Source of the DNA: an uncultured Pseudomonadota bacterium
Lineage (GTDB): Bacteria > Pseudomonadota > Gammaproteobacteria > Methylococcales > Methylomonadaceae
Reading direction: 5' to 3'
Length of the DNA stretch: 64,000 nucleotides
Assembly (NCBI GenBank): GCA_903889445.1
Contig: CAISXF010000044.1
Coordinates: forward strand, 1-64,000
Shown here: positions 1-64,000 of the stretch, one piece after another
How positions within the stretch are numbered: the first letter of the stretch is position 1
How the letters are laid out: each line of letters begins with the position of its first letter
The notes under the pieces: generated by a model
Told to the model about the DNA's origin: nothing
Database searches by the model: none
What the model saw: only the letters and a program-made list of their open reading frames with translations
Position numbers and translations under genes: made by a program

Positions 1-458
1 CCAGCGGAGTTGTACGCTAAATTTCCACCGACGCTGCAAAATGCCGCACTGGTTGGATCGGGCGACCAGAAAAAGCCTGCACTTTTGACGTAATCTTGCA
101 CTTCTTGATTGGTGATGCCGGTTTGAACTTTGATGTAACGATTGTCAGGCGAAAAATCCAACACTTGTTTCATGCGTTCCAACGACAAAACCAAACCGCC
201 GTGTAATGGCACGATTGCGCCTGTTGTGCCGGTTCCACGCCCTCGCGCGGTAATCGCAATGTCAAATTCATTGCACAATTGTACGACGTGCAAAACCTGT
301 TCGTGTGTCGTGGCAAAAACAACGACTTGTGGCAGCGCATGACGGCGGCTGTTATCGTAGCCATACGTCCAACATTCTTCGTGGTCGGTGAGAATATCGT
401 TTTTGGGAAAAATGTTTTTTAAAGCAGTTAGAAATTCGGTCGGAAGAGTTTTTTGCAT
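1..458 (-). CDS. FAD-linked oxidase, GlcD-like (partial, N-terminal part)
   Basis: The reverse strand reads open from an ATG at 458 to the window edge (152 codons, no stop), so only the N-terminal part is present. The translation carries the FAD-binding PCMH signature of glycolate/D-lactate dehydrogenases: an ARGRGTGTTGA loop followed by GGLVLSLERM, then VQTGITNQEVQDYV and SVGGNLAYNSA. Family members oxidise 2-hydroxyacids such as glycolate or D-lactate and pass electrons to quinones or cytochromes. The catalytic C-terminal FAD-oxidase domain lies outside the window, so the substrate cannot be told. A paired-hairpin repeat lies just upstream of its start. Confidence 0.8.
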   Translation of the reverse strand, partial: MQKTLPTEFLTALKNIFPKNDILTDHEECWTYGYDNSRRHALPQVVVFATTHEQVLHVVQLCNEFDIAITARGRGTGTTGAIVPLHGGLVLSLERMKQVLDFSPDNRYIKVQTGITNQEVQDYVKSAGFFWSPDPTSAAFCSVGGNLAYNSA

Positions 459-477
459 AGTTTTTTAGGTTTCAAAT

Positions 478-556
478 GTAGGGGCAAATAACATTTGCCC
501 GCTTTCAACTACGGCGTAATTGAAATGGGAAAAGGGCGAATGTTATTCGCCCATAC
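478..556. repeat. Paired-hairpin REP-like element, copy 1
   Basis: The outer ends read GTAGGGGC and GCCCATAC. Inside are two near-perfect hairpins, GGGCAAAT-aac-ATTTGCCC and GGGCGAAT-gtt-ATTCGCCC, separated by about 35 bases. The same architecture recurs at 15848, 32583, 33012 and 57161. It lies between the glcD-like gene and the BON lipoprotein gene. Confidence 0.75.
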
Positions 557-560
557 AAAA

Positions 561-1148
561 TCAATCGATATATTCGAATACCGTCACGAGTTGACGAATA
601 TCGGGTTCCAGTCGAACCACGTTAATGACCACTGTGCCTTCATTACGATGCACGCGCCCCATTAAATACACCGAACTTTGCTCGACAACTATCTTAATCA
701 ACGACGGATCAAAATTCGGCAAATCATGAATTTGCGTCAAGGCTTGTCTGAGATTTTGGGCAATCCGATGATCATTCGACCGCGATAAATTATCACTGGG
801 ATAATCCACAATTAAATTGTCATGCACCATTTTAACGTGCTTCACAACCCGCACCATTTCAACAATTTGGATTTTCACCGCCTCATTCATCGCCTCGCCA
901 GTCAGCAACACCGCGCCATTATAAACAGCCACATTCACATGGGCGAAACGTCGCATTTCTTCATCGTCACGCAAATTTTCTTTGATTTCAGTCGCAATAT
1001 CTTTGTCGATTTCAGCCATATCCGCCGTGCGACGATCAGCAACCGTGTGCGGATTGGCGCGAATATTTTTTTTCGGGCTGCAACCTGTCGTCAATGTCAT
1101 CGTCAGAATGCAGCAAAAAATTAGTAGGCGACTCACTTTTTTCATCAT
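561..1148 (-). CDS. Dual BON-domain lipoprotein (DolP/YraP-like)
   Basis: The predicted protein is 195 aa, with a lipoprotein signal (MMKK n-region, hydrophobic core, lipobox ending TTGC around residue 23). Two BON domains follow. The first contains VNVAVYNGAVLLTGEA and the second VVEQSSVYLMGRVHRNEG, ending TVFEYID. Length, order and C-terminal signature resemble E. coli DolP (YraP), an outer-membrane lipoprotein that supports envelope integrity. The chosen ATG (1148) follows the minE stop (1150-1152) by one base; a second ATG sits at 1145, and an upstream start at 1178 would run into minE. The position suggests cotranscription with min genes. Assignment to DolP rather than another BON lipoprotein is inferred. 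Confidence 0.8.
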   Translation of the reverse strand: MMKKVSRLLIFCCILTMTLTTGCSPKKNIRANPHTVADRRTADMAEIDKDIATEIKENLRDDEEMRRFAHVNVAVYNGAVLLTGEAMNEAVKIQIVEMVRVVKHVKMVHDNLIVDYPSDNLSRSNDHRIAQNLRQALTQIHDLPNFDPSLIKIVVEQSSVYLMGRVHRNEGTVVINVVRLEPDIRQLVTVFEYID

Positions 1149-1149
1149 G

Positions 1150-1410
1150 TTAATTACGCCGCCGATCTGACAGAACAATGTTCAATTCGAGTGTCTCTTG
1201 ATTGTCGTTTTGCTCTAAGTTAATCGTCATCGCATCTTGACTCACATCGACATACCGTTGAATTACTAACAATAATTCTTTTTGCAATTGTGGCAAATAA
1301 GACGGCTGACTGCTGGAGGAACGCTCGTAAGCCACCAGAATTTGTAGTCGTTCCTTAGCGAGTGAAGCGGAACTGATTTTAGATGTTCTAAAATAATCCA
1401 GTAAACTCAT
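1150..1410 (-). CDS. minE: Cell division topological specificity factor MinE
   Basis: The protein is 86 aa, typical of MinE. It begins MSLLDYFRTSK, the membrane-targeting helix, followed by the AKERLQILVAYERS segment that binds MinD and stimulates its ATPase, then a C-terminal dimerisation domain. MinE drives pole-to-pole oscillation of MinCD so that the Z ring forms at mid-cell. The ATG lies 2 bases after the minD stop, giving the usual minC-minD-minE order. Confidence 0.97.
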   Translation of the reverse strand: MSLLDYFRTSKISSASLAKERLQILVAYERSSSSQPSYLPQLQKELLLVIQRYVDVSQDAMTINLEQNDNQETLELNIVLSDRRRN

Positions 1411-1412
1411 GA

Positions 1413-2222
1413 TTATTTCCCTCCGAATAACTTCCTAAAAAATCCTTTCTTATCATCAATAAATCGATGCGGCTTCTTTTCACCTAAATAACGCGCCACA
1501 ATGTCCGCGTACGCCTGACCCGCATCACTTTTCTCATCCAGAATAACGGGAATTCCTGAATTTGATGCCAACAACACGGATTTAGATTCAGGAATAACCC
1601 CTAATAAATCCAAAGATAAAATTTCTTGTACATCGTCCAAACTGAGCATTTCCTTCGATCTCACGCGCTCCTGTGAATAACGCGATAACAATAGATATTC
1701 TTTAATCGGTTCGGCATTTTGTTCAGCACGACGCGATTTGCTAGCGAGTAAACCCAAAATTCGATCCGAATCCCGCACCGAAGACACTTCAGGATTCGTC
1801 ACAATAAACGCATCGTCGGCAAAATACATCGCCAAATGTGCGCCTTTTTCAATGCCCGCCGGTGAATCGCACACAATATATTTAAACTCTTTCGCTAATT
1901 CTTCTAAAATTTTACCGATGCCTTCTTGGGTTAGCGCGTCTTTATTGCGGGTTTGGGACGCAGGCAAAATCGACAATAAATTACAGTTTTTATCTTTAAT
2001 TAAGGCTTGATGCAACGTCGCTTCGCCGTTAATCACGTTGATAATGTCATACACCACGCGGCGTTCACAGCCCATAATCAAATCTAAATTACGCAAACCC
2101 ACGTCAAAATCAATCACCACCGTTTTGTGACCTTTTTTCGCCAGCCCCATAGAAATCGCTGCGCTGGTAGTGGTTTTACCCACGCCCCCTTTACCCGACG
2201 TTACAACAATAATTCGTGCCAT
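1413..2222 (-). CDS. minD: Septum site-determining ATPase MinD
   Basis: The 269 aa protein has the deviant Walker A motif GKGGVGKTT at residues 10-18, a switch I-like DFDVGLRNLD, and CDSPAGIE as Walker B. It ends in an amphipathic basic helix (KKGFFRKLFGGK) that anchors MinD to the inner membrane in its ATP form. MinD recruits MinC and is released by MinE. A strong GGAGGG ribosome-binding site precedes the ATG. It sits 34 bases after minC and 2 bases before minE. Confidence 0.98.
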   Translation of the reverse strand: MARIIVVTSGKGGVGKTTTSAAISMGLAKKGHKTVVIDFDVGLRNLDLIMGCERRVVYDIINVINGEATLHQALIKDKNCNLLSILPASQTRNKDALTQEGIGKILEELAKEFKYIVCDSPAGIEKGAHLAMYFADDAFIVTNPEVSSVRDSDRILGLLASKSRRAEQNAEPIKEYLLLSRYSQERVRSKEMLSLDDVQEILSLDLLGVIPESKSVLLASNSGIPVILDEKSDAGQAYADIVARYLGEKKPHRFIDDKKGFFRKLFGGK

Positions 2223-2256
2223 TTATAGCCCTCCAAAAGAATTTTTATGATATTCA

Positions 2257-3003
2257 TTAAACTAACGATTTAATGACTAAAGTGTTTTTTTGTAAATAAA
2301 TTTGAATCGGAGCATTCGCAATCGCCCCTTGAATATCGTCGCTGATTTTATAATTACCCGCGATTGAAATCAGTTCAGCTTGTAAATTCAAACAGAAAAT
2401 TCGTGCCTCGGTATTGCCCTGAACACCTGCTAACGCACGACCGCGCAACGACCCGTAAACGTGGATATTACCTTCTGCTAAAATTTCTGCGCCTGCGCCG
2501 ACTTGTGCCAACACAATTAAATCCCCGTGCGAATAAATCCGTTGTCCCGACCGAATCGGTTTCGTAATAATCACGTTATTGGAATCGTGAAACGTCAATT
2601 CATCATCAACCTGTAAGGGTGTTCTGGTTGAACTTTTCGTGTAATCAATTTTCGTTTCGGGATTAGATTGTGACGTATTGACGGGAATTCCTAACGTAAT
2701 CGCTTCCAGATTTTGTTGTTCGTTCCCGCCTCGTACGCCAATCACAAACAAACCGGATTTACGAATACAGGCAACTAAATCACCAAAATTGATAAATAAC
2801 TCTTTTTTGTTCACATCACTCAAATCCACCACAATGGGCGAATGCTTAAAAAATTCGGGTGCGAGTTTAATTTTTTCGTCCAGTAACTTCTCAATAATTA
2901 CCAAATCATTATTGGTAAGGCTTAAAACAGGCACCGAAAATGTGCTGCTTTTGAATTCTACAGCGGGAGGAGAATGGGATTTAGACCGCGCGTTAATCGT
3001 CAT
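2257..3003 (-). CDS. minC: Septum site-determining protein MinC
   Basis: This is the FtsZ-polymerisation inhibitor of the Min system, 248 aa. The C-terminal half is the MinD-binding beta-helix domain, recognisable by RSGQRIYSHGDLIVLAQVGAGAEILAEGNIHVYGSLRGRALAG. The N-terminal half is the FtsZ-interacting domain. An ATG at 3003 is chosen; a TTG at 3015 in the same frame would add four residues. It is divergent from rimO across about 125 bases and leads the minCDE cluster. Confidence 0.96.
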   Translation of the reverse strand: MTINARSKSHSPPAVEFKSSTFSVPVLSLTNNDLVIIEKLLDEKIKLAPEFFKHSPIVVDLSDVNKKELFINFGDLVACIRKSGLFVIGVRGGNEQQNLEAITLGIPVNTSQSNPETKIDYTKSSTRTPLQVDDELTFHDSNNVIITKPIRSGQRIYSHGDLIVLAQVGAGAEILAEGNIHVYGSLRGRALAGVQGNTEARIFCLNLQAELISIAGNYKISDDIQGAIANAPIQIYLQKNTLVIKSLV

Positions 3004-3076
3004 TAGTGGATTCAACAGATGGAAGTAATGGCTTGAATTCTAACACCGCTACCGATAAAAATCATTTTTCTGTGCG

Positions 3077-3085
3077 TGCTATAAT
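3077..3085 (+). promoter_or_regulatory. rimO: Extended -10 promoter element, probably for rimO
   Basis: TG-C-TATAAT is a perfect extended -10 box, 47 bases upstream of the rimO ATG and pointing toward it. The -35 region is weak, as is usual when an extended -10 is present. The start site is not otherwise supported. Confidence 0.5.
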
Positions 3086-3131
3086 GCCGCGCAATTGGGT
3101 TATTTTTGATTATTTTTGACGGATTTATTTG

Positions 3132-4442
3132 ATGAGCGCACCGCATATTGGTTTTATTAGTTTAGGCTGCCCGAAAGCGTTGGTAGACAGCGAACGTATT
3201 TTGACCACGTTACGCCGTGAAGGTTATACGATTTCCCCGACATACGAAAACGCGGATTTAGTCGTGGTGAACACTTGCGGTTTTATCGATTCAGCAGTCG
3301 AAGAATCGCTCGACAGCATTGGAGAAGCGTTGGCGAAAAATGGCAAAGTGATTGTCACGGGTTGTTTAGGTTCACGCGAAGCAGAAATCCGCGCCAAACA
3401 TCCACAAGTTTTAAAAGTCACCGGCGCACACGCTTTTGACGAAGTGGTTGCTGCTGTTCACGAATATCTGCCCGCGCCACATCAACCGTTTTTAGATTTG
3501 TTACCGCCACAAGGCATCAAACTTACGCCCGACTATTATGCGTATTTGAAAATTTCCGAAGGCTGTAATCATCGTTGCACGTTTTGCATTATTCCGTCGA
3601 TGCGCGGTGATTTAGTCAGTCGTCCGATTGATGAAGTTTTGCGTGAAGCTGAAACGTTAGCGAAAGCGGGCGTGAAAGAATTACTCGTGGTGTCGCAAGA
3701 TACTAGTGCTTATGGTTTGGATTTGAAATACGCGCCCCGCGATTGGCGCGGCAAATCGTATCAAACCCGTTTTTATGATTTAGCTGACGCGCTGGGCGAT
3801 TTGGGAATTTGGGTACGAATGCACTATGTTTATCCGTATCCGCACGTCGATAATGTGATTCCGTTGATGGCAGAAGGAAAGATTTTGCCGTATTTGGATA
3901 TTCCCTTTCAACATTCAAATTCACGCATTTTGAAAGCAATGAAACGTCCCGCCGCGAGTGAAAATAATTTAACGCGCATCAAAGCGTGGCGCGAAGTGTG
4001 TCCGGATATTACGTTGAGAAGTACGTTTATCGTCGGTTTTCCAAGTGAAACCGAAAGCGAATTTGAAGAATTGTTAGATTTTTTAACTGAAGCGCAATTA
4101 GACCGCGTGGGCGCGTTTGCCTATTCACCCGTGAAAGGCGCGGCGGCAAATGAGTTGCCGAATCCTGTTCCCGAAGAAGTGAAACAAGAACGTTTGGCGC
4201 GTTTCATGGCGCATCAAGCCGAAATCAGCGCGGCACGATTGCAACGTCGAATCGGTCGAATCGAAACCGTTTTGATTGATGAAGTCGTGGAAGAGGGTGC
4301 GGTGGCGCGGAGTAAAGCCGATGCCCCTGAAATTGACGGACAAGTTTTCATCGATGGCGCGACACATTTGAAAGCCGGTGATTTTGTGCAAGTCGAAATC
4401 GAAGACGCAGACGATTACGATATGTGGGGAAAGTTGGTTTAA
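3132..4442 (+). CDS. rimO: Ribosomal protein uS12 methylthiotransferase RimO
   Basis: A radical SAM/MTTase enzyme that adds a methylthio group to an aspartate of ribosomal protein S12, 436 aa. The N-terminal UPF0004 domain has the three cluster cysteines in [20 protein letters not shown] and TGCLG. The radical SAM motif is CNHRCTFC near residue 145, and a TRAM domain closes the protein ([21 protein letters not shown]). The [12 protein letters not shown] start separates RimO from MiaB. The ATG at 3132 is preferred over an in-frame TTG one codon earlier. Confidence 0.97.
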
Positions 4443-4483
4443 CTCGCACGAATCACACCTTTTTAATTTTTTGGATTTTCAAT

Positions 4484-4603
4484 ATGAAACCTAACGTATT
4501 TGTTCCATTGTCGTTCCTGTTTTTGTTAAGCACCGCGCAAGCCGCCACCGTTACAAAAACGACCATTACGAAAACCAGCGTCACGCCAACTTTAAGGAGT
4601 TAA
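4484..4603 (+). CDS. Small secreted peptide, unknown function (39 aa)
   Basis: This short reading frame has an ATG at 4484 and stops at 4601-4603. It encodes a clear Sec signal peptide (MKPNVFVPLSFLFLLSTAQA) followed by a 19-residue Thr/Lys-rich tail. The AAGGAG ribosome-binding site of the next gene lies within its last codons, and its stop is 2 bases before the next ATG, so the two are probably translated together. No family is recognised. It could be a real exported peptide, a leader peptide, or the 5' remnant of a larger exported gene. Confidence 0.45.
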   Translation: MKPNVFVPLSFLFLLSTAQAATVTKTTITKTSVTPTLRS

Positions 4604-4605
4604 TT

Positions 4606-5358
4606 ATGAAAAAATCAGCTTATTTAGCGGCTTCAATCCTTATTTCAAACAGCTTGATTACAAATGCGGATACATTATCAAGTGTTTTGAATGACATCCA
4701 AAACAATATGATTGTTGTGGAAAAAACTGGGGCTTGCGATAGAAATCCAAATTTAATGACTGCTGTTGATTCAAAAATACGCTCATTAAAACCATGTAAT
4801 GCTGTTGTAGCTCAATGTCCCTCAGGAACCACTATTATTCCAGGATTGTCTAAATGTAAAAGGGATTCCAGTAATAATGATGCGGAAATTTTAGGAATAT
4901 TGAAAAAAATAAAAGGCGATTCTGTTTCGGATTTGAGTAAGCCTGCGGGCTTCGATTCTGTAATTACGTCTAAAACATCAATGAAAACTAATCAGCAGCA
5001 ATGTGGTACTGATTCAGATGGTTACAGTTGGACTGGCGACGATAATAATTACACTCCATTTTGTTTTTTTGACCTGTCAAAAGTTGAATATGTAAGCGAC
5101 AACAGTCTGAAATATGCTATTGAATACAATGCCGATGGCGGTCTAATTGTAATGCAAAATAAACCTGCAAATTATGGTTATACCTACCCAGAAACTTTTG
5201 CATCGTTTAATAATTATTCAAAAATCACTACTGGGGAATTTAATAACGGAACCAACTATAAATGTTATGCAATCAACATTAAGGCGACGGCACGTTGTAT
5301 CACCGTTCCTGTAGGATTTGTAAAAAAACTTGGTGTGGATACGAGCGTATACAAATAA
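4606..5358 (+). CDS. Putative exported Cys-containing protein, unknown
   Basis: The protein is 250 aa and no family is recognised. The start has a Sec-like signal (MKKSAYLAASILISNSLITNA) behind a good AAGGAG site. The mature part has eight cysteines, an even number compatible with disulfides in the periplasm or outside the cell. It is also Asn/Ser-rich and acidic. The second half has a compact pattern (GYSWTGDDNNYTPFCFFD, then YNADGGLIVMQNKPANYGYTYPE) that suggests a small beta-rich domain. It opens the accessory block between rimO and eno. Confidence 0.6.
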   Translation: MKKSAYLAASILISNSLITNADTLSSVLNDIQNNMIVVEKTGACDRNPNLMTAVDSKIRSLKPCNAVVAQCPSGTTIIPGLSKCKRDSSNNDAEILGILKKIKGDSVSDLSKPAGFDSVITSKTSMKTNQQQCGTDSDGYSWTGDDNNYTPFCFFDLSKVEYVSDNSLKYAIEYNADGGLIVMQNKPANYGYTYPETFASFNNYSKITTGEFNNGTNYKCYAINIKATARCITVPVGFVKKLGVDTSVYK

Positions 5359-5403
5359 TCGTCCGCACTTTGCGCTAGCTTAGTTATAAAAAATGTCGAT
5401 TGA

Positions 5404-5447
5404 TTTGGCTTTGTGGCGGTTGGGATTTTGATTTTTTTGGGAGGTTT
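5404..5447 (+). repeat. Repeated leader, copy A (before hicA)
   Basis: TTTGGCTTTGTG followed by GTTGGGATTTTGATTTTTTTGGGAGGTTTT directly precedes the hicA ATG and supplies its GGGAGG ribosome-binding site. Nearly the same sequence precedes the GIY-YIG/RepL-like gene (5861) and a diverged copy precedes the Uma2 gene (6613). Confidence 0.7.
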
Positions 5448-5449
5448 TG

Positions 5450-5638
5450 ATGAAAGTTTCAGAGCTGTTGAAACTGATTGAGCAAAATGGTTGGTTTTTA
5501 GTTCGACAGCGTGGCAGTCATCGACAATTTCATCATTTGTACAAATCAGGAACTGTCACCGTTGCAGGTAAACCGAGTATTGATATGCCAGCGGGAACGT
5601 TGAACAGTGTTTTAAAACAAGCAGGTTTGAAGGAGTAG
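5450..5638 (+). CDS. hicA: HicA-family mRNA interferase toxin
   Basis: A 62 aa protein with the dsRBD-like HicA fold: KVSELLKLIEQNGWFLVRQRGSHRQFHH, with the catalytic His in the GSHRQF motif, then VTVAGKPSIDMPAGTLNSVLKQAGL. HicA toxins cleave mRNA during stress and are neutralised by HicB. The ATG at 5450 is used; an in-frame TTG sits one codon upstream. The hicB gene starts 3 bases after the stop, the usual toxin-first order. Confidence 0.93.
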   Translation: MKVSELLKLIEQNGWFLVRQRGSHRQFHHLYKSGTVTVAGKPSIDMPAGTLNSVLKQAGLKE

Positions 5639-5641
5639 AAA

Positions 5642-5860
5642 ATGCAGTATATGGTCGTAATCGAAAAAGGCGAAACCAGTTATGGCGCGTTTGTCCCAGA
5701 TTTAGCGGGTTGTGTAGCCGTTGGTGAAACTGAAAATGAAGTCATTGAGTTAATTCAAGAGGCGATTCAATTTCATTTAGAAGATTTGAAAGCCGAAGGT
5801 TTTAGCATTCCACGCCCTGTTTCAAAAAGTACGTTTGTTGATGTTGAAATGGCGTATTAA
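5642..5860 (+). CDS. hicB: HicB-family antitoxin
   Basis: A 72 aa antitoxin with the partially degraded RNase H fold of HicB: MQYMVVIEKGETSYGAFVPDLAGCVAVGETENEVIELIQEAIQFHLEDLKAEG. HicB proteins usually add a C-terminal DNA-binding segment; this short form ends soon after the core (PVSKSTFVDVEMAY), so it may repress poorly or use another contact. An AAGGAG site at the end of hicA serves its start. Confidence 0.93.
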   Translation: MQYMVVIEKGETSYGAFVPDLAGCVAVGETENEVIELIQEAIQFHLEDLKAEGFSIPRPVSKSTFVDVEMAY

Positions 5861-5903
5861 TTTGGCTTTGTGAGTGTTGGGATTTTGATTTTTTGGGAGG
5901 TTT
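5861..5903 (+). repeat. Repeated leader, copy B (before the GIY-YIG/RepL-like gene)
   Basis: TTTGGCTTTGTGAGTGTTGG then GATTTTGATTTTTTGGGAGG matches copy A at 5404 with only a few differences. It begins right after the hicB stop and provides the ribosome-binding site of the next gene. Confidence 0.7.
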
Positions 5904-5907
5904 AAAA

Positions 5908-6576
5908 ATGAAACTGATTTATATTGTTGAAGATGGTCGCGGAAACAAGAAAATAGGAATGACGCGAGATATTCAACGTCGAGTATCGCAACTTAAAACG
6001 GCTATTCCGAATGGCATTATATCTGTGATGATTTCTGATTTTATGGAAAATGCCAGTGTGATTGAAAAACAATTGCACGAAGCAAATAGAGCGTACCGAT
6101 TAAACGGTGAATGGTTTAGCAAAGTGGTTGATTTTTGCGATATTGATTTTTCATACTCAACAATCGACATTGCCCGAAAATCTATTTTGACGTTTCAAGA
6201 TTCATTAGAAATTATTGCAACAGATGAAGACATGACAGGGCAAACTCTAAAAGTTATGTTGTTGTTAATGGGAAATTTACAATTTGATAATTACATTACG
6301 ATTAAACAAGTTTCTATTGCTGAAAAATTGAAAATTGATAAGGCAGATGTTAGCAAAGCCATGAAACTCTTAGTTGGTAAAAGCATCATTCTCAAAGTTA
6401 GAGAAGGTACAACGACGGGTTATAAATTGAATCCGACTTATGGCTGGAAAGGCAAAGTTGAAAACATGGAAAAAGCCAAAGAACAAATGGAAAAAGATAA
6501 AATTATCAAATTTCCAGCAGCACAAGAAGTTCCTGAAGCTGACGTTGAAACCTACACGGACGACATTCCGTATTGA
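5908..6576 (+). CDS. GIY-YIG-like (T5orf172/Mug113) domain fused to RepL-like winged helix
   Basis: A 222 aa protein with two recognisable parts. Residues about 1-75 resemble the T5orf172/Mug113 branch of GIY-YIG nucleases: KLIYIVEDGRGNKKIGMTRDIQRRVSQL, a central glutamate in SVIEKQLHEANRAYR, and NGEWFSK. Residues about 95-190 resemble the winged helix of RepL plasmid replication initiators: KVMLLLMGNLQFDNYITIKQVSIAEKL, then VSKAMKLLVGKSIILK and YKLNPTYGWKG. The tail is charged. An ATG at 5908 follows a GGGAGG site; an in-frame TTG at 5893 lies inside the repeated leader and is unlikely. It may bind and nick DNA; no target is evident. Confidence 0.65.
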   Translation: MKLIYIVEDGRGNKKIGMTRDIQRRVSQLKTAIPNGIISVMISDFMENASVIEKQLHEANRAYRLNGEWFSKVVDFCDIDFSYSTIDIARKSILTFQDSLEIIATDEDMTGQTLKVMLLLMGNLQFDNYITIKQVSIAEKLKIDKADVSKAMKLLVGKSIILKVREGTTTGYKLNPTYGWKGKVENMEKAKEQMEKDKIIKFPAAQEVPEADVETYTDDIPY

Positions 6577-6612
6577 ACGATTAGAGCCAAAACTTCAGAT
6601 TGTGAGCGTTGA

Positions 6613-6658
6613 TGGACTTTGTTTTTCGAGTGTTGGAATTTTGATTTTTTGAGGAGTG
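6613..6658 (+). repeat. Repeated leader, copy C (before the Uma2 gene), diverged
   Basis: GGACTTTGTTTTTCGAGTGTTGG then AATTTTGATTTTTTGAGGAG keeps the GTGTTGG-ATTTTGATTTTTTG core of copies A and B and again ends in the ribosome-binding site. Confidence 0.55.
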
Positions 6659-6665
6659 AAAAACG

Positions 6666-7238
6666 ATGAGTGCATTACAAAAACAAACTCATTTAACCGA
6701 ACAAGATTATTTAGCGTTTGAAGAAGCCAGCGACGTAAAACACGAATACGTTGCGGGTAAAATTTATGCGATGGCGGGCGCAAGCCGTCAGCATAATCAA
6801 ATTACAGGCAATCTTTTCTTTCAATTACGCAGCGCATCTCGTGGCAAAGGTGGAAATTGCAACGTTTTTGCCAGCGACATGAAATTACGCGCTGAAAACG
6901 GAAGTTTTTATTATTATCCCGACGTAATTTTGAGTTGTGCCGAAGATGATAATGCCCAATTTCACTGTGAAAAACCGTGTTTTATTGCCGAAGTGTTGTC
7001 AAAAAGTACGGCAAAACTCGACCGGCGTGAAAAGTGGCAAACGTATCAAAAAATTCCAAGTTTGCGTTATTATTTGCTCGTTGATTCACTCAAACAAAAA
7101 GTAGATTATTTTATTCGCAGTGAAACAGGCGAATGGTTTGGCGCAGAATTAGAAGGTGGTGAAACGGTAACAATAGAATGTGAAAATTATCAGGCAGTTT
7201 TAACCCTTGCAGATATTTACGAAGATGTTAGTTTTTAA
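6666..7238 (+). CDS. Uma2-family (DUF820) PD-(D/E)XK nuclease-like protein
   Basis: The 190 aa length is typical of Uma2. The start QKQTHLTEQDYLAFEEASDVKHEYVAGKIYAMAGAS is characteristic. The PD-(D/E)XK core is visible in FASDMKLRAENG...YYYPDVILSC and FIAEVLSKSTAKLDRREKWQTYQKIPSLRYYLLVD. The family is very abundant in cyanobacteria and filamentous sulfur bacteria; a role is not established, and both defence and transposon-related functions have been suggested. It is the last gene of the accessory block, 51 bases before eno. Confidence 0.88.
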   Translation: MSALQKQTHLTEQDYLAFEEASDVKHEYVAGKIYAMAGASRQHNQITGNLFFQLRSASRGKGGNCNVFASDMKLRAENGSFYYYPDVILSCAEDDNAQFHCEKPCFIAEVLSKSTAKLDRREKWQTYQKIPSLRYYLLVDSLKQKVDYFIRSETGEWFGAELEGGETVTIECENYQAVLTLADIYEDVSF

Positions 7239-7283
7239 GTTTGAGACGTTAATTTTTTAATCGTATTTTTATTTTAGGAGTAA

Positions 7284-8570
<1,287 letters not shown>

Positions 8571-8581
8571 AAGGTAAATAA

Positions 8582-8624
8582 GGAGTACAAACCTTTGGTT
8601 TGTAGTTTGATAGGTTTGTACTCC
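8582..8624. repeat. GGAGTACAAACC palindrome, copy 1
   Basis: GGAGTACAAACC and its exact complement GGTTTGTACTCC are separated by 19 bases, with an inner AAACC-ttt-GGTTT hairpin. It lies between eno and ftsB. A second element with the same arms lies upstream of purM; both continue GGTTTGTACTCCGAATT. It could act as an attenuator between eno and ftsB. Confidence 0.7.
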
Positions 8625-8632
8625 GAATTCTT

Positions 8633-8902
8633 ATGAAAATTATCGTCATTATTCTCCTCGTCCTGATTGGGCAATTGCAGTATCGCTTATGGTTTGGCGA
8701 TGGCAGCATTACTGAAATTAACACTTATCAAACACGTTTAAACGAATTAAAAATCCAAGTAGACGAAAAAAAACACCGTAACGAAATGCTTTACGCCGAA
8801 GTGTTGGATTTACGCAAAGGGCAAGAAGCGGTTGAAGAACGCGCCCGCGAGGAATTGGGCATGATTAAAGAAGGCGAAACATTTATTCAGGTAATTGATT
8901 AA
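8633..8902 (+). CDS. ftsB: Cell division protein FtsB
   Basis: A bitopic inner-membrane protein of the FtsQLB divisome complex, 89 aa. The N-terminus is a transmembrane helix (KIIVIILLVLIGQLQYRLWFG), followed by a periplasmic coiled coil (TRLNELKIQVDEKKHRNEMLYAEVLDLRKG) and the conserved EERAREELGMIKEGETF end. Position directly after eno supports the call. Confidence 0.95.
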   Translation: MKIIVIILLVLIGQLQYRLWFGDGSITEINTYQTRLNELKIQVDEKKHRNEMLYAEVLDLRKGQEAVEERAREELGMIKEGETFIQVID

Positions 8903-8921
8903 AAAATTGAGAAACTTAAAA

Positions 8922-9965
8922 ATGACAAAACAACGCAAAGCGGTCGCGCTGATTTCAGGCGGTTTGGATTCGCTATTAGCGGTGAAATTGATACAAGAAC
9001 AGGGCATTTACGTCGAAGGCATTAACTTTTTTACCGGTTTTTGTGTGGAAGGACACACGCACGCGATTCGGGATAATGGCAAAGCGAAACCGAAACGCAA
9101 TAATGCGTTGTGGGCGGCGGAACAATTGGGAATCAAGCTGCACATTATCGACGTGATTGACGAATACAAAGACGTGTTAATCAATCCAAAACACGGTTAC
9201 GGCACGAATATGAATCCGTGTTTGGATTGCAAAATTTTCATGATTAACAAAGCCAAAATATGGATGGTCGAAAACGATTTTGATTTCATTATTACTGGCG
9301 AAGTGATTGGTCAACGTCCGATGTCGCAAACGAAATATAAAATGCCGATTATTGCCAAACAATCGGGCGCGGATGATTTATTGGTACGTCCAATGTGTGC
9401 GAAAAATCTCCCCGCCACGTTGCCCGAACGCGAAGGCTGGATAAATCGGGAATTGCTCGGCGACGTGACGGGACGTTCACGCAAACCGCAATTTGAAATG
9501 GCGGACAAATTTGGTTTTGAAGATTTCGCGCAACCTGCTGGCGGTTGTTGTTTTTTAACCGACAAATTCTATTCCGCGAAATTGGTGGATTTGTGGCAAG
9601 CGCACGGACACAAAGAATATGAACTCGACGATATTATGTTGCTCAAAGTCGGGCGACATATCCGCCCCGCGCCGCATTTCAAAATCATTGTGTCGCGCGA
9701 AGAAGGCGAAGGACGCTTTTTACAAGGCTATAAAAAGGAATTTATCAGCGTCGATTCGAGCAGCCACAAAGGGCCGCTGACGTTGATTGACGGTACGCCG
9801 ACCAGCGAAGATTTAGAATTGGTGGCGCGAATTGTGGCGCGTTACGGACAAGGTCGAACTGCCGAAACTGTCACCGTGACGCTCACTGAAAAAACCGGCG
9901 AAAAACGCGATTTAACCGTTCAACCTTTCGATGACGATGCACAATTGGCAGCGTGGCAGGTTTAA
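8922..9965 (+). CDS. PP-loop ATPase of the tRNA-thiolation (ThiI/MnmA-like) type
   Basis: A 347 aa protein with an N-terminal PP-loop, AVALISGGLDSLLAVKL, that adenylates a substrate as in ThiI and MnmA. A conserved CLDCK at about residue 105 and PAGGCCFLTD at about 210 suggest thiol chemistry or metal binding. ITGEVIGQRPMSQ and the C-terminal half are like a group often labelled tRNA (5-methylaminomethyl-2-thiouridylate) methyltransferase in genomes, a name that should not be taken literally. An ATG at 8922 is chosen; a TTG frame start would overlap ftsB. The modified RNA is unknown. Confidence 0.7.
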   Translation: MTKQRKAVALISGGLDSLLAVKLIQEQGIYVEGINFFTGFCVEGHTHAIRDNGKAKPKRNNALWAAEQLGIKLHIIDVIDEYKDVLINPKHGYGTNMNPCLDCKIFMINKAKIWMVENDFDFIITGEVIGQRPMSQTKYKMPIIAKQSGADDLLVRPMCAKNLPATLPEREGWINRELLGDVTGRSRKPQFEMADKFGFEDFAQPAGGCCFLTDKFYSAKLVDLWQAHGHKEYELDDIMLLKVGRHIRPAPHFKIIVSREEGEGRFLQGYKKEFISVDSSSHKGPLTLIDGTPTSEDLELVARIVARYGQGRTAETVTVTLTEKTGEKRDLTVQPFDDDAQLAAWQV

Positions 9966-9991
9966 CCTTTTAACTTTTAAACAAAAAAATC

Positions 9992-11090
9992 ATGCAAGAA
10001 ATTAACCCGATAAAAAACAAACTCTCTGACCTAAAAAGCCGCGTTGATGCGCTGCGGAGGTATCTTTGACTTCGAAACTAAATATGAACGTTTAACCGAA
10101 GTTTTACGCGAATTGGAAGACCCAAAAATCTGGGAAAAACCCCAACTCGCCCAAGAATTAGGCAAAGAACGCGGACAATTAGAACTCGTGGTGAACGGAC
10201 TCATTGAACTCACACGCGGGCTGGACGACGCAGAAGAATTGCTCGAAATGGCAGTGGAAGAAGGCGATTCGGACACGGTCGATATGGTTGCCAACGATGT
10301 GGAAGGTTTTGACAAACACGTCGCCGATTTAGAATTTCGCCGCATGTTTTCAGGCAAAATGGATGCAAATAATGCCTTTTTGGATATTCAATCTGGTTCG
10401 GGTGGCACGGAAGCGCAAGATTGGGCTTCGATTTTGGAACGGATGTTTTTGCGTTGGGGCGAACGAAAAGGCTTCAAAACTGAACTAATTGAAGAATCAC
10501 AAGGCGACGTGGCGGGTATTAAAAGTGCGACGATTCGTTTTGAAGGCGAATATGCGTTTGGCTGGTTACGAACAGAAACGGGCGTGCATCGTTTGGTAAG
10601 AAAATCACCGTTTGATTCGGGCAGTCGCCGTCACACCTCGTTTGCGTCGGTGTTTGTGTCGCCTGAAATTGATGACGATATTGAAATCGACATTAACCCG
10701 TCGGACATTCGCACCGACGTTTATCGTGCGAGTGGCGCGGGCGGTCAGCACATTAACAAAACTGAATCAGCGGTGCGTTTAACCCACGCGCCTTCTGGGA
10801 TTGTGGTGCAATGTCAAAGCGATCGCTCGCAACATAAAAACCGCGATACCGCGATGAAACAGTTGAAAGCGAAATTGTACGAACTGGAAATGCGGAAACG
10901 GAACGAAGGGCAACAACTCATCGAAGACAGCAAATCGGATATTGGTTGGGGCAGTCAAATTCGTTCGTATGTTTTAGACCAATCGCGGATTAAAGATTTA
11001 CGAACCGGCGTGGAAGTGGGCAATACGCAAGGCGTTTTGGATGGCGATTTGGATATTTTTATTGAAGCCAGTTTGAAGAGTGGTTTGTAA
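9992..11090 (+). CDS. prfB: Peptide chain release factor 2 (with programmed +1 frameshift)
   Basis: RF2 recognises UAA and UGA. The gene starts at the ATG at 9992 ([25 protein letters not shown]), meets an in-frame TGA at 10067-10069, and continues after a +1 shift as [12 protein letters not shown]. Joined length is 365 aa, the same as E. coli RF2. The GGQ motif is in [21 protein letters not shown], and the tripeptide region for stop recognition lies upstream ([13 protein letters not shown]). The start of truD overlaps the stop by one base. Confidence 0.96.
10053..10070 (+). promoter_or_regulatory. prfB: prfB autoregulatory +1 frameshift site
   Basis: GCGGAGG-TAT-CTT-TGA-C carries the three classical parts: an internal Shine-Dalgarno-like GGAGG, the slippery CTT codon, and the in-frame TGA followed by C. 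When RF2 is scarce the ribosome pauses at TGA and slips to read GAC, so RF2 sets its own level. Confidence 0.95.
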
Positions 11091-12112
11091 TGCCTGAAAA
11101 TTTAATGATTCCAAATTGGGCTTACGCTTACGGTTCACCTTCTGGAAAAGGTGAAATTCGCACGTTGCCCGAAGATTTTATTGTCGAAGAAACGCTGGCA
11201 TTTGAACCGTCTGGCAGCGGCGAACACATTTTTTTGCAGATTCAAAAAACGGGCGAAAATACCGAATATGTGGCGCGACAATTGGCACGATTTGCAAATG
11301 TGCGGCAGCGTGATATTGGTTTTGCTGGCATGAAAGACCGCCACGCAATTACGACGCAATGGTTTAGCGTGTGGTTGCCGAAAGGTGACGAACCGGATTG
11401 GCAGAATTTTGAAACGGACGGTTTTAAAATTCTGTCGATTACGCGCCACGCTCGAAAATTGAAACGTGGCGCGTTGGCAAATAACCGTTTTGAGTTGACG
11501 ATTCGGCAATGGCAAGGCGATAAAACGAAAACAATTGAACAATTAACCGCGATAAAAAATCACGGCGTGCCAAATTATTACGGCACGCAACGTTTTGGAA
11601 ATGGCGGTCAAAATGTCGTGAAAGCCTTCGCGATGTTTGAAGGCGCAAAAATCGGACGCGACCAACGCAGTTTATATTTATCGTCGGCGCGGTCGTTTTT
11701 GTTTAATCACATTTTAGCCGCACGAATTGAACACGAAAATTGGGCAACTGGTTTGAATGGTGATATTTTTATGATTGACGGTTCGCACAGTTGTTTTCCG
11801 TGCGATAAAATGGATGGCGATATTCGCTCTCGATTAGCCCAAAACGCTTTGCATCCAACTGGCATATTATTTGGTAAAGGCGAATCGCGATTAAGCACGT
11901 CGGCGTTGGAATTAGAGCAAAACGTTATTGAAAAATACGCTGAATTAACAAAAGGATTGATTGCATTCGGACTAGAAAACGACCGTCGCGCCTTGCGTGT
12001 CAACATTTCAAATTTAACGTGGGAATTCGACGACGATATTCTCAAATTAAAATTCAATTTGCCCGCTGGAAGCTACGCCACCGCTGTCTTACGCGAAATT
12101 ATCGTGAATTAA
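11090..12112 (+). CDS. truD: tRNA pseudouridine(13) synthase TruD
   Basis: A 340 aa enzyme that isomerises U13 of tRNA-Glu. The catalytic region is DIGFAGMKDRHAITTQWFSVWLP, with the nucleophilic Asp in GMKDRHA. Also visible are the family stretch GVPNYYGTQRFGNGGQNV and SARSFLFNHILAARI. In many Gammaproteobacteria truD sits with surE and ispF; here it follows prfB with a one-base stop/start overlap. Its last 14 bases overlap the convergent fimV-like gene, so no terminator lies between them. Confidence 0.95.
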   Translation: MPENLMIPNWAYAYGSPSGKGEIRTLPEDFIVEETLAFEPSGSGEHIFLQIQKTGENTEYVARQLARFANVRQRDIGFAGMKDRHAITTQWFSVWLPKGDEPDWQNFETDGFKILSITRHARKLKRGALANNRFELTIRQWQGDKTKTIEQLTAIKNHGVPNYYGTQRFGNGGQNVVKAFAMFEGAKIGRDQRSLYLSSARSFLFNHILAARIEHENWATGLNGDIFMIDGSHSCFPCDKMDGDIRSRLAQNALHPTGILFGKGESRLSTSALELEQNVIEKYAELTKGLIAFGLENDRRALRVNISNLTWEFDDDILKLKFNLPAGSYATAVLREIIVN

Positions 12113-14273
12113 CGTTTAAATCATTTTTATCCGTTAATTTTTGGAACGAAACCGGTTCCATTTTTAGTTCAATGTCATCCGCTCTAAATGTGAGCGTTTC
12201 CGCTTCTAATGATTCGCTCATTTCAAACACGCCAAAATCTAACGATTCTTCTTCGGTGGGCTTTTCAAGAATAAATTTTTCAAGTTCCCGTATTTCAGCG
12301 TCCAACGATTCGTTTATTTCAAACATATCAAAATCTAAAGAAGGAAGCACATTATCGGTTGCTTTTTTTAACCTTTCATTTTCGGATAATTCATTAGAAG
12401 TTATTTTTTCATCATCTGAATCATCCGAATCATCAAAATTCATCGAACTAAAATCAAAATCGTTCTCAAATTTTTCAGTGGCGTTTTTGCTAGCAAACGT
12501 GCCATCAAAGGGAATAGAAGTCAGTGAATCGGGCATCAGTATCATGGCAGGTGGAAAAAATAAGGCTTCTGGATAAAAATCCGACGCAAGGTCAGAAACA
12601 AGTGTCCAAAATTCAGGTAACTCGTTTTTACCTAATTTAACTAATCTCAACACAAAATCTTTGAATTTGCTTTTGCTGTCTTGTGAAACGTAAATTTTTA
12701 ATAAGCGCAGCGCGTAATCGTGTGTTTCTGGATATTTAATAAATTCGTCATACAGTAATTTTTCTGCTTGTCCGTAATTACCATAAGATAAATAAACATC
12801 CGCTTTAGACAATACACCATTCGTGTTTCGGGCATCCGAATTAACATCTACCATGTTCTTAAATTCGATTTCGGAGAGTTCGTCAAAGTCAGCCGCGTTG
12901 GCCACCCCAAAATCATCGTTGTTGAATTTTGTGGTAAATGAATTATCAAATGTTTTTTGGCTATTCATTACCATTTCGCCACCCTGATTTTCTTTCCAGT
13001 TTGATTCCGGTATAAAAGAGTTTTCTGAAGTCACAACCGTTTTAGGCTTGTCTTGTTTACGCAACCGTAACCAGCCTATTACCCCAAACAATGATAAACC
13101 TGCCCCACCCGCAATGTAATAATACAATTCAGCTGGCATGCCCAAATAATTTCCTGGCGCGGGTGCAGATGGAGTTACGCCAACTGGCGCAGAAATTTTT
13201 TCGGCAGGTAAAGTCGCTGGTGATAAGATTGGCGCGGGTTGCGATGCGATTTCGATTGTTGGCGAAATTTTGGGGGAGGAAATCTGTGGCGTGGTTAACG
13301 GTACGGGCGGAATTATCGGCGACTTCTCGACAGGATTCACCCCATTTATCGATGATTTTAATGCGGCGATTTGTGCATTTTTTTCCGCAATGATTTTTTG
13401 CATAGCGGATAATTTTTGTTCGAATGCCACTTCTGCAATCGCTTTTTGCATGGTGGACAATTTTTGTTCAAATTCCACGATTTTTTGCTGCGTAATCTTG
13501 GATTCAGCTGTCACAATGGGCGCAGATATTTCATTACTCATTGATTTTTCTGGAATCAGCGCAGGTTTAATTGCCGACCGATGCGCCACTGGCTTTGTTT
13601 TTATGGGCGCAAGCAATTCCGCTGATGCCGCCAAATTAGGAATCTGGAGTATTTTTCCGGGAATCAATATGGCTGTTTTATCATCTATTTTATTAAACGC
13701 ATCGGGATTAGCAGTGTAAATGGCGGAGACCATTTGACTGACAGACACTTGATTCCGTTCGTTGAATTGCTTGGCAATACTCCAAAGTGTTTCACTTTCA
13801 CGCACGGGACCATAAGAACTTTCACCCGTCATAGCAACAGATGGGCGCAACGTTTTAACCGCTTGAGCTATTTCTGGAGGATCAACCAGTACCGTAAATT
13901 CACGGTACAAACTACCTTTCGCGCCTTTAATTTCGAGTAAAAAATCTAAAAAAGGCTCTTTAAAGGCTTCAGTCGAACTGAGTGTAATAAACGTTTTGCC
14001 ATTTTTAGTAACCGTTTCAAATTTAATTTTAGATAAAAATACAGACCAGGGGATGCCTGCTTCATCAAATTTGGCATTAGAAGCAAAGCCAATTTTAAAA
14101 TCATTAACTTTTTCGCCCTCCGATAAAGTCAAAGCAATTTCAGCTTTTAAACTTTGATTGAGAGCTGACTGTAATTTTATTTGACCAATTCCCAACGCAT
14201 AACTAGGCGAACTGGCTAAAAAAGAGGTCGCCACTAAAGCTGTACTCAAATAATGTACGTTACTTTTTTTCAT
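12099..14273 (-). CDS. fimV: FimV-like LysM-domain protein with TPR/C-terminal region
   Basis: A 724 aa protein. The signal peptide ends SSPSYA, and the FimV N-terminal domain follows (LGIGQIKLQSALNQSLKAEIAL, FLLEIKGAKGSLYREFTVLVDPP). A LysM peptidoglycan-binding segment lies at about residues 150-210 (GPVRESETLWSIAKQFNER... AILIPGKILQIPN). A coiled coil with a near-repeat (FEQKLSTMQKAIAE / FEQKLSAMQKIIAE) and a Pro-rich stretch come before one transmembrane helix near residue 385-400. The cytoplasmic part is very acidic with a TPR-like section (SKADVYLSYGNYGQAEKLL). FimV proteins organise the cell pole for type IV pili and flagella. Confidence 0.88.
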   Translation of the reverse strand: MKKSNVHYLSTALVATSFLASSPSYALGIGQIKLQSALNQSLKAEIALTLSEGEKVNDFKIGFASNAKFDEAGIPWSVFLSKIKFETVTKNGKTFITLSSTEAFKEPFLDFLLEIKGAKGSLYREFTVLVDPPEIAQAVKTLRPSVAMTGESSYGPVRESETLWSIAKQFNERNQVSVSQMVSAIYTANPDAFNKIDDKTAILIPGKILQIPNLAASAELLAPIKTKPVAHRSAIKPALIPEKSMSNEISAPIVTAESKITQQKIVEFEQKLSTMQKAIAEVAFEQKLSAMQKIIAEKNAQIAALKSSINGVNPVEKSPIIPPVPLTTPQISSPKISPTIEIASQPAPILSPATLPAEKISAPVGVTPSAPAPGNYLGMPAELYYYIAGGAGLSLFGVIGWLRLRKQDKPKTVVTSENSFIPESNWKENQGGEMVMNSQKTFDNSFTTKFNNDDFGVANAADFDELSEIEFKNMVDVNSDARNTNGVLSKADVYLSYGNYGQAEKLLYDEFIKYPETHDYALRLLKIYVSQDSKSKFKDFVLRLVKLGKNELPEFWTLVSDLASDFYPEALFFPPAMILMPDSLTSIPFDGTFASKNATEKFENDFDFSSMNFDDSDDSDDEKITSNELSENERLKKATDNVLPSLDFDMFEINESLDAEIRELEKFILEKPTEEESLDFGVFEMSESLEAETLTFRADDIELKMEPVSFQKLTDKNDLNVNSR

Positions 14274-14436
14274 AATCCGATTTAAACATATTTACCGTAA
14301 ATTAAAGCGGGTAATAAACCCAGTAATAGCGTTTAACTTTAGCAATATGAAAGCGAATAAACAATAAAAATCATTATTTCAATGTGTTAGGCGATAAACA
14401 TCAATAATTTAACGAAGTTTATGCTAAAAATGCGGG

Positions 14437-15828
14437 TCAATCTCTGACTAAACGAACCACACCCGTATCTTCCAAATAAGTGTAATAGCTGGAACCGTAA
14501 TAAAAATGTACCACCCAACCGAAAAACGCATCCACGGCGTAAGACGATGAAGACCAAACTTGATCGTTCGGTGTCGCGGGGAAAATAGTCGAATCAATCG
14601 CTAAGTTTGGTTGCGTCGTATCGACTAAACTTGCTAATTCTTTGATGTTGGGCAACCGCCACGCTTTACCCGATAGGCGTGATTGACTGGCGGCACGCTC
14701 CAAACTTTCTTGCAACATTCCGCCAAACGGTTCGCCCACGCACGTTGCACCATTCCACGTCATGCCTTCGACGCAGCGTCGCCAAATCAACCCCGTTTGC
14801 GTGTCCAACACTTCTTGTTTGTCATCTGAAATCACATAATTTTTTGCCGTCACTTTTTGCGCGGAACTCACTAAACGAATCGCGGCGTTGGTATTTTTAT
14901 CTTGTTCAAACACGCGCCCATCGTTGAAATAAATCGCCCAAATATCGGTAACATTTTTCGCATAAGGCGTGGCTGACCAATAAAGTTGGTTGGTTGAATT
15001 CGGAAAAAAATCTACGTCAATGTTGGGATTTGGCAATGGCACGCTGTAATCGACAATGCCTTGCAGCTCTTGAATTTGCGGAATTTTCCAATTGGATGCA
15101 CCACACAATTTTTTCGTGTTGATGGATTGTATAAACGGTTCCGTTTCAGCGTAACGATAATTTGAATTCGCATTTTCAGCGGTTTTCACTTCCCACAATA
15201 AACCGGTTACGTTGTCTTTCACGCACGCCCAAACGGGTGCGTTGAGCGACAATTTTTCGCCCGTCGCGCTAATTTTGCTAAAACTAAATCCCGCGTGACC
15301 GTCTTGGTCGTCATTGTTGAAAAAATCGCGCCCGAATTCAGCATCTTGACGCGGATAACTGGCGATTTGGCAACTGTCCACATTGAACGCGCCATCGGTG
15401 CAAAACGTAATTCCCGTGTCATTCAATTTGGCTTGCGTCGATTTATCCACACAAATTTTGTTTTCCATCACGCTCGGTAATTCACACCCGTTTTGAACAT
15501 TGATATTCACCAAATCAAAGGCGGTGGCGTTTTGATTGTCGGTCACGGTTAATTTAAACACTAACGCTTCCGCTTTTTTTGAACTGATAAAAAATGGTGC
15601 GATAGATTTTGGATTTTGTAAAACGACTTTTCCGCCTTTGGTTTGTAGCCATTGATAAGTTTTGATTGTGCCGTCACGGTCAAAACTTTGTGAAGCTGAA
15701 AGTGTCACACGAGTTGAAAGGCTAACATTTTGATCTGCGCCAGCGTTTGCAATCGGTTTTTGATTGGTGGTTTGTGCGTGAACGCTGAATACAGCTAGCC
15801 ATCCCGCGAAAATTAACGTTTTATTCAT
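14437..15828 (-). CDS. Exported PKD plus double Lcl/DUF1566 domain protein
   Basis: A 463 aa exported protein starting MNKTLIFAGWLAVFSVHA at 15828; longer in-frame starts would run into a repeat element. A PKD/REJ-like beta domain follows (PIANAGADQNVSLSTRVTLSASQSFDRDGT). Two Lcl/DUF1566 domains come next, each with a W-x-PN/PQ-IKEL-type core (NWKIPQIQELQGIVDY, AWRLPNIKELASLVD) and a W[SA]S[SA]-type strand ending RLV. Several cysteine pairs suggest disulfides. Lcl domains are related to C-type-lectin-like folds seen in adhesins. It sits downstream of the octaheme cytochrome on the same strand; its job is not known. Confidence 0.8.
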   Translation of the reverse strand: MNKTLIFAGWLAVFSVHAQTTNQKPIANAGADQNVSLSTRVTLSASQSFDRDGTIKTYQWLQTKGGKVVLQNPKSIAPFFISSKKAEALVFKLTVTDNQNATAFDLVNINVQNGCELPSVMENKICVDKSTQAKLNDTGITFCTDGAFNVDSCQIASYPRQDAEFGRDFFNNDDQDGHAGFSFSKISATGEKLSLNAPVWACVKDNVTGLLWEVKTAENANSNYRYAETEPFIQSINTKKLCGASNWKIPQIQELQGIVDYSVPLPNPNIDVDFFPNSTNQLYWSATPYAKNVTDIWAIYFNDGRVFEQDKNTNAAIRLVSSAQKVTAKNYVISDDKQEVLDTQTGLIWRRCVEGMTWNGATCVGEPFGGMLQESLERAASQSRLSGKAWRLPNIKELASLVDTTQPNLAIDSTIFPATPNDQVWSSSSYAVDAFFGWVVHFYYGSSYYTYLEDTGVVRLVRD

Positions 15829-15847
15829 AATTTGAGTGTTGCATTTT

Positions 15848-15909
15848 GTGGGCGCGAATAAATTCGCGCAGTGGTTGAAACAGAAAAGCGCGAATAAATT
15901 CGCGCCCAC
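15848..15909. repeat. Paired-hairpin REP-like element, copy 2
   Basis: Two arms, GTGGGCGCGAATAAATTCGC and GCGAATAAATTCGCGCCCAC, each nearly palindromic on its own, face each other across about 18 bases. It has the same build as copy 1 at 478 and lies just upstream of the Lcl gene start. Confidence 0.75.
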
Positions 15910-15925
15910 CTTTTCGTTTTTCGGT

Positions 15926-15957
15926 AAAAAAAGGGAATGCTTTACAACGTCCCCTTT
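15926..15957 (-). terminator. Rho-independent terminator after the octaheme cytochrome gene
   Basis: On the minus strand AAAGGGGA pairs with TTCCCTTT across a 12-base loop and runs into seven T residues. It lies 24 bases past the stop of the cytochrome gene. Confidence 0.6.
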
Positions 15958-15980
15958 CTGACACAATTTACGACAACTGT

Positions 15981-18900
15981 TTAATGTCCCATTCCTCCCA
16001 TACTCATTCCACCTGCGGCAGGAGCCACTTTAATCGTAAAGGTTTCAGGTTGTGGTGGCGCGTGTTCTTGTGCAACACCAGTAGGTGAATTCATGAAACT
16101 TTTTTCGATTTTATGGCATAAATCGCAACCAATAACTTGACCTTTCACGACTTTAATCGTTTTGCCCGTTGAATCGGTTAAATCACGCGCCACTAAGGTT
16201 TTCGATAAACGAGTTCCTAAATGGTCTTTACCGTGACAAGCCGCGCATTGGTCTTCGCCATCGGGACCAGGTTTTTGGGCAAAGTCATTATGCCAACCAC
16301 CATTGAATTTACCGTTTTGCGTTTGCGCGGTATTTTTTGCCGCTCCCGCCGCATCGTAATACCATGATTTATCACCGACAGGGTGCATTCCGTGTGGCCC
16401 TGCGAGGAACGCTTTTGGTGAACTTGAATCCACAGGCGTTCCGTCGCGCACACCTTGACCAACGCCTAAACCACTTGTGCCACCATCAGTTGCCACTAAG
16501 CCAGTTTTGAAATCGTCTTTGATGTGACAAACCGAACATTCTGCAATGTTGCCGTCATAACCTTGCAACTGTTTGGACGTTTGATTGTCATTGGCATTCG
16601 GATCTTGGTTTGGCCAAATCGAATGCGAACCACCGTGACACGTTGAACAGGTCAACTCGCCGTTCGGCCCCGTTCCATGAACATCGGCACTTTTACGATA
16701 TAACGTTTGTGAAACTGGTGCGCCAACGTATTTCGATGCCGAAGGATAAGTCGTTATCGTTGGATATTTCCCCGTAACAGGGTCAATTGGTTTCGTTTTA
16801 TCTTCCGTAATAGTGGGCGTTTGCGTTTTGTCAGGAGCGGTGACTTGCTCAGGACGCGATTCTTTGTTCGGCATTACCGCAAAACGCGCGTTGATTGGGT
16901 CACTACTGAAGCCCGTTTTATCGCCCGTTTTCCACGCTTGACGCATAACGCCTGCGCTGAACGCTTCGCCTTTACCATCTTTGCCAAGATTGCCATCGCC
17001 CATGTGACACGAACCACAATTCGGTTCGTCTAACCACGGTCTACGGAAGTTAATCGAATCACCCGTAAATGCGCCACCGCCCGTTAAATTGGCGTTGTAA
17101 TCTTTATTGGCATACACGTTACCTACCGCCAACATATCACCGTGACAACTGTCGCATTTCAAACCTGCGGTGTGATGAATATCACGGTAACTTTTTTCAG
17201 TCGAACCCGTGTGACATTTGTTACAACTGTCTTCGTCTGCTACTTTTGCATCGGATTTAACCAACGGTTCGCCATTTTTATCCGCTGGGAATAAATCAGG
17301 TCGCCAATTGTTTTTAGCCGCTTCATAAGTCGGTACCGTTTTAACGGTTAATTCGCCCGTCGTTTTATCCGCTGTCAATGGCACGCCGTTATCATCGTTG
17401 TGTTGAGAATCCCACCCGCGTCCGCCCAACATTTTAGGATGTCCGCGTTCGTCACGAATTAAATCGCCTTTTTTATGCGCCAAACCGTCTGCACTGACCG
17501 CCGCGCTCACGTCTGCTTTATAAACTTGCATTTTGCCGTGGAAAGCGTGGAAGGCTTTAGAATAATCAGAACGATTGGTTTGGAATGAACGCGCCACAAT
17601 GCCTACGTCCGCTTTGAGCGCACTTTGATGATGTCCCGAACAGAAATACATCGGTTGAGCGCGAGATTTACCTTTGTCATCAGCATACGAATCAGCCACT
17701 TGCGTTGAATAACTCGCTGGCCATGTTTTACCCGTTGCAGGAGTTGGTCCGTAATACACCATGTAATCGTGCATGATTAACGTGTTAAATACCGCCGCTT
17801 TTTCTTGTTCAACCCACGAATTACCGCCTTCTTCTTCTGGCTCACGGAAATTCAAACGTACTTGTAATTTCCAACCGTCTGCATTTGCAGGTTTTGTGGA
17901 ACTGGTTTCGCTGGTAGGTTTGCCAGCTGCATCGACTTTTACCCAACGCGATTCTTTTACCCTATCGGTTCGCAAATTGTTTTGATCGCGAGGAATATAA
18001 ATCACACTTTTGGGGTCGTTCACGCCTTTTGCCAAGTTGGTAAAATCAGGATTATCGGCAATTTTATCGTCGAATTTGTTATGAATCGCGGGCGGCCAAG
18101 GTTTGGTTGCATCCGCACCTGGATCAAAACTGCCTGCGCCCGTTGCCGCTCCTGGTTTACCATTCACCGTTAATTCATCCACTGAAACTGGCATCCGCCA
18201 AACATCTTCATCGCCCGCAATTTTGCCTTGAGCATGACATTCACGGCAACGGGTTTCAGACGCGGTGGTATAAACGGTGTCGGTTTTAGCGATGACTTTA
18301 TCGCCAATTTTCGCTTCGACACGCATTAACGGATAAGGATTGGTGCGCCCTTGATCGTCAATATCGCTGACGGGAATAAATTGCGCCACAAACGCTTGTT
18401 GTTGCGGGTTGTAATTAAATTTTTGTGGATCGTTTTTCACATACGGATTTTTAATCCCTGGCATTTGGCGCATGTTTTGCGAATTATCTACATAACCGCG
18501 CACACCTTGATCGGGTAAAGCGGGCGCAAAGAATGGCGTAAAACGGTTTTGACCATCAGCGAATGCTGCGCCTACTTCATCAACGCCCGTTTCTTTAGCA
18601 TAAGGTTGATGAATTCTGTCCCATTGTTCGGTTTTACGAATCTTCGCTTGGCGGTAATCTTGCCCGTCGATAAAAACGTTTTTCAATGGTTTGCCCGTGG
18701 CTACGTCCAATTTACTCGCGATGGTATCGTAATTGGTGCCGACTTGGTTTTTGTCGAATAAATTTTGACTGGTGGAGTTAATCGAATCTTTACCAGCGGG
18801 ATCTTTCACGTTTGACGCTGCCGAATAAACGACACTGACATCGGTATCTTCAATCAGCGGCGGTTTATGTGCTTTTTTCTGTAAAACCTGCGCGTTTAAT

Positions 18901-19748
18901 GAGTTGTACGGAATCATCACGTTGTATGGCAAATTCACCTGACTGCCGCCTTGCATGCCCATTTCTTCAAATGGCAACACGACATACGCGCCCTCGTCAT
19001 TGGTGACCGTCGTTCCTTTCACTATTGGAAGAGCTTGACCGAGGGTTGGCGGCGCGTGTTCAGGTACTTTGCCATTTGGATTGGTGCCTTTTGGTGGAAT
19101 GACTGACACCATCACATCATCCAAACATTGCACGCCATTGTTGGTGACTTTCAATATCACTCGATATTTACCGACAGAAGGAAAAGGATGATTAAACGTC
19201 TGTTGTGCCACATCGTCGGAACCGTCGCTCATCGACCACAAATAATCGCCTTTTACTTTTGCACCTTCAAAAGAAAGCGAATTTCCAGCGAAAATTTCCG
19301 TATCGGTGGTGGGTTTGGTAATCGCACACGCGGGTACCGCTGCAGTTGTAGCGCACGATGTATCTGCTCCGACGACGGGAACTAATAATTGTGTTTGCGA
19401 ATTATCTTTTGGACTGGTCACTTCAACACGCACCAAACACGGAATAGATGTTGCGCTGAGTAATTTCATACTGAATGTGTTGGTCGTGTTGGTATTCACG
19501 GTATACAACACGATGTGATTGGCTGCGTCGTACACGGACACTTTTGCGCCCACGCCAACTGTGACGGCGGTTTTACCCGTCACAATCACTTTGCCGCTTA
19601 TCGTGTCATATTTTGCCGTTGCCGTAACAGGCGCAACAGCCGCTTGAGCCAATGGCGGAATAATTGCCATCGCCGTCACAATGGGCGCAAGCGCAATCAA
19701 ACCGAGTCTGCGCTTTTGCCGATGTGGCGGTCTTTGTTTATTGGGCAT
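15981..19748 (-). CDS. Large octaheme c-type cytochrome with PKD domain
   Basis: A 1255 aa exported cytochrome; the ATG at 19748 follows a strong AGGAGGG site. An N-terminal signal/anchor (LGLIALAPIVTAMAIIPPLAQA) is preceded by a basic n-region. A PKD-like beta domain lies around residues 150-215. Eight CXXCH sites follow at roughly residues 500, 841, 866, 912, 1037, 1072, 1169 and 1207 (CRECH, CNKCH, CDSCH, CGSCH, CSTCH, CSVCH, CAACH, CDLCH). The C-terminus is Met/Gly-rich (GGMSMGGMGH), a possible copper ligand set. Large surface multihaem cytochromes are known in methanotrophs such as Methylococcus; this may be a relative. It is divergent from the next cytochrome, so the two may share control. 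Confidence 0.85.
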   Translation of the reverse strand: MPNKQRPPHRQKRRLGLIALAPIVTAMAIIPPLAQAAVAPVTATAKYDTISGKVIVTGKTAVTVGVGAKVSVYDAANHIVLYTVNTNTTNTFSMKLLSATSIPCLVRVEVTSPKDNSQTQLLVPVVGADTSCATTAAVPACAITKPTTDTEIFAGNSLSFEGAKVKGDYLWSMSDGSDDVAQQTFNHPFPSVGKYRVILKVTNNGVQCLDDVMVSVIPPKGTNPNGKVPEHAPPTLGQALPIVKGTTVTNDEGAYVVLPFEEMGMQGGSQVNLPYNVMIPYNSLNAQVLQKKAHKPPLIEDTDVSVVYSAASNVKDPAGKDSINSTSQNLFDKNQVGTNYDTIASKLDVATGKPLKNVFIDGQDYRQAKIRKTEQWDRIHQPYAKETGVDEVGAAFADGQNRFTPFFAPALPDQGVRGYVDNSQNMRQMPGIKNPYVKNDPQKFNYNPQQQAFVAQFIPVSDIDDQGRTNPYPLMRVEAKIGDKVIAKTDTVYTTASETRCRECHAQGKIAGDEDVWRMPVSVDELTVNGKPGAATGAGSFDPGADATKPWPPAIHNKFDDKIADNPDFTNLAKGVNDPKSVIYIPRDQNNLRTDRVKESRWVKVDAAGKPTSETSSTKPANADGWKLQVRLNFREPEEEGGNSWVEQEKAAVFNTLIMHDYMVYYGPTPATGKTWPASYSTQVADSYADDKGKSRAQPMYFCSGHHQSALKADVGIVARSFQTNRSDYSKAFHAFHGKMQVYKADVSAAVSADGLAHKKGDLIRDERGHPKMLGGRGWDSQHNDDNGVPLTADKTTGELTVKTVPTYEAAKNNWRPDLFPADKNGEPLVKSDAKVADEDSCNKCHTGSTEKSYRDIHHTAGLKCDSCHGDMLAVGNVYANKDYNANLTGGGAFTGDSINFRRPWLDEPNCGSCHMGDGNLGKDGKGEAFSAGVMRQAWKTGDKTGFSSDPINARFAVMPNKESRPEQVTAPDKTQTPTITEDKTKPIDPVTGKYPTITTYPSASKYVGAPVSQTLYRKSADVHGTGPNGELTCSTCHGGSHSIWPNQDPNANDNQTSKQLQGYDGNIAECSVCHIKDDFKTGLVATDGGTSGLGVGQGVRDGTPVDSSSPKAFLAGPHGMHPVGDKSWYYDAAGAAKNTAQTQNGKFNGGWHNDFAQKPGPDGEDQCAACHGKDHLGTRLSKTLVARDLTDSTGKTIKVVKGQVIGCDLCHKIEKSFMNSPTGVAQEHAPPQPETFTIKVAPAAGGMSMGGMGH

Positions 19749-20075
19749 AAACCCTCCTAAAATTTAAAAATAGTTTTGTGTAAAAACGTGGCTAAAAACT
19801 AGCAACCTCGTTTAATTCGCAATAACTACGCCATTTAAAATTTACATTTAAATTCAATTTGTTAGAAGGTTAAAATTGATAAAAATTCGAATTATTGCGC
19901 TATATCACGCACTTTTTTAAAATTCAAGTGATATGCCGCACTAAACATAAAAAAATGCCTTTTTTATCGTTAAAAACGACTATTTCTTATTGATTTAGTT
20001 GGTATTTTATTTTGTTGGTTTAAAACCTGCTGTTATCGCTTTAATTCACTTTTTATTTTAAAAAAACAGGTTTTA
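19749..20075. promoter_or_regulatory. Divergent control region between two cytochrome operons (327 bases)
   Basis: There is no gene. The stretch is very AT-rich and must hold promoters for both directions. ATATCAC (19902-19908) and GTGATAT (19928-19934) form an inverted pair 19 bases apart that could be an operator. Near the right end AAAACCTG (20022-20029) is complementary to CAGGTTTT (20067-20074), which includes the ribosome-binding site of the next gene. No convincing -35/-10 pair could be fixed by eye. Confidence 0.4.
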
Positions 20076-22724
20076 ATGCGCTTCGCTATTCAGCAAATTT
20101 TTTTCATAATTTTGTTTTTCATGTTGCCCATTTCTAATTCTTGGGCAGCTGACGGAGAAGATTTGACTGAATTTTTTACACCGCCTGAATTTGTACCTGA
20201 AATGCCGATGATGCCAATGCCTGTCATTACGCCACCTATTAAAAAACCACCTGTTGTATCACCAGTTACAGCAAATCCAATTATTGGAAATACCGTTGAT
20301 TTACCCACAATTCATCCCGCGATTCCGTTGTTAGACGAAAACGGAACACACGTTTTAGATTCTCAGAAACCATATAGTACGCACACCAGTTGTGGCGGTG
20401 GCGCGGGTTGTCACGACATCGATAAAATTTCTCATGCTTATCATTTTGAAATGGGACGCGACGAAAGCGACGATAAATTCGGTTTGAAACGTGGTTTATC
20501 GGCACTAACTTCGCCTGCTTATTTCGGCGGTTACAGTTGTCAAAACGGCAATAATCCGTCGTGGCTCAGTAAAAAAACAACCGTGAAAGAAGCCGATTTT
20601 TTAGATTACGGCGCAGTGGGTTTGATTAAAAATTGTGAAGAATGTCACACAGGTGGTGGTTTTGCTGAAAAAGACCGTTCTGGAAAACGTTACGACAAAC
20701 AACCTGAAAATGCGATTTCATTTTTAGACGGTGATTATTTCGAATGGAATAATAAAAAACTCGAACAATGGGATTGGAAGAAAAGCGGTGTAATTGAACC
20801 TGATTGCATGGCGTGTCATGTTGATTTATCGAAATTTAAACGTCCTGTTTCGGAATGGAAAACACAACGCAATTCGCAAATTATTAAAAATGGTTGGTTT
20901 CGTTACGCGAATTCGGCGATTTTAGCGTTTTTAAATATGTCGCCTGATAACGCTGATGGTCAAAATCTTTTAACGCTTGAAACACCCGCCAACGCTGAAC
21001 CCATTTTAAAATGGAACGAAACGGTATTTAATGCAAACGGTGATGCACAAATTCCAATGTTGCGTTTTCCCGCCAGTGAAAATTGTATGTTGTGTCACTC
21101 GACTAGCGAAGAACGACGCGGTTTTTATGGTTTTGGTGAAGCGGCAAAAGTCGAATCGAATGTGGTCGATGCCAAAGACGATGTTCACAAAGGTAAATCA
21201 TGGACAGAAAAAGGCACTGCGCGAGTCATTGATAATTGCAACGCTTGTCACGCTAAAAATTATTACAACAAAGCCTTGGATTTGAGTGCAGACCATCAAT
21301 TTTTAACGGGGTTTTCAGATGAAGATGTGCGCCGTGATTTGAATAATCAGCCGAAACCGCTTTCGTGTGAACATTGTCACGGTGGCAAAACGTACGGAAG
21401 CACTGAAAAACCTGCATTGCCACATTCGGGTTTATCAACAATTTTAGACGCGCATCGTGAATTGTGGCGCAATCGTGGCGACATGGCAGGTTATGCAGAA
21501 AATACGCTCAATCGCACGGTACAAGTACATTTCAACGCCGTCGCGTGCCAAACGTGCCACATTACAAAATTAAGTTTTCAAGATAAATCACTCAAACCAC
21601 GTTTCCGTTATCGTCCGTCCGAAGATGGTAAATCGCGCATCATGCCGTACAACCCCGCGAGCCGTTATTATTGGATTGACAGCGCAAATCAGCGTGTTTT
21701 AACTCGCGCCGAACGTTTGGAAATTACCAACGGTGTGGATAGCGAACCGAAAAGTTATCAAGACGTGAAAAATTTAAAAACGCGATTTGATGATTTGCTC
21801 AAAGCAAAAGGTTTTCAAAAGCCCAACGCGCAAATGATTTGGACAGAAACGAACGAGTATTTAATTAGTCACAACACGCGCCCCGTCGCGGATACGATGC
21901 CTTGCACAGATTGTCACGACCGCAAACGTAATGGCTCCATCAATTCCGCAGTCGTTGGAATTTTAGGCAAAGACAATGTCCGCGTTGTCGCTGAATTAGA
22001 CAACAAAAACGCATATCCCAAACTCATCAAAGAAGGCGTGGTGAAATTAGCGATGCCGTATTTCAAGTTGTCGGACGACGGCAAAATTGTTGAAAAAATT
22101 GACGATGTTTTATACGAAACAAAATTAAATCCGTTCACGTCACAATTACAAAGTAACAAAATAAACGCCATTTCAGGCGAGTTTCAAGTGGTGGCGCGTG
22201 ACGAAATTTTGAAGGATTTGGATGCGGATGTGAAAACAACGCTGACCGCGCAATTAACACGAAAAGCCTTTGTGTTTAAAAATCCAATGACGGGCGATAA
22301 CGTCAAAAACATTTGGCTCGCCGCGAATTACACCAATTCAAACAAAGCGAGTTTGTCGAATTATCGTTTTGAAATTATCGCGTCGGATTGGACGGCGTTT
22401 GCGTTTACAGGCAATAAAAAAGTCGGTACGTTGCCACAAGGTGAAGTGTCGAGTTCAGTGTTTTATTTTGGCTCGCGCTGTTTAAATCCCGACACGATTT
22501 GTTCGATGAATAATGAAAAACTCTTTTTGAAATTGCCTTACAACGGGAATGCAACTGCACCCAATGAGATTGGTTTGTATGCGGTGAAGTTGGTAAGTGG
22601 CAACACAATTGAACAACCGAAAACAAAAATTCCTGCTGAAATTATCGCGGTGAAATCAAATTACGTTATTTTGTCGTTGTCGCAATTACCTGAACGAGCT
22701 GTTTTGGTGGATTTAAAAAAATGA
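20076..22724 (+). CDS. Multiheme c-type cytochrome (7 CXXCH plus one CX5CH)
   Basis: An 882 aa exported protein with a signal peptide ending NSWA and a Pro/Met-rich linker (EMPMMPMPVITPPIKKPP). Heme motifs run from about residue 106 to 610: an unusual C-GGGAG-CH, then CEECH, CMACH, CMLCH, CNACH, CEHCH, CQTCH and CTDCH. Residues 611-882 have no heme motif and look beta-rich, perhaps for surface or partner contact. It leads a run of genes joined by short overlaps (the next starts at ATGA over its stop), so the products probably act together. A periplasmic or outer-membrane electron carrier is inferred. Confidence 0.85.
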   Translation: MRFAIQQIFFIILFFMLPISNSWAADGEDLTEFFTPPEFVPEMPMMPMPVITPPIKKPPVVSPVTANPIIGNTVDLPTIHPAIPLLDENGTHVLDSQKPYSTHTSCGGGAGCHDIDKISHAYHFEMGRDESDDKFGLKRGLSALTSPAYFGGYSCQNGNNPSWLSKKTTVKEADFLDYGAVGLIKNCEECHTGGGFAEKDRSGKRYDKQPENAISFLDGDYFEWNNKKLEQWDWKKSGVIEPDCMACHVDLSKFKRPVSEWKTQRNSQIIKNGWFRYANSAILAFLNMSPDNADGQNLLTLETPANAEPILKWNETVFNANGDAQIPMLRFPASENCMLCHSTSEERRGFYGFGEAAKVESNVVDAKDDVHKGKSWTEKGTARVIDNCNACHAKNYYNKALDLSADHQFLTGFSDEDVRRDLNNQPKPLSCEHCHGGKTYGSTEKPALPHSGLSTILDAHRELWRNRGDMAGYAENTLNRTVQVHFNAVACQTCHITKLSFQDKSLKPRFRYRPSEDGKSRIMPYNPASRYYWIDSANQRVLTRAERLEITNGVDSEPKSYQDVKNLKTRFDDLLKAKGFQKPNAQMIWTETNEYLISHNTRPVADTMPCTDCHDRKRNGSINSAVVGILGKDNVRVVAELDNKNAYPKLIKEGVVKLAMPYFKLSDDGKIVEKIDDVLYETKLNPFTSQLQSNKINAISGEFQVVARDEILKDLDADVKTTLTAQLTRKAFVFKNPMTGDNVKNIWLAANYTNSNKASLSNYRFEIIASDWTAFAFTGNKKVGTLPQGEVSSSVFYFGSRCLNPDTICSMNNEKLFLKLPYNGNATAPNEIGLYAVKLVSGNTIEQPKTKIPAEIIAVKSNYVILSLSQLPERAVLVDLKK

Positions 22725-22954
22725 AAACGTCTGATTTAGTTGCTCAAACTTTGCCTTGGTTGACGGGTTCTGGCGTTGCATTAAGTCAAGGCTTGCTTGC
22801 CACCGCTTGCACCGTGCCAAAAATTGGAACGTGTGCAGGTTGCGGAAGTTGCATTATTGCAGTGGCAACTTTTACGGGATTAGCGTTAAAAAAACACCGT
22901 GAAAAACGCGAACAAGGACTTGAACCGTTTGAGATTCGTACAAAAAATGACTAA
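22721..22954 (+). CDS. Small Cys-rich membrane protein, unknown
   Basis: A 77 aa protein not recognised from any family. Its start overlaps the previous cytochrome stop (ATGA), and its end overlaps the next gene by 8 bases, so it belongs to the operon. Cysteines at residues 30, 38, 41 and 44 form C-x7-C-x2-C-x2-C (GTCAGCGSC) next to a hydrophobic helix (IIAVATFTGLALKK), followed by a charged tail. Four clustered cysteines could hold an Fe-S cluster or exchange thiols for heme handling. There is no CXXCH motif. Confidence 0.65.
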   Translation: MKTSDLVAQTLPWLTGSGVALSQGLLATACTVPKIGTCAGCGSCIIAVATFTGLALKKHREKREQGLEPFEIRTKND

Positions 22955-24482
22955 GCGATTTTGTCTATTTTTGTTCGTTGTTTCGACAACTAACGCTTTC
23001 GCAACTGACCAAAACGACAGTTGGCGCGGCTCGGTGCGAACAAAATTGCAAACCGATAATCGCTACAACATGGAAGACGGCTATTACACGGGCGAAGCGT
23101 GGGGAACGTTGGTTTATAACAATCCGAATCAAAAATTAAACGCCAATTTCAGCGCGGTCAGTCGATTAAGCACGGATATTTATCGTGACAAACAACAGCT
23201 TTATCAAGCGTACGTCGAAAAGAGTTTTGAGTTTTTACCCGTGACTTTACGCGGCGGACGGTTTGAAAAAAGTGATAATTTAGGCTTGTATTTAGTTGAT
23301 GGCGCGACGGCGAAATATCAATTTTCAAATCCGTTAAGTGTTGAAATTTATGGCGGAAGACCGTTGCAAATTGATCACGTTCAATCGTTGCGCGGCAATT
23401 TAGTTGGTGGCATTGAAAGTGCGCTGAATCTTTCGCCGAATTTCTCAACGTCGTGGTTCAAAGTTGAAAAAACGGATTTTCGCGTTGGCATGCAAGCCGT
23501 TCAACGTAACGAAACATTTTTACAAGACGTAATTCAACCCACTTTGCCCGTGACGAAAACGCCCGAAACCATTGCCGAAGAAGTCGTCAATCCTGCCATC
23601 AATCCAGAAAATAGTTTGCTTACGCCCGCGTTTAACGAAAGTTTGGTTAATGAGAATTTCGACGTGATTGAAACGCCGCAACCGATTGAAGCGACCACGG
23701 TTGAAAATCAAACCGCCACAAATGCGAATTTCGACGTGTTGGGAATGCCAACGCAAACGCTCAGAAAACGCACGCTGACGACGTATCGCTACAACGCCGC
23801 CACGCATTTGACAGGCAATTTATTGGGTGAAAAAAAGCCGTTTGAAATTTACCTCAAAGGTTCGTATGCAAGTGAAAAAAGTCGGCTCGAAAATGTGTTT
23901 GTTGATGCGTGGTGGGACGTTTTTAAAAATGTGCGGTTGCGGAATTATTACGAGGCGTATCGCCCCGTTCAACCTTATGTCACGTTTCGAGATCGTTTTT
24001 ATTCGGCTTACGCGCTGGGTGAACAGCAAATTTGGCGCGGCTCTGTCGAGCATCGTTTTTCGAGTGATTTACGTTATTCGGCGGGCGTTCAAGTGGCAAA
24101 TCGTCCAACGGGTTACGACGGAAAAGGCGCGAATGCGAGCGTGAGTTATCAACTCAAACCGAATGTCACTTGGCAAGGCACGGTGGATTATTTAGAACTC
24201 AACAGCGGCGAATATGCGACCAGTTTTTACGTTTCGCACACGCACGCGCTGGATAGCAAAAACCGTTACAGCGTCAATTTAGCGTTTCGAGATGAAGAAA
24301 AAAGTTTATACGGCAAAAATTTTGCCACAGGCATTGAAACCGAATGGCAAACGATGATTAAAAATAATTGGATTGTCGCGGTGAAAGCCAGTTACATCAA
24401 CAATTCACAACTCACTAATGAATATCTAGGCTCGATGCAACTCACTTATTATTTCGATTATTTTCAGGCGAAAAAACCATGA
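22947..24482 (+). CDS. Probable outer-membrane beta-barrel protein of the cytochrome operon
   Basis: A 511 aa exported protein. An ATG at 22947 gives a clean signal peptide (MTKRFCLFLFVVSTTNAFA). The rest alternates polar and aromatic/hydrophobic residues as in transmembrane beta strands (WRGSVRTKLQTDNRYN, KNRYSVNLAFRDEEKSLYGKNF, NNWIVAVKASYINNS) and ends in an aromatic strand (MQLTYYFDYF), as barrels do. A Pro/Thr/Asn-rich insert at about residues 195-275 contains an imperfect repeat (NENFDVIETP / NANFDVLGMP). No heme motif is present. By context it could be the barrel through which cytochromes cross the outer membrane, as MtrB does; sequence kinship with MtrB is not evident by eye. Confidence 0.65.
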   Translation: MTKRFCLFLFVVSTTNAFATDQNDSWRGSVRTKLQTDNRYNMEDGYYTGEAWGTLVYNNPNQKLNANFSAVSRLSTDIYRDKQQLYQAYVEKSFEFLPVTLRGGRFEKSDNLGLYLVDGATAKYQFSNPLSVEIYGGRPLQIDHVQSLRGNLVGGIESALNLSPNFSTSWFKVEKTDFRVGMQAVQRNETFLQDVIQPTLPVTKTPETIAEEVVNPAINPENSLLTPAFNESLVNENFDVIETPQPIEATTVENQTATNANFDVLGMPTQTLRKRTLTTYRYNAATHLTGNLLGEKKPFEIYLKGSYASEKSRLENVFVDAWWDVFKNVRLRNYYEAYRPVQPYVTFRDRFYSAYALGEQQIWRGSVEHRFSSDLRYSAGVQVANRPTGYDGKGANASVSYQLKPNVTWQGTVDYLELNSGEYATSFYVSHTHALDSKNRYSVNLAFRDEEKSLYGKNFATGIETEWQTMIKNNWIVAVKASYINNSQLTNEYLGSMQLTYYFDYFQAKKP

Positions 24483-25072
24483 TTTGCCGAATTTTTACTA
24501 TTTTTTTATTGCTGATTTTGAGCCATTCTGTTTTTGCAATTGATGCGAAAACCGATAATTCGTGGTGGGAAAAACGCAATCAAAAATCGGACGTTTATTA
24601 TCCGCACAACGCGCATTTAGACGTGATGAAACAAGAAGGTGACAGTTGTTTGCTGTGTCATTCTTACGCAAAATCGGATGTCGTGGATATTAAAAAATTG
24701 AAAAATTTAACTGTGATTGCGAATGAAGCGTTAAAACCGATTTGCCACAGTTGCCATGTTGATGAACAGCGTGCGCCTTGGCGTTGCGATATTTGCCACA
24801 CGGATAAAGAGCGCATTCAACCGCCCGACCATAAATTTGATTACAAAAATCATCACAACGAAGCCGCGCGAGGCAATGAAAAATACTGTGAAACGTGCCA
24901 CTTAGACGTGAATTTTTGCACCGATTGCCATTTGCGCCGTGACACGTCTGGCGCGGGTTATCATCCTTTAGGCTATCGAACGTTGCACGGTTTGGAAGCG
25001 CGTTTTGATTCGGCACGTTGCGGACGTTGCCACAATGAAAATTATTGCAGTGATTGCCATGCGACACGTTAA
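24479..25072 (+). CDS. Heptaheme c-type cytochrome
   Basis: A 197 aa periplasmic cytochrome. The ATG at 24479 overlaps the barrel gene stop (ATGA). The signal peptide ends SHSVFA. Seven CXXCH motifs (CLLCH, CHSCH, CDICH, CETCH, CTDCH, CGRCH, CSDCH) in about 175 mature residues give a very high heme density, with one heme per 25 residues, typical of wire-like electron carriers. Many extra His residues (DHKFDYKNHHNE) can be distal ligands. Size and density resemble a MtrA-type periplasmic partner, though MtrA has ten hemes. Confidence 0.9.
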   Translation: MICRIFTIFLLLILSHSVFAIDAKTDNSWWEKRNQKSDVYYPHNAHLDVMKQEGDSCLLCHSYAKSDVVDIKKLKNLTVIANEALKPICHSCHVDEQRAPWRCDICHTDKERIQPPDHKFDYKNHHNEAARGNEKYCETCHLDVNFCTDCHLRRDTSGAGYHPLGYRTLHGLEARFDSARCGRCHNENYCSDCHATR

Positions 25073-26063
25073 AAGTCTAATTTTGTTGATTTTGTTGATT
25101 TTTGCGCTGCCGATTCACGCGAAAATAATTTCGCAAAATGGCAGTTTGATTTTAACGCCGTCGCACGGAATGGGTAGCGCGTGGGGGAAAGCGAATTGCC
25201 AAAGTTGTCACGCGCTGCAACGGTTGCATGAATCCGTGCCGAAAACGAAAGCGATTGTGGATAAAAAGAAATTCGTCACTTGCACAGGTTGTCACGGCGA
25301 TAACGGTGCGAAGAAAACCGAGCCGCAATGTTTGGTTTGTCACAATCCGCAAGATATGCCCGCGAATCCGATGCGAACGGGCAAACATCGGCACGATTTT
25401 GATGCGTCAAAAGATTTGCCCACGACCAGTCGGCAATGCGTGGTGTGTCATGCCGCGTCGAATATGAATGGCAAATTTGAATTGAACATTGATTTAACGA
25501 TGTTTAACGATAAGCCCAAAAATACCCCCCTTTTTGAAGGGGGGCAGGGGGGATTTGCTTATAAAGACCAAAACGAATTTTGTTTGCGTTGCCACAATCG
25601 GAATCATCAACAAGCAAATTATCCGATTATTCACGCAGGACGACGCGACCAATCCATTGCGGCTGAAGATGATTATCGAAAAATTGATAAACACGGCGTT
25701 CCAGAAGGTTTAGGCGATGGAATTTATAACGGTTTGCGCGACGGTTACGCTTATAAAACGATTGTGGATTGTGTCGATTGCCACACGATGCACGGCACGA
25801 CAAATAAAGGTTTGATTATTGACGATTCACGCAAAGGCGCGTTTTTGCTCAATTCTAAATTTCGCAACAAACCGTACAGCGTGAAATTACTCGAAAACGA
25901 TACCAATTACAGCCAACTTTGCGTGCTGTGTCACAACATGAAAGAAATCAGCGGCGAAGGTGAACGCGATACAGGCAACGGTTTAAGCGGCGTGCATTTT
26001 GATAACGGTTCGGATTGCGTGACTTGTCACAATCACGGCGAGCGCGTGCAGAAAGGCTTATGA
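25059..26063 (+). CDS. Octaheme c-type cytochrome
   Basis: A 334 aa exported cytochrome. The ATG at 25059 gives a proper signal peptide (MRHVKSLILLILLIFALPIHA) and overlaps the previous gene by 14 bases; further upstream starts lack a signal. Eight CXXCH motifs: CQSCH, CTGCH, CLVCH, CVVCH, CLRCH, CVDCH, CVLCH, CVTCH. A C-rich palindromic repeat (25524-25556) is embedded in frame between the fourth and fifth hemes and encodes TPLFEGGQGG, which looks like an insertion tolerated in a loop. Confidence 0.88.
   Translation: MRHVKSLILLILLIFALPIHAKIISQNGSLILTPSHGMGSAWGKANCQSCHALQRLHESVPKTKAIVDKKKFVTCTGCHGDNGAKKTEPQCLVCHNPQDMPANPMRTGKHRHDFDASKDLPTTSRQCVVCHAASNMNGKFELNIDLTMFNDKPKNTPLFEGGQGGFAYKDQNEFCLRCHNRNHQQANYPIIHAGRRDQSIAAEDDYRKIDKHGVPEGLGDGIYNGLRDGYAYKTIVDCVDCHTMHGTTNKGLIIDDSRKGAFLLNSKFRNKPYSVKLLENDTNYSQLCVLCHNMKEISGEGERDTGNGLSGVHFDNGSDCVTCHNHGERVQKGL
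25524..25556. repeat. C-rich palindromic element inside a cytochrome gene, copy 1
   Basis: CCCCCC-TTTTTGAA-GGGGGG followed by CAGGGGGGATTT. It matches copies at 39441 and 53033 in reverse orientation relative to the first of these. It is translated in frame as part of the octaheme cytochrome. Confidence 0.75.
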
Positions 26064-26974
26064 GAATTTTCTATTTTTTATGGCTGATTTGCAGTTTTGC
26101 CTTTGCCGACGAATCCACCGATTGGCAAACGCAATCCTATAAGCAATCAAAACATTTACCCGATTTGCATCACGCCGTTGATGTGAAATTGCTCGATGAA
26201 ATGCAACCGCCAGCGGAATTTGTTTTAAAAGAAGATAGAAAAATCGGTTGTAAAACCTGTCACGGTTTAGAAAAAATCGCCGAAACGCCTTACGACAAAA
26301 TTGATAAAAATGCGCCTGATTTTTTACGCAAAGACGGTTACAAAAAATTAGAAACGTTTTGTGCGAACTGCCACGATAAAAAAGCGCATGAACGTCCAAA
26401 CATTCATTTGATGCTCAACGATGACGGCACAATTAAAAAAGAAAACTGTTTGTTTTGTCACAGTGAAATCAACGAACAGCGCGAAAAACTACGTTTATTA
26501 GTGGATACCCATTTGCGTTTGCCAGTTGAAAAAGTGTGTTTAGGTTGTCATTTGAAAACGCCGCATTTCAACGCCGTTGAACACACTGATGCGAATTTGA
26601 AAGCGTTAGAACAATCGAAAAGTTCAGCGAAAAATATGAAAGCGCGTTTGAAAAAAACAGAAGATGAACAAGGCGTGCATTTGCCGTTATCAGAAAATGA
26701 TGAAGTGCTTTGTTTAACGTGCCATTCGCCACACGCAAAAGGGGTTTTAGGTGAAAAAAATCCTGCCAGTAATCAAGTAAATGGCGATATTAAAAAAGGT
26801 GTGGAATATGAAAAACACAGTTGGAACGAAGTCATGGAAGCCGATAAACACGAGCGTTTAGGAAAAACTGGCGATGTTTTGCCGCCTTATCAACGCCTGA
26901 AAAATGAAGTTTTACTGCGTTTGCCAGCAAAAGACGGCACGTTATGTTTGAGTTGTCATGAGTTTGAGAATTAA
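26060..26974 (+). CDS. Hexaheme c-type cytochrome
   Basis: A 304 aa exported protein beginning MRIFYFLWLICSFAFA at 26060, overlapping the previous stop (ATGA). Six CXXCH motifs: CKTCH, CANCH, CLFCH, CLGCH, CLTCH and CLSCH, the last four residues from the C-terminus. The pattern of paired motifs with HxxH-like spacing (CHSPHAKG, HLKTPHFN) is like doubled-CXXCH cytochromes. A Lys-rich charged helix separates the fourth and fifth hemes. Periplasmic electron transfer is inferred. Confidence 0.88.
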   Translation: MRIFYFLWLICSFAFADESTDWQTQSYKQSKHLPDLHHAVDVKLLDEMQPPAEFVLKEDRKIGCKTCHGLEKIAETPYDKIDKNAPDFLRKDGYKKLETFCANCHDKKAHERPNIHLMLNDDGTIKKENCLFCHSEINEQREKLRLLVDTHLRLPVEKVCLGCHLKTPHFNAVEHTDANLKALEQSKSSAKNMKARLKKTEDEQGVHLPLSENDEVLCLTCHSPHAKGVLGEKNPASNQVNGDIKKGVEYEKHSWNEVMEADKHERLGKTGDVLPPYQRLKNEVLLRLPAKDGTLCLSCHEFEN

Positions 26975-26977
26975 ACA

Positions 26978-28030
26978 ATGAAAAATCCCTTTAAAATAGC
27001 TTTGCAACGTTGGCGCGAAGTTCCGAAAGTTCAACGTTTTCGTTACACCACGATTTTTATTTCCTGCATTTTGTTTTTAACACCGCTTGCGATTTTGCCG
27101 AAACTCGCGGGAAACAGCGATTTATGTGGGCGTTTGTGTATGCGACGGTTTTATTTGTATTTTCCAAATATGTCGCTCGATGATTTTGCCACGCACGTTT
27201 CAGCGGCAATGATTGGCGTAATTGCATTCGGATTGATTTTATTGACGACATTATTTTTCGGGCGGATTTGGTGCGGTTATTTATGTCCAGTCGGTGGATT
27301 TAGTGAATTAGTCAGCCGCTTATTAAATGACCGTTGGAAAATCGAATACCGTTGGTTGCCGCAATTTCAAATTCGTTACAGCTATTTAGGAACGTATTTA
27401 ATTGTCTTGCCAGCCATTGGCGTGAGTGCGTGTACGTTGTGCAATTTTGTCACCGTGCCACGTTTAGTCGAAGCCATGTCAGGAGGCGCAGGTGGTTTAG
27501 CGTTTATTTTTTCTGCTGTGGGTTTGGTAAATTTATCGTTGCTTTTATTACTCGGATTTTTTTCAAGCAAAGGTCGAGCTTATTGCCAATTCATGTGTCC
27601 AATTGGCGCGATTGATGGCATTGTGAACAGTTTTGGCTCACGTTTTCGCAGTACGCATCGAATCCGCGTCGCAAAAGAACGTTGCACAGGTTGTAATGTT
27701 TGCGCGAGAAACTGTATGTGTGGCGCGATAAAAATGATTGATAAAGTCGCAGTCGTCGAACAATCCTCGTGCATGGATTGTCACGAATGCGTCGATGTTT
27801 GCGATTGGAACGCAATTGAATGGACAACTGCGTCACGTCATAAAGAACCTAAGCGCGTTAAAAAAGGCACAGAAATTTTCCCTGACCCCGATTGGCAAGT
27901 GATTACGTTTAAACCTCGTTTTGAACCCAAAGTCACGCCAGTTCAAACTATTTCATGGGCGCGAGTGATTAACGCGACGATGATTTTAGGATTTTTGACC
28001 GTGTTGACAATTACGGTGGTTGTGCATTGA
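26978..28030 (+). CDS. NapH-type 4Fe-4S membrane protein (putative quinol dehydrogenase)
   Basis: A 350 aa inner-membrane protein. It has several transmembrane helices and the two CX3CP motifs of the NapH/CcoG/NosR group (CGYLCPVGG, CQFMCPIGA), then two ferredoxin-type clusters (CTGCNVCARNC and CMDCHECVDVC). The CMDCH here is part of the second Fe-S motif, not a heme site. Family members pass electrons from the quinol pool to periplasmic multiheme cytochromes. A final helix near the C-terminus would place the tail back in the membrane. In this operon it is the natural entry point of electrons. Confidence 0.85.
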   Translation: MKNPFKIALQRWREVPKVQRFRYTTIFISCILFLTPLAILPKLAGNSDLCGRLCMRRFYLYFPNMSLDDFATHVSAAMIGVIAFGLILLTTLFFGRIWCGYLCPVGGFSELVSRLLNDRWKIEYRWLPQFQIRYSYLGTYLIVLPAIGVSACTLCNFVTVPRLVEAMSGGAGGLAFIFSAVGLVNLSLLLLLGFFSSKGRAYCQFMCPIGAIDGIVNSFGSRFRSTHRIRVAKERCTGCNVCARNCMCGAIKMIDKVAVVEQSSCMDCHECVDVCDWNAIEWTTASRHKEPKRVKKGTEIFPDPDWQVITFKPRFEPKVTPVQTISWARVINATMILGFLTVLTITVVVH

Positions 28031-29319
28031 TGAACCGTTTTAAATTTTTCTTTTTGGCGATATTGCTCATTTTCTGCAATGCCGCATTTGCTGATAAACG
28101 CCAACCTGATCCAGACGGTTGTTTTTCGTGTCACGGTTTGCCCGATTTGAAATATATTGATAAGCAAGGGCAAATTCGTTCGGCTTCGATTTTGAAATCC
28201 GATTATTACGGCTCGTTACATGGTTCGGTTCCGTGCAAAGATTGTCATCGAAAAATCACCGATTATCCTCATGAAGAAAAAGACGGTTTAGTCGATTGTG
28301 GCGAAAGTTGCCACGTCAAAGAACCTTCAAACGGCAAGGCTTTTACCCATAAAGATATTGCGAAAGAGTTTGAAAAATCGGCGCACGGCAAAGGTTTAAC
28401 GAAAGATTTTGCCGCTGGAAATCGCATTCAAGAAGACACAGATTCTGCGTTGCCATCGTGTCGGCGTTGTCACGATAACGCGCCGTATATTGCCGCCGTA
28501 CAAATGGACGCATTCAAAGCCGAATTTTCACACAACGACGCAGAATGCGGAACGTGTCACGAAGGCGAAGCGTGGCGCAACCAATTTAGCGGTCACATTT
28601 TGCGCCGTTACATTGGCAATCATTTGAACAAAAATGTGTCGAATAAAATTTGCATCGATTGTCACGGCAACATCGACAAAATGGCGAAAGTTGAGCAAGA
28701 AAATCCACAAACGAAAGAGAAAAAAGCGGTCAGTTTGGAGTTTATTCATTCAACCGAAAGTTACGACAAAACCTTACACGGGCGATTATTAGCAGATGGA
28801 AATTTACACGGCGCGTCCTGTGTTGAATGCCACGCGCCAACAGGTTTGCATCATGGTATTAAACGCGACGAAGATTCAGAATCGTCGGTGAATGCCGCGC
28901 ATCTTTCGCAAACGTGCGGGCAATCGAATTGTCACAAAGATTATTCCAAAAGCGTGGCGAATAATGGCTTTTTAAATTCAGAAATGCACGGCGTAGCGAC
29001 GCTCGGTTTAGGCGTTGAAACGAAAATTGAAGATGTTTTGAAACCCGATTTTGAATCGTTCAAAAAATTGTCGATTTGGTACAAATTAGCCGCGATTTTA
29101 GGTTTGTTTTCTAGCGTATTTTTCATTGGAAACATTGCGTGGAGTATTTTTGGTGATGATAAAAAATTGAACAAAAATAACAATAATTCGATTTTTGGCG
29201 CGGAGAAATTCCAACGCATTATCATCGGTTCAAAACCGAAAAAGAAAGAATCTTTGTGGACGAAAATCAAACAGCGGTTTGCGAAACCTGTTGCTAAAGA
29301 CGATGATAAGGCACTTTAG
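28030..29319 (+). CDS. Membrane-anchored octaheme c-type cytochrome with two atypical heme motifs
   Basis: A 429 aa exported protein whose ATG (28030) overlaps the NapH-like stop (TGATG). The signal peptide ends NAAFA. Six CXXCH motifs (CFSCH, CKDCH, CRRCH, CGTCH, CIDCH, CVECH) are joined by C-GES-CH and C-GQSN-CH, which have three and four spacer residues. A transmembrane helix near residues 345-365 (LAAILGLFSSVFFIGNIAWS) and a basic cytoplasmic tail anchor it in the inner membrane. A quinol-linked partner of the NapH-like protein is plausible. It is the last cytochrome before the defence island. Confidence 0.87.
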   Translation: MNRFKFFFLAILLIFCNAAFADKRQPDPDGCFSCHGLPDLKYIDKQGQIRSASILKSDYYGSLHGSVPCKDCHRKITDYPHEEKDGLVDCGESCHVKEPSNGKAFTHKDIAKEFEKSAHGKGLTKDFAAGNRIQEDTDSALPSCRRCHDNAPYIAAVQMDAFKAEFSHNDAECGTCHEGEAWRNQFSGHILRRYIGNHLNKNVSNKICIDCHGNIDKMAKVEQENPQTKEKKAVSLEFIHSTESYDKTLHGRLLADGNLHGASCVECHAPTGLHHGIKRDEDSESSVNAAHLSQTCGQSNCHKDYSKSVANNGFLNSEMHGVATLGLGVETKIEDVLKPDFESFKKLSIWYKLAAILGLFSSVFFIGNIAWSIFGDDKKLNKNNNNSIFGAEKFQRIIIGSKPKKKESLWTKIKQRFAKPVAKDDDKAL

Positions 29320-29343
29320 CTTATGCACTTTCAAGGAAAAATA

Positions 29344-32300
29344 ATGCTCAATCTGAACCAACTCCGCCAACACATTCAAGCCGCCAACTTTTCAAATCTT
29401 TTTTTGAATGAATTGGAATGGGATTATACAAATCTAACAAAGCCGATTGTTATTGGTGGTGCAACCTTAACAGCGATTGCTGAAAAACGTGGCTTTCAAA
29501 TTTTTATTTGTGAAATCACCGAATTGCCAACCGTGACGGAACGCAAAACCATCGCTCAAAAAATCGGCTCGCTTTATCACGAACATTTGATTATTTATTT
29601 CAACGCCGACAAACAAATCTGGCAAATCGCCGTTAAAGAACTCAACAAACCGATTCAATATAAAGAAATTGAATATCAAATTTCACGCGCTCCCGATTTG
29701 TTAATTTCAAAATTGCGCGGCATCTTTTTTACGTTTGATGAAGAGGAAAACATCCATTTAATCGATGTCACCGACCGCATCAATAACAGTTTCAACAGCA
29801 ACACCGAAAAAACGACTAAAAAGTTTTACGACCATTTCAAAAAACAACACGCCGCGTTTATGGCATTGATTCAAGGTTTGGAAAATGCCGATAATCAACG
29901 CTGGTATGCGTCGTTAATGTTGAATCGTTTGATGTTCATTTATTTTATTCAGAAAAAAGGCTTTCTCGATAACGACGTAAATTATTTGCGCGTGAAATTA
30001 AATCAGATTCAAAAAGCCCACGGCGATAATCAATTTTATTCATTTTATCGAAACTTTTTACTCGCGTTTTTTCATGACGGTTTGGGCAAAGAACACAAAA
30101 ATAATAAAGAACTCGTCGCGCTTATTGGCAACGTGCCGTATTTAAACGGCGGTTTGTTTGATGTTCATGAACTCGAAAAAGCTAACGCCGATATTCAAAT
30201 TGCCGATTCTGCTTTCACGCAATTGTTTGATTTCTTCGACCAATATCAATGGCATTTGGATAACAGCGCGAATGCCAAAGGCAACGAAATCAATCCCGAC
30301 GTAATCGGTTATATTTTCGAGAAATATATCAACGACCGCGCCGCAATGGGTGCGTATTACACCAAAGAAGACATCACCGAATACATCAGCAAAAACACCA
30401 TCATTCCATTTTTGTTTGACACCGTAAAAACCGAATGCGCCAACGCTTTCAAAGCCAACAGCAGTTTGTGGAATTTGTTGAAACAATCACCCGACCGTTA
30501 CATTTACGATGCCGTTAAAAAAGGCTGTGACGTTTTAGATATTCCTGAAAATATCGCAATCGGCATTGATAACGTCGCGCCAAACTTGTTGGAACGTCGC
30601 AAAAATTGGAATTCTCCAACACCTGAATTATTTGGTTTGCCAACCGAAATTTGGCGCGAAACCATCGCCCGACGTGAACGCTATTTTGAACTCAAAACCA
30701 AATTGGAAAATGGCGAAATAACCGAACTCAACGATTTTATTACCCACAATTTAAACATTCGCCAATTCGCCCAAGACGCTCTCGAATTCTACGAAGGCTC
30801 GGATTTTGTCGAAGCGTTTTATAACGCCATCGTCAACATTACCGTTCTCGACCCAACCTGCGGAAGTGGCGCGTTCTTATTCGCCGCACTCAACATTTTA
30901 GAACCACTTTACGAAACCTGCATCAAACGAATGCGCGAATTTATCGACCACGCGCCACTCAATCGATTCGCCAATTTTCGTTTGGTTATTGCCGACATCG
31001 ACAAACATCAACATCCCACTTATTGGATTTACAAAAAAATTATTCTCAATAATCTTTACGGCGTGGACATCATGCCCGAAGCCGTTGAAATCGCTAAATT
31101 ACGCCTGTTTTTGAAACTCGCGGCAATGGCAGAAGCCAATTATGACAAACCCAATCTCGGTTTAGAACCACTGCCCGATATTGATTTTAATATCCGTTGC
31201 GGCAATACGCTCATCGGTTACACCACCCATCAACAAATCAAAACCGCCATCGAATGCGACATTAACGGGCAAGTGAAAATGGTGGTCGATGATTCGATGG
31301 TTTTAATCGACGGCATGATTGAAGAATTACAAGGCGTTTTGCGCGGCTATAAAGCAAATCAATTGCTCAATAATTCCGTCGGATTGCACGCCGATAAACA
31401 AAACATTAAAGACCGTTTGGCGGAAATCAAAGAATCGTTAGATTTCTTTTTGGCGCGTGATTATGGCATCGATAACGAAAAATTCGCCGCCTGGAAATCG
31501 TCGCATCAACCGTTTCATTGGTTCACCGAATTCTTTCATATCATCAATAACGGCGGCTTCGATGTCATTATTGGCAATCCACCTTATGTCGAATACTCGA
31601 AAGTGAAAGGCGATTATCTGATTAAAAATTATGAAACCGAAAGCTGTGGGAATTTGTATGGTTTTGTTATGGAATTGAGCTACCGAGTTCTAAACAAAAA
31701 AGGTTTGTTTGGAATGATTATTCCAATCAGCGCATTTTCAAATAAAAGCATGGAAACGTTACAACAGTTTTTAAAAAATGTTCCATTGTCATTTATTTCA
31801 AATTTTCATCAACGTCCAGCCGCTCTTTTTGACGGGGTTTTACAACGATTATCGATATTCATCGGCTACAAAGAACATGAAACAAAATCAGCTTTATCAA
31901 CGCCAGTTTTCCGATGGAAATCAGAAACGCGGAATTTTTTGTTTTCGAGTATTTTTTATGTGGAATCAGAACAACGACAAAATAATTCGTTAAAAATAGG
32001 TTCAAGTATCGAAGTTCAGATATTAGAAAAGTATTTGAATCACAAACCGATTAGCGATTTAACTGAAAACAAAAAAATGGTTAGCGAAAACAAAATTTAT
32101 TACAGAACAGCAGGCGGCGGTTATTGGGTTACGATTTTAAACAGCTCTTTTGATACAACTTCGTTAAGCAATAAAGGTGCAGCATTTCAAAGTAAATGCG
32201 ATGCAAAAGTTATATCGGCGGTGTTAAATTCAAACTTTTTTTGGTGGTATTACACAATCAATTTCGACCAGTTTAATTTTAAAGATTACATGATTTTTGG

Positions 32301-32580
32301 CTTTCAATTTAATTACCCGACGGATAAAGAACTTATTGAAAAATTGAGTAATTTATCAAACCAACTGGAAACAGAATTGTTAAAAAATTCGACTCGCTAC
32401 GTTATAAACAGTAAAACGCGAGGAAGCAATGAAACGATAACGTACAACAAATTTCTGTCTAAAAACACGATGGACGAAATAGACAAAGTGCTTGCCGCGC
32501 ATTATGGCTTTACCGATGAAGAGCTGGATTTTATTATCAATTACGATATTAAATATCGCATGGGCAAAGAATTGGATTGA
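29344..32580 (+). CDS. Eco57I-like N6-adenine DNA methyltransferase (type IIG/DISARM-like)
   Basis: A 1078 aa protein. The AdoMet motif I is DPTCGSGAFLFAAL near residue 503 and the catalytic motif IV is GNPPYVEYSK near 745, the arrangement of gamma-class N6-adenine methylases of the Eco57I/type IIG group. The N-terminal third is an unassigned alpha/beta region without an obvious PD-(D/E)XK site. The last third resembles a TaqI-like target-recognition domain. An AAGGA site favours the ATG at 29344 over one at 29323. It starts 24 bases after the cytochrome stop. With the PLD-SNF2 helicase downstream it probably forms a restriction or defence module. Confidence 0.82.
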   Translation: MLNLNQLRQHIQAANFSNLFLNELEWDYTNLTKPIVIGGATLTAIAEKRGFQIFICEITELPTVTERKTIAQKIGSLYHEHLIIYFNADKQIWQIAVKELNKPIQYKEIEYQISRAPDLLISKLRGIFFTFDEEENIHLIDVTDRINNSFNSNTEKTTKKFYDHFKKQHAAFMALIQGLENADNQRWYASLMLNRLMFIYFIQKKGFLDNDVNYLRVKLNQIQKAHGDNQFYSFYRNFLLAFFHDGLGKEHKNNKELVALIGNVPYLNGGLFDVHELEKANADIQIADSAFTQLFDFFDQYQWHLDNSANAKGNEINPDVIGYIFEKYINDRAAMGAYYTKEDITEYISKNTIIPFLFDTVKTECANAFKANSSLWNLLKQSPDRYIYDAVKKGCDVLDIPENIAIGIDNVAPNLLERRKNWNSPTPELFGLPTEIWRETIARRERYFELKTKLENGEITELNDFITHNLNIRQFAQDALEFYEGSDFVEAFYNAIVNITVLDPTCGSGAFLFAALNILEPLYETCIKRMREFIDHAPLNRFANFRLVIADIDKHQHPTYWIYKKIILNNLYGVDIMPEAVEIAKLRLFLKLAAMAEANYDKPNLGLEPLPDIDFNIRCGNTLIGYTTHQQIKTAIECDINGQVKMVVDDSMVLIDGMIEELQGVLRGYKANQLLNNSVGLHADKQNIKDRLAEIKESLDFFLARDYGIDNEKFAAWKSSHQPFHWFTEFFHIINNGGFDVIIGNPPYVEYSKVKGDYLIKNYETESCGNLYGFVMELSYRVLNKKGLFGMIIPISAFSNKSMETLQQFLKNVPLSFISNFHQRPAALFDGVLQRLSIFIGYKEHETKSALSTPVFRWKSETRNFLFSSIFYVESEQRQNNSLKIGSSIEVQILEKYLNHKPISDLTENKKMVSENKIYYRTAGGGYWVTILNSSFDTTSLSNKGAAFQSKCDAKVISAVLNSNFFWWYYTINFDQFNFKDYMIFGFQFNYPTDKELIEKLSNLSNQLETELLKNSTRYVINSKTRGSNETITYNKFLSKNTMDEIDKVLAAHYGFTDEELDFIINYDIKYRMGKELD

Positions 32581-32582
32581 AT

Positions 32583-32704
32583 GTAGGGGCGTGGGTTTAT
32601 CCCCGCCCTCATTACGGCATTTTATCAATTGCAAATTATCAATTATCAATTGCAAACATCCCGTAATCAGGGCGACAGGGCGACCACAAGGGTACGCCCG
32701 TACC
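32583..32704. repeat. Paired-hairpin REP-like element, copy 3, at the 5' side of the transposase
   Basis: The outer ends are GTAGGGGCG and CGCCCGTAC. The left hairpin is GGGGCG-TGGGTTTAT-CCCCGCC and the right one is GGGCGACC-acaag-GGTACGCCC. The middle contains TCAATTGCAAATTATCAATT-type AT repeats and a CATTACGG/CCGTAAT pair. Directly after it AAATATG is repeated tandemly. Confidence 0.7.
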
Positions 32705-32747
32705 AAATATGAAATATGAAATATGAAATATGTGAAATCGGAAAATT

Positions 32748-33416
32748 ATGACCTACAACCCAGACATCCATCATCGCCGTTCGATTCGCCTGAAAGGATA
32801 CGATTATTCGCAGGCAGGATTATATTTTGTGACGATTTGCACGCATTACAGTTTGCCGTTATTTGGCGAAATTATTAAAGGTGAAATGATTTTGAATGCG
32901 GCGGGAATGATGATTCAAAATCAGTGGCGTGAAATAAATCAGCGTTTTTTGTCAGTTGTTTTGCATGAAAGTATCGTGATGCCGAATCATTTTCACGCGA
33001 TTATTGAATTGGTAGGGGCAAACCCTTGTGGTTGCCCTGCTTCTGATAACGAAACAAACGAAATGAGTGAAATTTTTGCTGATAAAACGGCAGAATTCGT
33101 TGATAAAAGGGCAGAATTTATTGATAAAAGGGCAGGGACAAGCCCCGCCCCTACGATTGGTGATATTGTTGGTGCGTTTAAATCATTAACAACAAATGAA
33201 TACATCAAAAACGTAAGACAAAACAATTGGCAATCTTTTGAGAAAAGAATTTGGCTCCGTAATTACCACGAACACATTATTCGGGATGAGAATTCGTATG
33301 TAAAAATTTCAAATTATGTTCAAACAAATCCGCAAAAATGGCAGGAAGATTGTTTTTTTGAGGACGTGAAAGTGGCGGCGATGTTGGAGTTTAGGAAGTT
33401 AGCGTTGTGCGTTTAA
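32748..33416 (+). CDS. REP-associated tyrosine transposase (Y1/TnpA-REP, RAYT)
   Basis: A 222 aa HUH endonuclease of the Y1 family. The start RRSIRLKGYDYSQAGLYFVTICT is diagnostic. The metal-binding HUH is in VMPNHFHAIIEL, and the catalytic Tyr lies in a helix near the end (RIWLRNYHEHIIRDENSYVK). RAYTs process single-stranded REP hairpins and spread them. The centre of this copy (about residues 89-135) is encoded by a REP-like element plus a 21-base tandem repeat, which lengthens the loop between HUH and Tyr; activity is uncertain. The next gene starts inside its 3' end. Confidence 0.88.
   Translation: MTYNPDIHHRRSIRLKGYDYSQAGLYFVTICTHYSLPLFGEIIKGEMILNAAGMMIQNQWREINQRFLSVVLHESIVMPNHFHAIIELVGANPCGCPASDNETNEMSEIFADKTAEFVDKRAEFIDKRAGTSPAPTIGDIVGAFKSLTTNEYIKNVRQNNWQSFEKRIWLRNYHEHIIRDENSYVKISNYVQTNPQKWQEDCFFEDVKVAAMLEFRKLALCV
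33012..33154. repeat. Paired-hairpin REP-like element, copy 4, inside the transposase gene
   Basis: The ends are perfect inverted GTAGGGGC and GCCCCTAC. The left hairpin is GGGGCAAACC-cttgt-GGTTGCCCT, and the right arm is GGGCAGGGACAAGCCCCGCCC. It lies in frame within the coding sequence. Confidence 0.75.
33081..33138 (+). repeat. 21-base tandem repeat, nearly three copies
   Basis: Units GATAAAACGGCAGAATTCGTT, GATAAAAGGGCAGAATTTATT and a partial GATAAAAGGGCAGG encode DKTAEFV/DKRAEFI/DKRAG. It lies between the two hairpins of REP-like copy 4. Confidence 0.75.
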
Positions 33417-33712
33417 CACCATTTCAACAACAAACGATTCACCAAAATGCGTGCCGTTATTTTGGTGAATTGACGCAGGTTTGGTTATTTGGTTCGCGGG
33501 TTGACGATGATAAACGAGGCGGTGATATTGACCTTTATATTGAACCTGAAAATCAAGAAATCGCGGCATTAGCGTTGGCAAAATTGCACTTTTTACGCGC
33601 GTTGCATTCGGCGTTGGGTGAACAAAAAATCGACGTGGTTTTACGTCCAAAAACTGCAAAAGCGTTACCCATTTATGAAATCGCCAAAGAAACAGGAATC
33701 GAACTGAAATGA
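33407..33712 (+). CDS. MntA-like nucleotidyltransferase antitoxin
   Basis: A 101 aa minimal nucleotidyltransferase. The core LFGSRVDDDKRGGDIDLYIEP holds the GS and the D-x-D metal ligands, and a third Asp is in KIDVVLRP. In MntA/HepT pairs the nucleotidyltransferase AMPylates or otherwise neutralises the HEPN toxin. The start is a GTG at 33407 overlapping the transposase stop by 10 bases; no ATG fits the fold. Its stop overlaps the next gene (ATGA). Confidence 0.85.
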   Translation: MRLTPFQQQTIHQNACRYFGELTQVWLFGSRVDDDKRGGDIDLYIEPENQEIAALALAKLHFLRALHSALGEQKIDVVLRPKTAKALPIYEIAKETGIELK

Positions 33713-34167
33713 ATCAACCGATAATTGAAATTTTAAAAATCTGTGACCGTCACGCCGACCGATTAAATTGGGCGATGACGGAATTACAACCGCATTTTCC
33801 ATTATCAGCCACGAGTTTGGGGGATTTAACGGATTTAGAAATCGCGGTTTTAGACCAATTTTCAACGCGCTTTGGCAAATTACAAGACGCGATGGGCGCA
33901 AAATTATTTCCTGTGATTTTGGAATTAACGAAAGAACAAGGCGAACTCAAAGCCTTTATCGACAAATTAAATCGGCTTGAAAAAATTGGCGCGATTGAAT
34001 CGGCGGACGATTGGTTACTTTTGCGCGAAGTTCGGAATGCGTTTTCACACGATTACCCCGACGATTTGGAATTGCAGGCGAGCGTTTTAAATCAGGCGTA
34101 TCAATTAGCGCGTGATTTGCTGACGGTTTTTGAAGGTGTAAAAACCTTTGCGGCGACTTATTTGTAA
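33709..34167 (+). CDS. HepT-like HEPN toxin (putative RNase)
   Basis: A 152 aa all-helical protein with the HEPN active-site motif R-x4-H-x-Y in LLREVRNAFSHDYPDD near residue 110. HEPN proteins paired with MNT nucleotidyltransferases are RNases of the HepT type. The overlap with the antitoxin gene and the antitoxin-first order fit the family. It is followed 2 bases later by the helicase gene, so the pair is embedded inside the defence module rather than standing alone. Confidence 0.8.
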   Translation: MNQPIIEILKICDRHADRLNWAMTELQPHFPLSATSLGDLTDLEIAVLDQFSTRFGKLQDAMGAKLFPVILELTKEQGELKAFIDKLNRLEKIGAIESADDWLLLREVRNAFSHDYPDDLELQASVLNQAYQLARDLLTVFEGVKTFAATYL

Positions 34168-34169
34168 TT

Positions 34170-37100
34170 ATGCCCACAATTTACGATAACATCGAAAACG
34201 TCCTCGGTGACGAACTCAAAAATGCTTTTGAAACGGCGTATAAAGCCGATTTGTGCGTGGGTTATTTTAATTTGCGCGGTTGGACGACGTTTGCAAAAGA
34301 TGTAGATAATTTTGCAGGCGGTGACGACGCGCAATGTCGCTTGATTATTGGCATGCAGCCAACGCCGCAACAGCTTATCAAACACCGTTACGCCAAAAAT
34401 CCCCCGTCGTTAATGGATAATCAAACCGCGCACGGTTTGAAACGTGAATTGGCGGAAGATTTTCGCACGCAATTAACGGTTGGTTTTCCCAAAAATACGG
34501 ACGAAACGACGTTAAAACAACTCGCTGAACAATTACGCGCAAACAAATTAAAAATCCGATTATTCGTGGCGCATCCGTTGCACGCGAAATTATATTTGAT
34601 TCATCGACACGACAAATTTAGTCCGATTTTGAGTTATTTAGGTTCAAGTAATTTGACGTTTTCAGGCTTGAGCGCACAAGGTGAATTAAACGTTGATATT
34701 CCCGATAAAGATGCGGCGACTAAATTGGTTGATTGGTTTGAAGCGCGTTGGAATGCGCGGTTTTGTTTGGACATTAGCCAAGAGCTAATCGACATCATCG
34801 ACGAAAGTTGGGCGATGCCAAAATTGCCGTATTACATTTATTTGAAAATGGTCTATCACTTATCAAGCGAAGTCCGCGAAGGTTTTAGTGAGTTCAAAAT
34901 CCCCTATATTTTTCAAAAAGAATTGCTCGCATTTCAAGCCGAAGCCGTGAAAATCGCCGCGCATTATGTGACCAAACGAAAAGGCGTGTTAATCGGCGAC
35001 GTGGTGGGATTAGGCAAAACGATGACGGCGACGGCGTTAATCAAATTATTCGATGAAGATTTTGGGTTTGAAACGCTGATTTTATGCCCGAAAAACTTAA
35101 CGCAAATGTGGGAAGATTACGCGCATCGTTACGGGATTAGCCGCGTGAAAGTGTTATCGCAAAGTCGCGCCATCAAAGAATTGCCGAATTTGCGTCGTTA
35201 CCGTTTAGTCGTAATTGACGAAAGCCACAATCTTCGCAACCGCGACGGCAAAATTTACAAAGCGATTGCCGATTACATTCACCGCAACCACAGCAAAGTC
35301 GTGTTACTTTCGGCAACGCCTTATAACAAATCTTACGCAGATTTGTCGGGACAATTGGCGTTGTTTATCGATGACGAAGAGGATTTAGGCGTTTCGCCCG
35401 AAACCTATATTCGTGAAATGGGCGGACACGATGAATTTAAATCGCGGTTTCAAACCTCGCCGCGTGCATTATCGGCGTTTAATAAAAGCCCACACGCGGA
35501 TGATTGGCGCGAATTGATGCGGCTATTTTTGGTACGTCGAACGCGCGGCTTTATCAAAAAACATTATTCGATTTTTGATGACGAAAAACAGCGTTATTAC
35601 CTCGAATTCTCGAATGGCACGCGCAATTACTTTCCTAATCGCATCGCAAAAAAAGTCGAATATCCGTTCAATGAACACGATAAAAATGACCCTTACGCGC
35701 AACTGTATTCGGAAACGATTGTTGAAATTATCGACCAACTAAATTTGCCGCGTTACGGTTTATTGGATGATTTGAACGCGAATTTGAAAACGCCCGCAAC
35801 CGTTGCCGAACAAGGCGTGATTGAAAATTTAACACGCGCAGGAAAACGTTTGAAAGGCTTTGCGCGAACCAATTTATTCAAGCGTTTGGAAAGTGGTGGC
35901 GAAGCGTTTTTATTGTCGATTTATCGTCATATTATGCGAAACGCTTTGTTTAGTTACGCACTGAAAAATGAATTTGAAATCCCAATTGGACAACAAGAAA
36001 GTGCGTTGCTCGACAGTTTTATTACCGACGAAACGGATTTAGAAAGCGGTGATTTTGAGATTACCTTTCATTCTGACCTCGAAAAATACGAATCGGATGC
36101 CGCGATAATTTATGAACAAATCAAAACGACGCAATTTAAAAAGTTTGATTGGTTGCGAAGCGATTTATTTAACGAAAATTTGGCTTTAAAACTCACTGCC
36201 GACAGCGAAGCGTTGAATTACATTTTGCAAAAAGTGCCGCAATGGCTGCCTGAAAATGACCGTAAATTACAAGCGTTGCGCGAGTTAATCGCCGTCACAC
36301 ATTCGGACGAAAAGATTTTGATTTTTACTCAATTCGCTGACACCGCAGATTATTTGGAACGTTATTTTAAAAAATTAGGTGTGCGTGAATTGGCGGGCGT
36401 GACGGGTAAAAACAAAAATCCGACTGAAATTGCGTGCCGTTTTAGCCCAAAAAGTAATCAACACAAAATCAAACCCGAAGACGAATTGCGAATTTTAATC
36501 ACGACCGACGTGTTGAGCGAAGGGCAGAATTTGCAAGACGCGCATATTGTGGTGAATTACGATTTGCCGTGGGCGATTATTCGGCTGATTCAACGTGCGG
36601 GGCGGGTTGACCGCATCGGGCAAAAAGCAGAAACGATTTTGTGTTATTCGTTTCTGCCCGAAGAAGGCGTTGAAAAAATTATCAAACTTCGCACGCGCCT
36701 CATGCAACGCATTGAGCAAAATGCCGATGTCGTGGGTTCTGACGAACAATTTTTTGATGGCGACCCCGTGAGCCTTCACGATTTTTACAGCGAAAAAAAT
36801 AACATTTTCGACGAATACGAAGACGAAGAAATCGATTTGCCGTCATTCGCTCAACAAATTTGGAATGACGCGATTGCCGCGAATCCAAAGTTAAAAACGA
36901 TTATTCCGAATTTGCCGAACGTGGTTTATAGCGCGAAATCGGCGACTGAAAAACAGAAAACGGGCGTGATTGTCTATGCGAAAACCGCGAATGATAACGA
37001 CCTTTTAACGTGGTTGAACGATAACGGCGACATTATTACGCAATCACAATTTGCAATTTTAAATGCGGCGGCATGTTCAATCGATACGCCGCGTGCGCCC

Positions 37101-37487
37101 CGTTCCGAAAATCATCATGAATTGATTTCGCAAAATATGACACGCATTCACCAAATGGATTCGCACGTTGGCGGGCAATTGGGCAAAAAAAATAGCACTC
37201 GTTATCAAATCTATCATCGTTTAAAAACCTATTGTGAATTTTATGCGGGCGACATTTTTCTCGATGAAAATGTGAAAAAAGCGATTGATGATATTTATAA
37301 ACATCCTTTGCATGAAATGGCGCGTGAAAGTTTGTCGCGGCAACTGAAAACGGGAACAAATGACGTGAATTTGGTGGATTTAGTTTTGCATTTGCGCGAG
37401 GAAAGTAAATTGTCGCGTTTTGCTTATAAAAATAATGACGAAACGTTTGAACCAAGCGTAATTTGTTCGCTGGGAGTTGTGAAATGA
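34170..37487 (+). CDS. PLD-domain SNF2-type helicase (defence-associated)
   Basis: A 1105 aa protein. The N-terminal part has a phospholipase-D-like nuclease motif (HPLHAKLYLIH near residue 135, then GSSNLTFSGL), which in related proteins cuts DNA. Helicase motifs follow: Walker A GDVVGLGKT near 276, DESHN near 350, SATPYNK near 381, and motif VI QRAGRVDRIGQ near 807. Such fused PLD-SNF2 proteins are paired with N6 methylases in restriction-like systems, and DISARM uses separate SNF2 and PLD proteins. Its stop codon overlaps the start of the next cytochrome gene by the sequence ATGA. Confidence 0.85.
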   Translation: MPTIYDNIENVLGDELKNAFETAYKADLCVGYFNLRGWTTFAKDVDNFAGGDDAQCRLIIGMQPTPQQLIKHRYAKNPPSLMDNQTAHGLKRELAEDFRTQLTVGFPKNTDETTLKQLAEQLRANKLKIRLFVAHPLHAKLYLIHRHDKFSPILSYLGSSNLTFSGLSAQGELNVDIPDKDAATKLVDWFEARWNARFCLDISQELIDIIDESWAMPKLPYYIYLKMVYHLSSEVREGFSEFKIPYIFQKELLAFQAEAVKIAAHYVTKRKGVLIGDVVGLGKTMTATALIKLFDEDFGFETLILCPKNLTQMWEDYAHRYGISRVKVLSQSRAIKELPNLRRYRLVVIDESHNLRNRDGKIYKAIADYIHRNHSKVVLLSATPYNKSYADLSGQLALFIDDEEDLGVSPETYIREMGGHDEFKSRFQTSPRALSAFNKSPHADDWRELMRLFLVRRTRGFIKKHYSIFDDEKQRYYLEFSNGTRNYFPNRIAKKVEYPFNEHDKNDPYAQLYSETIVEIIDQLNLPRYGLLDDLNANLKTPATVAEQGVIENLTRAGKRLKGFARTNLFKRLESGGEAFLLSIYRHIMRNALFSYALKNEFEIPIGQQESALLDSFITDETDLESGDFEITFHSDLEKYESDAAIIYEQIKTTQFKKFDWLRSDLFNENLALKLTADSEALNYILQKVPQWLPENDRKLQALRELIAVTHSDEKILIFTQFADTADYLERYFKKLGVRELAGVTGKNKNPTEIACRFSPKSNQHKIKPEDELRILITTDVLSEGQNLQDAHIVVNYDLPWAIIRLIQRAGRVDRIGQKAETILCYSFLPEEGVEKIIKLRTRLMQRIEQNADVVGSDEQFFDGDPVSLHDFYSEKNNIFDEYEDEEIDLPSFAQQIWNDAIAANPKLKTIIPNLPNVVYSAKSATEKQKTGVIVYAKTANDNDLLTWLNDNGDIITQSQFAILNAAACSIDTPRAPRSENHHELISQNMTRIHQMDSHVGGQLGKKNSTRYQIYHRLKTYCEFYAGDIFLDENVKKAIDDIYKHPLHEMARESLSRQLKTGTNDVNLVDLVLHLREESKLSRFAYKNNDETFEPSVICSLGVVK

Positions 37488-38266
37488 AGAAACTTTTTTT
37501 ATTTTTAATGATGTGGCAACCTGTATTTGCAGAGGAAATATCCTTGCATCAACAACAAATTGAAAACGCTGCGCCGAATCAAACGGCAATTGATTTTTCG
37601 GCAAAAAAACTGCGCGAACACAAGGATATTGAGATTCACGAAAAACTGATTATTCCGCCGTTTCATAAACAAACAGGCGAACTTGAAACCGCGCCACAAA
37701 GTTTTTGCCGAACCTGCCACACGCCGTTGCCGCATGAAAAAGCGTTGCGAACGCGCACATTTAATAATATGCACGTTCGTTTTATTGCCTGTGAAACGTG
37801 CCATGTTGCAAATGAAAAACTAACTTATCGTTGGTTTGATTTTGAAAATCAAAAACAGCTTTCAGGCGAAAATTTGTTCCGAATTGGTAAAAATATCGAT
37901 AACGAAAACCCACGTCCGACCAATCCGAAAATTGCGCCATTTTTGAATGATTCACGGATTTTTTTGTTGAAAAGTGACGAGTTTGCCGAACAAATCGCTG
38001 CGACGTGGAAAACGGCGAATGAATCCGAAAAAGCGATTTTACACGCGAAAATTCACGCGCCTTTGAATTGGCAAAAAGGTGAAAAAACGCATCAAGGCAC
38101 GCCTTGCGAAGAATGTCACAACGATAAAAAATCAAAACTCGATTTACCAAAATTGGGTGCGAATTCGGAACAGGTTCAAGCGATTCAAACGCACATTATT
38201 CCGCGCTTTTTACAGCATTATAAAAACGATGACCAACGGATTACTATTCGTGAAATGCTACGTTAA
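37484..38266 (+). CDS. Triheme c-type cytochrome
   Basis: A 260 aa exported protein with signal peptide MKKLFLFLMMWQPVFA. The three heme motifs are CRTCH (about residue 71), CETCH (about 105) and CEECH (about 210). It starts at ATGA across the helicase stop. The first two hemes lie in a compact part (TCHTPLPHEKALRTRTF... HVRFIACETCHV); the rest is helical and charged. It resumes the cytochrome series after the defence island. Confidence 0.85.
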   Translation: MKKLFLFLMMWQPVFAEEISLHQQQIENAAPNQTAIDFSAKKLREHKDIEIHEKLIIPPFHKQTGELETAPQSFCRTCHTPLPHEKALRTRTFNNMHVRFIACETCHVANEKLTYRWFDFENQKQLSGENLFRIGKNIDNENPRPTNPKIAPFLNDSRIFLLKSDEFAEQIAATWKTANESEKAILHAKIHAPLNWQKGEKTHQGTPCEECHNDKKSKLDLPKLGANSEQVQAIQTHIIPRFLQHYKNDDQRITIREMLR

Positions 38267-41129
38267 GTTATTTTTGGTGATTTTTTTATGGCTGATTTTT
38301 GCCAATTCGCACGCGGTAGAAATTACCGCGCAACGTGTTTTGGCGGCGAATTTACAACAACCTGTGGGCGTTTCGGTTTCCGCTGAAAAACCGATTTTTG
38401 TAGATTCCGCAGGTTTGCATTTTGAAAATGCCATTGTTGAAACTGAAAGCGTGGCGTTAAGTATTTTCGCTTATAAAAACGAAATTTGGTCGGCGAATCC
38501 AATCAAACGCGAACTTTCACGCTTCGATAATTCGGGCAAACTCACCAAGAAAATCGATGTTTCGCAAACCGCTGAAAGTAAAAATCCGCACGAACCTGTA
38601 GCAATTGCGGTTTATGAAGACGTGATTTATTGGGCAGATCGCGCCAATCATCGAGTTTGCCGTTTTGATTTAGTGAAAAATTCGGCGTTACCGTGTTTTG
38701 GCAAACGTGGCGAAATGGACGGCGAATTTCAATATCCGTATCAAATGGCATTCGACCGCGACGGCTATTTATATGTTGTCGATATTATGAATTCGCGCAT
38801 TCAACAATTCGATAAAAACGGGCGTTTCTTTTCAACAATCGGCACATTCGGCACGGATAAAAACACGTTATTTCGTCCAAGCGGCATTGCGATTGACACA
38901 AAAACCGATTTGTTATTTGTCAGCGACAGCTATTTTGGCTCAATTAAAGTGTTTAAAAATGGCGAAGTGTTGGGCGAATTGACTGACCAAAACGGCAAAT
39001 CGTTGATTTTAAAATCACCGACTTCGTTGGCCTTTCAAAATGGAAAATTGTTAATTGCTGAAACGCTTGGAAATCAAATTGTTGAATTTTCAATCAATCC
39101 AAAATTCTCACAACCTGCGAAAAATAACGCTGCGCCTGTTGAACCGTCACAAAAAAATTGTTTAGCGTGTCATTTATCTTGGGTGAAAGAAACTGCAAAA
39201 TCGGATGCAAAAGGCGAGTTGCCCGATGCGTCATTTGCGATGTGTTACAGCTGCCACAATGGCGCGATGGTCGATTCACGTTTGCGAATTGGCGCGAATA
39301 AACAACACGCGAGCGTTTACGATGATGAAAAATTGAACAAAGAACGTTTTGTTGAAAAACGCGCTGATAAATTGCCCAACAATTTCCCGCACGGGGAGCA
39401 TAACGCCTTGAATTGTGCGACTTGCCACACGCCACACACTAAATCCCCCCCAGCCCCCCTTTCAAAGGGGGGAGAAATTTTAGCAAACGAAACGCTTTAC
39501 AAAGAACACGGAAATGCGTGGCTGCGTGTGCCGAATAAAAACGGTGATTTGTGCGAAAAATGCCACGAATCAAAAGGCAAAAATGCGCGTGAAAAAGAAG
39601 CGAAAAATCGCGGTGTAAATCATCCGTTAGCCATTAAATTAGCAATGCCGCCCGAAAAAAATGCGCTCAGTTTTGCGACAGAATTGAAATTACAACAACA
39701 CGGTTTGCCGAATTCTCTTTTAAAAAATGGCGGCGTTTTAGGTAATCAAAACGAAATGCTGTGCCAAACCTGCCACCAAATTCATGGCGGTTTTGATAAC
39801 AGCGCGTTGACGGTTTTGGAAAATGAAAAAGCCTCGCTTTGTTTAGAATGTCACGAGCGGCAAAATTCTGAAAACGAAAAAGACGCTCATAAAAAAGGCG
39901 TGCATCCTGTCAATATCAAACCTGACCCCAAAAAACACCCAAAACCGATGCAAAAAGACGGTAAAAATGTTGAGTTTGTCAGTTGTGAAACGTGTCACGT
40001 TGTTCATGATGGGAAATTAGGTTCGGCGTTGCTTGAGAAAAAATATCCCACTTCGGATGCACTTTGTGAAACCTGCCACGATAAACAAGCCGCGAAAAAT
40101 AAAGACGACGCGCGTCACAAAGGCATTCATCCAACCAATATAAAACCTGATGAACCAATGAAACAAAACGACAAAGACGTGAAATTTGTAACGTGTCAAA
40201 GTTGCCACAATGTTCATTCGGGAAATTCAGAAACGGCGTTGCTCGACAAAGGTATTAAAGATGCGGAATCGTTGTGCAAAACCTGTCATCAACGCCAACA
40301 CGCCAGAGATAAAGATGAGGCTCACGCGAAAGGCGTTCATCCTGTGAACGTAAAAATGGACGAGGAAGTTGAAATTGTCGCGGGTAAAAAAACGCGCGAA
40401 ATCGGTTGTTTAACCTGTCACGCGGTGCATGACGGCAAACCCGATACGCCTGCGCTGGTTGAAAATCATCAAAACGGCGAATTGTGTTCACATTGTCATC
40501 AAGGCAAACAGGCGATTGTGGGAAGTGACCACGATTTGCGAATCACGGCGCAAAATAAACCAAATCAATTTAACGAAAAAGCCGCGCAAAGCGGCGTGTG
40601 TGGCGCGTGTCACAGTTTGCATAAAGCCGATAAAAATCCGCCGCATTTGTTTTCGACAAAATCAGTCGTTGAAGATTTTACCGACAAAGAATTGCAACAC
40701 AGCGAATTGCGCGAGGATAAACTTTGCATTTTGTGTCATCAAAAAAATGGCATTGCCGAAAAGAAAATCGTGAAGTTTTTTAATCATCCGCACGAAGATA
40801 TGACGTTGCGTTCGGATAAAAAAATCATGCCGCTTTTGAATTCAAAAGAAAAAATCGACGACTTCGGACAAATCGCGTGTAAAACCTGTCACGAGCCACA
40901 TTTTTGGAGCGCGAAAATTAGTCAAAATGCGCTGCAATCGAAACCAAAATCGATTTTATCGCTGGGGCAAACGGAGAATGTCGAAGGTTCGCCGCTGAAT
41001 AGTTTTCTGCGAACGGAAGGCGTGAAAGGCACGTTTTGCGTGGATTGTCATGGCATGAATGCCTTGCCAAAATTCAAATTTTTTCACGATAAAGAAAAAG
41101 TCCGTGAAATTGTGGATTATGTGCAATGA
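38229..41129 (+). CDS. NHL beta-propeller fused to a 16-heme c-type cytochrome
   Basis: A 966 aa exported protein; the ATG at 38229 overlaps the previous gene by 38 bases, and a GTG at 38250 (MKCYVKLFLVIFLWLIFANSHA) is an equally good start. Residues about 30-290 are NHL-type repeats (FQYPYQMAFDRDGYLYVVD, FRPSGIAIDTKTDLLFVSDS, LKSPTSLAFQNGKLLIAE). Then come 16 CXXCH motifs in doubled-CXXCH units of about 75 residues sharing KGVHPVNIK. A C-rich palindrome at 39441-39473 is inserted in frame after the third heme (KSPPAPLSKGG). The propeller may dock a partner or the surface while the heme string carries electrons. Confidence 0.88.
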   Translation: MTNGLLFVKCYVKLFLVIFLWLIFANSHAVEITAQRVLAANLQQPVGVSVSAEKPIFVDSAGLHFENAIVETESVALSIFAYKNEIWSANPIKRELSRFDNSGKLTKKIDVSQTAESKNPHEPVAIAVYEDVIYWADRANHRVCRFDLVKNSALPCFGKRGEMDGEFQYPYQMAFDRDGYLYVVDIMNSRIQQFDKNGRFFSTIGTFGTDKNTLFRPSGIAIDTKTDLLFVSDSYFGSIKVFKNGEVLGELTDQNGKSLILKSPTSLAFQNGKLLIAETLGNQIVEFSINPKFSQPAKNNAAPVEPSQKNCLACHLSWVKETAKSDAKGELPDASFAMCYSCHNGAMVDSRLRIGANKQHASVYDDEKLNKERFVEKRADKLPNNFPHGEHNALNCATCHTPHTKSPPAPLSKGGEILANETLYKEHGNAWLRVPNKNGDLCEKCHESKGKNAREKEAKNRGVNHPLAIKLAMPPEKNALSFATELKLQQHGLPNSLLKNGGVLGNQNEMLCQTCHQIHGGFDNSALTVLENEKASLCLECHERQNSENEKDAHKKGVHPVNIKPDPKKHPKPMQKDGKNVEFVSCETCHVVHDGKLGSALLEKKYPTSDALCETCHDKQAAKNKDDARHKGIHPTNIKPDEPMKQNDKDVKFVTCQSCHNVHSGNSETALLDKGIKDAESLCKTCHQRQHARDKDEAHAKGVHPVNVKMDEEVEIVAGKKTREIGCLTCHAVHDGKPDTPALVENHQNGELCSHCHQGKQAIVGSDHDLRITAQNKPNQFNEKAAQSGVCGACHSLHKADKNPPHLFSTKSVVEDFTDKELQHSELREDKLCILCHQKNGIAEKKIVKFFNHPHEDMTLRSDKKIMPLLNSKEKIDDFGQIACKTCHEPHFWSAKISQNALQSKPKSILSLGQTENVEGSPLNSFLRTEGVKGTFCVDCHGMNALPKFKFFHDKEKVREIVDYVQ
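39441..39473. repeat. C-rich palindromic element inside the 16-heme gene, copy 2
   Basis: AAATCCCCCCCAG then CCCCCC-TTTCAAA-GGGGGG. It is translated in frame as SPPAPLSKGG. It has the same structure as the elements at 25524 and 53033. Confidence 0.75.
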
Positions 41130-41653
41130 CCAAACCCGAACCACGTTTGTTGATGGCGTTGCCGATTATGTTGATTGTGCTTTTGGGCGCAATGTACGGT
41201 TATGGTTTGACCTACGACCCGAATAAAAGCCCGTCGCGGTTAATCGGCAAAAAAATTCCTGCAATAAATTTACCCGCGTTAGAAAATACTGCAATCATTT
41301 TAAACAGCGCGAATTTTAAAACGCCTGCGTTAATAAATGTGTGGGCTTCGTGGTGCGCGGCGTGTCGCGCAGAACATGAATTTTTAAAACAACTCGCTGC
41401 CGATGGTGTGACAATTTACGGTGTGGATTATCAAGATGATTTAGAAAATGCGCGGGCGTATTTGAAACAAAATGGCAATCCATTTGCTGCGATTATGTTT
41501 GATGGTGCGATGGCAAGCGCGATGCCGTTGGATATACAGAGTTTGCCGCAAACGTATTTGATTGGTAAAAATGGAATTATTCGCGCTCGACATATTGGCG
41601 CATTAACGCCTGACGTGTGGCAAACTATGCAAAAAAATAGACAACAAAATTAA
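41126..41653 (+). CDS. CcmG/DsbE-like thioredoxin (paralogue of ccmG)
   Basis: A 175 aa membrane-anchored thioredoxin-fold protein. An N-terminal anchor (LLMALPIMLIVLLGAMYGYGL) is followed by the CcmG-type YDPNKSPSRLIGKKIPAINLP and the active site WASWCAACRAEHEFL; the cis-Pro loop is QSLPQTYLI. Proteins of this type reduce apocytochrome thiols before heme attachment. A second one (45827) sits at the usual ccm position, so this copy may serve the multiheme proteins. It overlaps the 16-heme gene stop (ATGA). Confidence 0.85.
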   Translation: MTKPEPRLLMALPIMLIVLLGAMYGYGLTYDPNKSPSRLIGKKIPAINLPALENTAIILNSANFKTPALINVWASWCAACRAEHEFLKQLAADGVTIYGVDYQDDLENARAYLKQNGNPFAAIMFDGAMASAMPLDIQSLPQTYLIGKNGIIRARHIGALTPDVWQTMQKNRQQN

Positions 41654-41668
41654 ATTTTATTTAACCTA

Positions 41669-41690
41669 ACTGCCGATTGCGGCAACTTTT
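41669..41690 (+). terminator. Possible terminator before ccmC
   Basis: TGCCG-attg-CGGCA followed by ACTTTT. The stem is short (5 bases), so this is a weak candidate. It lies in the 57-base gap between the thioredoxin gene and ccmC. Confidence 0.3.
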
Positions 41691-41710
41691 AAAAAAGAGT
41701 TCAAGTCATT

Positions 41711-42454
41711 ATGTTTATGCGATTTTTTCACAAATTTTCATCGCCACCGTATTTTTACGCGATGAGCGGCAAAATGTTACCGTGGTTGACGGCATTATTT
41801 TTAATTCTGCTCGGTTACGGTTTGTACGGCGGATTGGTGACTGCGCCAGCGGATTATCAACAAGGCGACAGTTTTCGGATTATTTACGTTCACGTTCCGG
41901 CGGCGTGGATGTCGATGTTTATTTATGTCGTGATGGCGATTAGCGGCGGAATTGGCTTAATTTGGCGAATCAAACTCGCGGAAATTGTCAGCATTTCGAG
42001 CGCGTCAGTCGGCGCAAGTTTCACCTTTTTAGCGTTGGTCACGGGTTCACTTTGGGGGAAACCGATGTGGGGCGCGTGGTGGGTGTGGGACGCACGTTTA
42101 ACGTCAGAATTGGTTTTATTATTTTTATATTTGGGCGTGATTGGCTTGTACAACGGCATTGAAGATAAACGTACTGCGTCGCGTGCCGTGGCGATTTTAG
42201 CATTGGTTGGCGTGGTGAACATTCCGATTATTCATTATTCGGTTGAATGGTGGAACACGTTGCACCAAGGCGCGACCGTGACGAAATTCGACAAACCGTC
42301 GATGCACATTGATATGTTAATTCCGCTTTTGGTGATGGCGGGCGCGTTTAAAGTTTATTATTTCATCGTGTTGTTGTTGCGGAGTCGAAACGAATTATTG
42401 GAACGCGAACAAAATGGCAAATGGATTGATGAATTATTGGAGAAAGTGAAATGA
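41711..42454 (+). CDS. ccmC: Heme ABC exporter permease CcmC
   Basis: A 247 aa inner-membrane protein with six helices and the heme-handling WWD domain (WGKPMWGAWWVWDARLTSELVL). A periplasmic His is in YVHVPAAWMS and a second in NIPIIHYSVEWWNTLHQG. CcmC loads heme onto CcmE. The usual partners ccmA and ccmB are not upstream. The ATG at 41711 is preceded by a weak AGAG site. Confidence 0.96.
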   Translation: MFMRFFHKFSSPPYFYAMSGKMLPWLTALFLILLGYGLYGGLVTAPADYQQGDSFRIIYVHVPAAWMSMFIYVVMAISGGIGLIWRIKLAEIVSISSASVGASFTFLALVTGSLWGKPMWGAWWVWDARLTSELVLLFLYLGVIGLYNGIEDKRTASRAVAILALVGVVNIPIIHYSVEWWNTLHQGATVTKFDKPSMHIDMLIPLLVMAGAFKVYYFIVLLLRSRNELLEREQNGKWIDELLEKVK

Positions 42455-43266
42455 AAAAAGTTGCCTCGTTACGCTACGGCGTAATTTTTAAAAAAGCCTT
42501 TTCCCAGCCTGACGTTTTTACGGCATTTGTAAAAGCGGTTTTGGGAATTGATTTAGAAATCGACCACGTTGAAACCGAAAAATCGTTTAATCCGTTAATT
42601 GGCAAAGTGGATTTACGGTTTGATTTGTTTGCCGAAGACGTGAAAAACCGCATTATCGTGGATATTCAACACGCGCGTTACGAAGATCATTACGACCGAT
42701 TTTTTCATTATCATTGCGCGGCGGTGTTAGATTTAATCGACAGTTCCAAATGTTATCGCCCTGACGTGCGTGTTTTTACAATTGTGGTTTTAACGTCGGG
42801 CGACCGCCATAAAAAAGACGTTTTAACGATTGATTGCGACCCCAAAGATTTAGACGGAAATGGCGTGGGTGAAATTGCACATAAAGTCATTTACCTTTGT
42901 CCAAAATATGCGAATGATAAAACGCCTGAGGCTTACCGCGAATGGATGGATGCCATTCAAGACACGCTGGACGAAGAAGTGGACGACCTTTCTTATCATC
43001 ATGCCGCAATTCAAAAAATTTTTACAACGATTGAAAAAGACAGCATTTCGCCAAAAGAACGCGCCGATATGATTGAAGAATACAATCGCGCCGAATTAGC
43101 ACGCAAAGAAGCAATGGAAAGTTGGCAAGAAGGTTTACAAAAAGGTTTGGAGCAAGGAAAAATTGAAGCTACAAAAGTCATCGCCAAAGGAATGCTCGAA
43201 AAAGGATTGGATGTCAAAATCATTCTGGAATTAACAGGTTTAACCTTAGCTGAATTTGAAAAGTAA
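42451..43266 (+). CDS. Rpn-family PD-(D/E)XK nuclease (PDDEXK_2)
   Basis: A 271 aa protein of the recombination-promoting nuclease group. The nuclease core shows GKVDLRFDLF and IIVDIQHARYEDHYDRFFHYHCA, i.e. the metal-binding Asp and D/E-x-Q. A Gln/Lys/Glu-rich C-terminal coiled region (WQEGLQKGLEQGKIEATKVIAKGMLEKGLD) is typical. It overlaps the ccmC stop (ATGA) and ends 16 bases before ccmD, so it is inserted inside the ccm operon without breaking it. Rpn proteins act as RecA-independent nucleases; some phage-defence roles are reported. Confidence 0.85.
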   Translation: MKKVASLRYGVIFKKAFSQPDVFTAFVKAVLGIDLEIDHVETEKSFNPLIGKVDLRFDLFAEDVKNRIIVDIQHARYEDHYDRFFHYHCAAVLDLIDSSKCYRPDVRVFTIVVLTSGDRHKKDVLTIDCDPKDLDGNGVGEIAHKVIYLCPKYANDKTPEAYREWMDAIQDTLDEEVDDLSYHHAAIQKIFTTIEKDSISPKERADMIEEYNRAELARKEAMESWQEGLQKGLEQGKIEATKVIAKGMLEKGLDVKIILELTGLTLAEFEK

Positions 43267-43282
43267 TCGGAGAGAAAAATAA

Positions 43283-43444
43283 ATGAGCGAATTTTTCGCA
43301 ATGGGCGGTTACGCCTTTTACGTCTGGACTTCTTACGGATTAACGTTTGTGCTGATGTTAATCGGCATCATTAAACCGTTAATGGCAAACAAACAAATTT
43401 TGCGCGGCTTATTATTAAAACGTAAACGGGAAAGAAACACATGA
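43283..43444 (+). CDS. ccmD: Heme exporter protein CcmD
   Basis: A 53 aa single-pass protein: FFAMGGYAFYVWTSYGLTFVLMLIGIIKPLM followed by a basic tail with KRKRER. The MGGY-FYVW-SYG motif is characteristic. CcmD holds CcmC and CcmE together and helps release holo-CcmE. A GGAGAG site lies upstream and its stop overlaps the ccmE start (ATGA). Confidence 0.9.
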   Translation: MSEFFAMGGYAFYVWTSYGLTFVLMLIGIIKPLMANKQILRGLLLKRKRERNT

Positions 43445-43881
43445 AACCAATCAAACAAAAGCGTTTGACCTTGATTTTATTGATGGTAGCAGGCATTTCA
43501 GTGGCGGTATTTTTTGGGCTTCGGGCGTTTAACGATAATTTGATGTTTTTCTTTTCAGCGACGGACGTGGTGGAAGGCAAAGCTCCAAAAGATCATTTAT
43601 TTCGCTTGGGTGGAATGGTGGTAAAAGGCAGCGTCGTTCGCCAACCTTCGGGATTAACGGTGCGTTTCGTGTTGACCGATATGGCGAAAGAAGTCACGGT
43701 CGAATACACGGGGATTTTGCCCGATTTGTTCCGCGAAGGACAAGGCATTGTCGCAAATGGAAAATTAGACGCGAACGGCATTTTTATCGCACAAGAAGTA
43801 TTAGCCAAACACGACGAGAATTATATGCCGCCTGAAGTGGCGCAAAGTATGAAAAATAAGCCAGCGGAGAGTAAAAAATGA
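43441..43881 (+). CDS. ccmE: Periplasmic heme chaperone CcmE
   Basis: A 146 aa protein with an N-terminal anchor (LTLILLMVAGISVAVFFGL) and an OB-fold. The covalent heme ligand His is in the motif LAKHDENYMPPE. LGGMVVKGSV and EGQGIVANGKL are family strands. It carries heme from CcmC to CcmF/H. It overlaps ccmD and ccmF by 4 bases each. Confidence 0.97.
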   Translation: MKPIKQKRLTLILLMVAGISVAVFFGLRAFNDNLMFFFSATDVVEGKAPKDHLFRLGGMVVKGSVVRQPSGLTVRFVLTDMAKEVTVEYTGILPDLFREGQGIVANGKLDANGIFIAQEVLAKHDENYMPPEVAQSMKNKPAESKK

Positions 43882-45830
43882 TGTTGCCTGAATTAGGACA
43901 ATTTGCGTTAATTTTGGCGGCGTGTTTATCGTTGGCGTTAGCGGTTGTGCCATTGTGCGGCGTACAAAAAGGTGTAGGAAGTTGGATTGCCATGGCACGT
44001 CCCGCAGCGTTTGGACAATTATTTTTCATGATTGTGTCTTACGGCATTTTGACGACAGCGTTTATCAAACACGATTTTTCGGTTTTATACGTCGCTTCAA
44101 ATTCCAATACGCATTTGCCCTTTATGTATTTAATCGCCGGCGTTTGGGGTTCGCACGAAGGGTCACTTTTATTGTGGGCGTTAATTTTATCGTTGTGGAC
44201 AGCGGCGGTGGCGTTATTTAGCAAATCATTGCCGACCGAATTAGTGGCACGAGTGTTGAGCATCATGGGCGCGGTGGCGGTTGGATTTTTGTTATTTATT
44301 ATTTTTACCTCGAATCCATTTGAGCGTTTATTTCCTGCGCCATTGGAAGGTCGTGATTTAAATCCATTGTTGCAAGACCCTGGCATGGCGATTCATCCGC
44401 CGATGTTGTACATGGGTTATGTCGGTTTTTCAGTAGCATTTGCGTTTGCGATTGCAGCGTTAATGAACGGCAAATTGGACGCGGCGTGGGTGCGTTGGAC
44501 ACGTCCTTGGACAACCACCGCGTGGTTATTTTTAACGTGCGGAATCGTGTTGGGCAGTTGGTGGGCGTATTACGAATTGGGTTGGGGCGGTTGGTGGTTT
44601 TGGGATCCGGTCGAAAATGCGTCGTTCATGCCGTGGCTTGTCGGCACGGCGTTAATTCATTCTTTGGCAGCAACTGAAAAACGCGGCATGTTCAAAAGTT
44701 GGACAATTTTGTTGTCGGTTTTTGCGTTTTCATTAAGTTTGCTCGGCACGTTTTTAGTACGTTCAGGCGTGTTAACGTCGGTTCATGCGTTTGCCAGCGA
44801 TCCGACGCGCGGCGTTTTTATTCTGGTATTTTTAGGCGTTGTCGTCGGCGGTTCGTTGTTGTTGTTTGCGATTCAAGCTCCGAAAATTCAAAGCGAAGGG
44901 CATTTTGAATTGGTGTCACGCGACGCGCTTTTGTTGGTGAATAACATTTTACTCGTCGCCACGACGGCAACAATTTTGCTCGGCACGCTGTATCCGTTGG
45001 TGATTGACGCGCTCGGTTTGGGCAAAATTTCCGTGGGTCCGCCGTATTTTAATGGCGTATTTATTCCGTTGACCGCGCCACTTGCGGTATTTGTCGGAGT
45101 GGGTGTGTTGTCAAAATGGCGACAAGATAGCGTCACGCGGTTGTGGCAATTGGTAATGTTGCCGTTGGGAAGCAGTTTGTTGATTGGCTTTTTGTTGGCA
45201 TTTTTACCGCACCATTTTACTTGGGCAGCGTTCATTGGTTTGACACTAGCTTCGTGGACAACGATTGGCGCGGGGTTTGGCATTTACGACCGTTTGCGAA
45301 ATAAAACGAATAAATGGGAAGCTCTGAAACAACAACCGTTAAGTATTTGGGCAATGACGACCGCACATTTGGGAATCGCTGTTTTCATCGTGGGCGTGAC
45401 GTTGGTTTCAACGTATTCCGAAGAAAAAGATATTCGCCTTGCGCCGAATGAATCGTTGCATTTAGCGGGTTATGATTTTCTATTTCACGGCGTAAAACCC
45501 ACGGAAGGCGCGAATTATGACGCGAATCAAGGACATTTCACCGTCACGAAAAATGAAGAATTGGTCGCTGAATTGTATCCGCAAAAACGCATTTATCGTG
45601 CGTCGGGAATGCCAATGACCGAAGCCGGCATTGATGCGAGTATTACCCGCGATTTGTTTGTGGCGTTGGGCGAACCGTTGGGAAAAGATGGCGCGTGGGC
45701 GTTGCGAATTTATTACAAACCGTTTGTGCGCTGGATTTGGATGGGCGGTTTGTTTATGGCATTCGGTGGATTATTGGCGGTGATGGACAAACGTTATCGT
45801 CGTGAAATTAAAGCTGAGGCAAATTCATGA
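43878..45830 (+). CDS. ccmF: Cytochrome c heme lyase subunit CcmF
   Basis: A 650 aa polytopic membrane protein. The WWD heme-handling domain is GWGGWWFWDPVENASFMPWLVGTALIHS. WGSHEGSLLLWA and IHPPMLYMGYVGFSVAFA are also conserved, with heme-ligating His residues. With CcmH it attaches heme to CXXCH cysteines. The ATGA overlap with ccmE is kept, as is that with ccmG. Confidence 0.97.
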   Translation: MMLPELGQFALILAACLSLALAVVPLCGVQKGVGSWIAMARPAAFGQLFFMIVSYGILTTAFIKHDFSVLYVASNSNTHLPFMYLIAGVWGSHEGSLLLWALILSLWTAAVALFSKSLPTELVARVLSIMGAVAVGFLLFIIFTSNPFERLFPAPLEGRDLNPLLQDPGMAIHPPMLYMGYVGFSVAFAFAIAALMNGKLDAAWVRWTRPWTTTAWLFLTCGIVLGSWWAYYELGWGGWWFWDPVENASFMPWLVGTALIHSLAATEKRGMFKSWTILLSVFAFSLSLLGTFLVRSGVLTSVHAFASDPTRGVFILVFLGVVVGGSLLLFAIQAPKIQSEGHFELVSRDALLLVNNILLVATTATILLGTLYPLVIDALGLGKISVGPPYFNGVFIPLTAPLAVFVGVGVLSKWRQDSVTRLWQLVMLPLGSSLLIGFLLAFLPHHFTWAAFIGLTLASWTTIGAGFGIYDRLRNKTNKWEALKQQPLSIWAMTTAHLGIAVFIVGVTLVSTYSEEKDIRLAPNESLHLAGYDFLFHGVKPTEGANYDANQGHFTVTKNEELVAELYPQKRIYRASGMPMTEAGIDASITRDLFVALGEPLGKDGAWALRIYYKPFVRWIWMGGLFMAFGGLLAVMDKRYRREIKAEANS

Positions 45831-46366
45831 AATTACGTTTTATATTGCCACTGGGCGCATTTTTGGTGATGGTGATTTTCTTAGCGATTGGTTTAAAACT
45901 CGACCCGCACGAAGTTCCGTCACCGTTGATTGGCAAACCCGCGCCCGCTTTCACGTTGCCGCAATTGCACGAACCCCAAAAAACCTTTTCGCCCGCTGAT
46001 ATGAAAGGCAAAGTGTGGTTGTTGAATGTGTGGGCTTCGTGGTGTGCGTCGTGCCGCCAAGAACACGTTTATTTCACTGAGTTTGCGCGGGCAAATCCAA
46101 ACGTAAATTTGATGGGTTTGAATTACAAAGATGAATCCGACGCGGCGATGCAATGGTTGGCGCGTTTGGGCAATCCGTACAAAATCAGCATTGCGGATAA
46201 AGACGGCATGGCAGGTTTGGATTGGGGCGTTTACGGTGTACCCGAAACGTTTGTCATCGACAAAAAAGGCATCGTGCGCCACAAACAAACGGGCCCCGTC
46301 GATGTCATGATTTTACAAACTGTGATTACGCCGTTGATTGAAAAATTAAACGCGGAGGGAGAATGA
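45827..46366 (+). CDS. ccmG: Thiol:disulfide interchange protein CcmG/DsbE
   Basis: A 179 aa membrane-anchored thioredoxin-like protein. The active site is VWASWCASCRQEH; GVYGVPETFVIDKKG is the cis-Pro loop typical of CcmG. It keeps apocytochrome heme-site cysteines reduced. This is the ccmF-adjacent, standard copy; compare the paralogue at 41126. Confidence 0.96.
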   Translation: MKLRFILPLGAFLVMVIFLAIGLKLDPHEVPSPLIGKPAPAFTLPQLHEPQKTFSPADMKGKVWLLNVWASWCASCRQEHVYFTEFARANPNVNLMGLNYKDESDAAMQWLARLGNPYKISIADKDGMAGLDWGVYGVPETFVIDKKGIVRHKQTGPVDVMILQTVITPLIEKLNAEGE

Positions 46367-46821
46367 AAAAATTACTATTTTGCTTTTTTTTGTTGAGCCA
46401 AAGTGTTTACGCAGAAATCGAAGTCTATCAATTCAAAACGCCCGAACTCGAATTGCGTTATCAAACCTTGACCGAAGAATTGCGCTGTTTGGTGTGTCAA
46501 AATCAAAATATCGCCGATTCACACGCCGAACTCGCGCAAGATTTACGGCGCAAAGTGTATGAAATGTTGAATCGGGGCGAAACGAATCCGCAAATTATTG
46601 ATTACATGACTGAACGTTACGGCGATTTTGTGTTGTATCGCCCGCCGTTTAACATGAAAACGTTAATTTTGTGGCTTGCGCCGATTCTGACCTTGTTAAT
46701 CGGCGGCATCGGTTTTTGGTCATTACTAAAACGCCGTGACAACTCAAACGAACGATTATCCGACAGCGAACGCGCTCGCCTCGACAAACTTTTACACACA
46801 AAAAAGAGTGATTCAAAATGA
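46363..46821 (+). CDS. ccmH: Cytochrome c maturation protein CcmH
   Basis: A 152 aa protein with a signal peptide (MKKLLFCFFLLSQSVYA), the redox motif LRCLVCQNQNIADSHA and a C-terminal anchor (LILWLAPILTLLIGGIGFW). It reduces the apocytochrome/CcmG disulfide within the heme lyase. It is overlapped 4 bases by ccmG and by ccmI. Confidence 0.96.
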   Translation: MKKLLFCFFLLSQSVYAEIEVYQFKTPELELRYQTLTEELRCLVCQNQNIADSHAELAQDLRRKVYEMLNRGETNPQIIDYMTERYGDFVLYRPPFNMKTLILWLAPILTLLIGGIGFWSLLKRRDNSNERLSDSERARLDKLLHTKKSDSK

Positions 46822-48062
46822 TTCAATTTGGTATTTTTGCCGCGTTATTTATTGTTATCGCGCTGTGTTTTTTGCTGATTCCATTGTGGTTGAAACCAAA
46901 AATAACGCCTCAAGACGACACGGAAATGAACATTCAATTGGCGCAAAAAAAACTGCTCGCCTTTGAAGCGGATTTGGCGAACGGCGTGTTGTCGCCCGCG
47001 CAATTTGAACCGCTAAAAAATGAGTTGTTGCTCAATTTGCATCAAGATTTGGCGCACATTCCCGCCGCCTCTCTTCAAAAGGGTGAAAACAATGGGCGGT
47101 GGTTGGCGATTCCATTAGGTTTTGCCGTGCCTTTGTTGGCGTTGGCGGTATACAGCGTGAAAGGCGATTTGCGGGCGTTTGATGACGTGACCGCGCAAAC
47201 GCAAATGAAAGAAAAACCCACCTCGGCGGACATTAACGCGATGGTTGAAAAGCTCGCGCAAAAAATGAAAGATAATCCAAGCGATTCGCAAGGTTGGATT
47301 ATGTTGGCGCGGTCTTATAAAGTCTTGAAAAAATATCCTGAAGCGGTTGAAGCGTTACGAAAAGCACGCACTTTGACGGGTGAAGAACCTGATGTTTTGT
47401 TGCAATTAGCGGATGTGATTGCGATGGCAAATGGCGGTTCATTGCTTGGCGAACCTAGCGAATTAGCGGCGAAAGCCGTGGCGTTAGACGCAAATAATGA
47501 CATGGGTTTGTGGCTTTATGGTTTGGCACAGGCGGAAGATGGCAAATTTAACGAGGCGATTGGTTATTGGCAAAAACTGCAAACGCATTACAAACCCGAA
47601 GAAGCCGATTATCAAGAAGTGCAAAAATTGATTGATCAAGCGCACGAGGCGTTGGGGCAACCGGTTGTCGCGACGGCACCTGAAATTAAATCTGAACCGA
47701 AAGCCGCAACGACGGGTAAACCAATTCGGTTGGCGGTTTCATTGGGCGAAAAATTCAAAGCCACGGCGAATCCGGACGATTTTGTTTTCATTTACGCGCA
47801 ACCCGCGCAAGGTGGAAAAATGCCGTTAGCTGTGGTGAAAAAACAGGTGAAAGATTTGCCGTTAGAAGTAACGCTCGATGACAGTATGGCGATGATGCCC
47901 ACGATGACGCTGTCTTCGGTGGCGAATGTACAAGTCAGCGCGAGAGTCAGTCATTCGGGGAATGCCATCGCGCAATCAGGCGAACCGATTGGCAAAATGC
48001 AATTATCGACTTCGGTGGATAACGGCGTGGTGAATTTAACGATTAGCGAACTGGTGCCTTAA
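46818..48062 (+). CDS. ccmI: Cytochrome c maturation TPR protein CcmI
   Basis: A 414 aa protein. Two membrane segments lie near the N-terminus (FGIFAALFIVIALCFLLIPLWL and LAIPLGFAVPLLALAVYSV), with the DTEMNIQLAQKKLLAFEADLANG region between. TPR units follow (WIMLARSYKVLKKYPEAVEALRKA), then a C-terminal periplasmic beta domain (GKPIRLAVSLGEKFKATANPDDFVFIYA). It presents apocytochromes to CcmF/H. Its stop overlaps that of recN by convergent transcription. Confidence 0.93.
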   Translation: MIQFGIFAALFIVIALCFLLIPLWLKPKITPQDDTEMNIQLAQKKLLAFEADLANGVLSPAQFEPLKNELLLNLHQDLAHIPAASLQKGENNGRWLAIPLGFAVPLLALAVYSVKGDLRAFDDVTAQTQMKEKPTSADINAMVEKLAQKMKDNPSDSQGWIMLARSYKVLKKYPEAVEALRKARTLTGEEPDVLLQLADVIAMANGGSLLGEPSELAAKAVALDANNDMGLWLYGLAQAEDGKFNEAIGYWQKLQTHYKPEEADYQEVQKLIDQAHEALGQPVVATAPEIKSEPKAATTGKPIRLAVSLGEKFKATANPDDFVFIYAQPAQGGKMPLAVVKKQVKDLPLEVTLDDSMAMMPTMTLSSVANVQVSARVSHSGNAIAQSGEPIGKMQLSTSVDNGVVNLTISELVP

Positions 48063-49732
48063 TCGACGTTTTTTATCAGCAACATTTCGCGGGCGTGTGC
48101 CAATGTGTTCGCGGTTAATTCGACTCCGCCCAACATTCGGGCGGTTTCAATCACACGCTCTTCGTCGTTGAGTAATCGAACTTGCGAGGCGGTCATGTCG
48201 GCGTGATGTTGTTTTTCGACGTACAAATGGTGATGCGCTTGCGCGGCAACTTGCGGCAAATGCGTCACACACAACACTTGCCGATTGCCACTTAATTGGC
48301 GTAATTTCTGCCCGACAATTTCAGCAATTCCACCGCCCACACCCGAATCCACTTCATCAAAAATCATCGTCGGAGTCGTTTTATCGCTGGCGGTGGTCAC
48401 TTGAATCGCCAAACTAATCCGTGATAATTCACCGCCTGACGCAACTTTTGCCAACGGTTTCGGCGGCAATCCCACGTTTGCGCTGATTAAAAACGTCACG
48501 CCGTCATTGCCATTTAATTTCGGTGCGTCATTGATGAACGTGTTCACTTCCACCAAAAATTCCCCGTTGGGCATGCCCAATTCTTTCATCATGCGCGAAA
48601 TCTGTTGCTGTAATTTCTTCGCCGCTTTTTGACGTTGCGCGGACAATTCAGCCGATAATGGCGCGTAATTTTGACGATAATTCGCGGTCAATTTTTCCAG
48701 TTCAGCAATGCGTTCACCGCTGTGACTGAGTTGCGCGAGTTCGTTTTCTAATCGCTGTTGCAATGCCAATAATTCATTCGGTTTAACGTGATGTTTTCGA
48801 CTTAAATCCTGCAACACGCCAATTTGTTGTTCGAGTTCCAATAATTGCGCGGGATTCGCTTCTTGATTCGCTAAAAAATCGCGTAATTCATGCACCGCTT
48901 CTTCAATTTGAATTTGCGCTTCGTTGAGCAGCGCGTTGATGGTGGTTAATTCGGGCGCGAATTGTTGCAAATGCGTGAGAGCTTTCAAACTATTTTTGGT
49001 GTGCCAATGCACCGATTTATCGGCATCGTAAAGCGCGTCCAGTTCAGTTTGCCCGACGCTTAAAATTTGATCTAAATTCGCCAATTTTCGATGCGATTCC
49101 GACAGCGCGTCGTAATCGAATTGCGCTAAATTCAACGCTTCCAATTCTGTTAATTGATAACGCAATAACGCCTCGCGTTGCTCGGCGGAACTGCGTTTTT
49201 TTTGTAACTGTTGTAACTCGTGTTGCGCGGTTTGCCATTGACGAAAACAGGCATTCACGCGCTCCAATAATGCCGCATGTTTGCCATAATTATCGAGCAA
49301 CCGGCGTTGCTCTTCGCTTTCAAGCAGCGTCAAATGTGCGTGTTGACCGTGAATTTCGACCAATTGGCGCGTGAAAACTTGCAGCGTTTGCAACGTCACG
49401 GGACGATTGTTGATGTACGCTTTGGAACGCCCGTCATTCCCAACAATTCGGCGAATTAAACAGAGTTGATTATCGTCAAAATCGTTATCCTGTAACCACG
49501 TTAACGCAGCGGGCGAAGCGGTTAAATCAAACTCTAAATTTACTTCTGCGCGTTTGCAGTTTGGGCGAACATAATCCGCCGTCGCACGTTCGCCCAAAGC
49601 CAACCCAAGCGCGGTCAGTAAAATGGATTTTCCTGCGCCGGTTTCACCGGTTAAAACGGTCATGCCTTGCGTCAAATCGAGCTGCAAGGCTTTAACAATG
49701 GCTAAATCAAGAATGGTGAGATTAAGTAGCAT
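48059..49732 (-). CDS. recN: DNA repair protein RecN
   Basis: A 557 aa SMC-like ATPase for double-strand break repair. The Walker A motif is LTGETGAGKSILLTALGLALGERA near residue 28, followed by IRRIVGNDGRSKAYINNRPV, long coiled-coil arms, the signature LAKVASGGELSRISLAIQV and Walker B MIFDEVDSGVGGGIAE. The ATG at 49732 is normal for the family. Confidence 0.97.
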   Translation of the reverse strand: MLLNLTILDLAIVKALQLDLTQGMTVLTGETGAGKSILLTALGLALGERATADYVRPNCKRAEVNLEFDLTASPAALTWLQDNDFDDNQLCLIRRIVGNDGRSKAYINNRPVTLQTLQVFTRQLVEIHGQHAHLTLLESEEQRRLLDNYGKHAALLERVNACFRQWQTAQHELQQLQKKRSSAEQREALLRYQLTELEALNLAQFDYDALSESHRKLANLDQILSVGQTELDALYDADKSVHWHTKNSLKALTHLQQFAPELTTINALLNEAQIQIEEAVHELRDFLANQEANPAQLLELEQQIGVLQDLSRKHHVKPNELLALQQRLENELAQLSHSGERIAELEKLTANYRQNYAPLSAELSAQRQKAAKKLQQQISRMMKELGMPNGEFLVEVNTFINDAPKLNGNDGVTFLISANVGLPPKPLAKVASGGELSRISLAIQVTTASDKTTPTMIFDEVDSGVGGGIAEIVGQKLRQLSGNRQVLCVTHLPQVAAQAHHHLYVEKQHHADMTASQVRLLNDEERVIETARMLGGVELTANTLAHAREMLLIKNVD

Positions 49733-49800
49733 GACGAGAGGCGTGTTCCGTAAAAGGCAATGACCGTGAATGGTGAGAATTATTGATTCAAATCGAAAAA

Positions 49801-50274
49801 TTAAAAACGCCCTTCCGCAAAGTCGATTAACAGCTGTGCATTTGGCAACAAATCACTTTCAAAAACATCTAACGAAGTACACATTTTATTGCGAATCACT
49901 TCATAAGCATGCTTGGTCATGACTTGGTTTTCTTTTGATAAATTGCCTGCCACCCACGTTGGAATGGGTTGATCACACAATTCGCGCCCGAAGTCTAAAC
50001 ACTTTTGGCTAATGGCTTTGGCGAGCTGATGATAATGTGCCATTTGATTTGACTCACCGCTATGTTTGGCGGCTTTATACGCTTCATCGCGGGCAATAAT
50101 TTCATTTCTCAATGTTTCCAGTTTATTTAAAAAGTTATTCGCTTGTCGTACAATCTCTTCTGGCTTTTCAGGTTTTGGAAGATTGCTAATAAAGAGATTT
50201 TTTTTCACCACCGGTTTCACTTGCCGATTTGCTTGTGGATTCACAATTCTTGTTGTTATACTCAACGTTTTCAC
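49801..50274 (-). CDS. Hypothetical protein, soluble and helical
   Basis: A 157 aa protein that I do not recognise. It starts at a GTG (50274), and no suitable ATG exists nearby. The first 35 residues are basic and Pro-rich; the rest is helical and charged (EEIVRQANNFLNKLETLRNEIIARDEAYKAAK, KHAYEVIRNKMC). There is no signal peptide or transmembrane helix. It lies between recN and cvfB on the same strand. Confidence 0.6.
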   Translation of the reverse strand: MKTLSITTRIVNPQANRQVKPVVKKNLFISNLPKPEKPEEIVRQANNFLNKLETLRNEIIARDEAYKAAKHSGESNQMAHYHQLAKAISQKCLDFGRELCDQPIPTWVAGNLSKENQVMTKHAYEVIRNKMCTSLDVFESDLLPNAQLLIDFAEGRF

Positions 50275-50297
50275 CCCAGTTTATTTGTAAATTTAAA

Positions 50298-51128
50298 TTA
50301 AATTAACCGAATTGTTGTTTTTTCAATTTCGATTTGTTTTTGTTTGTACAACGCACCAATGGCTTGTTTAAACACTTTTTTACTCACGCCAAACAGCGCG
50401 TAAATGGTTTCTGGATTGCTTTTATCGCTCACCGCTAACGTGCCGCCATTGTCGCGCAACGATTGTAAAATCGTATCGGTTAGCGTGGTCACTTTTCCAT
50501 AACCGACTTCGTGCAGCACTAAATCTAACCGTAAATCATCCCGAATCGTTTTGATATAACCCGCGATGCGTTGCCCTTTTCGTAAAGTTTGAAAGACTTC
50601 ATTTTCATAAAGCAAACCCCAATAAGTGTTATTCACAATGGCTTTAATGCCCAAATTGGTTTGTTCTGCGATGAGTAAATCGACTTTTTGTCCAACGATA
50701 AATTCACTTTCTTCGATTTCATCCGCGATAAATTGCGCGATTTTTGTAGTGGCGGCGACGCGGCCTTTTTCATCTAAAAATAGTTTGAAAAAATACGAGT
50801 CGTCCACGTCTAATTCGTGATGCTGTTCGCTGTATGGAACGAGTAAATTTTTCGTCAAACCCCAATCTAAAAATGCGCCGTAATAATTCACCGACACAAC
50901 TTTAAGATACGCAATTTCGCCCACTTGCGCGAAAGGTAATTGGGTTGTCGCGGCAAGATGTCCGTCGTTATCGGCAAACACAAAAACTTCTAAACTGTCT
51001 TCTAATTCGTATTTTTTCGGTTTTTTATCGACCAACAAAACTTGTTTGCCCGAATCGTCGCTCAAATAAATTCCTGAGCTGTCTTGTTTGCTCACGGTGA
51101 GCGTGTTTATTTTACCAATGTTAATCAT
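50298..51128 (-). CDS. cvfB: S1-like RNA-binding protein CvfB/YitL
   Basis: A 276 aa protein from MINIGKINTLTVSKQDSSGIYLSD. S1-type domains follow (QVGEIAYLKVVSVNYYGAFLDWGLTKNLLVPYSEQ is the clearest), then a C-terminal winged helix (SDKSNPETIYALFGVSKKVFKQAIGALYKQKQIEI). CvfB affects virulence or stress gene expression in Gram-positives through RNA binding; in this group its role is open. The ATG at 51128 fits the family start; longer in-frame starts do not. Confidence 0.9.
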   Translation of the reverse strand: MINIGKINTLTVSKQDSSGIYLSDDSGKQVLLVDKKPKKYELEDSLEVFVFADNDGHLAATTQLPFAQVGEIAYLKVVSVNYYGAFLDWGLTKNLLVPYSEQHHELDVDDSYFFKLFLDEKGRVAATTKIAQFIADEIEESEFIVGQKVDLLIAEQTNLGIKAIVNNTYWGLLYENEVFQTLRKGQRIAGYIKTIRDDLRLDLVLHEVGYGKVTTLTDTILQSLRDNGGTLAVSDKSNPETIYALFGVSKKVFKQAIGALYKQKQIEIEKTTIRLI

Positions 51129-51248
51129 AAAAATAGGGCGGGTTAGCTGTGGAATTGCGCGGATTGTAGCATAATTCAAGCGTTAACACGCCGACGGGGC
51201 GATTCGTGGCAAAATAGGCTTTTTACTTACTTTTTTAAGCCTCACATT

Positions 51249-52286
51249 ATGAAAAATTACGCCATTGGTTGGGATATTGGCGGCGCACACGTTAAAGTCG
51301 CCGTCATTCAAGAGCATAAAATTATCGCCGTTTATCAAGCTCCGTGTCCGTTGTGGCAAGGGCTGGACAAGTTGGAATTCGCGGTGCAAACGTTGTTGGC
51401 TAAATTGCCACTGGAAATAAATCAACGGCACGCGCTGACGATGACGGGCGAATTGGTGGATTTATTCGCGAATCGACACGACGGCGTGCAACAAATTATT
51501 CACACCATGACGCGATTATTAGTGAGCGACAACGTGCAAATTTTCTGCGGGAAATACGGTTTGTTATCGATGTCGGCGATTGATGAAACCCATTATGACG
51601 CGATTGCCTCCGCGAATTGGTTGGCGAGCGCGACGTTGGCGGCGAAACATTTTCCAGATGGTTTATTTGTGGATATGGGCAGCACGACGACCGACATTTT
51701 ATTGTGTGAAAACGGTCACGTTGCCGCGCAAGGTTTTAGCGATTATCAGCGATTGATTTCGGGCGAATTGATTTACAGCGGCATCGTGCGAACGCCCGTA
51801 ATGGCGGTAGTTCAGTCGGTTTTAGATAACGAAAAAAACGTGGGAATTATGGCAGAACATTTTGCCACGATGTCGGACGTGTATCGATTGACGGGCGAAT
51901 TATCCGAACATCACGATCAAGCTCCGACGGCAGATGGCGCGGCAAAAACGATTGCAGCCAGCGCACAACGTTTATCGCGGATGGTGGGAGACGATTTTAC
52001 GGTTGCCGAATTGGCGCGTTGGCAAGCGGTCGCAAAAGATATTCGCGAACAACAAAAACAACGTATTCAACAAAGTTGCGCGTTGCAATTGGCGCGTCAT
52101 ACGTCGATGGAAAAAATGACCGTGTGTGGCGCGGGAATCGGGCGATTTTTAGTTCAAGAAATCGCCGCAAATTTAACGTGTTCTTACGTTGATTTTTCAA
52201 CCTTATTCGCTGCCAATTCTGCTGAATTAGAATTCAGTCCAGCCGATTGTGCGCCCGCCGTTGCTGTGGCTTATCTTCTCGAGTAA
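51249..52286 (+). CDS. H4MPT/methylofuran-linked C1 pathway protein (MfnF-like, hydantoinase/oxoprolinase family)
   Basis: A 345 aa ASKHA-fold enzyme of COG1548. It begins YAIGWDIGGAHVKVAVI and has the second phosphate motif VDMGSTTTDILLCENGHV. Archaeal relatives (MfnF) join the furan and tyramine parts in methanofuran synthesis; in methylotrophs the family travels with tetrahydromethanopterin genes and would act in methylofuran synthesis for formaldehyde oxidation. It is the strongest metabolic hint in this window. The exact reaction in this organism is inferred. Confidence 0.85.
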   Translation: MKNYAIGWDIGGAHVKVAVIQEHKIIAVYQAPCPLWQGLDKLEFAVQTLLAKLPLEINQRHALTMTGELVDLFANRHDGVQQIIHTMTRLLVSDNVQIFCGKYGLLSMSAIDETHYDAIASANWLASATLAAKHFPDGLFVDMGSTTTDILLCENGHVAAQGFSDYQRLISGELIYSGIVRTPVMAVVQSVLDNEKNVGIMAEHFATMSDVYRLTGELSEHHDQAPTADGAAKTIAASAQRLSRMVGDDFTVAELARWQAVAKDIREQQKQRIQQSCALQLARHTSMEKMTVCGAGIGRFLVQEIAANLTCSYVDFSTLFAANSAELEFSPADCAPAVAVAYLLE

Positions 52287-52317
52287 ATGCGGTTTGTTTT
52301 AGGAGCGTATTTATTTT

Positions 52318-53106
52318 TTAGGATTTTGTCAGCGTGTTAAAGGCTTCGGCGAGTTGGTCGGTTTGGGTTAACTCTAAAATTTCTGGCACGCTGCCCTTCG
52401 CCTTAATTTGTCCGTGATGCAGAACAATTAAACGATCTTCCGAATGCACTTCATCAATCAAATGACTCGCCCACAGCACCGCTATTTTTTCATCCGAAAC
52501 TAGCAGATGCACATAATCAACCAAACTTTTGCGGCTGGGAATATCCAGCCCGACGGTCGGTTCATCGAGCAATAATAAAGCGGGTTTGTGCAACAATGCC
52601 CGTGCAATTTCAACGCGCCGTTTGTGTCCGCCGTTCAACTGCCGCACTTTTTCGCCGCGCCGTTCATACATTTGCAACCGTTCCAATTCTTCTTGAATGC
52701 GCTGTTTTGTCAATTTCCCGCTCATGCCGTGCAATGCCGCGTGGTAATTTAGATTCTGCAAAACGGTTAAATCCATGTCCAACGTGGTTTGTTGAAACAC
52801 CACGCCCAAACGCGCCAAGGCTTGTCGTGATTGGGTTTGAATATCAAAACCACACAATTCAATGCGCCCCGCGTGCGTGTCGTACAAATGCGTAATCAAC
52901 GAAAATAACGTGCTTTTCCCCGCGCCATTGGCACCGAGTAAAATCGTGCATTCGCCAGCTTGAATTTGAAAATTCACATTATCGAGAGCTTTTTTTTGTC
53001 CGTAAGAAAAGGTTAAATTTTCAACCGTTAAAGCCCCCCTTTTTGAAGGGGGGTTGGGGGGATTTGCTTTGGTTCTGTTGATTGAAATGACATTATTTTT
53101 GTTCAT
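52318..53106 (-). CDS. ABC transporter ATPase, PQQ-dependent alcohol dehydrogenase system type
   Basis: A 262 aa ATPase. Walker A is LLGANGAGKSTLFSLI, the Q-loop is GVVFQQTTLDMDLTV, the signature is a diverged RQLNGGHKRRVEIARALL (LNGG for LSGG), and Walker B is LLLLDEPTVGLD. The ATG at 53106 overlaps the beta-propeller stop (ATGA). A C-rich palindrome (53033-53064) in its 5' part encodes NPPNPPSKRG and lengthens the N-terminus before the ATPase core. The matching permease gene is not adjacent. Confidence 0.88.
   Translation of the reverse strand: MNKNNVISINRTKANPPNPPSKRGALTVENLTFSYGQKKALDNVNFQIQAGECTILLGANGAGKSTLFSLITHLYDTHAGRIELCGFDIQTQSRQALARLGVVFQQTTLDMDLTVLQNLNYHAALHGMSGKLTKQRIQEELERLQMYERRGEKVRQLNGGHKRRVEIARALLHKPALLLLDEPTVGLDIPSRKSLVDYVHLLVSDEKIAVLWASHLIDEVHSEDRLIVLHHGQIKAKGSVPEILELTQTDQLAEAFNTLTKS
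53033..53064. repeat. C-rich palindromic element inside the ABC ATPase gene, copy 3
   Basis: GCCCCCC-TTTTTGAA-GGGGGG then TTGGGGGGATT. It is read on the minus strand in frame as NPPNPPSKRG, similar to SPPAPLSKGG of copy 2. Confidence 0.75.
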
Positions 53107-54062
53107 GGTTTCACCGCCAAACCCCAAGGATAATTTCCCACGCCCACCGATTTCGTCACGGTTTGCGATGCTAAATCAATAATCGACACGTCATTCGTCA
53201 CGCCATTCGCGGCGTACAACCGTTTTTGGTCAGGCGAAAACGCGACATTCCACACCCGCGAACCGACTAAAAGATATTTTTCGATTTCAAACGTTTGCGC
53301 GTTAATCACCGCGATACGATTTGCCGTTCCCAACGCCACATAAGCGCGAGTGCGAGTTTTATCAATCGCAATGCCAACGGGTTGAATCTTGTCAGCCGGC
53401 ACGCCTTGAATCGCAAAGTTAATCGTTTTAATCGGCTGTTTCGTTTGCGTATCCAACACCATCAAACTCCCCGCCATTTCTGACGTGACCCACAATTGCG
53501 AACTGTCCGGCGTGAAGGTGACGAAACGCGGACGCGCATCCACCAGCGTATTTTCGACAATCGTCTGCGTTTTGGTGTCAATCCAATGCACCATATTCGT
53601 GGTTTCGGACGCGCTAATTAACCATTGATTATCGGGGCTGACGGTAATGCCTTCCGGTTCTACGCCGACTTTGATTTGTTTGATGACTTTCTTTTTTGCC
53701 ACATCAATCACCGTCACTAAACTGTTGTCTTCATTTGAAACATACATTTTGTCGCCAGTTGGACTGAGCGCGAACGTTTCGGGGTCTTCGCCAGACGGCA
53801 AACGTCCCGTTTCTTTCAAGGTTTCTGCGTCGAAAATTTTAATCGTGTTGTCGTCGCTGGTCGCAATGTACAACGCTTTATTATCCGGACTTAACGCAAT
53901 GCCGCGCGGACGTTTGCCGACCGGAACCGTTTTAATTAACGTCCCGTCAATCGGATTCATGACGGCTAAAGCGTTGTCTTTTTCGAGCGTGACAAAAACC
54001 GTTTCAGCGTGCGCGTTCATCGTGGCTAATAACGCAAAGGTTAACCATTTTTTGTTTATCAT
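53103..54062 (-). CDS. PQQ-dependent catabolism-associated beta-propeller protein
   Basis: A 319 aa periplasmic seven-bladed YVTN/YncE-type propeller. The signal peptide ends MNAHA; repeated blades read VGKRPRGIALSPDNKALYIATSDDNTIKIFD, VGVEPEGITVSPDNQWLISAS and VGSRVWNVAFSPDQKRLYAANG. Proteins of this kind are found with PQQ-linked alcohol dehydrogenases and the same ABC genes. It overlaps both neighbours by 4 bases. Confidence 0.9.
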   Translation of the reverse strand: MINKKWLTFALLATMNAHAETVFVTLEKDNALAVMNPIDGTLIKTVPVGKRPRGIALSPDNKALYIATSDDNTIKIFDAETLKETGRLPSGEDPETFALSPTGDKMYVSNEDNSLVTVIDVAKKKVIKQIKVGVEPEGITVSPDNQWLISASETTNMVHWIDTKTQTIVENTLVDARPRFVTFTPDSSQLWVTSEMAGSLMVLDTQTKQPIKTINFAIQGVPADKIQPVGIAIDKTRTRAYVALGTANRIAVINAQTFEIEKYLLVGSRVWNVAFSPDQKRLYAANGVTNDVSIIDLASQTVTKSVGVGNYPWGLAVKP

Positions 54063-55393
54063 TTTTTAATCGCCACCGTCGTACGCGCGATATTGTCTTT
54101 CATGTTTAAATCTTTTTCGTTTGCCCACGAAGTTACACCAAAACTCAAACCGCCCGCCACTTTCATTTTAACCGTCACGGTTTTCGTGATTGAACCATTC
54201 GGCACCACATTTCCCACCGCACACACCACGCTCAAACCGGTAAAAATACAGTCATCCGGTTTTGTCACCAAACTCACCGTGTTTTTTGGCAACCCAAAAC
54301 TCATTTTGGCATCGGTCGCCGTCGCAGTTCCTTTGTTGGTCAACGTCGCGGTAAAAGTAATGTTGCCATTCACTTTCGCAGGATTTGGCGTTCCCGTTAC
54401 AGTGGGAGCTAAATCAACGCCGCCCGTTGTTGAATTTGCCAGCGACGCGCCACGCACGAATCGAACTCCATAACTTTCGGTTGCCGCCGTGTACGAAAGC
54501 TGACCATCTACAAAATTTAAAAACCACGCTTCGCTTTTATCCGTTACGCTTACGGGATAAGAACCCGTCCAAAATCGCATACTCGGCGCATTCGGAAATA
54601 CAGTGGTGTTAATTGCAGGGCTAACCACCGTGTAATCCGTAATCGTTTCTAACTCTTTTGCCGTCGGTAAACGCCAATCCGTTTTGCCCGCTAAATCACT
54701 GGTTAATTTCTTTGCATCCGCGTGGGCAAACGTCGTTGCTGTGCCTTGGCAAGTGCTTTCTTCAACGTCCCATGTTTGCCCCGCCGCGCAACGTTGCCAC
54801 GTCAAGCCTGTTTTCGTACTTGTTGCCGTGCCATCTTTGTTATCTGTGAAGTCCACGAGCTTTAAAGTATCAAAGTAAAAAGACTGTCCCCCGCGCACAA
54901 GACGGACTGCGAACTTGCTGCTCTTGCCATAGCTATTGCCGCTATCGAAACCGCCATTGAAGCCCACAAACCATGCGTAGTCTGGATTACTAGCATAGAC
55001 CGAAGCCGACCAAAACCAAACGTCAGTGGGTGTTTTCGGGAAAAGTGTTTTGTTAATGGCGGGATTGGCTTTGTCGAAATCCACTAAACTGAGAAGTTCT
55101 CGAATGTTCGGCACGCGCCAATCGGTTTGTCCTGCGAAATCGCTGGTGAGTTTTAAAGCGGCATCGTAAGTTTGAGTGGTGGCTGCACCTGAACACAAAT
55201 TTGTTAAGCCTTCAAAATCTGAACCGGTTTGCCACGTTTGCCCGACTGAGCATTTTTGCCAAACTAAACCCGAAGACGTGTGCGTAATGGTGCCGTCGTT
55301 GTTGTCGATGAATTCGGGTTTATCGGCGGCGAATGCGTGGCTTGAAAGTAGCCACACCGCGAGGGTTGCGGCGAGTAGTTTTGGTTTGTTCAT
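54059..55393 (-). CDS. Exported double Lcl/DUF1566 protein with DUF11-type C-terminal domain
   Basis: A 444 aa exported protein, signal ending SSHAFA. Two Lcl/DUF1566 domains (TDWRVPNIRELLSLVDFDK..., TDWRLPTAKELETITDY...) each end in a VRLVRG/VRFVRG strand. A C-terminal Ig-like DUF11/CARDB domain starts at about residue 335 (DLAPTVTGTPNPAKVNGNITFTATLTNKGTATATDAKMSF). It overlaps the beta-propeller gene by 4 bases, so it is translated with the PQQ-linked set. An adhesin or surface-binding role is possible. Confidence 0.82.
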   Translation of the reverse strand: MNKPKLLAATLAVWLLSSHAFAADKPEFIDNNDGTITHTSSGLVWQKCSVGQTWQTGSDFEGLTNLCSGAATTQTYDAALKLTSDFAGQTDWRVPNIRELLSLVDFDKANPAINKTLFPKTPTDVWFWSASVYASNPDYAWFVGFNGGFDSGNSYGKSSKFAVRLVRGGQSFYFDTLKLVDFTDNKDGTATSTKTGLTWQRCAAGQTWDVEESTCQGTATTFAHADAKKLTSDLAGKTDWRLPTAKELETITDYTVVSPAINTTVFPNAPSMRFWTGSYPVSVTDKSEAWFLNFVDGQLSYTAATESYGVRFVRGASLANSTTGGVDLAPTVTGTPNPAKVNGNITFTATLTNKGTATATDAKMSFGLPKNTVSLVTKPDDCIFTGLSVVCAVGNVVPNGSITKTVTVKMKVAGGLSFGVTSWANEKDLNMKDNIARTTVAIKK

Positions 55394-55415
55394 TTTTTGT
55401 TCCTGGTGAATTAAA

Positions 55416-55874
55416 TTATTCTGCGATTAAAACTTCTAACGGAATGTGTAAATCTCGATGTAATTTTCTGATTATTTCGAGGGTGAGTTGTAATTTTCCA
55501 TCAAAAAACGCTTTTACTTTTTCGATTGTGCCGAAATAAATTGTTAAATCATTTAAACCTAAGTCTTGTTGTTCCATTCGGAATTTAATGGCAGCAATCG
55601 AATTAGGCGCAGCAATCGGAAAATGTTTGGCTTCATAAACTTCAATCAGCGTCACCCAAATATCGAGTGCATCGCCTTCGGGCGTGTTCAATTCGGCATC
55701 CATCAATTCATCAACTGTACATAGCGCGGCGTGATAATCGGCATCACAAGAAATCGACAGGTCTATTTTCGTTTTAGCCGGAATTAAATGCGGGAATAGT
55801 TCAGCCGCTGTTTTCGCTTCTTTAAACATTGACGCTGTCCATTCTGGATTTTCGTTATCAAATTCTATTTTCAT
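55416..55874 (-). CDS. HigA-type (COG5499) antitoxin-like protein, possibly fused to a BrnA-like segment
   Basis: A 152 aa protein. The C-terminal half is like COG5499 antitoxins: YEAKHFPIAAPNSIAAIKFRMEQQDLGLNDL then KVKAFFDGKLQLTLEIIRKLHRDLHIPLEVLI, a helix-turn-helix. The first 30 residues (NPEWTASMFKEAKTAAELFPHLI) recall the N-terminus of BrnA antitoxins. No toxin gene lies next to it: upstream is the ABC binding-protein gene and downstream the Lcl gene. It could be an orphan antitoxin or a local repressor. Confidence 0.75.
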   Translation of the reverse strand: MKIEFDNENPEWTASMFKEAKTAAELFPHLIPAKTKIDLSISCDADYHAALCTVDELMDAELNTPEGDALDIWVTLIEVYEAKHFPIAAPNSIAAIKFRMEQQDLGLNDLTIYFGTIEKVKAFFDGKLQLTLEIIRKLHRDLHIPLEVLIAE

Positions 55875-55945
55875 TTCGTTTCGTCATTCCTCGTGAGCTG
55901 GAATCGCAAAGTTTAACGCAAATCTAACAAACAATGCGCTTACTA

Positions 55946-57136
55946 TTATTGCCAATGACAACCCGATTCATGTTCATCAAAACCGAGCGTATCCAATTCG
56001 GTTTTGGGGTGTAAAAATCCTTCGATGGGCGCGACGGCAACTAATGAACGTGGCGCGGCGAGCAAAATGGATTGGCGCAATTGTCCATCCCACGCGCGAA
56101 ATGACAACGCATTGCCTTTATAACCTTGCAAGGTAAATTGTGGGCTGCGTAAATAATCTCGAACAGTTTTTAAATCAGCGGATTTGGTGCGCGTTGCCGC
56201 TTCGCCAATCGCCCGAACCGCTAAATATGCGCCATAATCGGGTTCTTCCATATTGCGTTTCGCCAATTCTTGAAAACGATGTTGAATTTGTGTCGCGCCC
56301 CATAAATCGTGGGTTGAATGCCACGCGGTCGCGGTCAAACCTTGCGTGCCAACAATCGGACGCGCCAACCAGGTTCGATACGCCAGATATTCACCGAACA
56401 AACCTTGTTCATCGGCGACCACTAACACATCGTAATCGTCACTTTGTGTAAAAACCGATACGTCGGATTGTGTGCTTTTACGCGCATCGAACGTGTGTTC
56501 CCATTTTTTTTCGGTGACGATTTTCATGCCGAATTTCTTGGCGGCACGTTTTAATGCGGTGGCAAATAAGGCATCTTCGGGCGCATTTCCCACCACTAAA
56601 AACCATTTTGCCCAGCGTTTTTTCATCAGATATTGCGCCAACGCATCGGCTTTCATGGCGCGACTGGGTAACAAATGCAGCGTATTTGAACGGCATTGTT
56701 CATTGCGTAATGCGTCGTCAACCGTTCCGGCATCGAAAAAAAGCGTGTCAGAATTCGTCGCCAAATCTGAAATTTCCAACGACTTCACGGCATTTAAATT
56801 TGTAATAACGTAATGAAATTTAGCGGCGATATTTTGTTTAAAAACGTCCGCCACATTTCCGTCGGGCGGCACGTTGAATTTGTGCAGAATAAAATTTTGG
56901 TGAGTAAATTGTCCGGTCGTGTTGTTATCGCTAATCGCTAATTCCGCGCCTTCAACGCCTTTGTTGGCAATAAACGGGTCAAGGTTCGACAGCATTTCTG
57001 TCGGTGGCGCGAGTTCTTGACTGAGATAAGTAATATCGATATTTTGAACGGTGGGTGTGGGTAGTTTTGTGGCTGCGAATGATTGCAAACTGCTGATGGC
57101 TAATAAGAAACCAAGGAAATAAGGGAGATTTTTCAT
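55946..57136 (-). CDS. ABC substrate-binding protein, PQQ-dependent alcohol dehydrogenase system
   Basis: A 396 aa periplasmic protein, signal ending SLQSFA. The body is a Leu/Ile/Val-type binding fold (ITYLSQELAPPTEM, GVEGAELAISDNNTTG, LLPSRAMKADALAQYLMKKRWAKWFLVVG). The family occurs with PQQ-linked alcohol dehydrogenases; its ligand is unknown. It opens the minus-strand set that continues with the antitoxin-like, Lcl, propeller and ATPase genes. Confidence 0.87.
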   Translation of the reverse strand: MKNLPYFLGFLLAISSLQSFAATKLPTPTVQNIDITYLSQELAPPTEMLSNLDPFIANKGVEGAELAISDNNTTGQFTHQNFILHKFNVPPDGNVADVFKQNIAAKFHYVITNLNAVKSLEISDLATNSDTLFFDAGTVDDALRNEQCRSNTLHLLPSRAMKADALAQYLMKKRWAKWFLVVGNAPEDALFATALKRAAKKFGMKIVTEKKWEHTFDARKSTQSDVSVFTQSDDYDVLVVADEQGLFGEYLAYRTWLARPIVGTQGLTATAWHSTHDLWGATQIQHRFQELAKRNMEEPDYGAYLAVRAIGEAATRTKSADLKTVRDYLRSPQFTLQGYKGNALSFRAWDGQLRQSILLAAPRSLVAVAPIEGFLHPKTELDTLGFDEHESGCHWQ

Positions 57137-57160
57137 GATAATTTGGGCGATTTCGTATTT

Positions 57161-57240
57161 GTAAGGACAGGTTTTGTGCCTGCCCTTTCATAACGAATGT
57201 TTGAAAATAAAAGCAGGGCAATCACACCGATTGCCCTTAC
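57161..57240. repeat. Paired-hairpin REP-like element, copy 5
   Basis: The ends are GTAAGG and CCTTAC. Left hairpin: GGACAGG-ttttgtg-CCTGCCC. Right hairpin: AGGGCAAT-cacaccg-ATTGCCCT. It lies between the protease gene and the ABC binding-protein gene. Confidence 0.7.
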
Positions 57241-57254
57241 AAAATGAGCGAAAT

Positions 57255-58679
57255 TTATTTCAATTTCAATGCTAAAAACACCGGATTTCCTTGGCGTTGA
57301 ATCAGCACCGCAATCGATACGCCCGTCGGTAATTTTTTGACAATTTTGTCAAATTCATTCAAATCTCGCACGATGGTATTTTGAATGCGTAACACCACGT
57401 CACCGCGTTGAAGTCCTGCATCCCGCGACGCGCCTGCCATGACTTCTTGCACCAACACGCCATTTTTCGGAATTTGTAACAATTGTCGCTGATCGGGCGT
57501 AAGTTCTGAAACCGTAATCCCCAACTGATTCGCTGGCGATTTGCTGGCGTTACTTTTCGCCAACGCTAATTTATCTTCTTCCTCTGGCAACAAACCCACA
57601 TTGAAATGCAGCGTGCGCGTTTCGCCTTGGCGAATAATTTTCAACGTCGCCGAATTGTTAATCGGCGTAATGCCAACCATTGGCGGCAAATCGGCTGAAT
57701 GATCAATTAACTGGTCGTTAAATTCGGTAATAATATCGCCAATTTGTACGCCCGATTGTTCCGCTGGCCCACCTGCAATGACTTTTGCAACCAACGCGCC
57801 TTGTGGTTTTTTCATGCCAAACGATTCTGCTAATTCGCGCGTCACGTCTTGAATTTGCACGCCCAACCAACCGTGCGACGCTTTGCCTTTTACTTTGATT
57901 TGTTCAACCACGTTCATGACAACATCCATCGGAATCGAAAACGATAAACCCATCGAACCGCCGGTGCGGCTGTAAATTTGTGAGTTAATGCCGACGACTT
58001 TGCCTTCCATATTGAACAACGGCCCGCCCGAATTTCCTGGGTTAATCGCCACGTCCGTTTGAATGAATGGCACATAATTTCCGCCGGGCAAACTGCGACC
58101 TTTTGCGCTGACAATGCCCGCCGTCACCGATTGGTCAAAGCCAAACGGCGAACCAATTGCCAACACCCATTCGCCGACTTGCAATTTATCGGGTGCGCCA
58201 ATCGTCACGGTGGGTAAATCCCGCGCGTCAATTTTTAACACTGCGACATCGGTGCGAGCATCCGAACCAATTAACTTTGCGACCAATTCACGGCGATCCG
58301 ATAATTTCACCACAATTTCCGTCGCATCTTTGACCACATGATGATTCGTTAAAACATAGCCGTCGGCTGAAATAATAAAACCTGAACCTAATGAACGCGC
58401 CTCTTTGGGTGCTGCACCGCCACCGCCTTGCTGTTCATTAAATCGGCGTAATAATTCTTCTAATTCGGGCGGAATCGCACCTTCGGGAAATTGCGGCATT
58501 TCTTCGCCCGCCCCTGATTCTGCACCAGCGGGAGCCTTTTGCGTAGTGCTGATATTCACCACCGCGCCACCGTTCGCTTTCACCATGTCAACAAAATCAG
58601 GCAATTGCGCCCACGTCGAAAAACTCCAAAAACTCAACAAAAACACACTCAAAAACCACACACGGATTTTGTGTTGCAT
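57255..58679 (-). CDS. Do-type periplasmic serine protease (DegP/DegQ/MucD family)
   Basis: A 474 aa exported protease-chaperone; signal MQHKIRVWFLSVFLLSFWSFSTWA. The catalytic triad is His in LTNHHVV, Asp in ARTDVAVLKI and Ser in GNSGGPLF. Two PDZ domains follow (GWLGVQIQDV..., LGITVSELTPDQRQLL...). A Gly-rich linker (NEQQGGGGAAPKE) corresponds to the LA loop. It removes misfolded envelope proteins. Size and one-to-one features fit MucD/DegQ more than the longer DegP loop type. Confidence 0.95.
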   Translation of the reverse strand: MQHKIRVWFLSVFLLSFWSFSTWAQLPDFVDMVKANGGAVVNISTTQKAPAGAESGAGEEMPQFPEGAIPPELEELLRRFNEQQGGGGAAPKEARSLGSGFIISADGYVLTNHHVVKDATEIVVKLSDRRELVAKLIGSDARTDVAVLKIDARDLPTVTIGAPDKLQVGEWVLAIGSPFGFDQSVTAGIVSAKGRSLPGGNYVPFIQTDVAINPGNSGGPLFNMEGKVVGINSQIYSRTGGSMGLSFSIPMDVVMNVVEQIKVKGKASHGWLGVQIQDVTRELAESFGMKKPQGALVAKVIAGGPAEQSGVQIGDIITEFNDQLIDHSADLPPMVGITPINNSATLKIIRQGETRTLHFNVGLLPEEEDKLALAKSNASKSPANQLGITVSELTPDQRQLLQIPKNGVLVQEVMAGASRDAGLQRGDVVLRIQNTIVRDLNEFDKIVKKLPTGVSIAVLIQRQGNPVFLALKLK

Positions 58680-58756
58680 AACTTCTTCCTATTTTCTACG
58701 GCGTTGAAAAAACGGTATTATCAGGTTGCTATCCATAAATCTCAAGGTAAGACAAA

Positions 58757-60094
58757 TTGAAAGAGTCAAAGCGTAAAATTTACGGCGAAATCGAATCGGC
58801 GGTGCGTTCGCAATTGGCAGACGTTGCGGCAAATTTGCAGCGAATTTATATTGGTTACAGCGGCGGCGTGGATTCGCACGTTTTGTTGCACGCTTGCGCG
58901 ACGTTGCCCGAATTTAAAGCGAAAATCACCGCCGTTTATATTCATCACGGATTGCAATCGGAAGCCGACGATTGGGCAATTCACTGTCAAAAAATCGCGG
59001 AAAAATTGGGCGTTTCGTTTTTAATTCAGCGTGTAAACGCGCATCCGAATTCAGGCGAAAGTCCCGAAGAAGCCGCTCGTAATGCGCGTTACGCGGCGTT
59101 TAAAAATTTAATTAACAAAAATGACGTGTTGCTGATTGCTCAACATCGTGAAGACCAACTCGAAACGGTATTATTGCAACTTTTTCGGGGCAGCGGTTTA
59201 CGCGGGTTGGCGGGAATGCCTGAAAAAACGCCGTTTGGAAATGGTGAATTATTGCGTCCGTTGCTCAATATCAGCAAAGAAATGATTACGGATTACGCTG
59301 CTGAACAGGAATTAAATTGGATTGAAGATCCGAGCAATCAAAGCACGATTTATGACCGAAATTTTTTGCGTCAAGAAATTATTCCGCATTTAAAACAACG
59401 TTGGCAATCGCTCGACAAAACGGTGGCGCGTGCGGCGACGCATTGTGCCGAAGCGCAAACGGTGATTTCAAAGCTCGCACAAACGCAATTTGAAACTGTT
59501 TTTAATCTGCTCGATAACACGCTCAACATTCTCGCATTGCAAACATATTCGCCGAGCGAACAACGTTTGATTGTGCGGCAATGGTTTGATTTTTTGGGTT
59601 TAAAAATGCCGTCACACAATTTTGTACAACGTATTTTGAATGACGTGATGGTGGCGCGGGTTGATAGTTCGCCGATTTTAACGGGTCACGGCGTAAACAT
59701 TCGCCGTTATCGCACGAAATTGTACGCGATGACGCACGTTTTAACGGGCTTTGAATGGTGTGAATGGGAACACGAAAAAACAACCTTGACGCTTTCCAAT
59801 CAGCAAAATTTGACGATTCAATCGGCAGATTGTGGCATTTCGCACGCCGTTTGGCATGCCGCGACAATTACCGTAAAAATGCGCCGTGGCGGTGAAACGT
59901 TAGCATTACCGAACCGTGACGGGCATCACGAATTAAAAAAACTGTTTCAAGAAACCAACATTCCGCCGTGGCAACGTGAAAATATGCCGTTGATTTATTT
60001 AAATGATGAACTTGCGGCGGTTGGAAATTTATGGATTGCAGCTGCTTTTTTCACGGAAAAAATGGCGGGGTGCATTCAAATTGTGTGTGAATGA
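58757..60094 (+). CDS. tilS: tRNA(Ile)-lysidine synthase TilS
   Basis: A 445 aa enzyme that converts C34 of tRNA-Ile to lysidine. The PP-loop is IGYSGGVDSHVLLHA, followed by VYIHHGLQSEADDW, LLIAQHREDQLETVLLQLFRGSGLRGLAGM and WIEDPSNQSTIYDRNFLRQEIIP. A C-terminal tRNA-binding part contains MRRGGETLALPNRDGHHELKKLFQE. The start is a TTG at 58757 with an AAGGTAAG site before it; no earlier ATG is in frame. Confidence 0.95.
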   Translation: MKESKRKIYGEIESAVRSQLADVAANLQRIYIGYSGGVDSHVLLHACATLPEFKAKITAVYIHHGLQSEADDWAIHCQKIAEKLGVSFLIQRVNAHPNSGESPEEAARNARYAAFKNLINKNDVLLIAQHREDQLETVLLQLFRGSGLRGLAGMPEKTPFGNGELLRPLLNISKEMITDYAAEQELNWIEDPSNQSTIYDRNFLRQEIIPHLKQRWQSLDKTVARAATHCAEAQTVISKLAQTQFETVFNLLDNTLNILALQTYSPSEQRLIVRQWFDFLGLKMPSHNFVQRILNDVMVARVDSSPILTGHGVNIRRYRTKLYAMTHVLTGFEWCEWEHEKTTLTLSNQQNLTIQSADCGISHAVWHAATITVKMRRGGETLALPNRDGHHELKKLFQETNIPPWQRENMPLIYLNDELAAVGNLWIAAAFFTEKMAGCIQIVCE

Positions 60095-60219
60095 ACAAAG
60101 AGTCGGACGCGCAAAGATTCATGCGGCGTTGCCGCGTGCTAATTCGCGTCACTAAATGTTTTTCGTTATACTAATCAACAATCAGTGAATGTACTTTAAA
60201 AAATTTAAATAGGAACAGA

Positions 60220-60585
60220 ATGAACACAGAAAAATTATTAGCGTTAGTGGAAAACGTTTTAGAAGAACGTAAGGCGTTAGAAATGGTAGTTTTAGACGTG
60301 CGCGGCAGAACCAGTTTTACCGATTACATGGTTGTCGTCACTGGAACATCGAATCGCCACATTAAAACGTTGTGCGATTACGTTGAGATTTCGGTAAAAG
60401 AAAGCGGTTTTCATCCATTAGGAATGGAAGGCGACATGACTTCAGATTGGGTATTGCTCGATTTGGGCGATGTGATTGTTCACGCTATGACAAGACAAGC
60501 GCGTGACAATTATCAATTAGAAAGGCTTTGGGCAGTTGGCGGCGAAATCGACATGGGTTTGGGCGCGGTGGTAGCGGCTGCTTAA
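60220..60585 (+). CDS. rsfS: Ribosome silencing factor RsfS
   Basis: A 121 aa protein of the Iojap family: VVLDVRGRTSFTDYMVVVTGTSNRHIKTLCDYV, then GMEGDMTSDWVLLDLGDVIVHAMTRQARDNYQLERLW. It binds ribosomal protein uL14 and blocks subunit joining when nutrients fall. An AGGAAC site precedes the ATG. The 125 bases before it hold a GCGGC-gtt-GCCGC hairpin (60124-60136) and no gene. Confidence 0.96.
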   Translation: MNTEKLLALVENVLEERKALEMVVLDVRGRTSFTDYMVVVTGTSNRHIKTLCDYVEISVKESGFHPLGMEGDMTSDWVLLDLGDVIVHAMTRQARDNYQLERLWAVGGEIDMGLGAVVAAA

Positions 60586-60593
60586 AAACTCGT

Positions 60594-60618
60594 CGGGCAG
60601 GTTTTAGAACGCTGCCCG
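60594..60618. terminator. Hairpin between convergent rsfS and purM
   Basis: CGGGCAG and CTGCCCG pair perfectly across 11 bases in the 48-base gap between the two convergent genes. There is no long T run on either side, so termination strength is uncertain. Confidence 0.45.
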
Positions 60619-60633
60619 ATTCAATATCAAAAA

Positions 60634-61677
60634 TTAGTGGTAACGCACTTCGGCTTTACCTTCACCCGCGACAACTTCACCCATCACAAAAGCCGTTTCA
60701 CCTAATTCAGTCAACAAATTCAACGTCGCCGCTTCATCTTCTGGCGCGACACAAATAACCATTCCCACACCACAATTAAACGTAATTAACATATCGGCTT
60801 GCGATACGTTGCCGTTGCTTTGCAGCCAATCGAAAATCGCGGGGAATTGCCACGATTTCAAATCGATTTGCGCGTTCAAATTATCAGGAATCACACGCGG
60901 TAAATTTTCGGTCAACCCACCGCCGGTAATGTGCGCGAGCGCGTGAACAGGAATTTTTTTGATTAACGCTAGCAACGATTTAACATAAATCCGCGTCGGA
61001 GCTAACAACGTTTCGCCCAATGTTTTGCCGTCAAATGGTTCATCTAGTGACGATTGATTGCGTTCGATAATTTTACGAATCAACGAATAACCGTTGGAAT
61101 GTGCGCCCGAAGATGCCAAACCAATCAATTTGTCTCCTGCGCTCACTTTGCTGCCGTCGAGCATTTCAGATTTTTCAACGATGCCGACACAAAAACCCGC
61201 CAAATCGTAATCGCCATCGGCGTACATATTGGGCATTTCAGCGGTTTCGCCGCCCACTAATGCCGCGCCCGCTAATTCACACCCTTTGCCAATGCCTTCA
61301 ATAACAGCGGCGGCAATGTTTACGTCCAATTTACCAGTGGCAAAATAATCTAAAAAGAACAGCGGTTCTGCCCCTTGAACAATAATATCGTTCACACACA
61401 TCGCGACCAAATCAATGCCAACGGTGTTGTGGATGCCAGAATCAATCGCCAATTTTAATTTTGTACCCACGCCGTCCGTGCCAGAAACCAACACGGGATT
61501 TTTATATTTATTCAACGGCAATTCAAACAACGAACCAAATCCACCCAAACCTGCCATCACACCTGGAATAAGAGTTCTCGCGGCAATCGGTTTAATCCGT
61601 TCAACTAACGCATTTCCCGCCACAATATCCACGCCCGCATCTTTGTAAGTTAAACCGTTTTTGTTTTCTACATTCAC
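60634..61677 (-). CDS. purM: Phosphoribosylformylglycinamidine cyclo-ligase
   Basis: A 347 aa enzyme of purine synthesis (AIR synthetase). Signatures: [101 protein letters not shown] and [14 protein letters not shown]. The GTG at 61677 gives the family length; a longer frame start at 61752 would run through the repeat element upstream. Confidence 0.95.
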
Positions 61678-61710
61678 AATGTGTTCTCTAATCAAGTTTT
61701 TGAGGATGTA

Positions 61711-61760
61711 AACCAAGGTTTGTACTCCGAATTTTTCATTATTGGAGTACAAACTTGGTT
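61711..61760. repeat. GGAGTACAAACC palindrome, copy 2
   Basis: AACCAAGGTTTGTACTCC faces GGAGTACAAACTTGGTT across 15 bases. It shares GGTTTGTACTCCGAATT with copy 1 at 8582. It lies in the purM leader region, between purM and the DUF2802 gene. Confidence 0.7.
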
Positions 61761-61779
61761 TGTTAATTTGTTGAGTGGG

Positions 61780-62244
61780 TCAATTTGGCTTTTTGCCACC
61801 GTGTAAACGAATGAGCAACGCCGCTTCGTCATAACTTAAATCGGATTGGTGCATTAACTCATCGATACTCGCGCCATCTCGAATTTTACGAATATCGACA
61901 TTATACGGGCTGTCCACATTCACCAATTGACTTTGTTGCAATTCATTTATTTTGTCGAGAACGCCCGCTAATTGCTGTTTTAAATCGTGTAATTGTTCAT
62001 GCGCTATCGCCGTATTTTCATTCACCGTCAACGCGGCGGAACACAAACCAAATACATCGTTTTTGTTACCATCTACCAGCGTTATCAAATTCGCGGAATC
62101 GCGTTTTAACCGCCAAACCAAACGACTCAACCAAATTAGGGCAATTAGCATGGCAATAAAAAATGCCACCAGCATAATGCCAAAACCTATTAACACCACG
62201 TTATCGTTAAACACGTTCGTCAATGTGTTGGCTAGGGCTAACAT
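61780..62244 (-). CDS. DUF2802 membrane protein (flagellar-cluster associated)
   Basis: A 154 aa protein with one N-terminal transmembrane helix (VVLIGFGIMLVAFFIAMLIALIWL), a coiled coil (ENTAIAHEQLHDLKQQLAGVLDKINELQQSQ) and the DUF2802 end DGASIDELMHQSDLSYDEAALLIRLHG. In related bacteria such a gene closes the fleN-fliA-che cluster, here with the che genes absent. Function unknown. Confidence 0.85.
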   Translation of the reverse strand: MLALANTLTNVFNDNVVLIGFGIMLVAFFIAMLIALIWLSRLVWRLKRDSANLITLVDGNKNDVFGLCSAALTVNENTAIAHEQLHDLKQQLAGVLDKINELQQSQLVNVDSPYNVDIRKIRDGASIDELMHQSDLSYDEAALLIRLHGGKKPN

Positions 62245-62377
62245 CCTGTTCTTCCTTGTGTTCGTCTAATTGGGGGTTATTTCTGTGCGGTTTGTTAGGC
62301 ATACGATATTCATCTTGATGAATTTTTTTCGCTTTAATAACAGGAAATGATGGCGACACGGCTTGAATTTCTAACAT
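62207..62377 (-). CDS. Small hypothetical protein (56 aa) between fliA and the DUF2802 gene
   Basis: A 56 aa reading frame with an ATG at 62377, preceded by a good CGGAGAAAA site, and a stop at 62207 that overlaps the DUF2802 gene by 38 bases. The product is hydrophilic and charged (VIKAKKIHQDEYRMPNKPHRNNPQ, DEHKEEQ). No family is recognised. Confidence 0.5.
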   Translation of the reverse strand: MLEIQAVSPSFPVIKAKKIHQDEYRMPNKPHRNNPQLDEHKEEQDVSPSQHIDERV

Positions 62378-62410
62378 AATTTTTCTCCGTTATTTTCATT
62401 ACAATTAAGA

Positions 62411-62450
62411 AAGGCGGGTAAATTTAGCCATAAGCTAATTTCCCCGCCTT
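62411..62450 (-). terminator. Strong hairpin downstream of fliA
   Basis: AAGGCGGG-TAAATTTAGC pairs with GCTAATTT-CCCCGCCTT across a 4-base loop, with only one mismatch and one bulge. On the minus strand it is followed by TCTTAATTG. It could terminate fliA transcription or protect the mRNA end before the small gene. Confidence 0.5.
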
Positions 62451-62565
62451 CCTATGCCCTCTAGAATCGCACCGACACCAACGATAAGTTAAAATGTCCA
62501 TTCGTTTGCCTAACCTTTGTGTTGATAACACGCTGACCGTATTGGTTGGCAAAACGTGTTAAAAG

Positions 62566-63297
62566 TTAATCATTATCAATCCAGCTGCTCAGTCGAGAAC
62601 GTAACCGCAATACAGCTTGAGAGCTAATTTGACTCACTCGAGATTCGGTGAGATTTAAAATTTTTCCAATTTCACGCAGATTTAATTCTTCGTCGTAATA
62701 TAAGGAAATAATTAACCGTTCACGTTCAGGCAAACTCGCAATTGCCGCGCTGAGGGCGCATTGAAAACTCTCCCGAGTGACGTTTTCAAGCGGTGCTTCG
62801 TTTGTACCAGAAGACTCTTCGAGGTAATTATCGCCAGTTTGTGCCAATTCTTCAATACTGAACACCCGACAATTACTCGAATCACGCAAAATTCGATGAT
62901 ATTCATCCAGACTAATTCCTAGATATTCCGCGACATCGCTATCTTTTGCCGCGCATCCAGTTTGATTTTCTAAAACACGAATCGCATCAGTAATAATCCG
63001 CGATTTCTTGTAAACCGAACGTGGCACCCAGTCACAACGGCGCACTTCGTCCAACATCGACCCTCGGATCCGAATGCCCGCGTAAGTATCAAAACTCGCG
63101 CCTTTACTGGAATCATAATTTTTCATGGATTCCAACAAACCAATCATTCCCGCTTGAATTAAATCATCGACTTGCACCGTGTCGGGTAATTTACTCAATA
63201 AATGATACGCGATACGTTTGACCAATGGCGCGTGCTGCATAATTTGCGCGTCAATTCCGCCTATTTGAACAGAGCTGTACATGGCTACGGCACTCAT
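62566..63297 (-). CDS. fliA: Flagellar sigma factor FliA (sigma-28)
   Basis: A 243 aa sigma factor. Region 2 reads HAPLVKRIAYHLLSKLPDTVQVDDLIQAGMIGLLES...FDTYAGIRIRGSMLDEVRRCDWVPRSV, the sigma-28 form. Region 4 is SLPERERLIISLYYDEELNLREIGKILNLTESRVSQISSQAVLRLR. It directs late flagellar and chemotaxis genes and is held by FlgM. A GGAGGTAG site precedes the ATG; flhG is 31 bases upstream. Confidence 0.97.
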   Translation of the reverse strand: MSAVAMYSSVQIGGIDAQIMQHAPLVKRIAYHLLSKLPDTVQVDDLIQAGMIGLLESMKNYDSSKGASFDTYAGIRIRGSMLDEVRRCDWVPRSVYKKSRIITDAIRVLENQTGCAAKDSDVAEYLGISLDEYHRILRDSSNCRVFSIEELAQTGDNYLEESSGTNEAPLENVTRESFQCALSAAIASLPERERLIISLYYDEELNLREIGKILNLTESRVSQISSQAVLRLRSRLSSWIDND

Positions 63298-63328
63298 TCT
63301 ACCTCCAATTTAGATTTTAAAATGGCAT

Positions 63329-64000
63329 TCATGCCGCATCCTTTTGCGAATACTTAACCATACGTTCAATGAAAAATTCGATATAACCGCCGGCGTGTGT
63401 TTTGAGCGGCCAGGTATCAATTTTCGCTGCAATGGCCTTCATTGCTTGCGCCGATTTGCTGCGTGGAAAGCCCAAAACAACCGGCATTTGTTTTTGTACC
63501 GATTGACGCAAATACTCGTCAAAAGGAATTGCCCCGACAAATTGCAGCGTGACATCCAAGTAATTGTCGGTAACCTTGTTAAGTTTTTGAAATAACGTTC
63601 TGCCATGCTGCACTGACTGCACCATATTTGTCAAAATATGAAAATGATTGCAGCCGTAATCGCGATTCAATAATTTGATAAACGCATACGCATCGGTTAA
63701 CGAAGTCGGTTCGTCACACACTACCACAATAATTTCCTGACACGCACGCGAAAAATTCACCACGCTGGACGAAATTCCGGCTGCCGTATCGACAATTAAC
63801 ACGTCGATTTGTTGATCAATTTCACTAAAGGCGCGAATCACCGCCGCTTGTTCGATAGTCGAAAGTTCCGTCATTTTCTGAATACCCGATGCACCTGGAA
63901 TCAGTTTTAAACCAGACGGCGATGTTACCATGATTTCGTCGAGGGTTTTTTCACCCGTCAAAACATGCGATAAATTATATTTTGGATAAACGCCCAACAA
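63329..64000 (-). CDS. flhG: Flagellar number regulator FlhG/FleN (partial, C-terminal part)
   Basis: A MinD-type ATPase whose first part lies beyond the window; 223 residues are visible without their P-loop. Visible parts are LTGEKTLDEIMVTSPSGLKLIPGASG, DVLIVDTAAGISSSVVNFSRACQEIIVVVCDEPTSLTDAYAFIKLL and PFDEYLRQSVQKQMPVVLGFPRSKSAQAMKAIA, as in FleN. It limits polar flagellum number together with FlhF. Order with fliA supports the call. Confidence 0.92.
   Translation of the reverse strand: MLGVYPKYNLSHVLTGEKTLDEIMVTSPSGLKLIPGASGIQKMTELSTIEQAAVIRAFSEIDQQIDVLIVDTAAGISSSVVNFSRACQEIIVVVCDEPTSLTDAYAFIKLLNRDYGCNHFHILTNMVQSVQHGRTLFQKLNKVTDNYLDVTLQFVGAIPFDEYLRQSVQKQMPVVLGFPRSKSAQAMKAIAAKIDTWPLKTHAGGYIEFFIERMVKYSQKDAA

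Follow-up and report, generated by a model that had tools for sequence, protein, structure and literature searches.

A fused NHL propeller and 16-heme c-type cytochrome at the end of a multiheme cytochrome operon in the Methylomonadaceae

Described multiheme operons and the locus in the window

The closest described counterpart of the locus analyzed here is the MCA0424 operon of M. capsulatus, which comprises eleven genes encoding eight multiheme cytochromes, with a total of 58 CxxCH motifs, and a beta-barrel (PMC4831470). This operon, for which electron export was proposed earlier, is induced at low copper, and two of its products are located at the cell surface (PMC4831470). M. capsulatus generates an anodic current, which is reduced upon deletion of MCA0421 (PMC6281684). 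Counting from Table 1 of PMC4831470, the operon ends at about MCA0433, which is called only a multiheme c-type cytochrome; the term NHL is absent from that paper.

The DNA under study, referred to as the window, is a stretch of 64,000 nucleotides from contig CAISXF010000044.1 of an uncultured member of the Methylomonadaceae, whose genome contains a gene of the PmoA/AmoA family. Gene I closes a nine-gene operon (order A to I) encoding, successively, a heptaheme cytochrome, a putative barrel, 7-, 8-, and 6-heme cytochromes, a NapH-like Fe-S protein, a 6-heme cytochrome with a helix, a triheme cytochrome, and a propeller-polyheme protein (Table 1). From gene order and heme counts, this operon appears to be the published M. 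capsulatus operon from MCA0424 on. The MCA0424 operon of strain Bath (PMC4831470, PMC517821) and the gene I operon both associate eight multiheme cytochromes with a beta-barrel, a putative one in the latter, and an Fe-S protein in the region and c553o PKD cytochromes alongside are common to the MCA0424 operon and the loci compared here. In genome G254, the eight cytochromes carry 58 hemes, equal to the MCA0424 operon total. The form found in the window differs by its 53 hemes, by the presence of one heptaheme A gene instead of two, and by the restriction island that it contains. From the place of the gene and the heme sum, we infer that gene I is the counterpart of MCA0433, although it encodes 16 hemes versus 14 at the corresponding place.

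The Uet complex of Ca. Tenderia and Gallionella is likewise encoded by a multiheme cluster for extracellular electron transfer (EET), with the NHL-repeat proteins UetHI, a barrel, and triheme cytochromes (PMC10734462). The NHL proteins and the undecaheme cytochrome UetJ are listed apart for Uet (PMC10734462), whereas the NHL domain is fused in gene I. No 11-heme, UetJ-like ORF was found among the genes of the window operon, which was therefore not assigned to Uet. Judged from the description of Uet (PMC10734462), the loci in which propeller and cytochrome are split, composed of 11-heme, 3-heme, NHL, and 24-heme genes, look closer to Uet than the window operon does. The MtrAB, MtoAB, and PioAB systems and the Methylobacter bioanode cluster likewise combine a barrel with a multiheme cytochrome as an export conduit of methanotrophs (PMC13322032). 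Unlike MtrAB-type systems, the operon proteins that were scanned gave neither an MtrB_PioB match nor a DmsE/MtrA match above the cutoff: the gene B product did not match the MtrB/PioB porin family (PF11854), and the D and E products scored 45.3 and 20.9 bits, respectively, with DmsE/MtrA (TIGR03508; cutoff, 192.2). Membership of the gene I product in that family was rejected on the same basis (73.6 bits). In Desulfovibrio ferrophilus, six-bladed or NHL propellers are encoded among multiheme cytochromes as separate proteins, in contrast to the fusion reported here (PMC9769857, PMC8322314). No description of an NHL-multiheme fusion was found among the listings and passages of the open-access literature searched.

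Table 1. Features of the gene I operon and its surroundings, in coordinates of the window
Feature	Coordinates	Strand	Remarks
PKD-domain cytochrome	15981..19748	-	8 CXXCH
Gene A, heptaheme cytochrome	20076..22724	+	MtrC/MtrF-like domain match (PF22113, E 1.1e-9)
Gene B, putative outer-membrane beta-barrel	22899..24482	+	identity weak; place equals MCA0427; aromatic content 13%
Gene C, 7-heme cytochrome	24479..25072	+	197 aa
Gene D, 8-heme cytochrome	25005..26063	+	
Gene E, 6-heme cytochrome	26015..26974	+	
Gene F, NapH/MauN-like membrane Fe-S protein	26978..28030	+	TIGR02163
Gene G, 6-heme cytochrome	28027..29319	+	C-terminal membrane helix at residues 348-366
Restriction-modification/defense island	29323..37487	+	between G and H; splits operon, no part of system
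Gene H, triheme c-type cytochrome	37463..38266	+	probable start ATG 37484
Gene I, fused NHL propeller and 16-heme c-type cytochrome	38229..41129	+	966 aa; start ATG 38229 or GTG 38250
Putative signal peptide of gene I	38229..38315	+	hydrophobic stretch; no lipobox by eye
Six-bladed NHL propeller	38319..39107	+	residues 31-293; AlphaFold2, structural matches, PF01436
Head, hemes 1-4	39159..39566	+	residues 311-446; spacing nearly constant across family
Dispersed G+C palindrome inside gene I	39452..39473	+	between hemes 3 and 4
Four doubled-CXXCH units, hemes 5-12	39762..40598	+	74, 70, 71, and 64 residues
Tail, hemes 13-16	40599..41051	+	residues 791-941
CcmG/DsbE thioredoxin, cytochrome c maturation	41126..41653	+	TIGR00385, 142.8 bits (cutoff, 123)

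The gene A product is probably located at the cell surface. The counterpart of gene B by place, MCA0427, is called a beta-barrel in PMC4831470, and the aromatic content of the gene B product and four homologues (13 to 17%, versus 4 to 9% in five other proteins) favors a barrel. The best match to OMP_b-brl in this family had an E value of 0.024 (homologue L079), beta-strand alternation in the same five proteins was not significant (lag-2 z, -0.5 to 1.5), and the AlphaFold2 model of the gene B product had a pLDDT of 29.5. With 79 bits over positions 5 to 254 of 255 of TIGR02163 (cutoff, 213), the gene F product is a relative of NapH/MauN and not a member of that family. Genes F and G form a single ORF in G446 and G374. 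Genes H and I overlap by 38 bases, and the stop of gene I and the start of the CcmG/DsbE gene share 4 bases. By eye, the PKD cytochrome resembles the genes that occupy the c553o position next to the operons of G254 and G239.

Build of the gene I product

The sequence-only reading had placed an NHL propeller and 16 CXXCH motifs on a single polypeptide, and the uninterrupted ORF, the motif count, Pfam, and AlphaFold2 all agree with it. A joined-frame artefact was excluded, since many independent genomes share this architecture. The start codon is ambiguous; two diverged homologues, L009 and L010, have ORFs that begin at the position of the GTG codon. The CXXCH motifs are located at residues 311, 339, 396, 442, 512, 538, 586, 613, 656, 683, 727, 753, 791, 833, 884, and 937, whereas 2,000 shuffled versions of the protein averaged 0.06 motifs and never exceeded 2.

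The NHL family (PF01436) was matched with E values of 3.4e-8 for the whole protein and 4.1e-11 for the propeller stretch alone (33.5 and 42.8 bits; cutoff, 20). Structure prediction by AlphaFold2 confirmed the propeller for residues 31 to 290, with 24 strands forming six four-stranded blades and a pLDDT of 64 to 90 per ten-residue block (<50 for residues 208 to 213). The top structural matches of the model were NHL domains, including that of TRIM3 (Z 30.5; 2.5 Å over 248 residues); the designed six-bladed Pizza6-SFW superposed with 2.2 Å over 235 residues. The fold is common to the six-bladed NHL propellers of TRIM2/3/71, Brat, the PknD sensor, and Pizza6, entries that lack an attached c-type cytochrome, unlike gene I. 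The fused propellers contain an additional invariant cysteine pair, C144 and C156 (21 of 21 proteins), for which no conservation was seen among six split relatives or among six lipoprotein relatives.

The heme part matched Paired_CXXCH_1 (PF09699; E 1.3e-29; 102 bits versus a cutoff of 20.6) and scored 78.6 bits with TIGR01905 (cutoff, 25.2), as a doubled-CXXCH multiheme cytochrome. The description of the hemes as doubled units holds for the middle eight, whereas the first four and the last four are irregularly spaced. The KGVHPVNIK linker described for these units occurs in one exact copy, the two further copies being the variants KGIHPTNIK and KGVHPVNVK, so that KG.HP.N.K is present in the first three of the four units. 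Across the family, a two-heme unit of ~70 residues is tandemly repeated 2 to 6 times between a near-constant four-heme head and a near-constant tail, and the heme number therefore goes by twos (12, 14, 16, 18, or 20). Neighboring units display up to 77% identity within one protein, as compared in 16 fused proteins. The AlphaFold2 model of the heme part, obtained with nine similar sequences and without heme, had a pLDDT of <50 from residue 294, and the list returned by the fold search, filled by propeller matches, concerns the propeller. The palindrome corresponds to a gap in 10 of the 12 rows of alignment A1.

Distribution, gene order, and origin of the fusion

The fusion had been considered unusual, but a search of other genomes revealed that it recurs and is not rare within the group. 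Gene I was matched in 35 of 237 family genomes, belonging to 10 of 29 genera (E ≤ 1e-20), some of these matches being contig-edge pieces that cover part of the protein, and in 31 of 201 genomes of an order-wide sample (E ≤ 1e-30). This excludes a one-off fusion. The remaining 202 family genomes, some of them incomplete, had no match at E ≤ 1e-20, indicating that gene I is dispensable. A wide spread in the phylum was rejected, since none of 397 other genomes, a sample that is thin per lineage, gave a match (E ≤ 1e-40). Carriage by phages or plasmids was likewise rejected: viral_contigs gave 106 pattern matches and no relatives, and no match was found among 72,556 plasmid records (E ≤ 1e-20). 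Genomes G233 and G144 each contain two matching places on different contigs, which may be second copies of gene I. In G521, which was left unclassed, the edge of one contig carries a heme fragment and a second contig carries a propeller.

The order of the operon is kept in most of the loci examined, within and beyond the Methylococcales. Of the 15 fused-type loci compared, 14 have genes B to I in collinear order and the 15th ends at a contig edge; the collinear loci include L081, in which F and G form one ORF, and L008, in which I is broken. Among the 25 distinct fused loci that extend 600 bases or more upstream, 21 have gene H immediately 5' of the fusion; these counts are based on a simple pattern that misses L052, L055 to L057, L081, and L082. 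In L025, L026, and L028, an H-like piece lies only 0.6 to 0.9 kb from the fusion, and a toxin-antitoxin-like small pair separates H from I in L026 and L028 (all by eye). In L087 (G303; 9-kb contig), which stands outside the 15-locus comparison, neither H nor other operon genes were found in the 5.9 kb upstream of the fusion. The tie between gene I and the operon is not absolute, given L087, L026, and L028. These exceptions, together with L025, leave our confidence in the proposed role (see below) unchanged, because most loci keep the order. On the other side of gene I, ORFs other than ccmG follow in G119, G146, and G236.

In the split loci, the propeller and the polyheme cytochrome are encoded by separate neighboring genes, and in all six the ORF with the best propeller match immediately precedes the one with the best heme-part match. 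Phylogenetic analysis of 22 fused proteins grouped the fused propellers in one clade (100/100), with the split propellers as sister clade (98/97). Since these stand-alone propellers are encoded next to a polyheme cytochrome, the fusion joined neighboring genes. Distances for the propeller and the heme part were correlated (0.83; none of 5,000 permutations as high; 21 proteins, the number also used for the cysteine comparison), and by these sequence data the two parts share one history. The trees and comparisons exclude the near-identical copies (L002 to L004, L006, and L007), the broken copy L008, and most of the fragments at contig edges. L052 displayed a long branch, with an odd composition, in both trees.

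Candidate role in electron export

Electron export is a leading answer to the question of how aerobic methane oxidizers remain active without oxygen. The operon probably moves electrons from the cell interior to the outside and may therefore help methane oxidizers to keep working under scarce oxygen. With moderate confidence, we read the gene I product as an exported electron wire of the periplasm that bears a docking head, encoded at the end of an export operon used for electron disposal. Of the original proposal of a docking module joined to an electron wire, the fused propeller and heme string proved real and the reading is still the best one, whereas the rarity was lost; docking and electron flow are what we infer. 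The reading is favored because of the gene context, the change of wire length in whole units, and the split form in relatives. Two observations count against it: the MCA0433 transcript increased only 2.3-fold, less than those of the other seven cytochromes, and its product escaped detection by mass spectrometry (PMC4831470).

In the proposed pathway, F and the membrane-anchored 6-heme G would oxidize quinol from methane-derived metabolism at the inner membrane and pass electrons on to the periplasmic H and I. The I protein would bring them to a complex in the outer membrane, formed by the putative barrel B and by C, D, or E. Cytochrome A, at the surface, and the PKD cytochromes would then deliver the electrons to Fe(III), to humics, or to another cell. 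Through its docking surface, the propeller would hold the wire to a partner at one end, the covalent link replacing the separate neighboring propeller protein of relatives, and gain or loss of a 70-residue unit would alter the reach of the wire with both ends unaffected. The conduit would probably serve to dispose of electrons under a shortage of oxygen or of the copper required by copper oxidases.

Multiheme porin conduits may run in either direction, and NapH-type proteins contact the quinone pool, as would also suit an inward conduit. The operon would then take up electrons supplied by Fe(II), by a reduced surface, or by a partner cell, and the wire would pass them to an oxidase or into the quinone pool. 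An inorganic donor is without evident use to a methane oxidizer, and we regard this direction as unlikely: although Uet, with its stand-alone NHL proteins, comes from a cathode-oxidizing group (PMC10734462), the M. capsulatus relative is linked to anodic current and to Fe(III) reduction with formate (PMC6281684). The propeller could alternatively bind a mineral, a polymer, or another cell, with the heme string conducting at the surface or outside the cell. Roles suggested for NHL proteins near EET clusters are the binding of mineral nanocrystals (PMC12016550) and aid in the secretion and orientation of cytochromes at the surface (PMC10376724), and the surface location of two M. capsulatus products (PMC4831470) fits. 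This role is nevertheless quite unlikely, since gene I lacks both a lipobox and the PKD domain of the surface c553o proteins, its position beside H and ccm genes suits the periplasm, and MCA0433 is missing among the detected surface proteins (PMC4831470).

Sixteen hemes on one protein, a heme number that differs freely among species, and the storage proposed for PCC3 cytochromes (PMC10734462) would be compatible with a periplasmic electron store (capacitor) or buffer in place of a wire with two fixed ends. This is distinctly improbable, as a propeller is superfluous for storage and a near-constant head and tail with a variable middle is the pattern expected of two docking ends. Least of all do we expect a chaperone whose propeller aids the maturation or placement of the operon cytochromes, electron carriage being secondary. 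The overlap with the CcmG/DsbE gene and the proposal that NHL proteins of such clusters mediate the assembly of multiprotein complexes (PMC10376724) point to it, but at least a dozen conserved heme sites would make a costly scaffold, and the ccmG neighbor is absent in the three genomes named above.

Extending the docking-wire reading to relatives of gene I, we tentatively propose, at somewhat less than even confidence, an unnamed family of length-adjustable, propeller-headed periplasmic heme wires that would have arisen by one fusion event followed by unit repeats (12 to 20 hemes) and would serve quinol-driven export beside MtrAB. The propeller-polyheme family is now tied to a conserved operon, and its five heme numbers offer a natural length series for studying how heme chains span the periplasm. 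The genome of the window also contains an MtrA-MtrB pair on contig C80, the only match to PF11854 in this genome, from which the quinol-driven gene I conduit would be separate. Thus, at least one Methylobacter-like genome contains two separate candidate conduits, the gene I operon and MtrAB.

Propeller fold and heme string

The fusion gene encodes 966 residues with 16 CXXCH motifs (mean of 0.06 and maximum of 2 in 2,000 shuffled sequences), which bears out the 16-heme polypeptide described in the sequence-only reading. Pfam searches matched both NHL repeats and doubled-CXXCH domains. The N terminus contains a hydrophobic signal-like stretch, with no lipobox detected there by eye. AlphaFold2 modeling of residues 31 to 290 (pLDDT of 64 to 90 per ten-residue block) revealed 24 strands forming six blades of four, and the best-fitting solved structures were NHL domains (TRIM3, Z = 30.5; TRIM2, Z = 30.2; 2.5 to 2.6 Å, 248 residues). 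Comparison with the designed six-bladed protein Pizza6 gave 2.2 Å, and comparison with the PknD sensor gave a Z score of 27.0. The NHL propeller that had been proposed for residues 30 to 290 is therefore confirmed as a predicted fold. The pLDDT was below 50 across the heme part. Cysteines C144 and C156 were invariant in 21 of 21 fused propellers and conserved neither in the six split propellers, encoded apart from their cytochrome, nor in the six lipoprotein relatives compared; this pair perhaps forms a disulfide.

Heme spacing across the family was near-constant at the head, which holds the first four hemes (about 31-58-35-69), and at the tail, which holds the last four (about 26-38-42-51-50). 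The variation resides mainly in how many ~70-residue two-heme units separate these ends, with 2, 3, 4, 5, or 6 units giving 12, 14, 16, 18, or 20 hemes. Among pieces bearing the last four hemes, the only odd count was 15, in a contig-edge piece (L018, G205) missing one motif of the first four (spacing 28, 95). Adjacent units are up to 77% identical in the 20-heme proteins, indicating that units were copied in tandem. Such a pattern would be expected of a chain whose two contact ends stay fixed while its reach is adjusted, without in itself proving electron flow. A G+C-rich palindrome of the CCCCCCTTNNNAAGGGGGG type lies between hemes 3 and 4 of the fusion; palindromes of this type occur at eight places in the genome (≤1 mismatch allowed), and the three host ORFs in the window remain open.

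Origin and distribution of the fusion

In six genomes (G355, G404, G409, G432, G436, and G609), the propeller is encoded by its own ORF beside a separate cytochrome gene. Separate profiles for each half placed the best propeller match directly 5' of the best heme match in 6/6 split loci. Four of the cytochromes there are complete, with 18 to 24 hemes; the other two, which run off the locus, have no fewer than 12. In a tree of 36 propellers rooted on NHL lipoproteins, the 22 fused propellers formed one clade (100/100), with the six split propellers as its sister (98/97). The fused form has a single origin: one fusion or one fission would account for the tree, and fusion is simpler because the outgroup propellers are stand-alone. 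Distances of the propeller and of the heme part were correlated (r = 0.83, 21 proteins; 0 of 5,000 permutations as high), showing that both evolved together after joining. In other gammaproteobacteria (L065 to L070 and L072 to L075), a 5-heme cytochrome of ~250 residues recurs directly 5' of an NHL protein of ~365 residues, with a lipobox in four of six NHL proteins tested.

The search of other genomes proposed for the domain pair gave matches in 35 of 237 genomes of the window's family (10 of 29 genera; E ≤ 1e-20) and in 31 of 201 genomes of an order-wide sample (E ≤ 1e-30). The whole fusion was present in seven of 369 genomes sampled across the class, including the window's own (G000, G239, G377, G374, G446, G513, and G621). 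No match was obtained in 397 other genomes of a phylum-wide sample (E ≤ 1e-40), and no relatives were found in viral contigs or plasmids. Since the window's genome contains a PmoA/AmoA-family gene and the named nearest records are Methylobacter, Methylococcaceae, and Methylococcales, the host is very probably a Methylobacter-like methanotroph. Stand-alone NHL/propeller proteins are described next to multiheme genes in Geoalkalibacter (PMC12016550), Desulfovibrio ferrophilus (PMC9769857, PMC8322314), Dethiobacter (PMC10376724), and Uet, where they are not fused (PMC10734462). The literature searched, as far as its text was available, yielded no description of an NHL-multiheme fusion.

Operon and probable counterpart in Methylococcus capsulatus

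In the window, the fusion (gene I) is preceded by genes for a heptaheme cytochrome matching an MtrC-like domain (A), a putative barrel (B), 7-, 8-, and 6-heme cytochromes (C to E), a NapH-like Fe-S protein (F), a 6-heme cytochrome bearing a membrane helix (G), and a triheme cytochrome (H), the seven operon cytochromes totaling 53 motifs. The order B to I is kept in 14 of 15 fused-type loci compared, the remaining one (L082) ending at a contig edge; gene I is broken in one of these loci (L008). H is directly 5' of the fusion in 21 of the 25 distinct loci with enough upstream sequence. F and G form a single ORF in two genomes outside Methylococcales (G446 and G374; L081 and L082), which argues for their joint action at the inner membrane.

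Coordinates of the features
Feature	Sequence	Positions	Strand	Remark
NHL-cytochrome fusion	Window	38229-41129	+	Gene I
Restriction-modification island	Window	29323-37487		8.2 kb; within operon, between G and H
Palindrome	Window	39452-39473		Inside fusion
Palindrome	Window	25526-25544		
Palindrome	Window	53035-53053		
Porin-decaheme pair	C80 (window's genome)	86898-90236		MtrB/PioB, DmsE/MtrA
Small gene pair	L026	3797-4458		Toxin-antitoxin-like (by eye)
Small gene pair	L028	3939-4477		Toxin-antitoxin-like (by eye)
Interrupted fusion copy	L008	8630-11502		Stops or frameshifts

The island comprises one gene each for type IIG restriction-methylation (PADLOC, E = 3.5e-302) and for a PLD-SNF2 helicase, an ORF resembling a transposase, and, by eye, a small nucleotidyltransferase/HEPN-like pair. 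Among the window and L002 to L010, it is present in the window and L002 only; in L003 to L010, the 6-heme and triheme genes share a four-base overlap where it would sit. The small pairs of L026 and L028 part a triheme remnant from the fusion. The fusion copy of G206 (L008 and L017) is interrupted by stops or frameshifts, reflecting either decay or an assembly error.

According to PMC4831470, M. capsulatus (Bath) has a copper-repressed putative operon of eleven genes starting at MCA0424, for which electron export was suggested. Its products include the beta-barrel MCA0427 and eight multiheme cytochromes, and the CxxCH motifs number 58; MCA0424 and MCA0426 were detected at the surface and MCA0433 was undetected. 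We counted MCA0433 as the eighth cytochrome from Table 1 of that paper. A genome of the same order (G254) encodes, after PKD c553o-like genes, eight cytochromes in this pattern (7+7+7+8+6+6+3+14 = 58). Because pattern and sum match, the fusion most likely corresponds to MCA0433, judged by place and heme sum. Deletion of the neighboring surface cytochrome MCA0421 reduced anodic current in Bath (PMC6281684).

Candidate role in electron transfer

On balance, we favor a role of the fusion as a docked periplasmic heme wire. The protein would reside in the periplasm, its propeller serving as the docking part; quinol electrons would enter through F and G and flow outward, leaving through putative barrel B with A at the surface. 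Several observations weigh against this role. In L087 (G303), a locus outside the 15 compared for gene order, the 5.9 kb on the 5' side of the fusion lack every other gene of the operon, and other loci have inserts between H and I. The barrel evidence for gene B is weak, MCA0433 induction was modest (PMC4831470), and 202 of the 237 family genomes lack a match (E ≤ 1e-20). Electrons might instead flow inward, which we regard as improbable, or the fusion might act at the surface, which appears slightly less probable still. That it stores charge as a capacitor is doubtful, and a role in assembly is the least credible of these readings.

A 2026 Methylobacter bioanode paper names a different, MtrAB-type cluster (PMC13322032), and bog-lake Methylobacter MAGs are reported to contain OmbB-OmaB-OmcB-like and unassigned porin-cytochrome genes (PMC6344600). 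In the window's genome, an MtrB/PioB porin gene adjoins a DmsE/MtrA decaheme cytochrome gene on another contig (PF11854, 440 bits; TIGR03508, 283 bits; both above cut-offs), and the same search gave no match above cut-off in 14 control genomes. With the operon and this pair, the organism seems to hold two candidate electron conduits.
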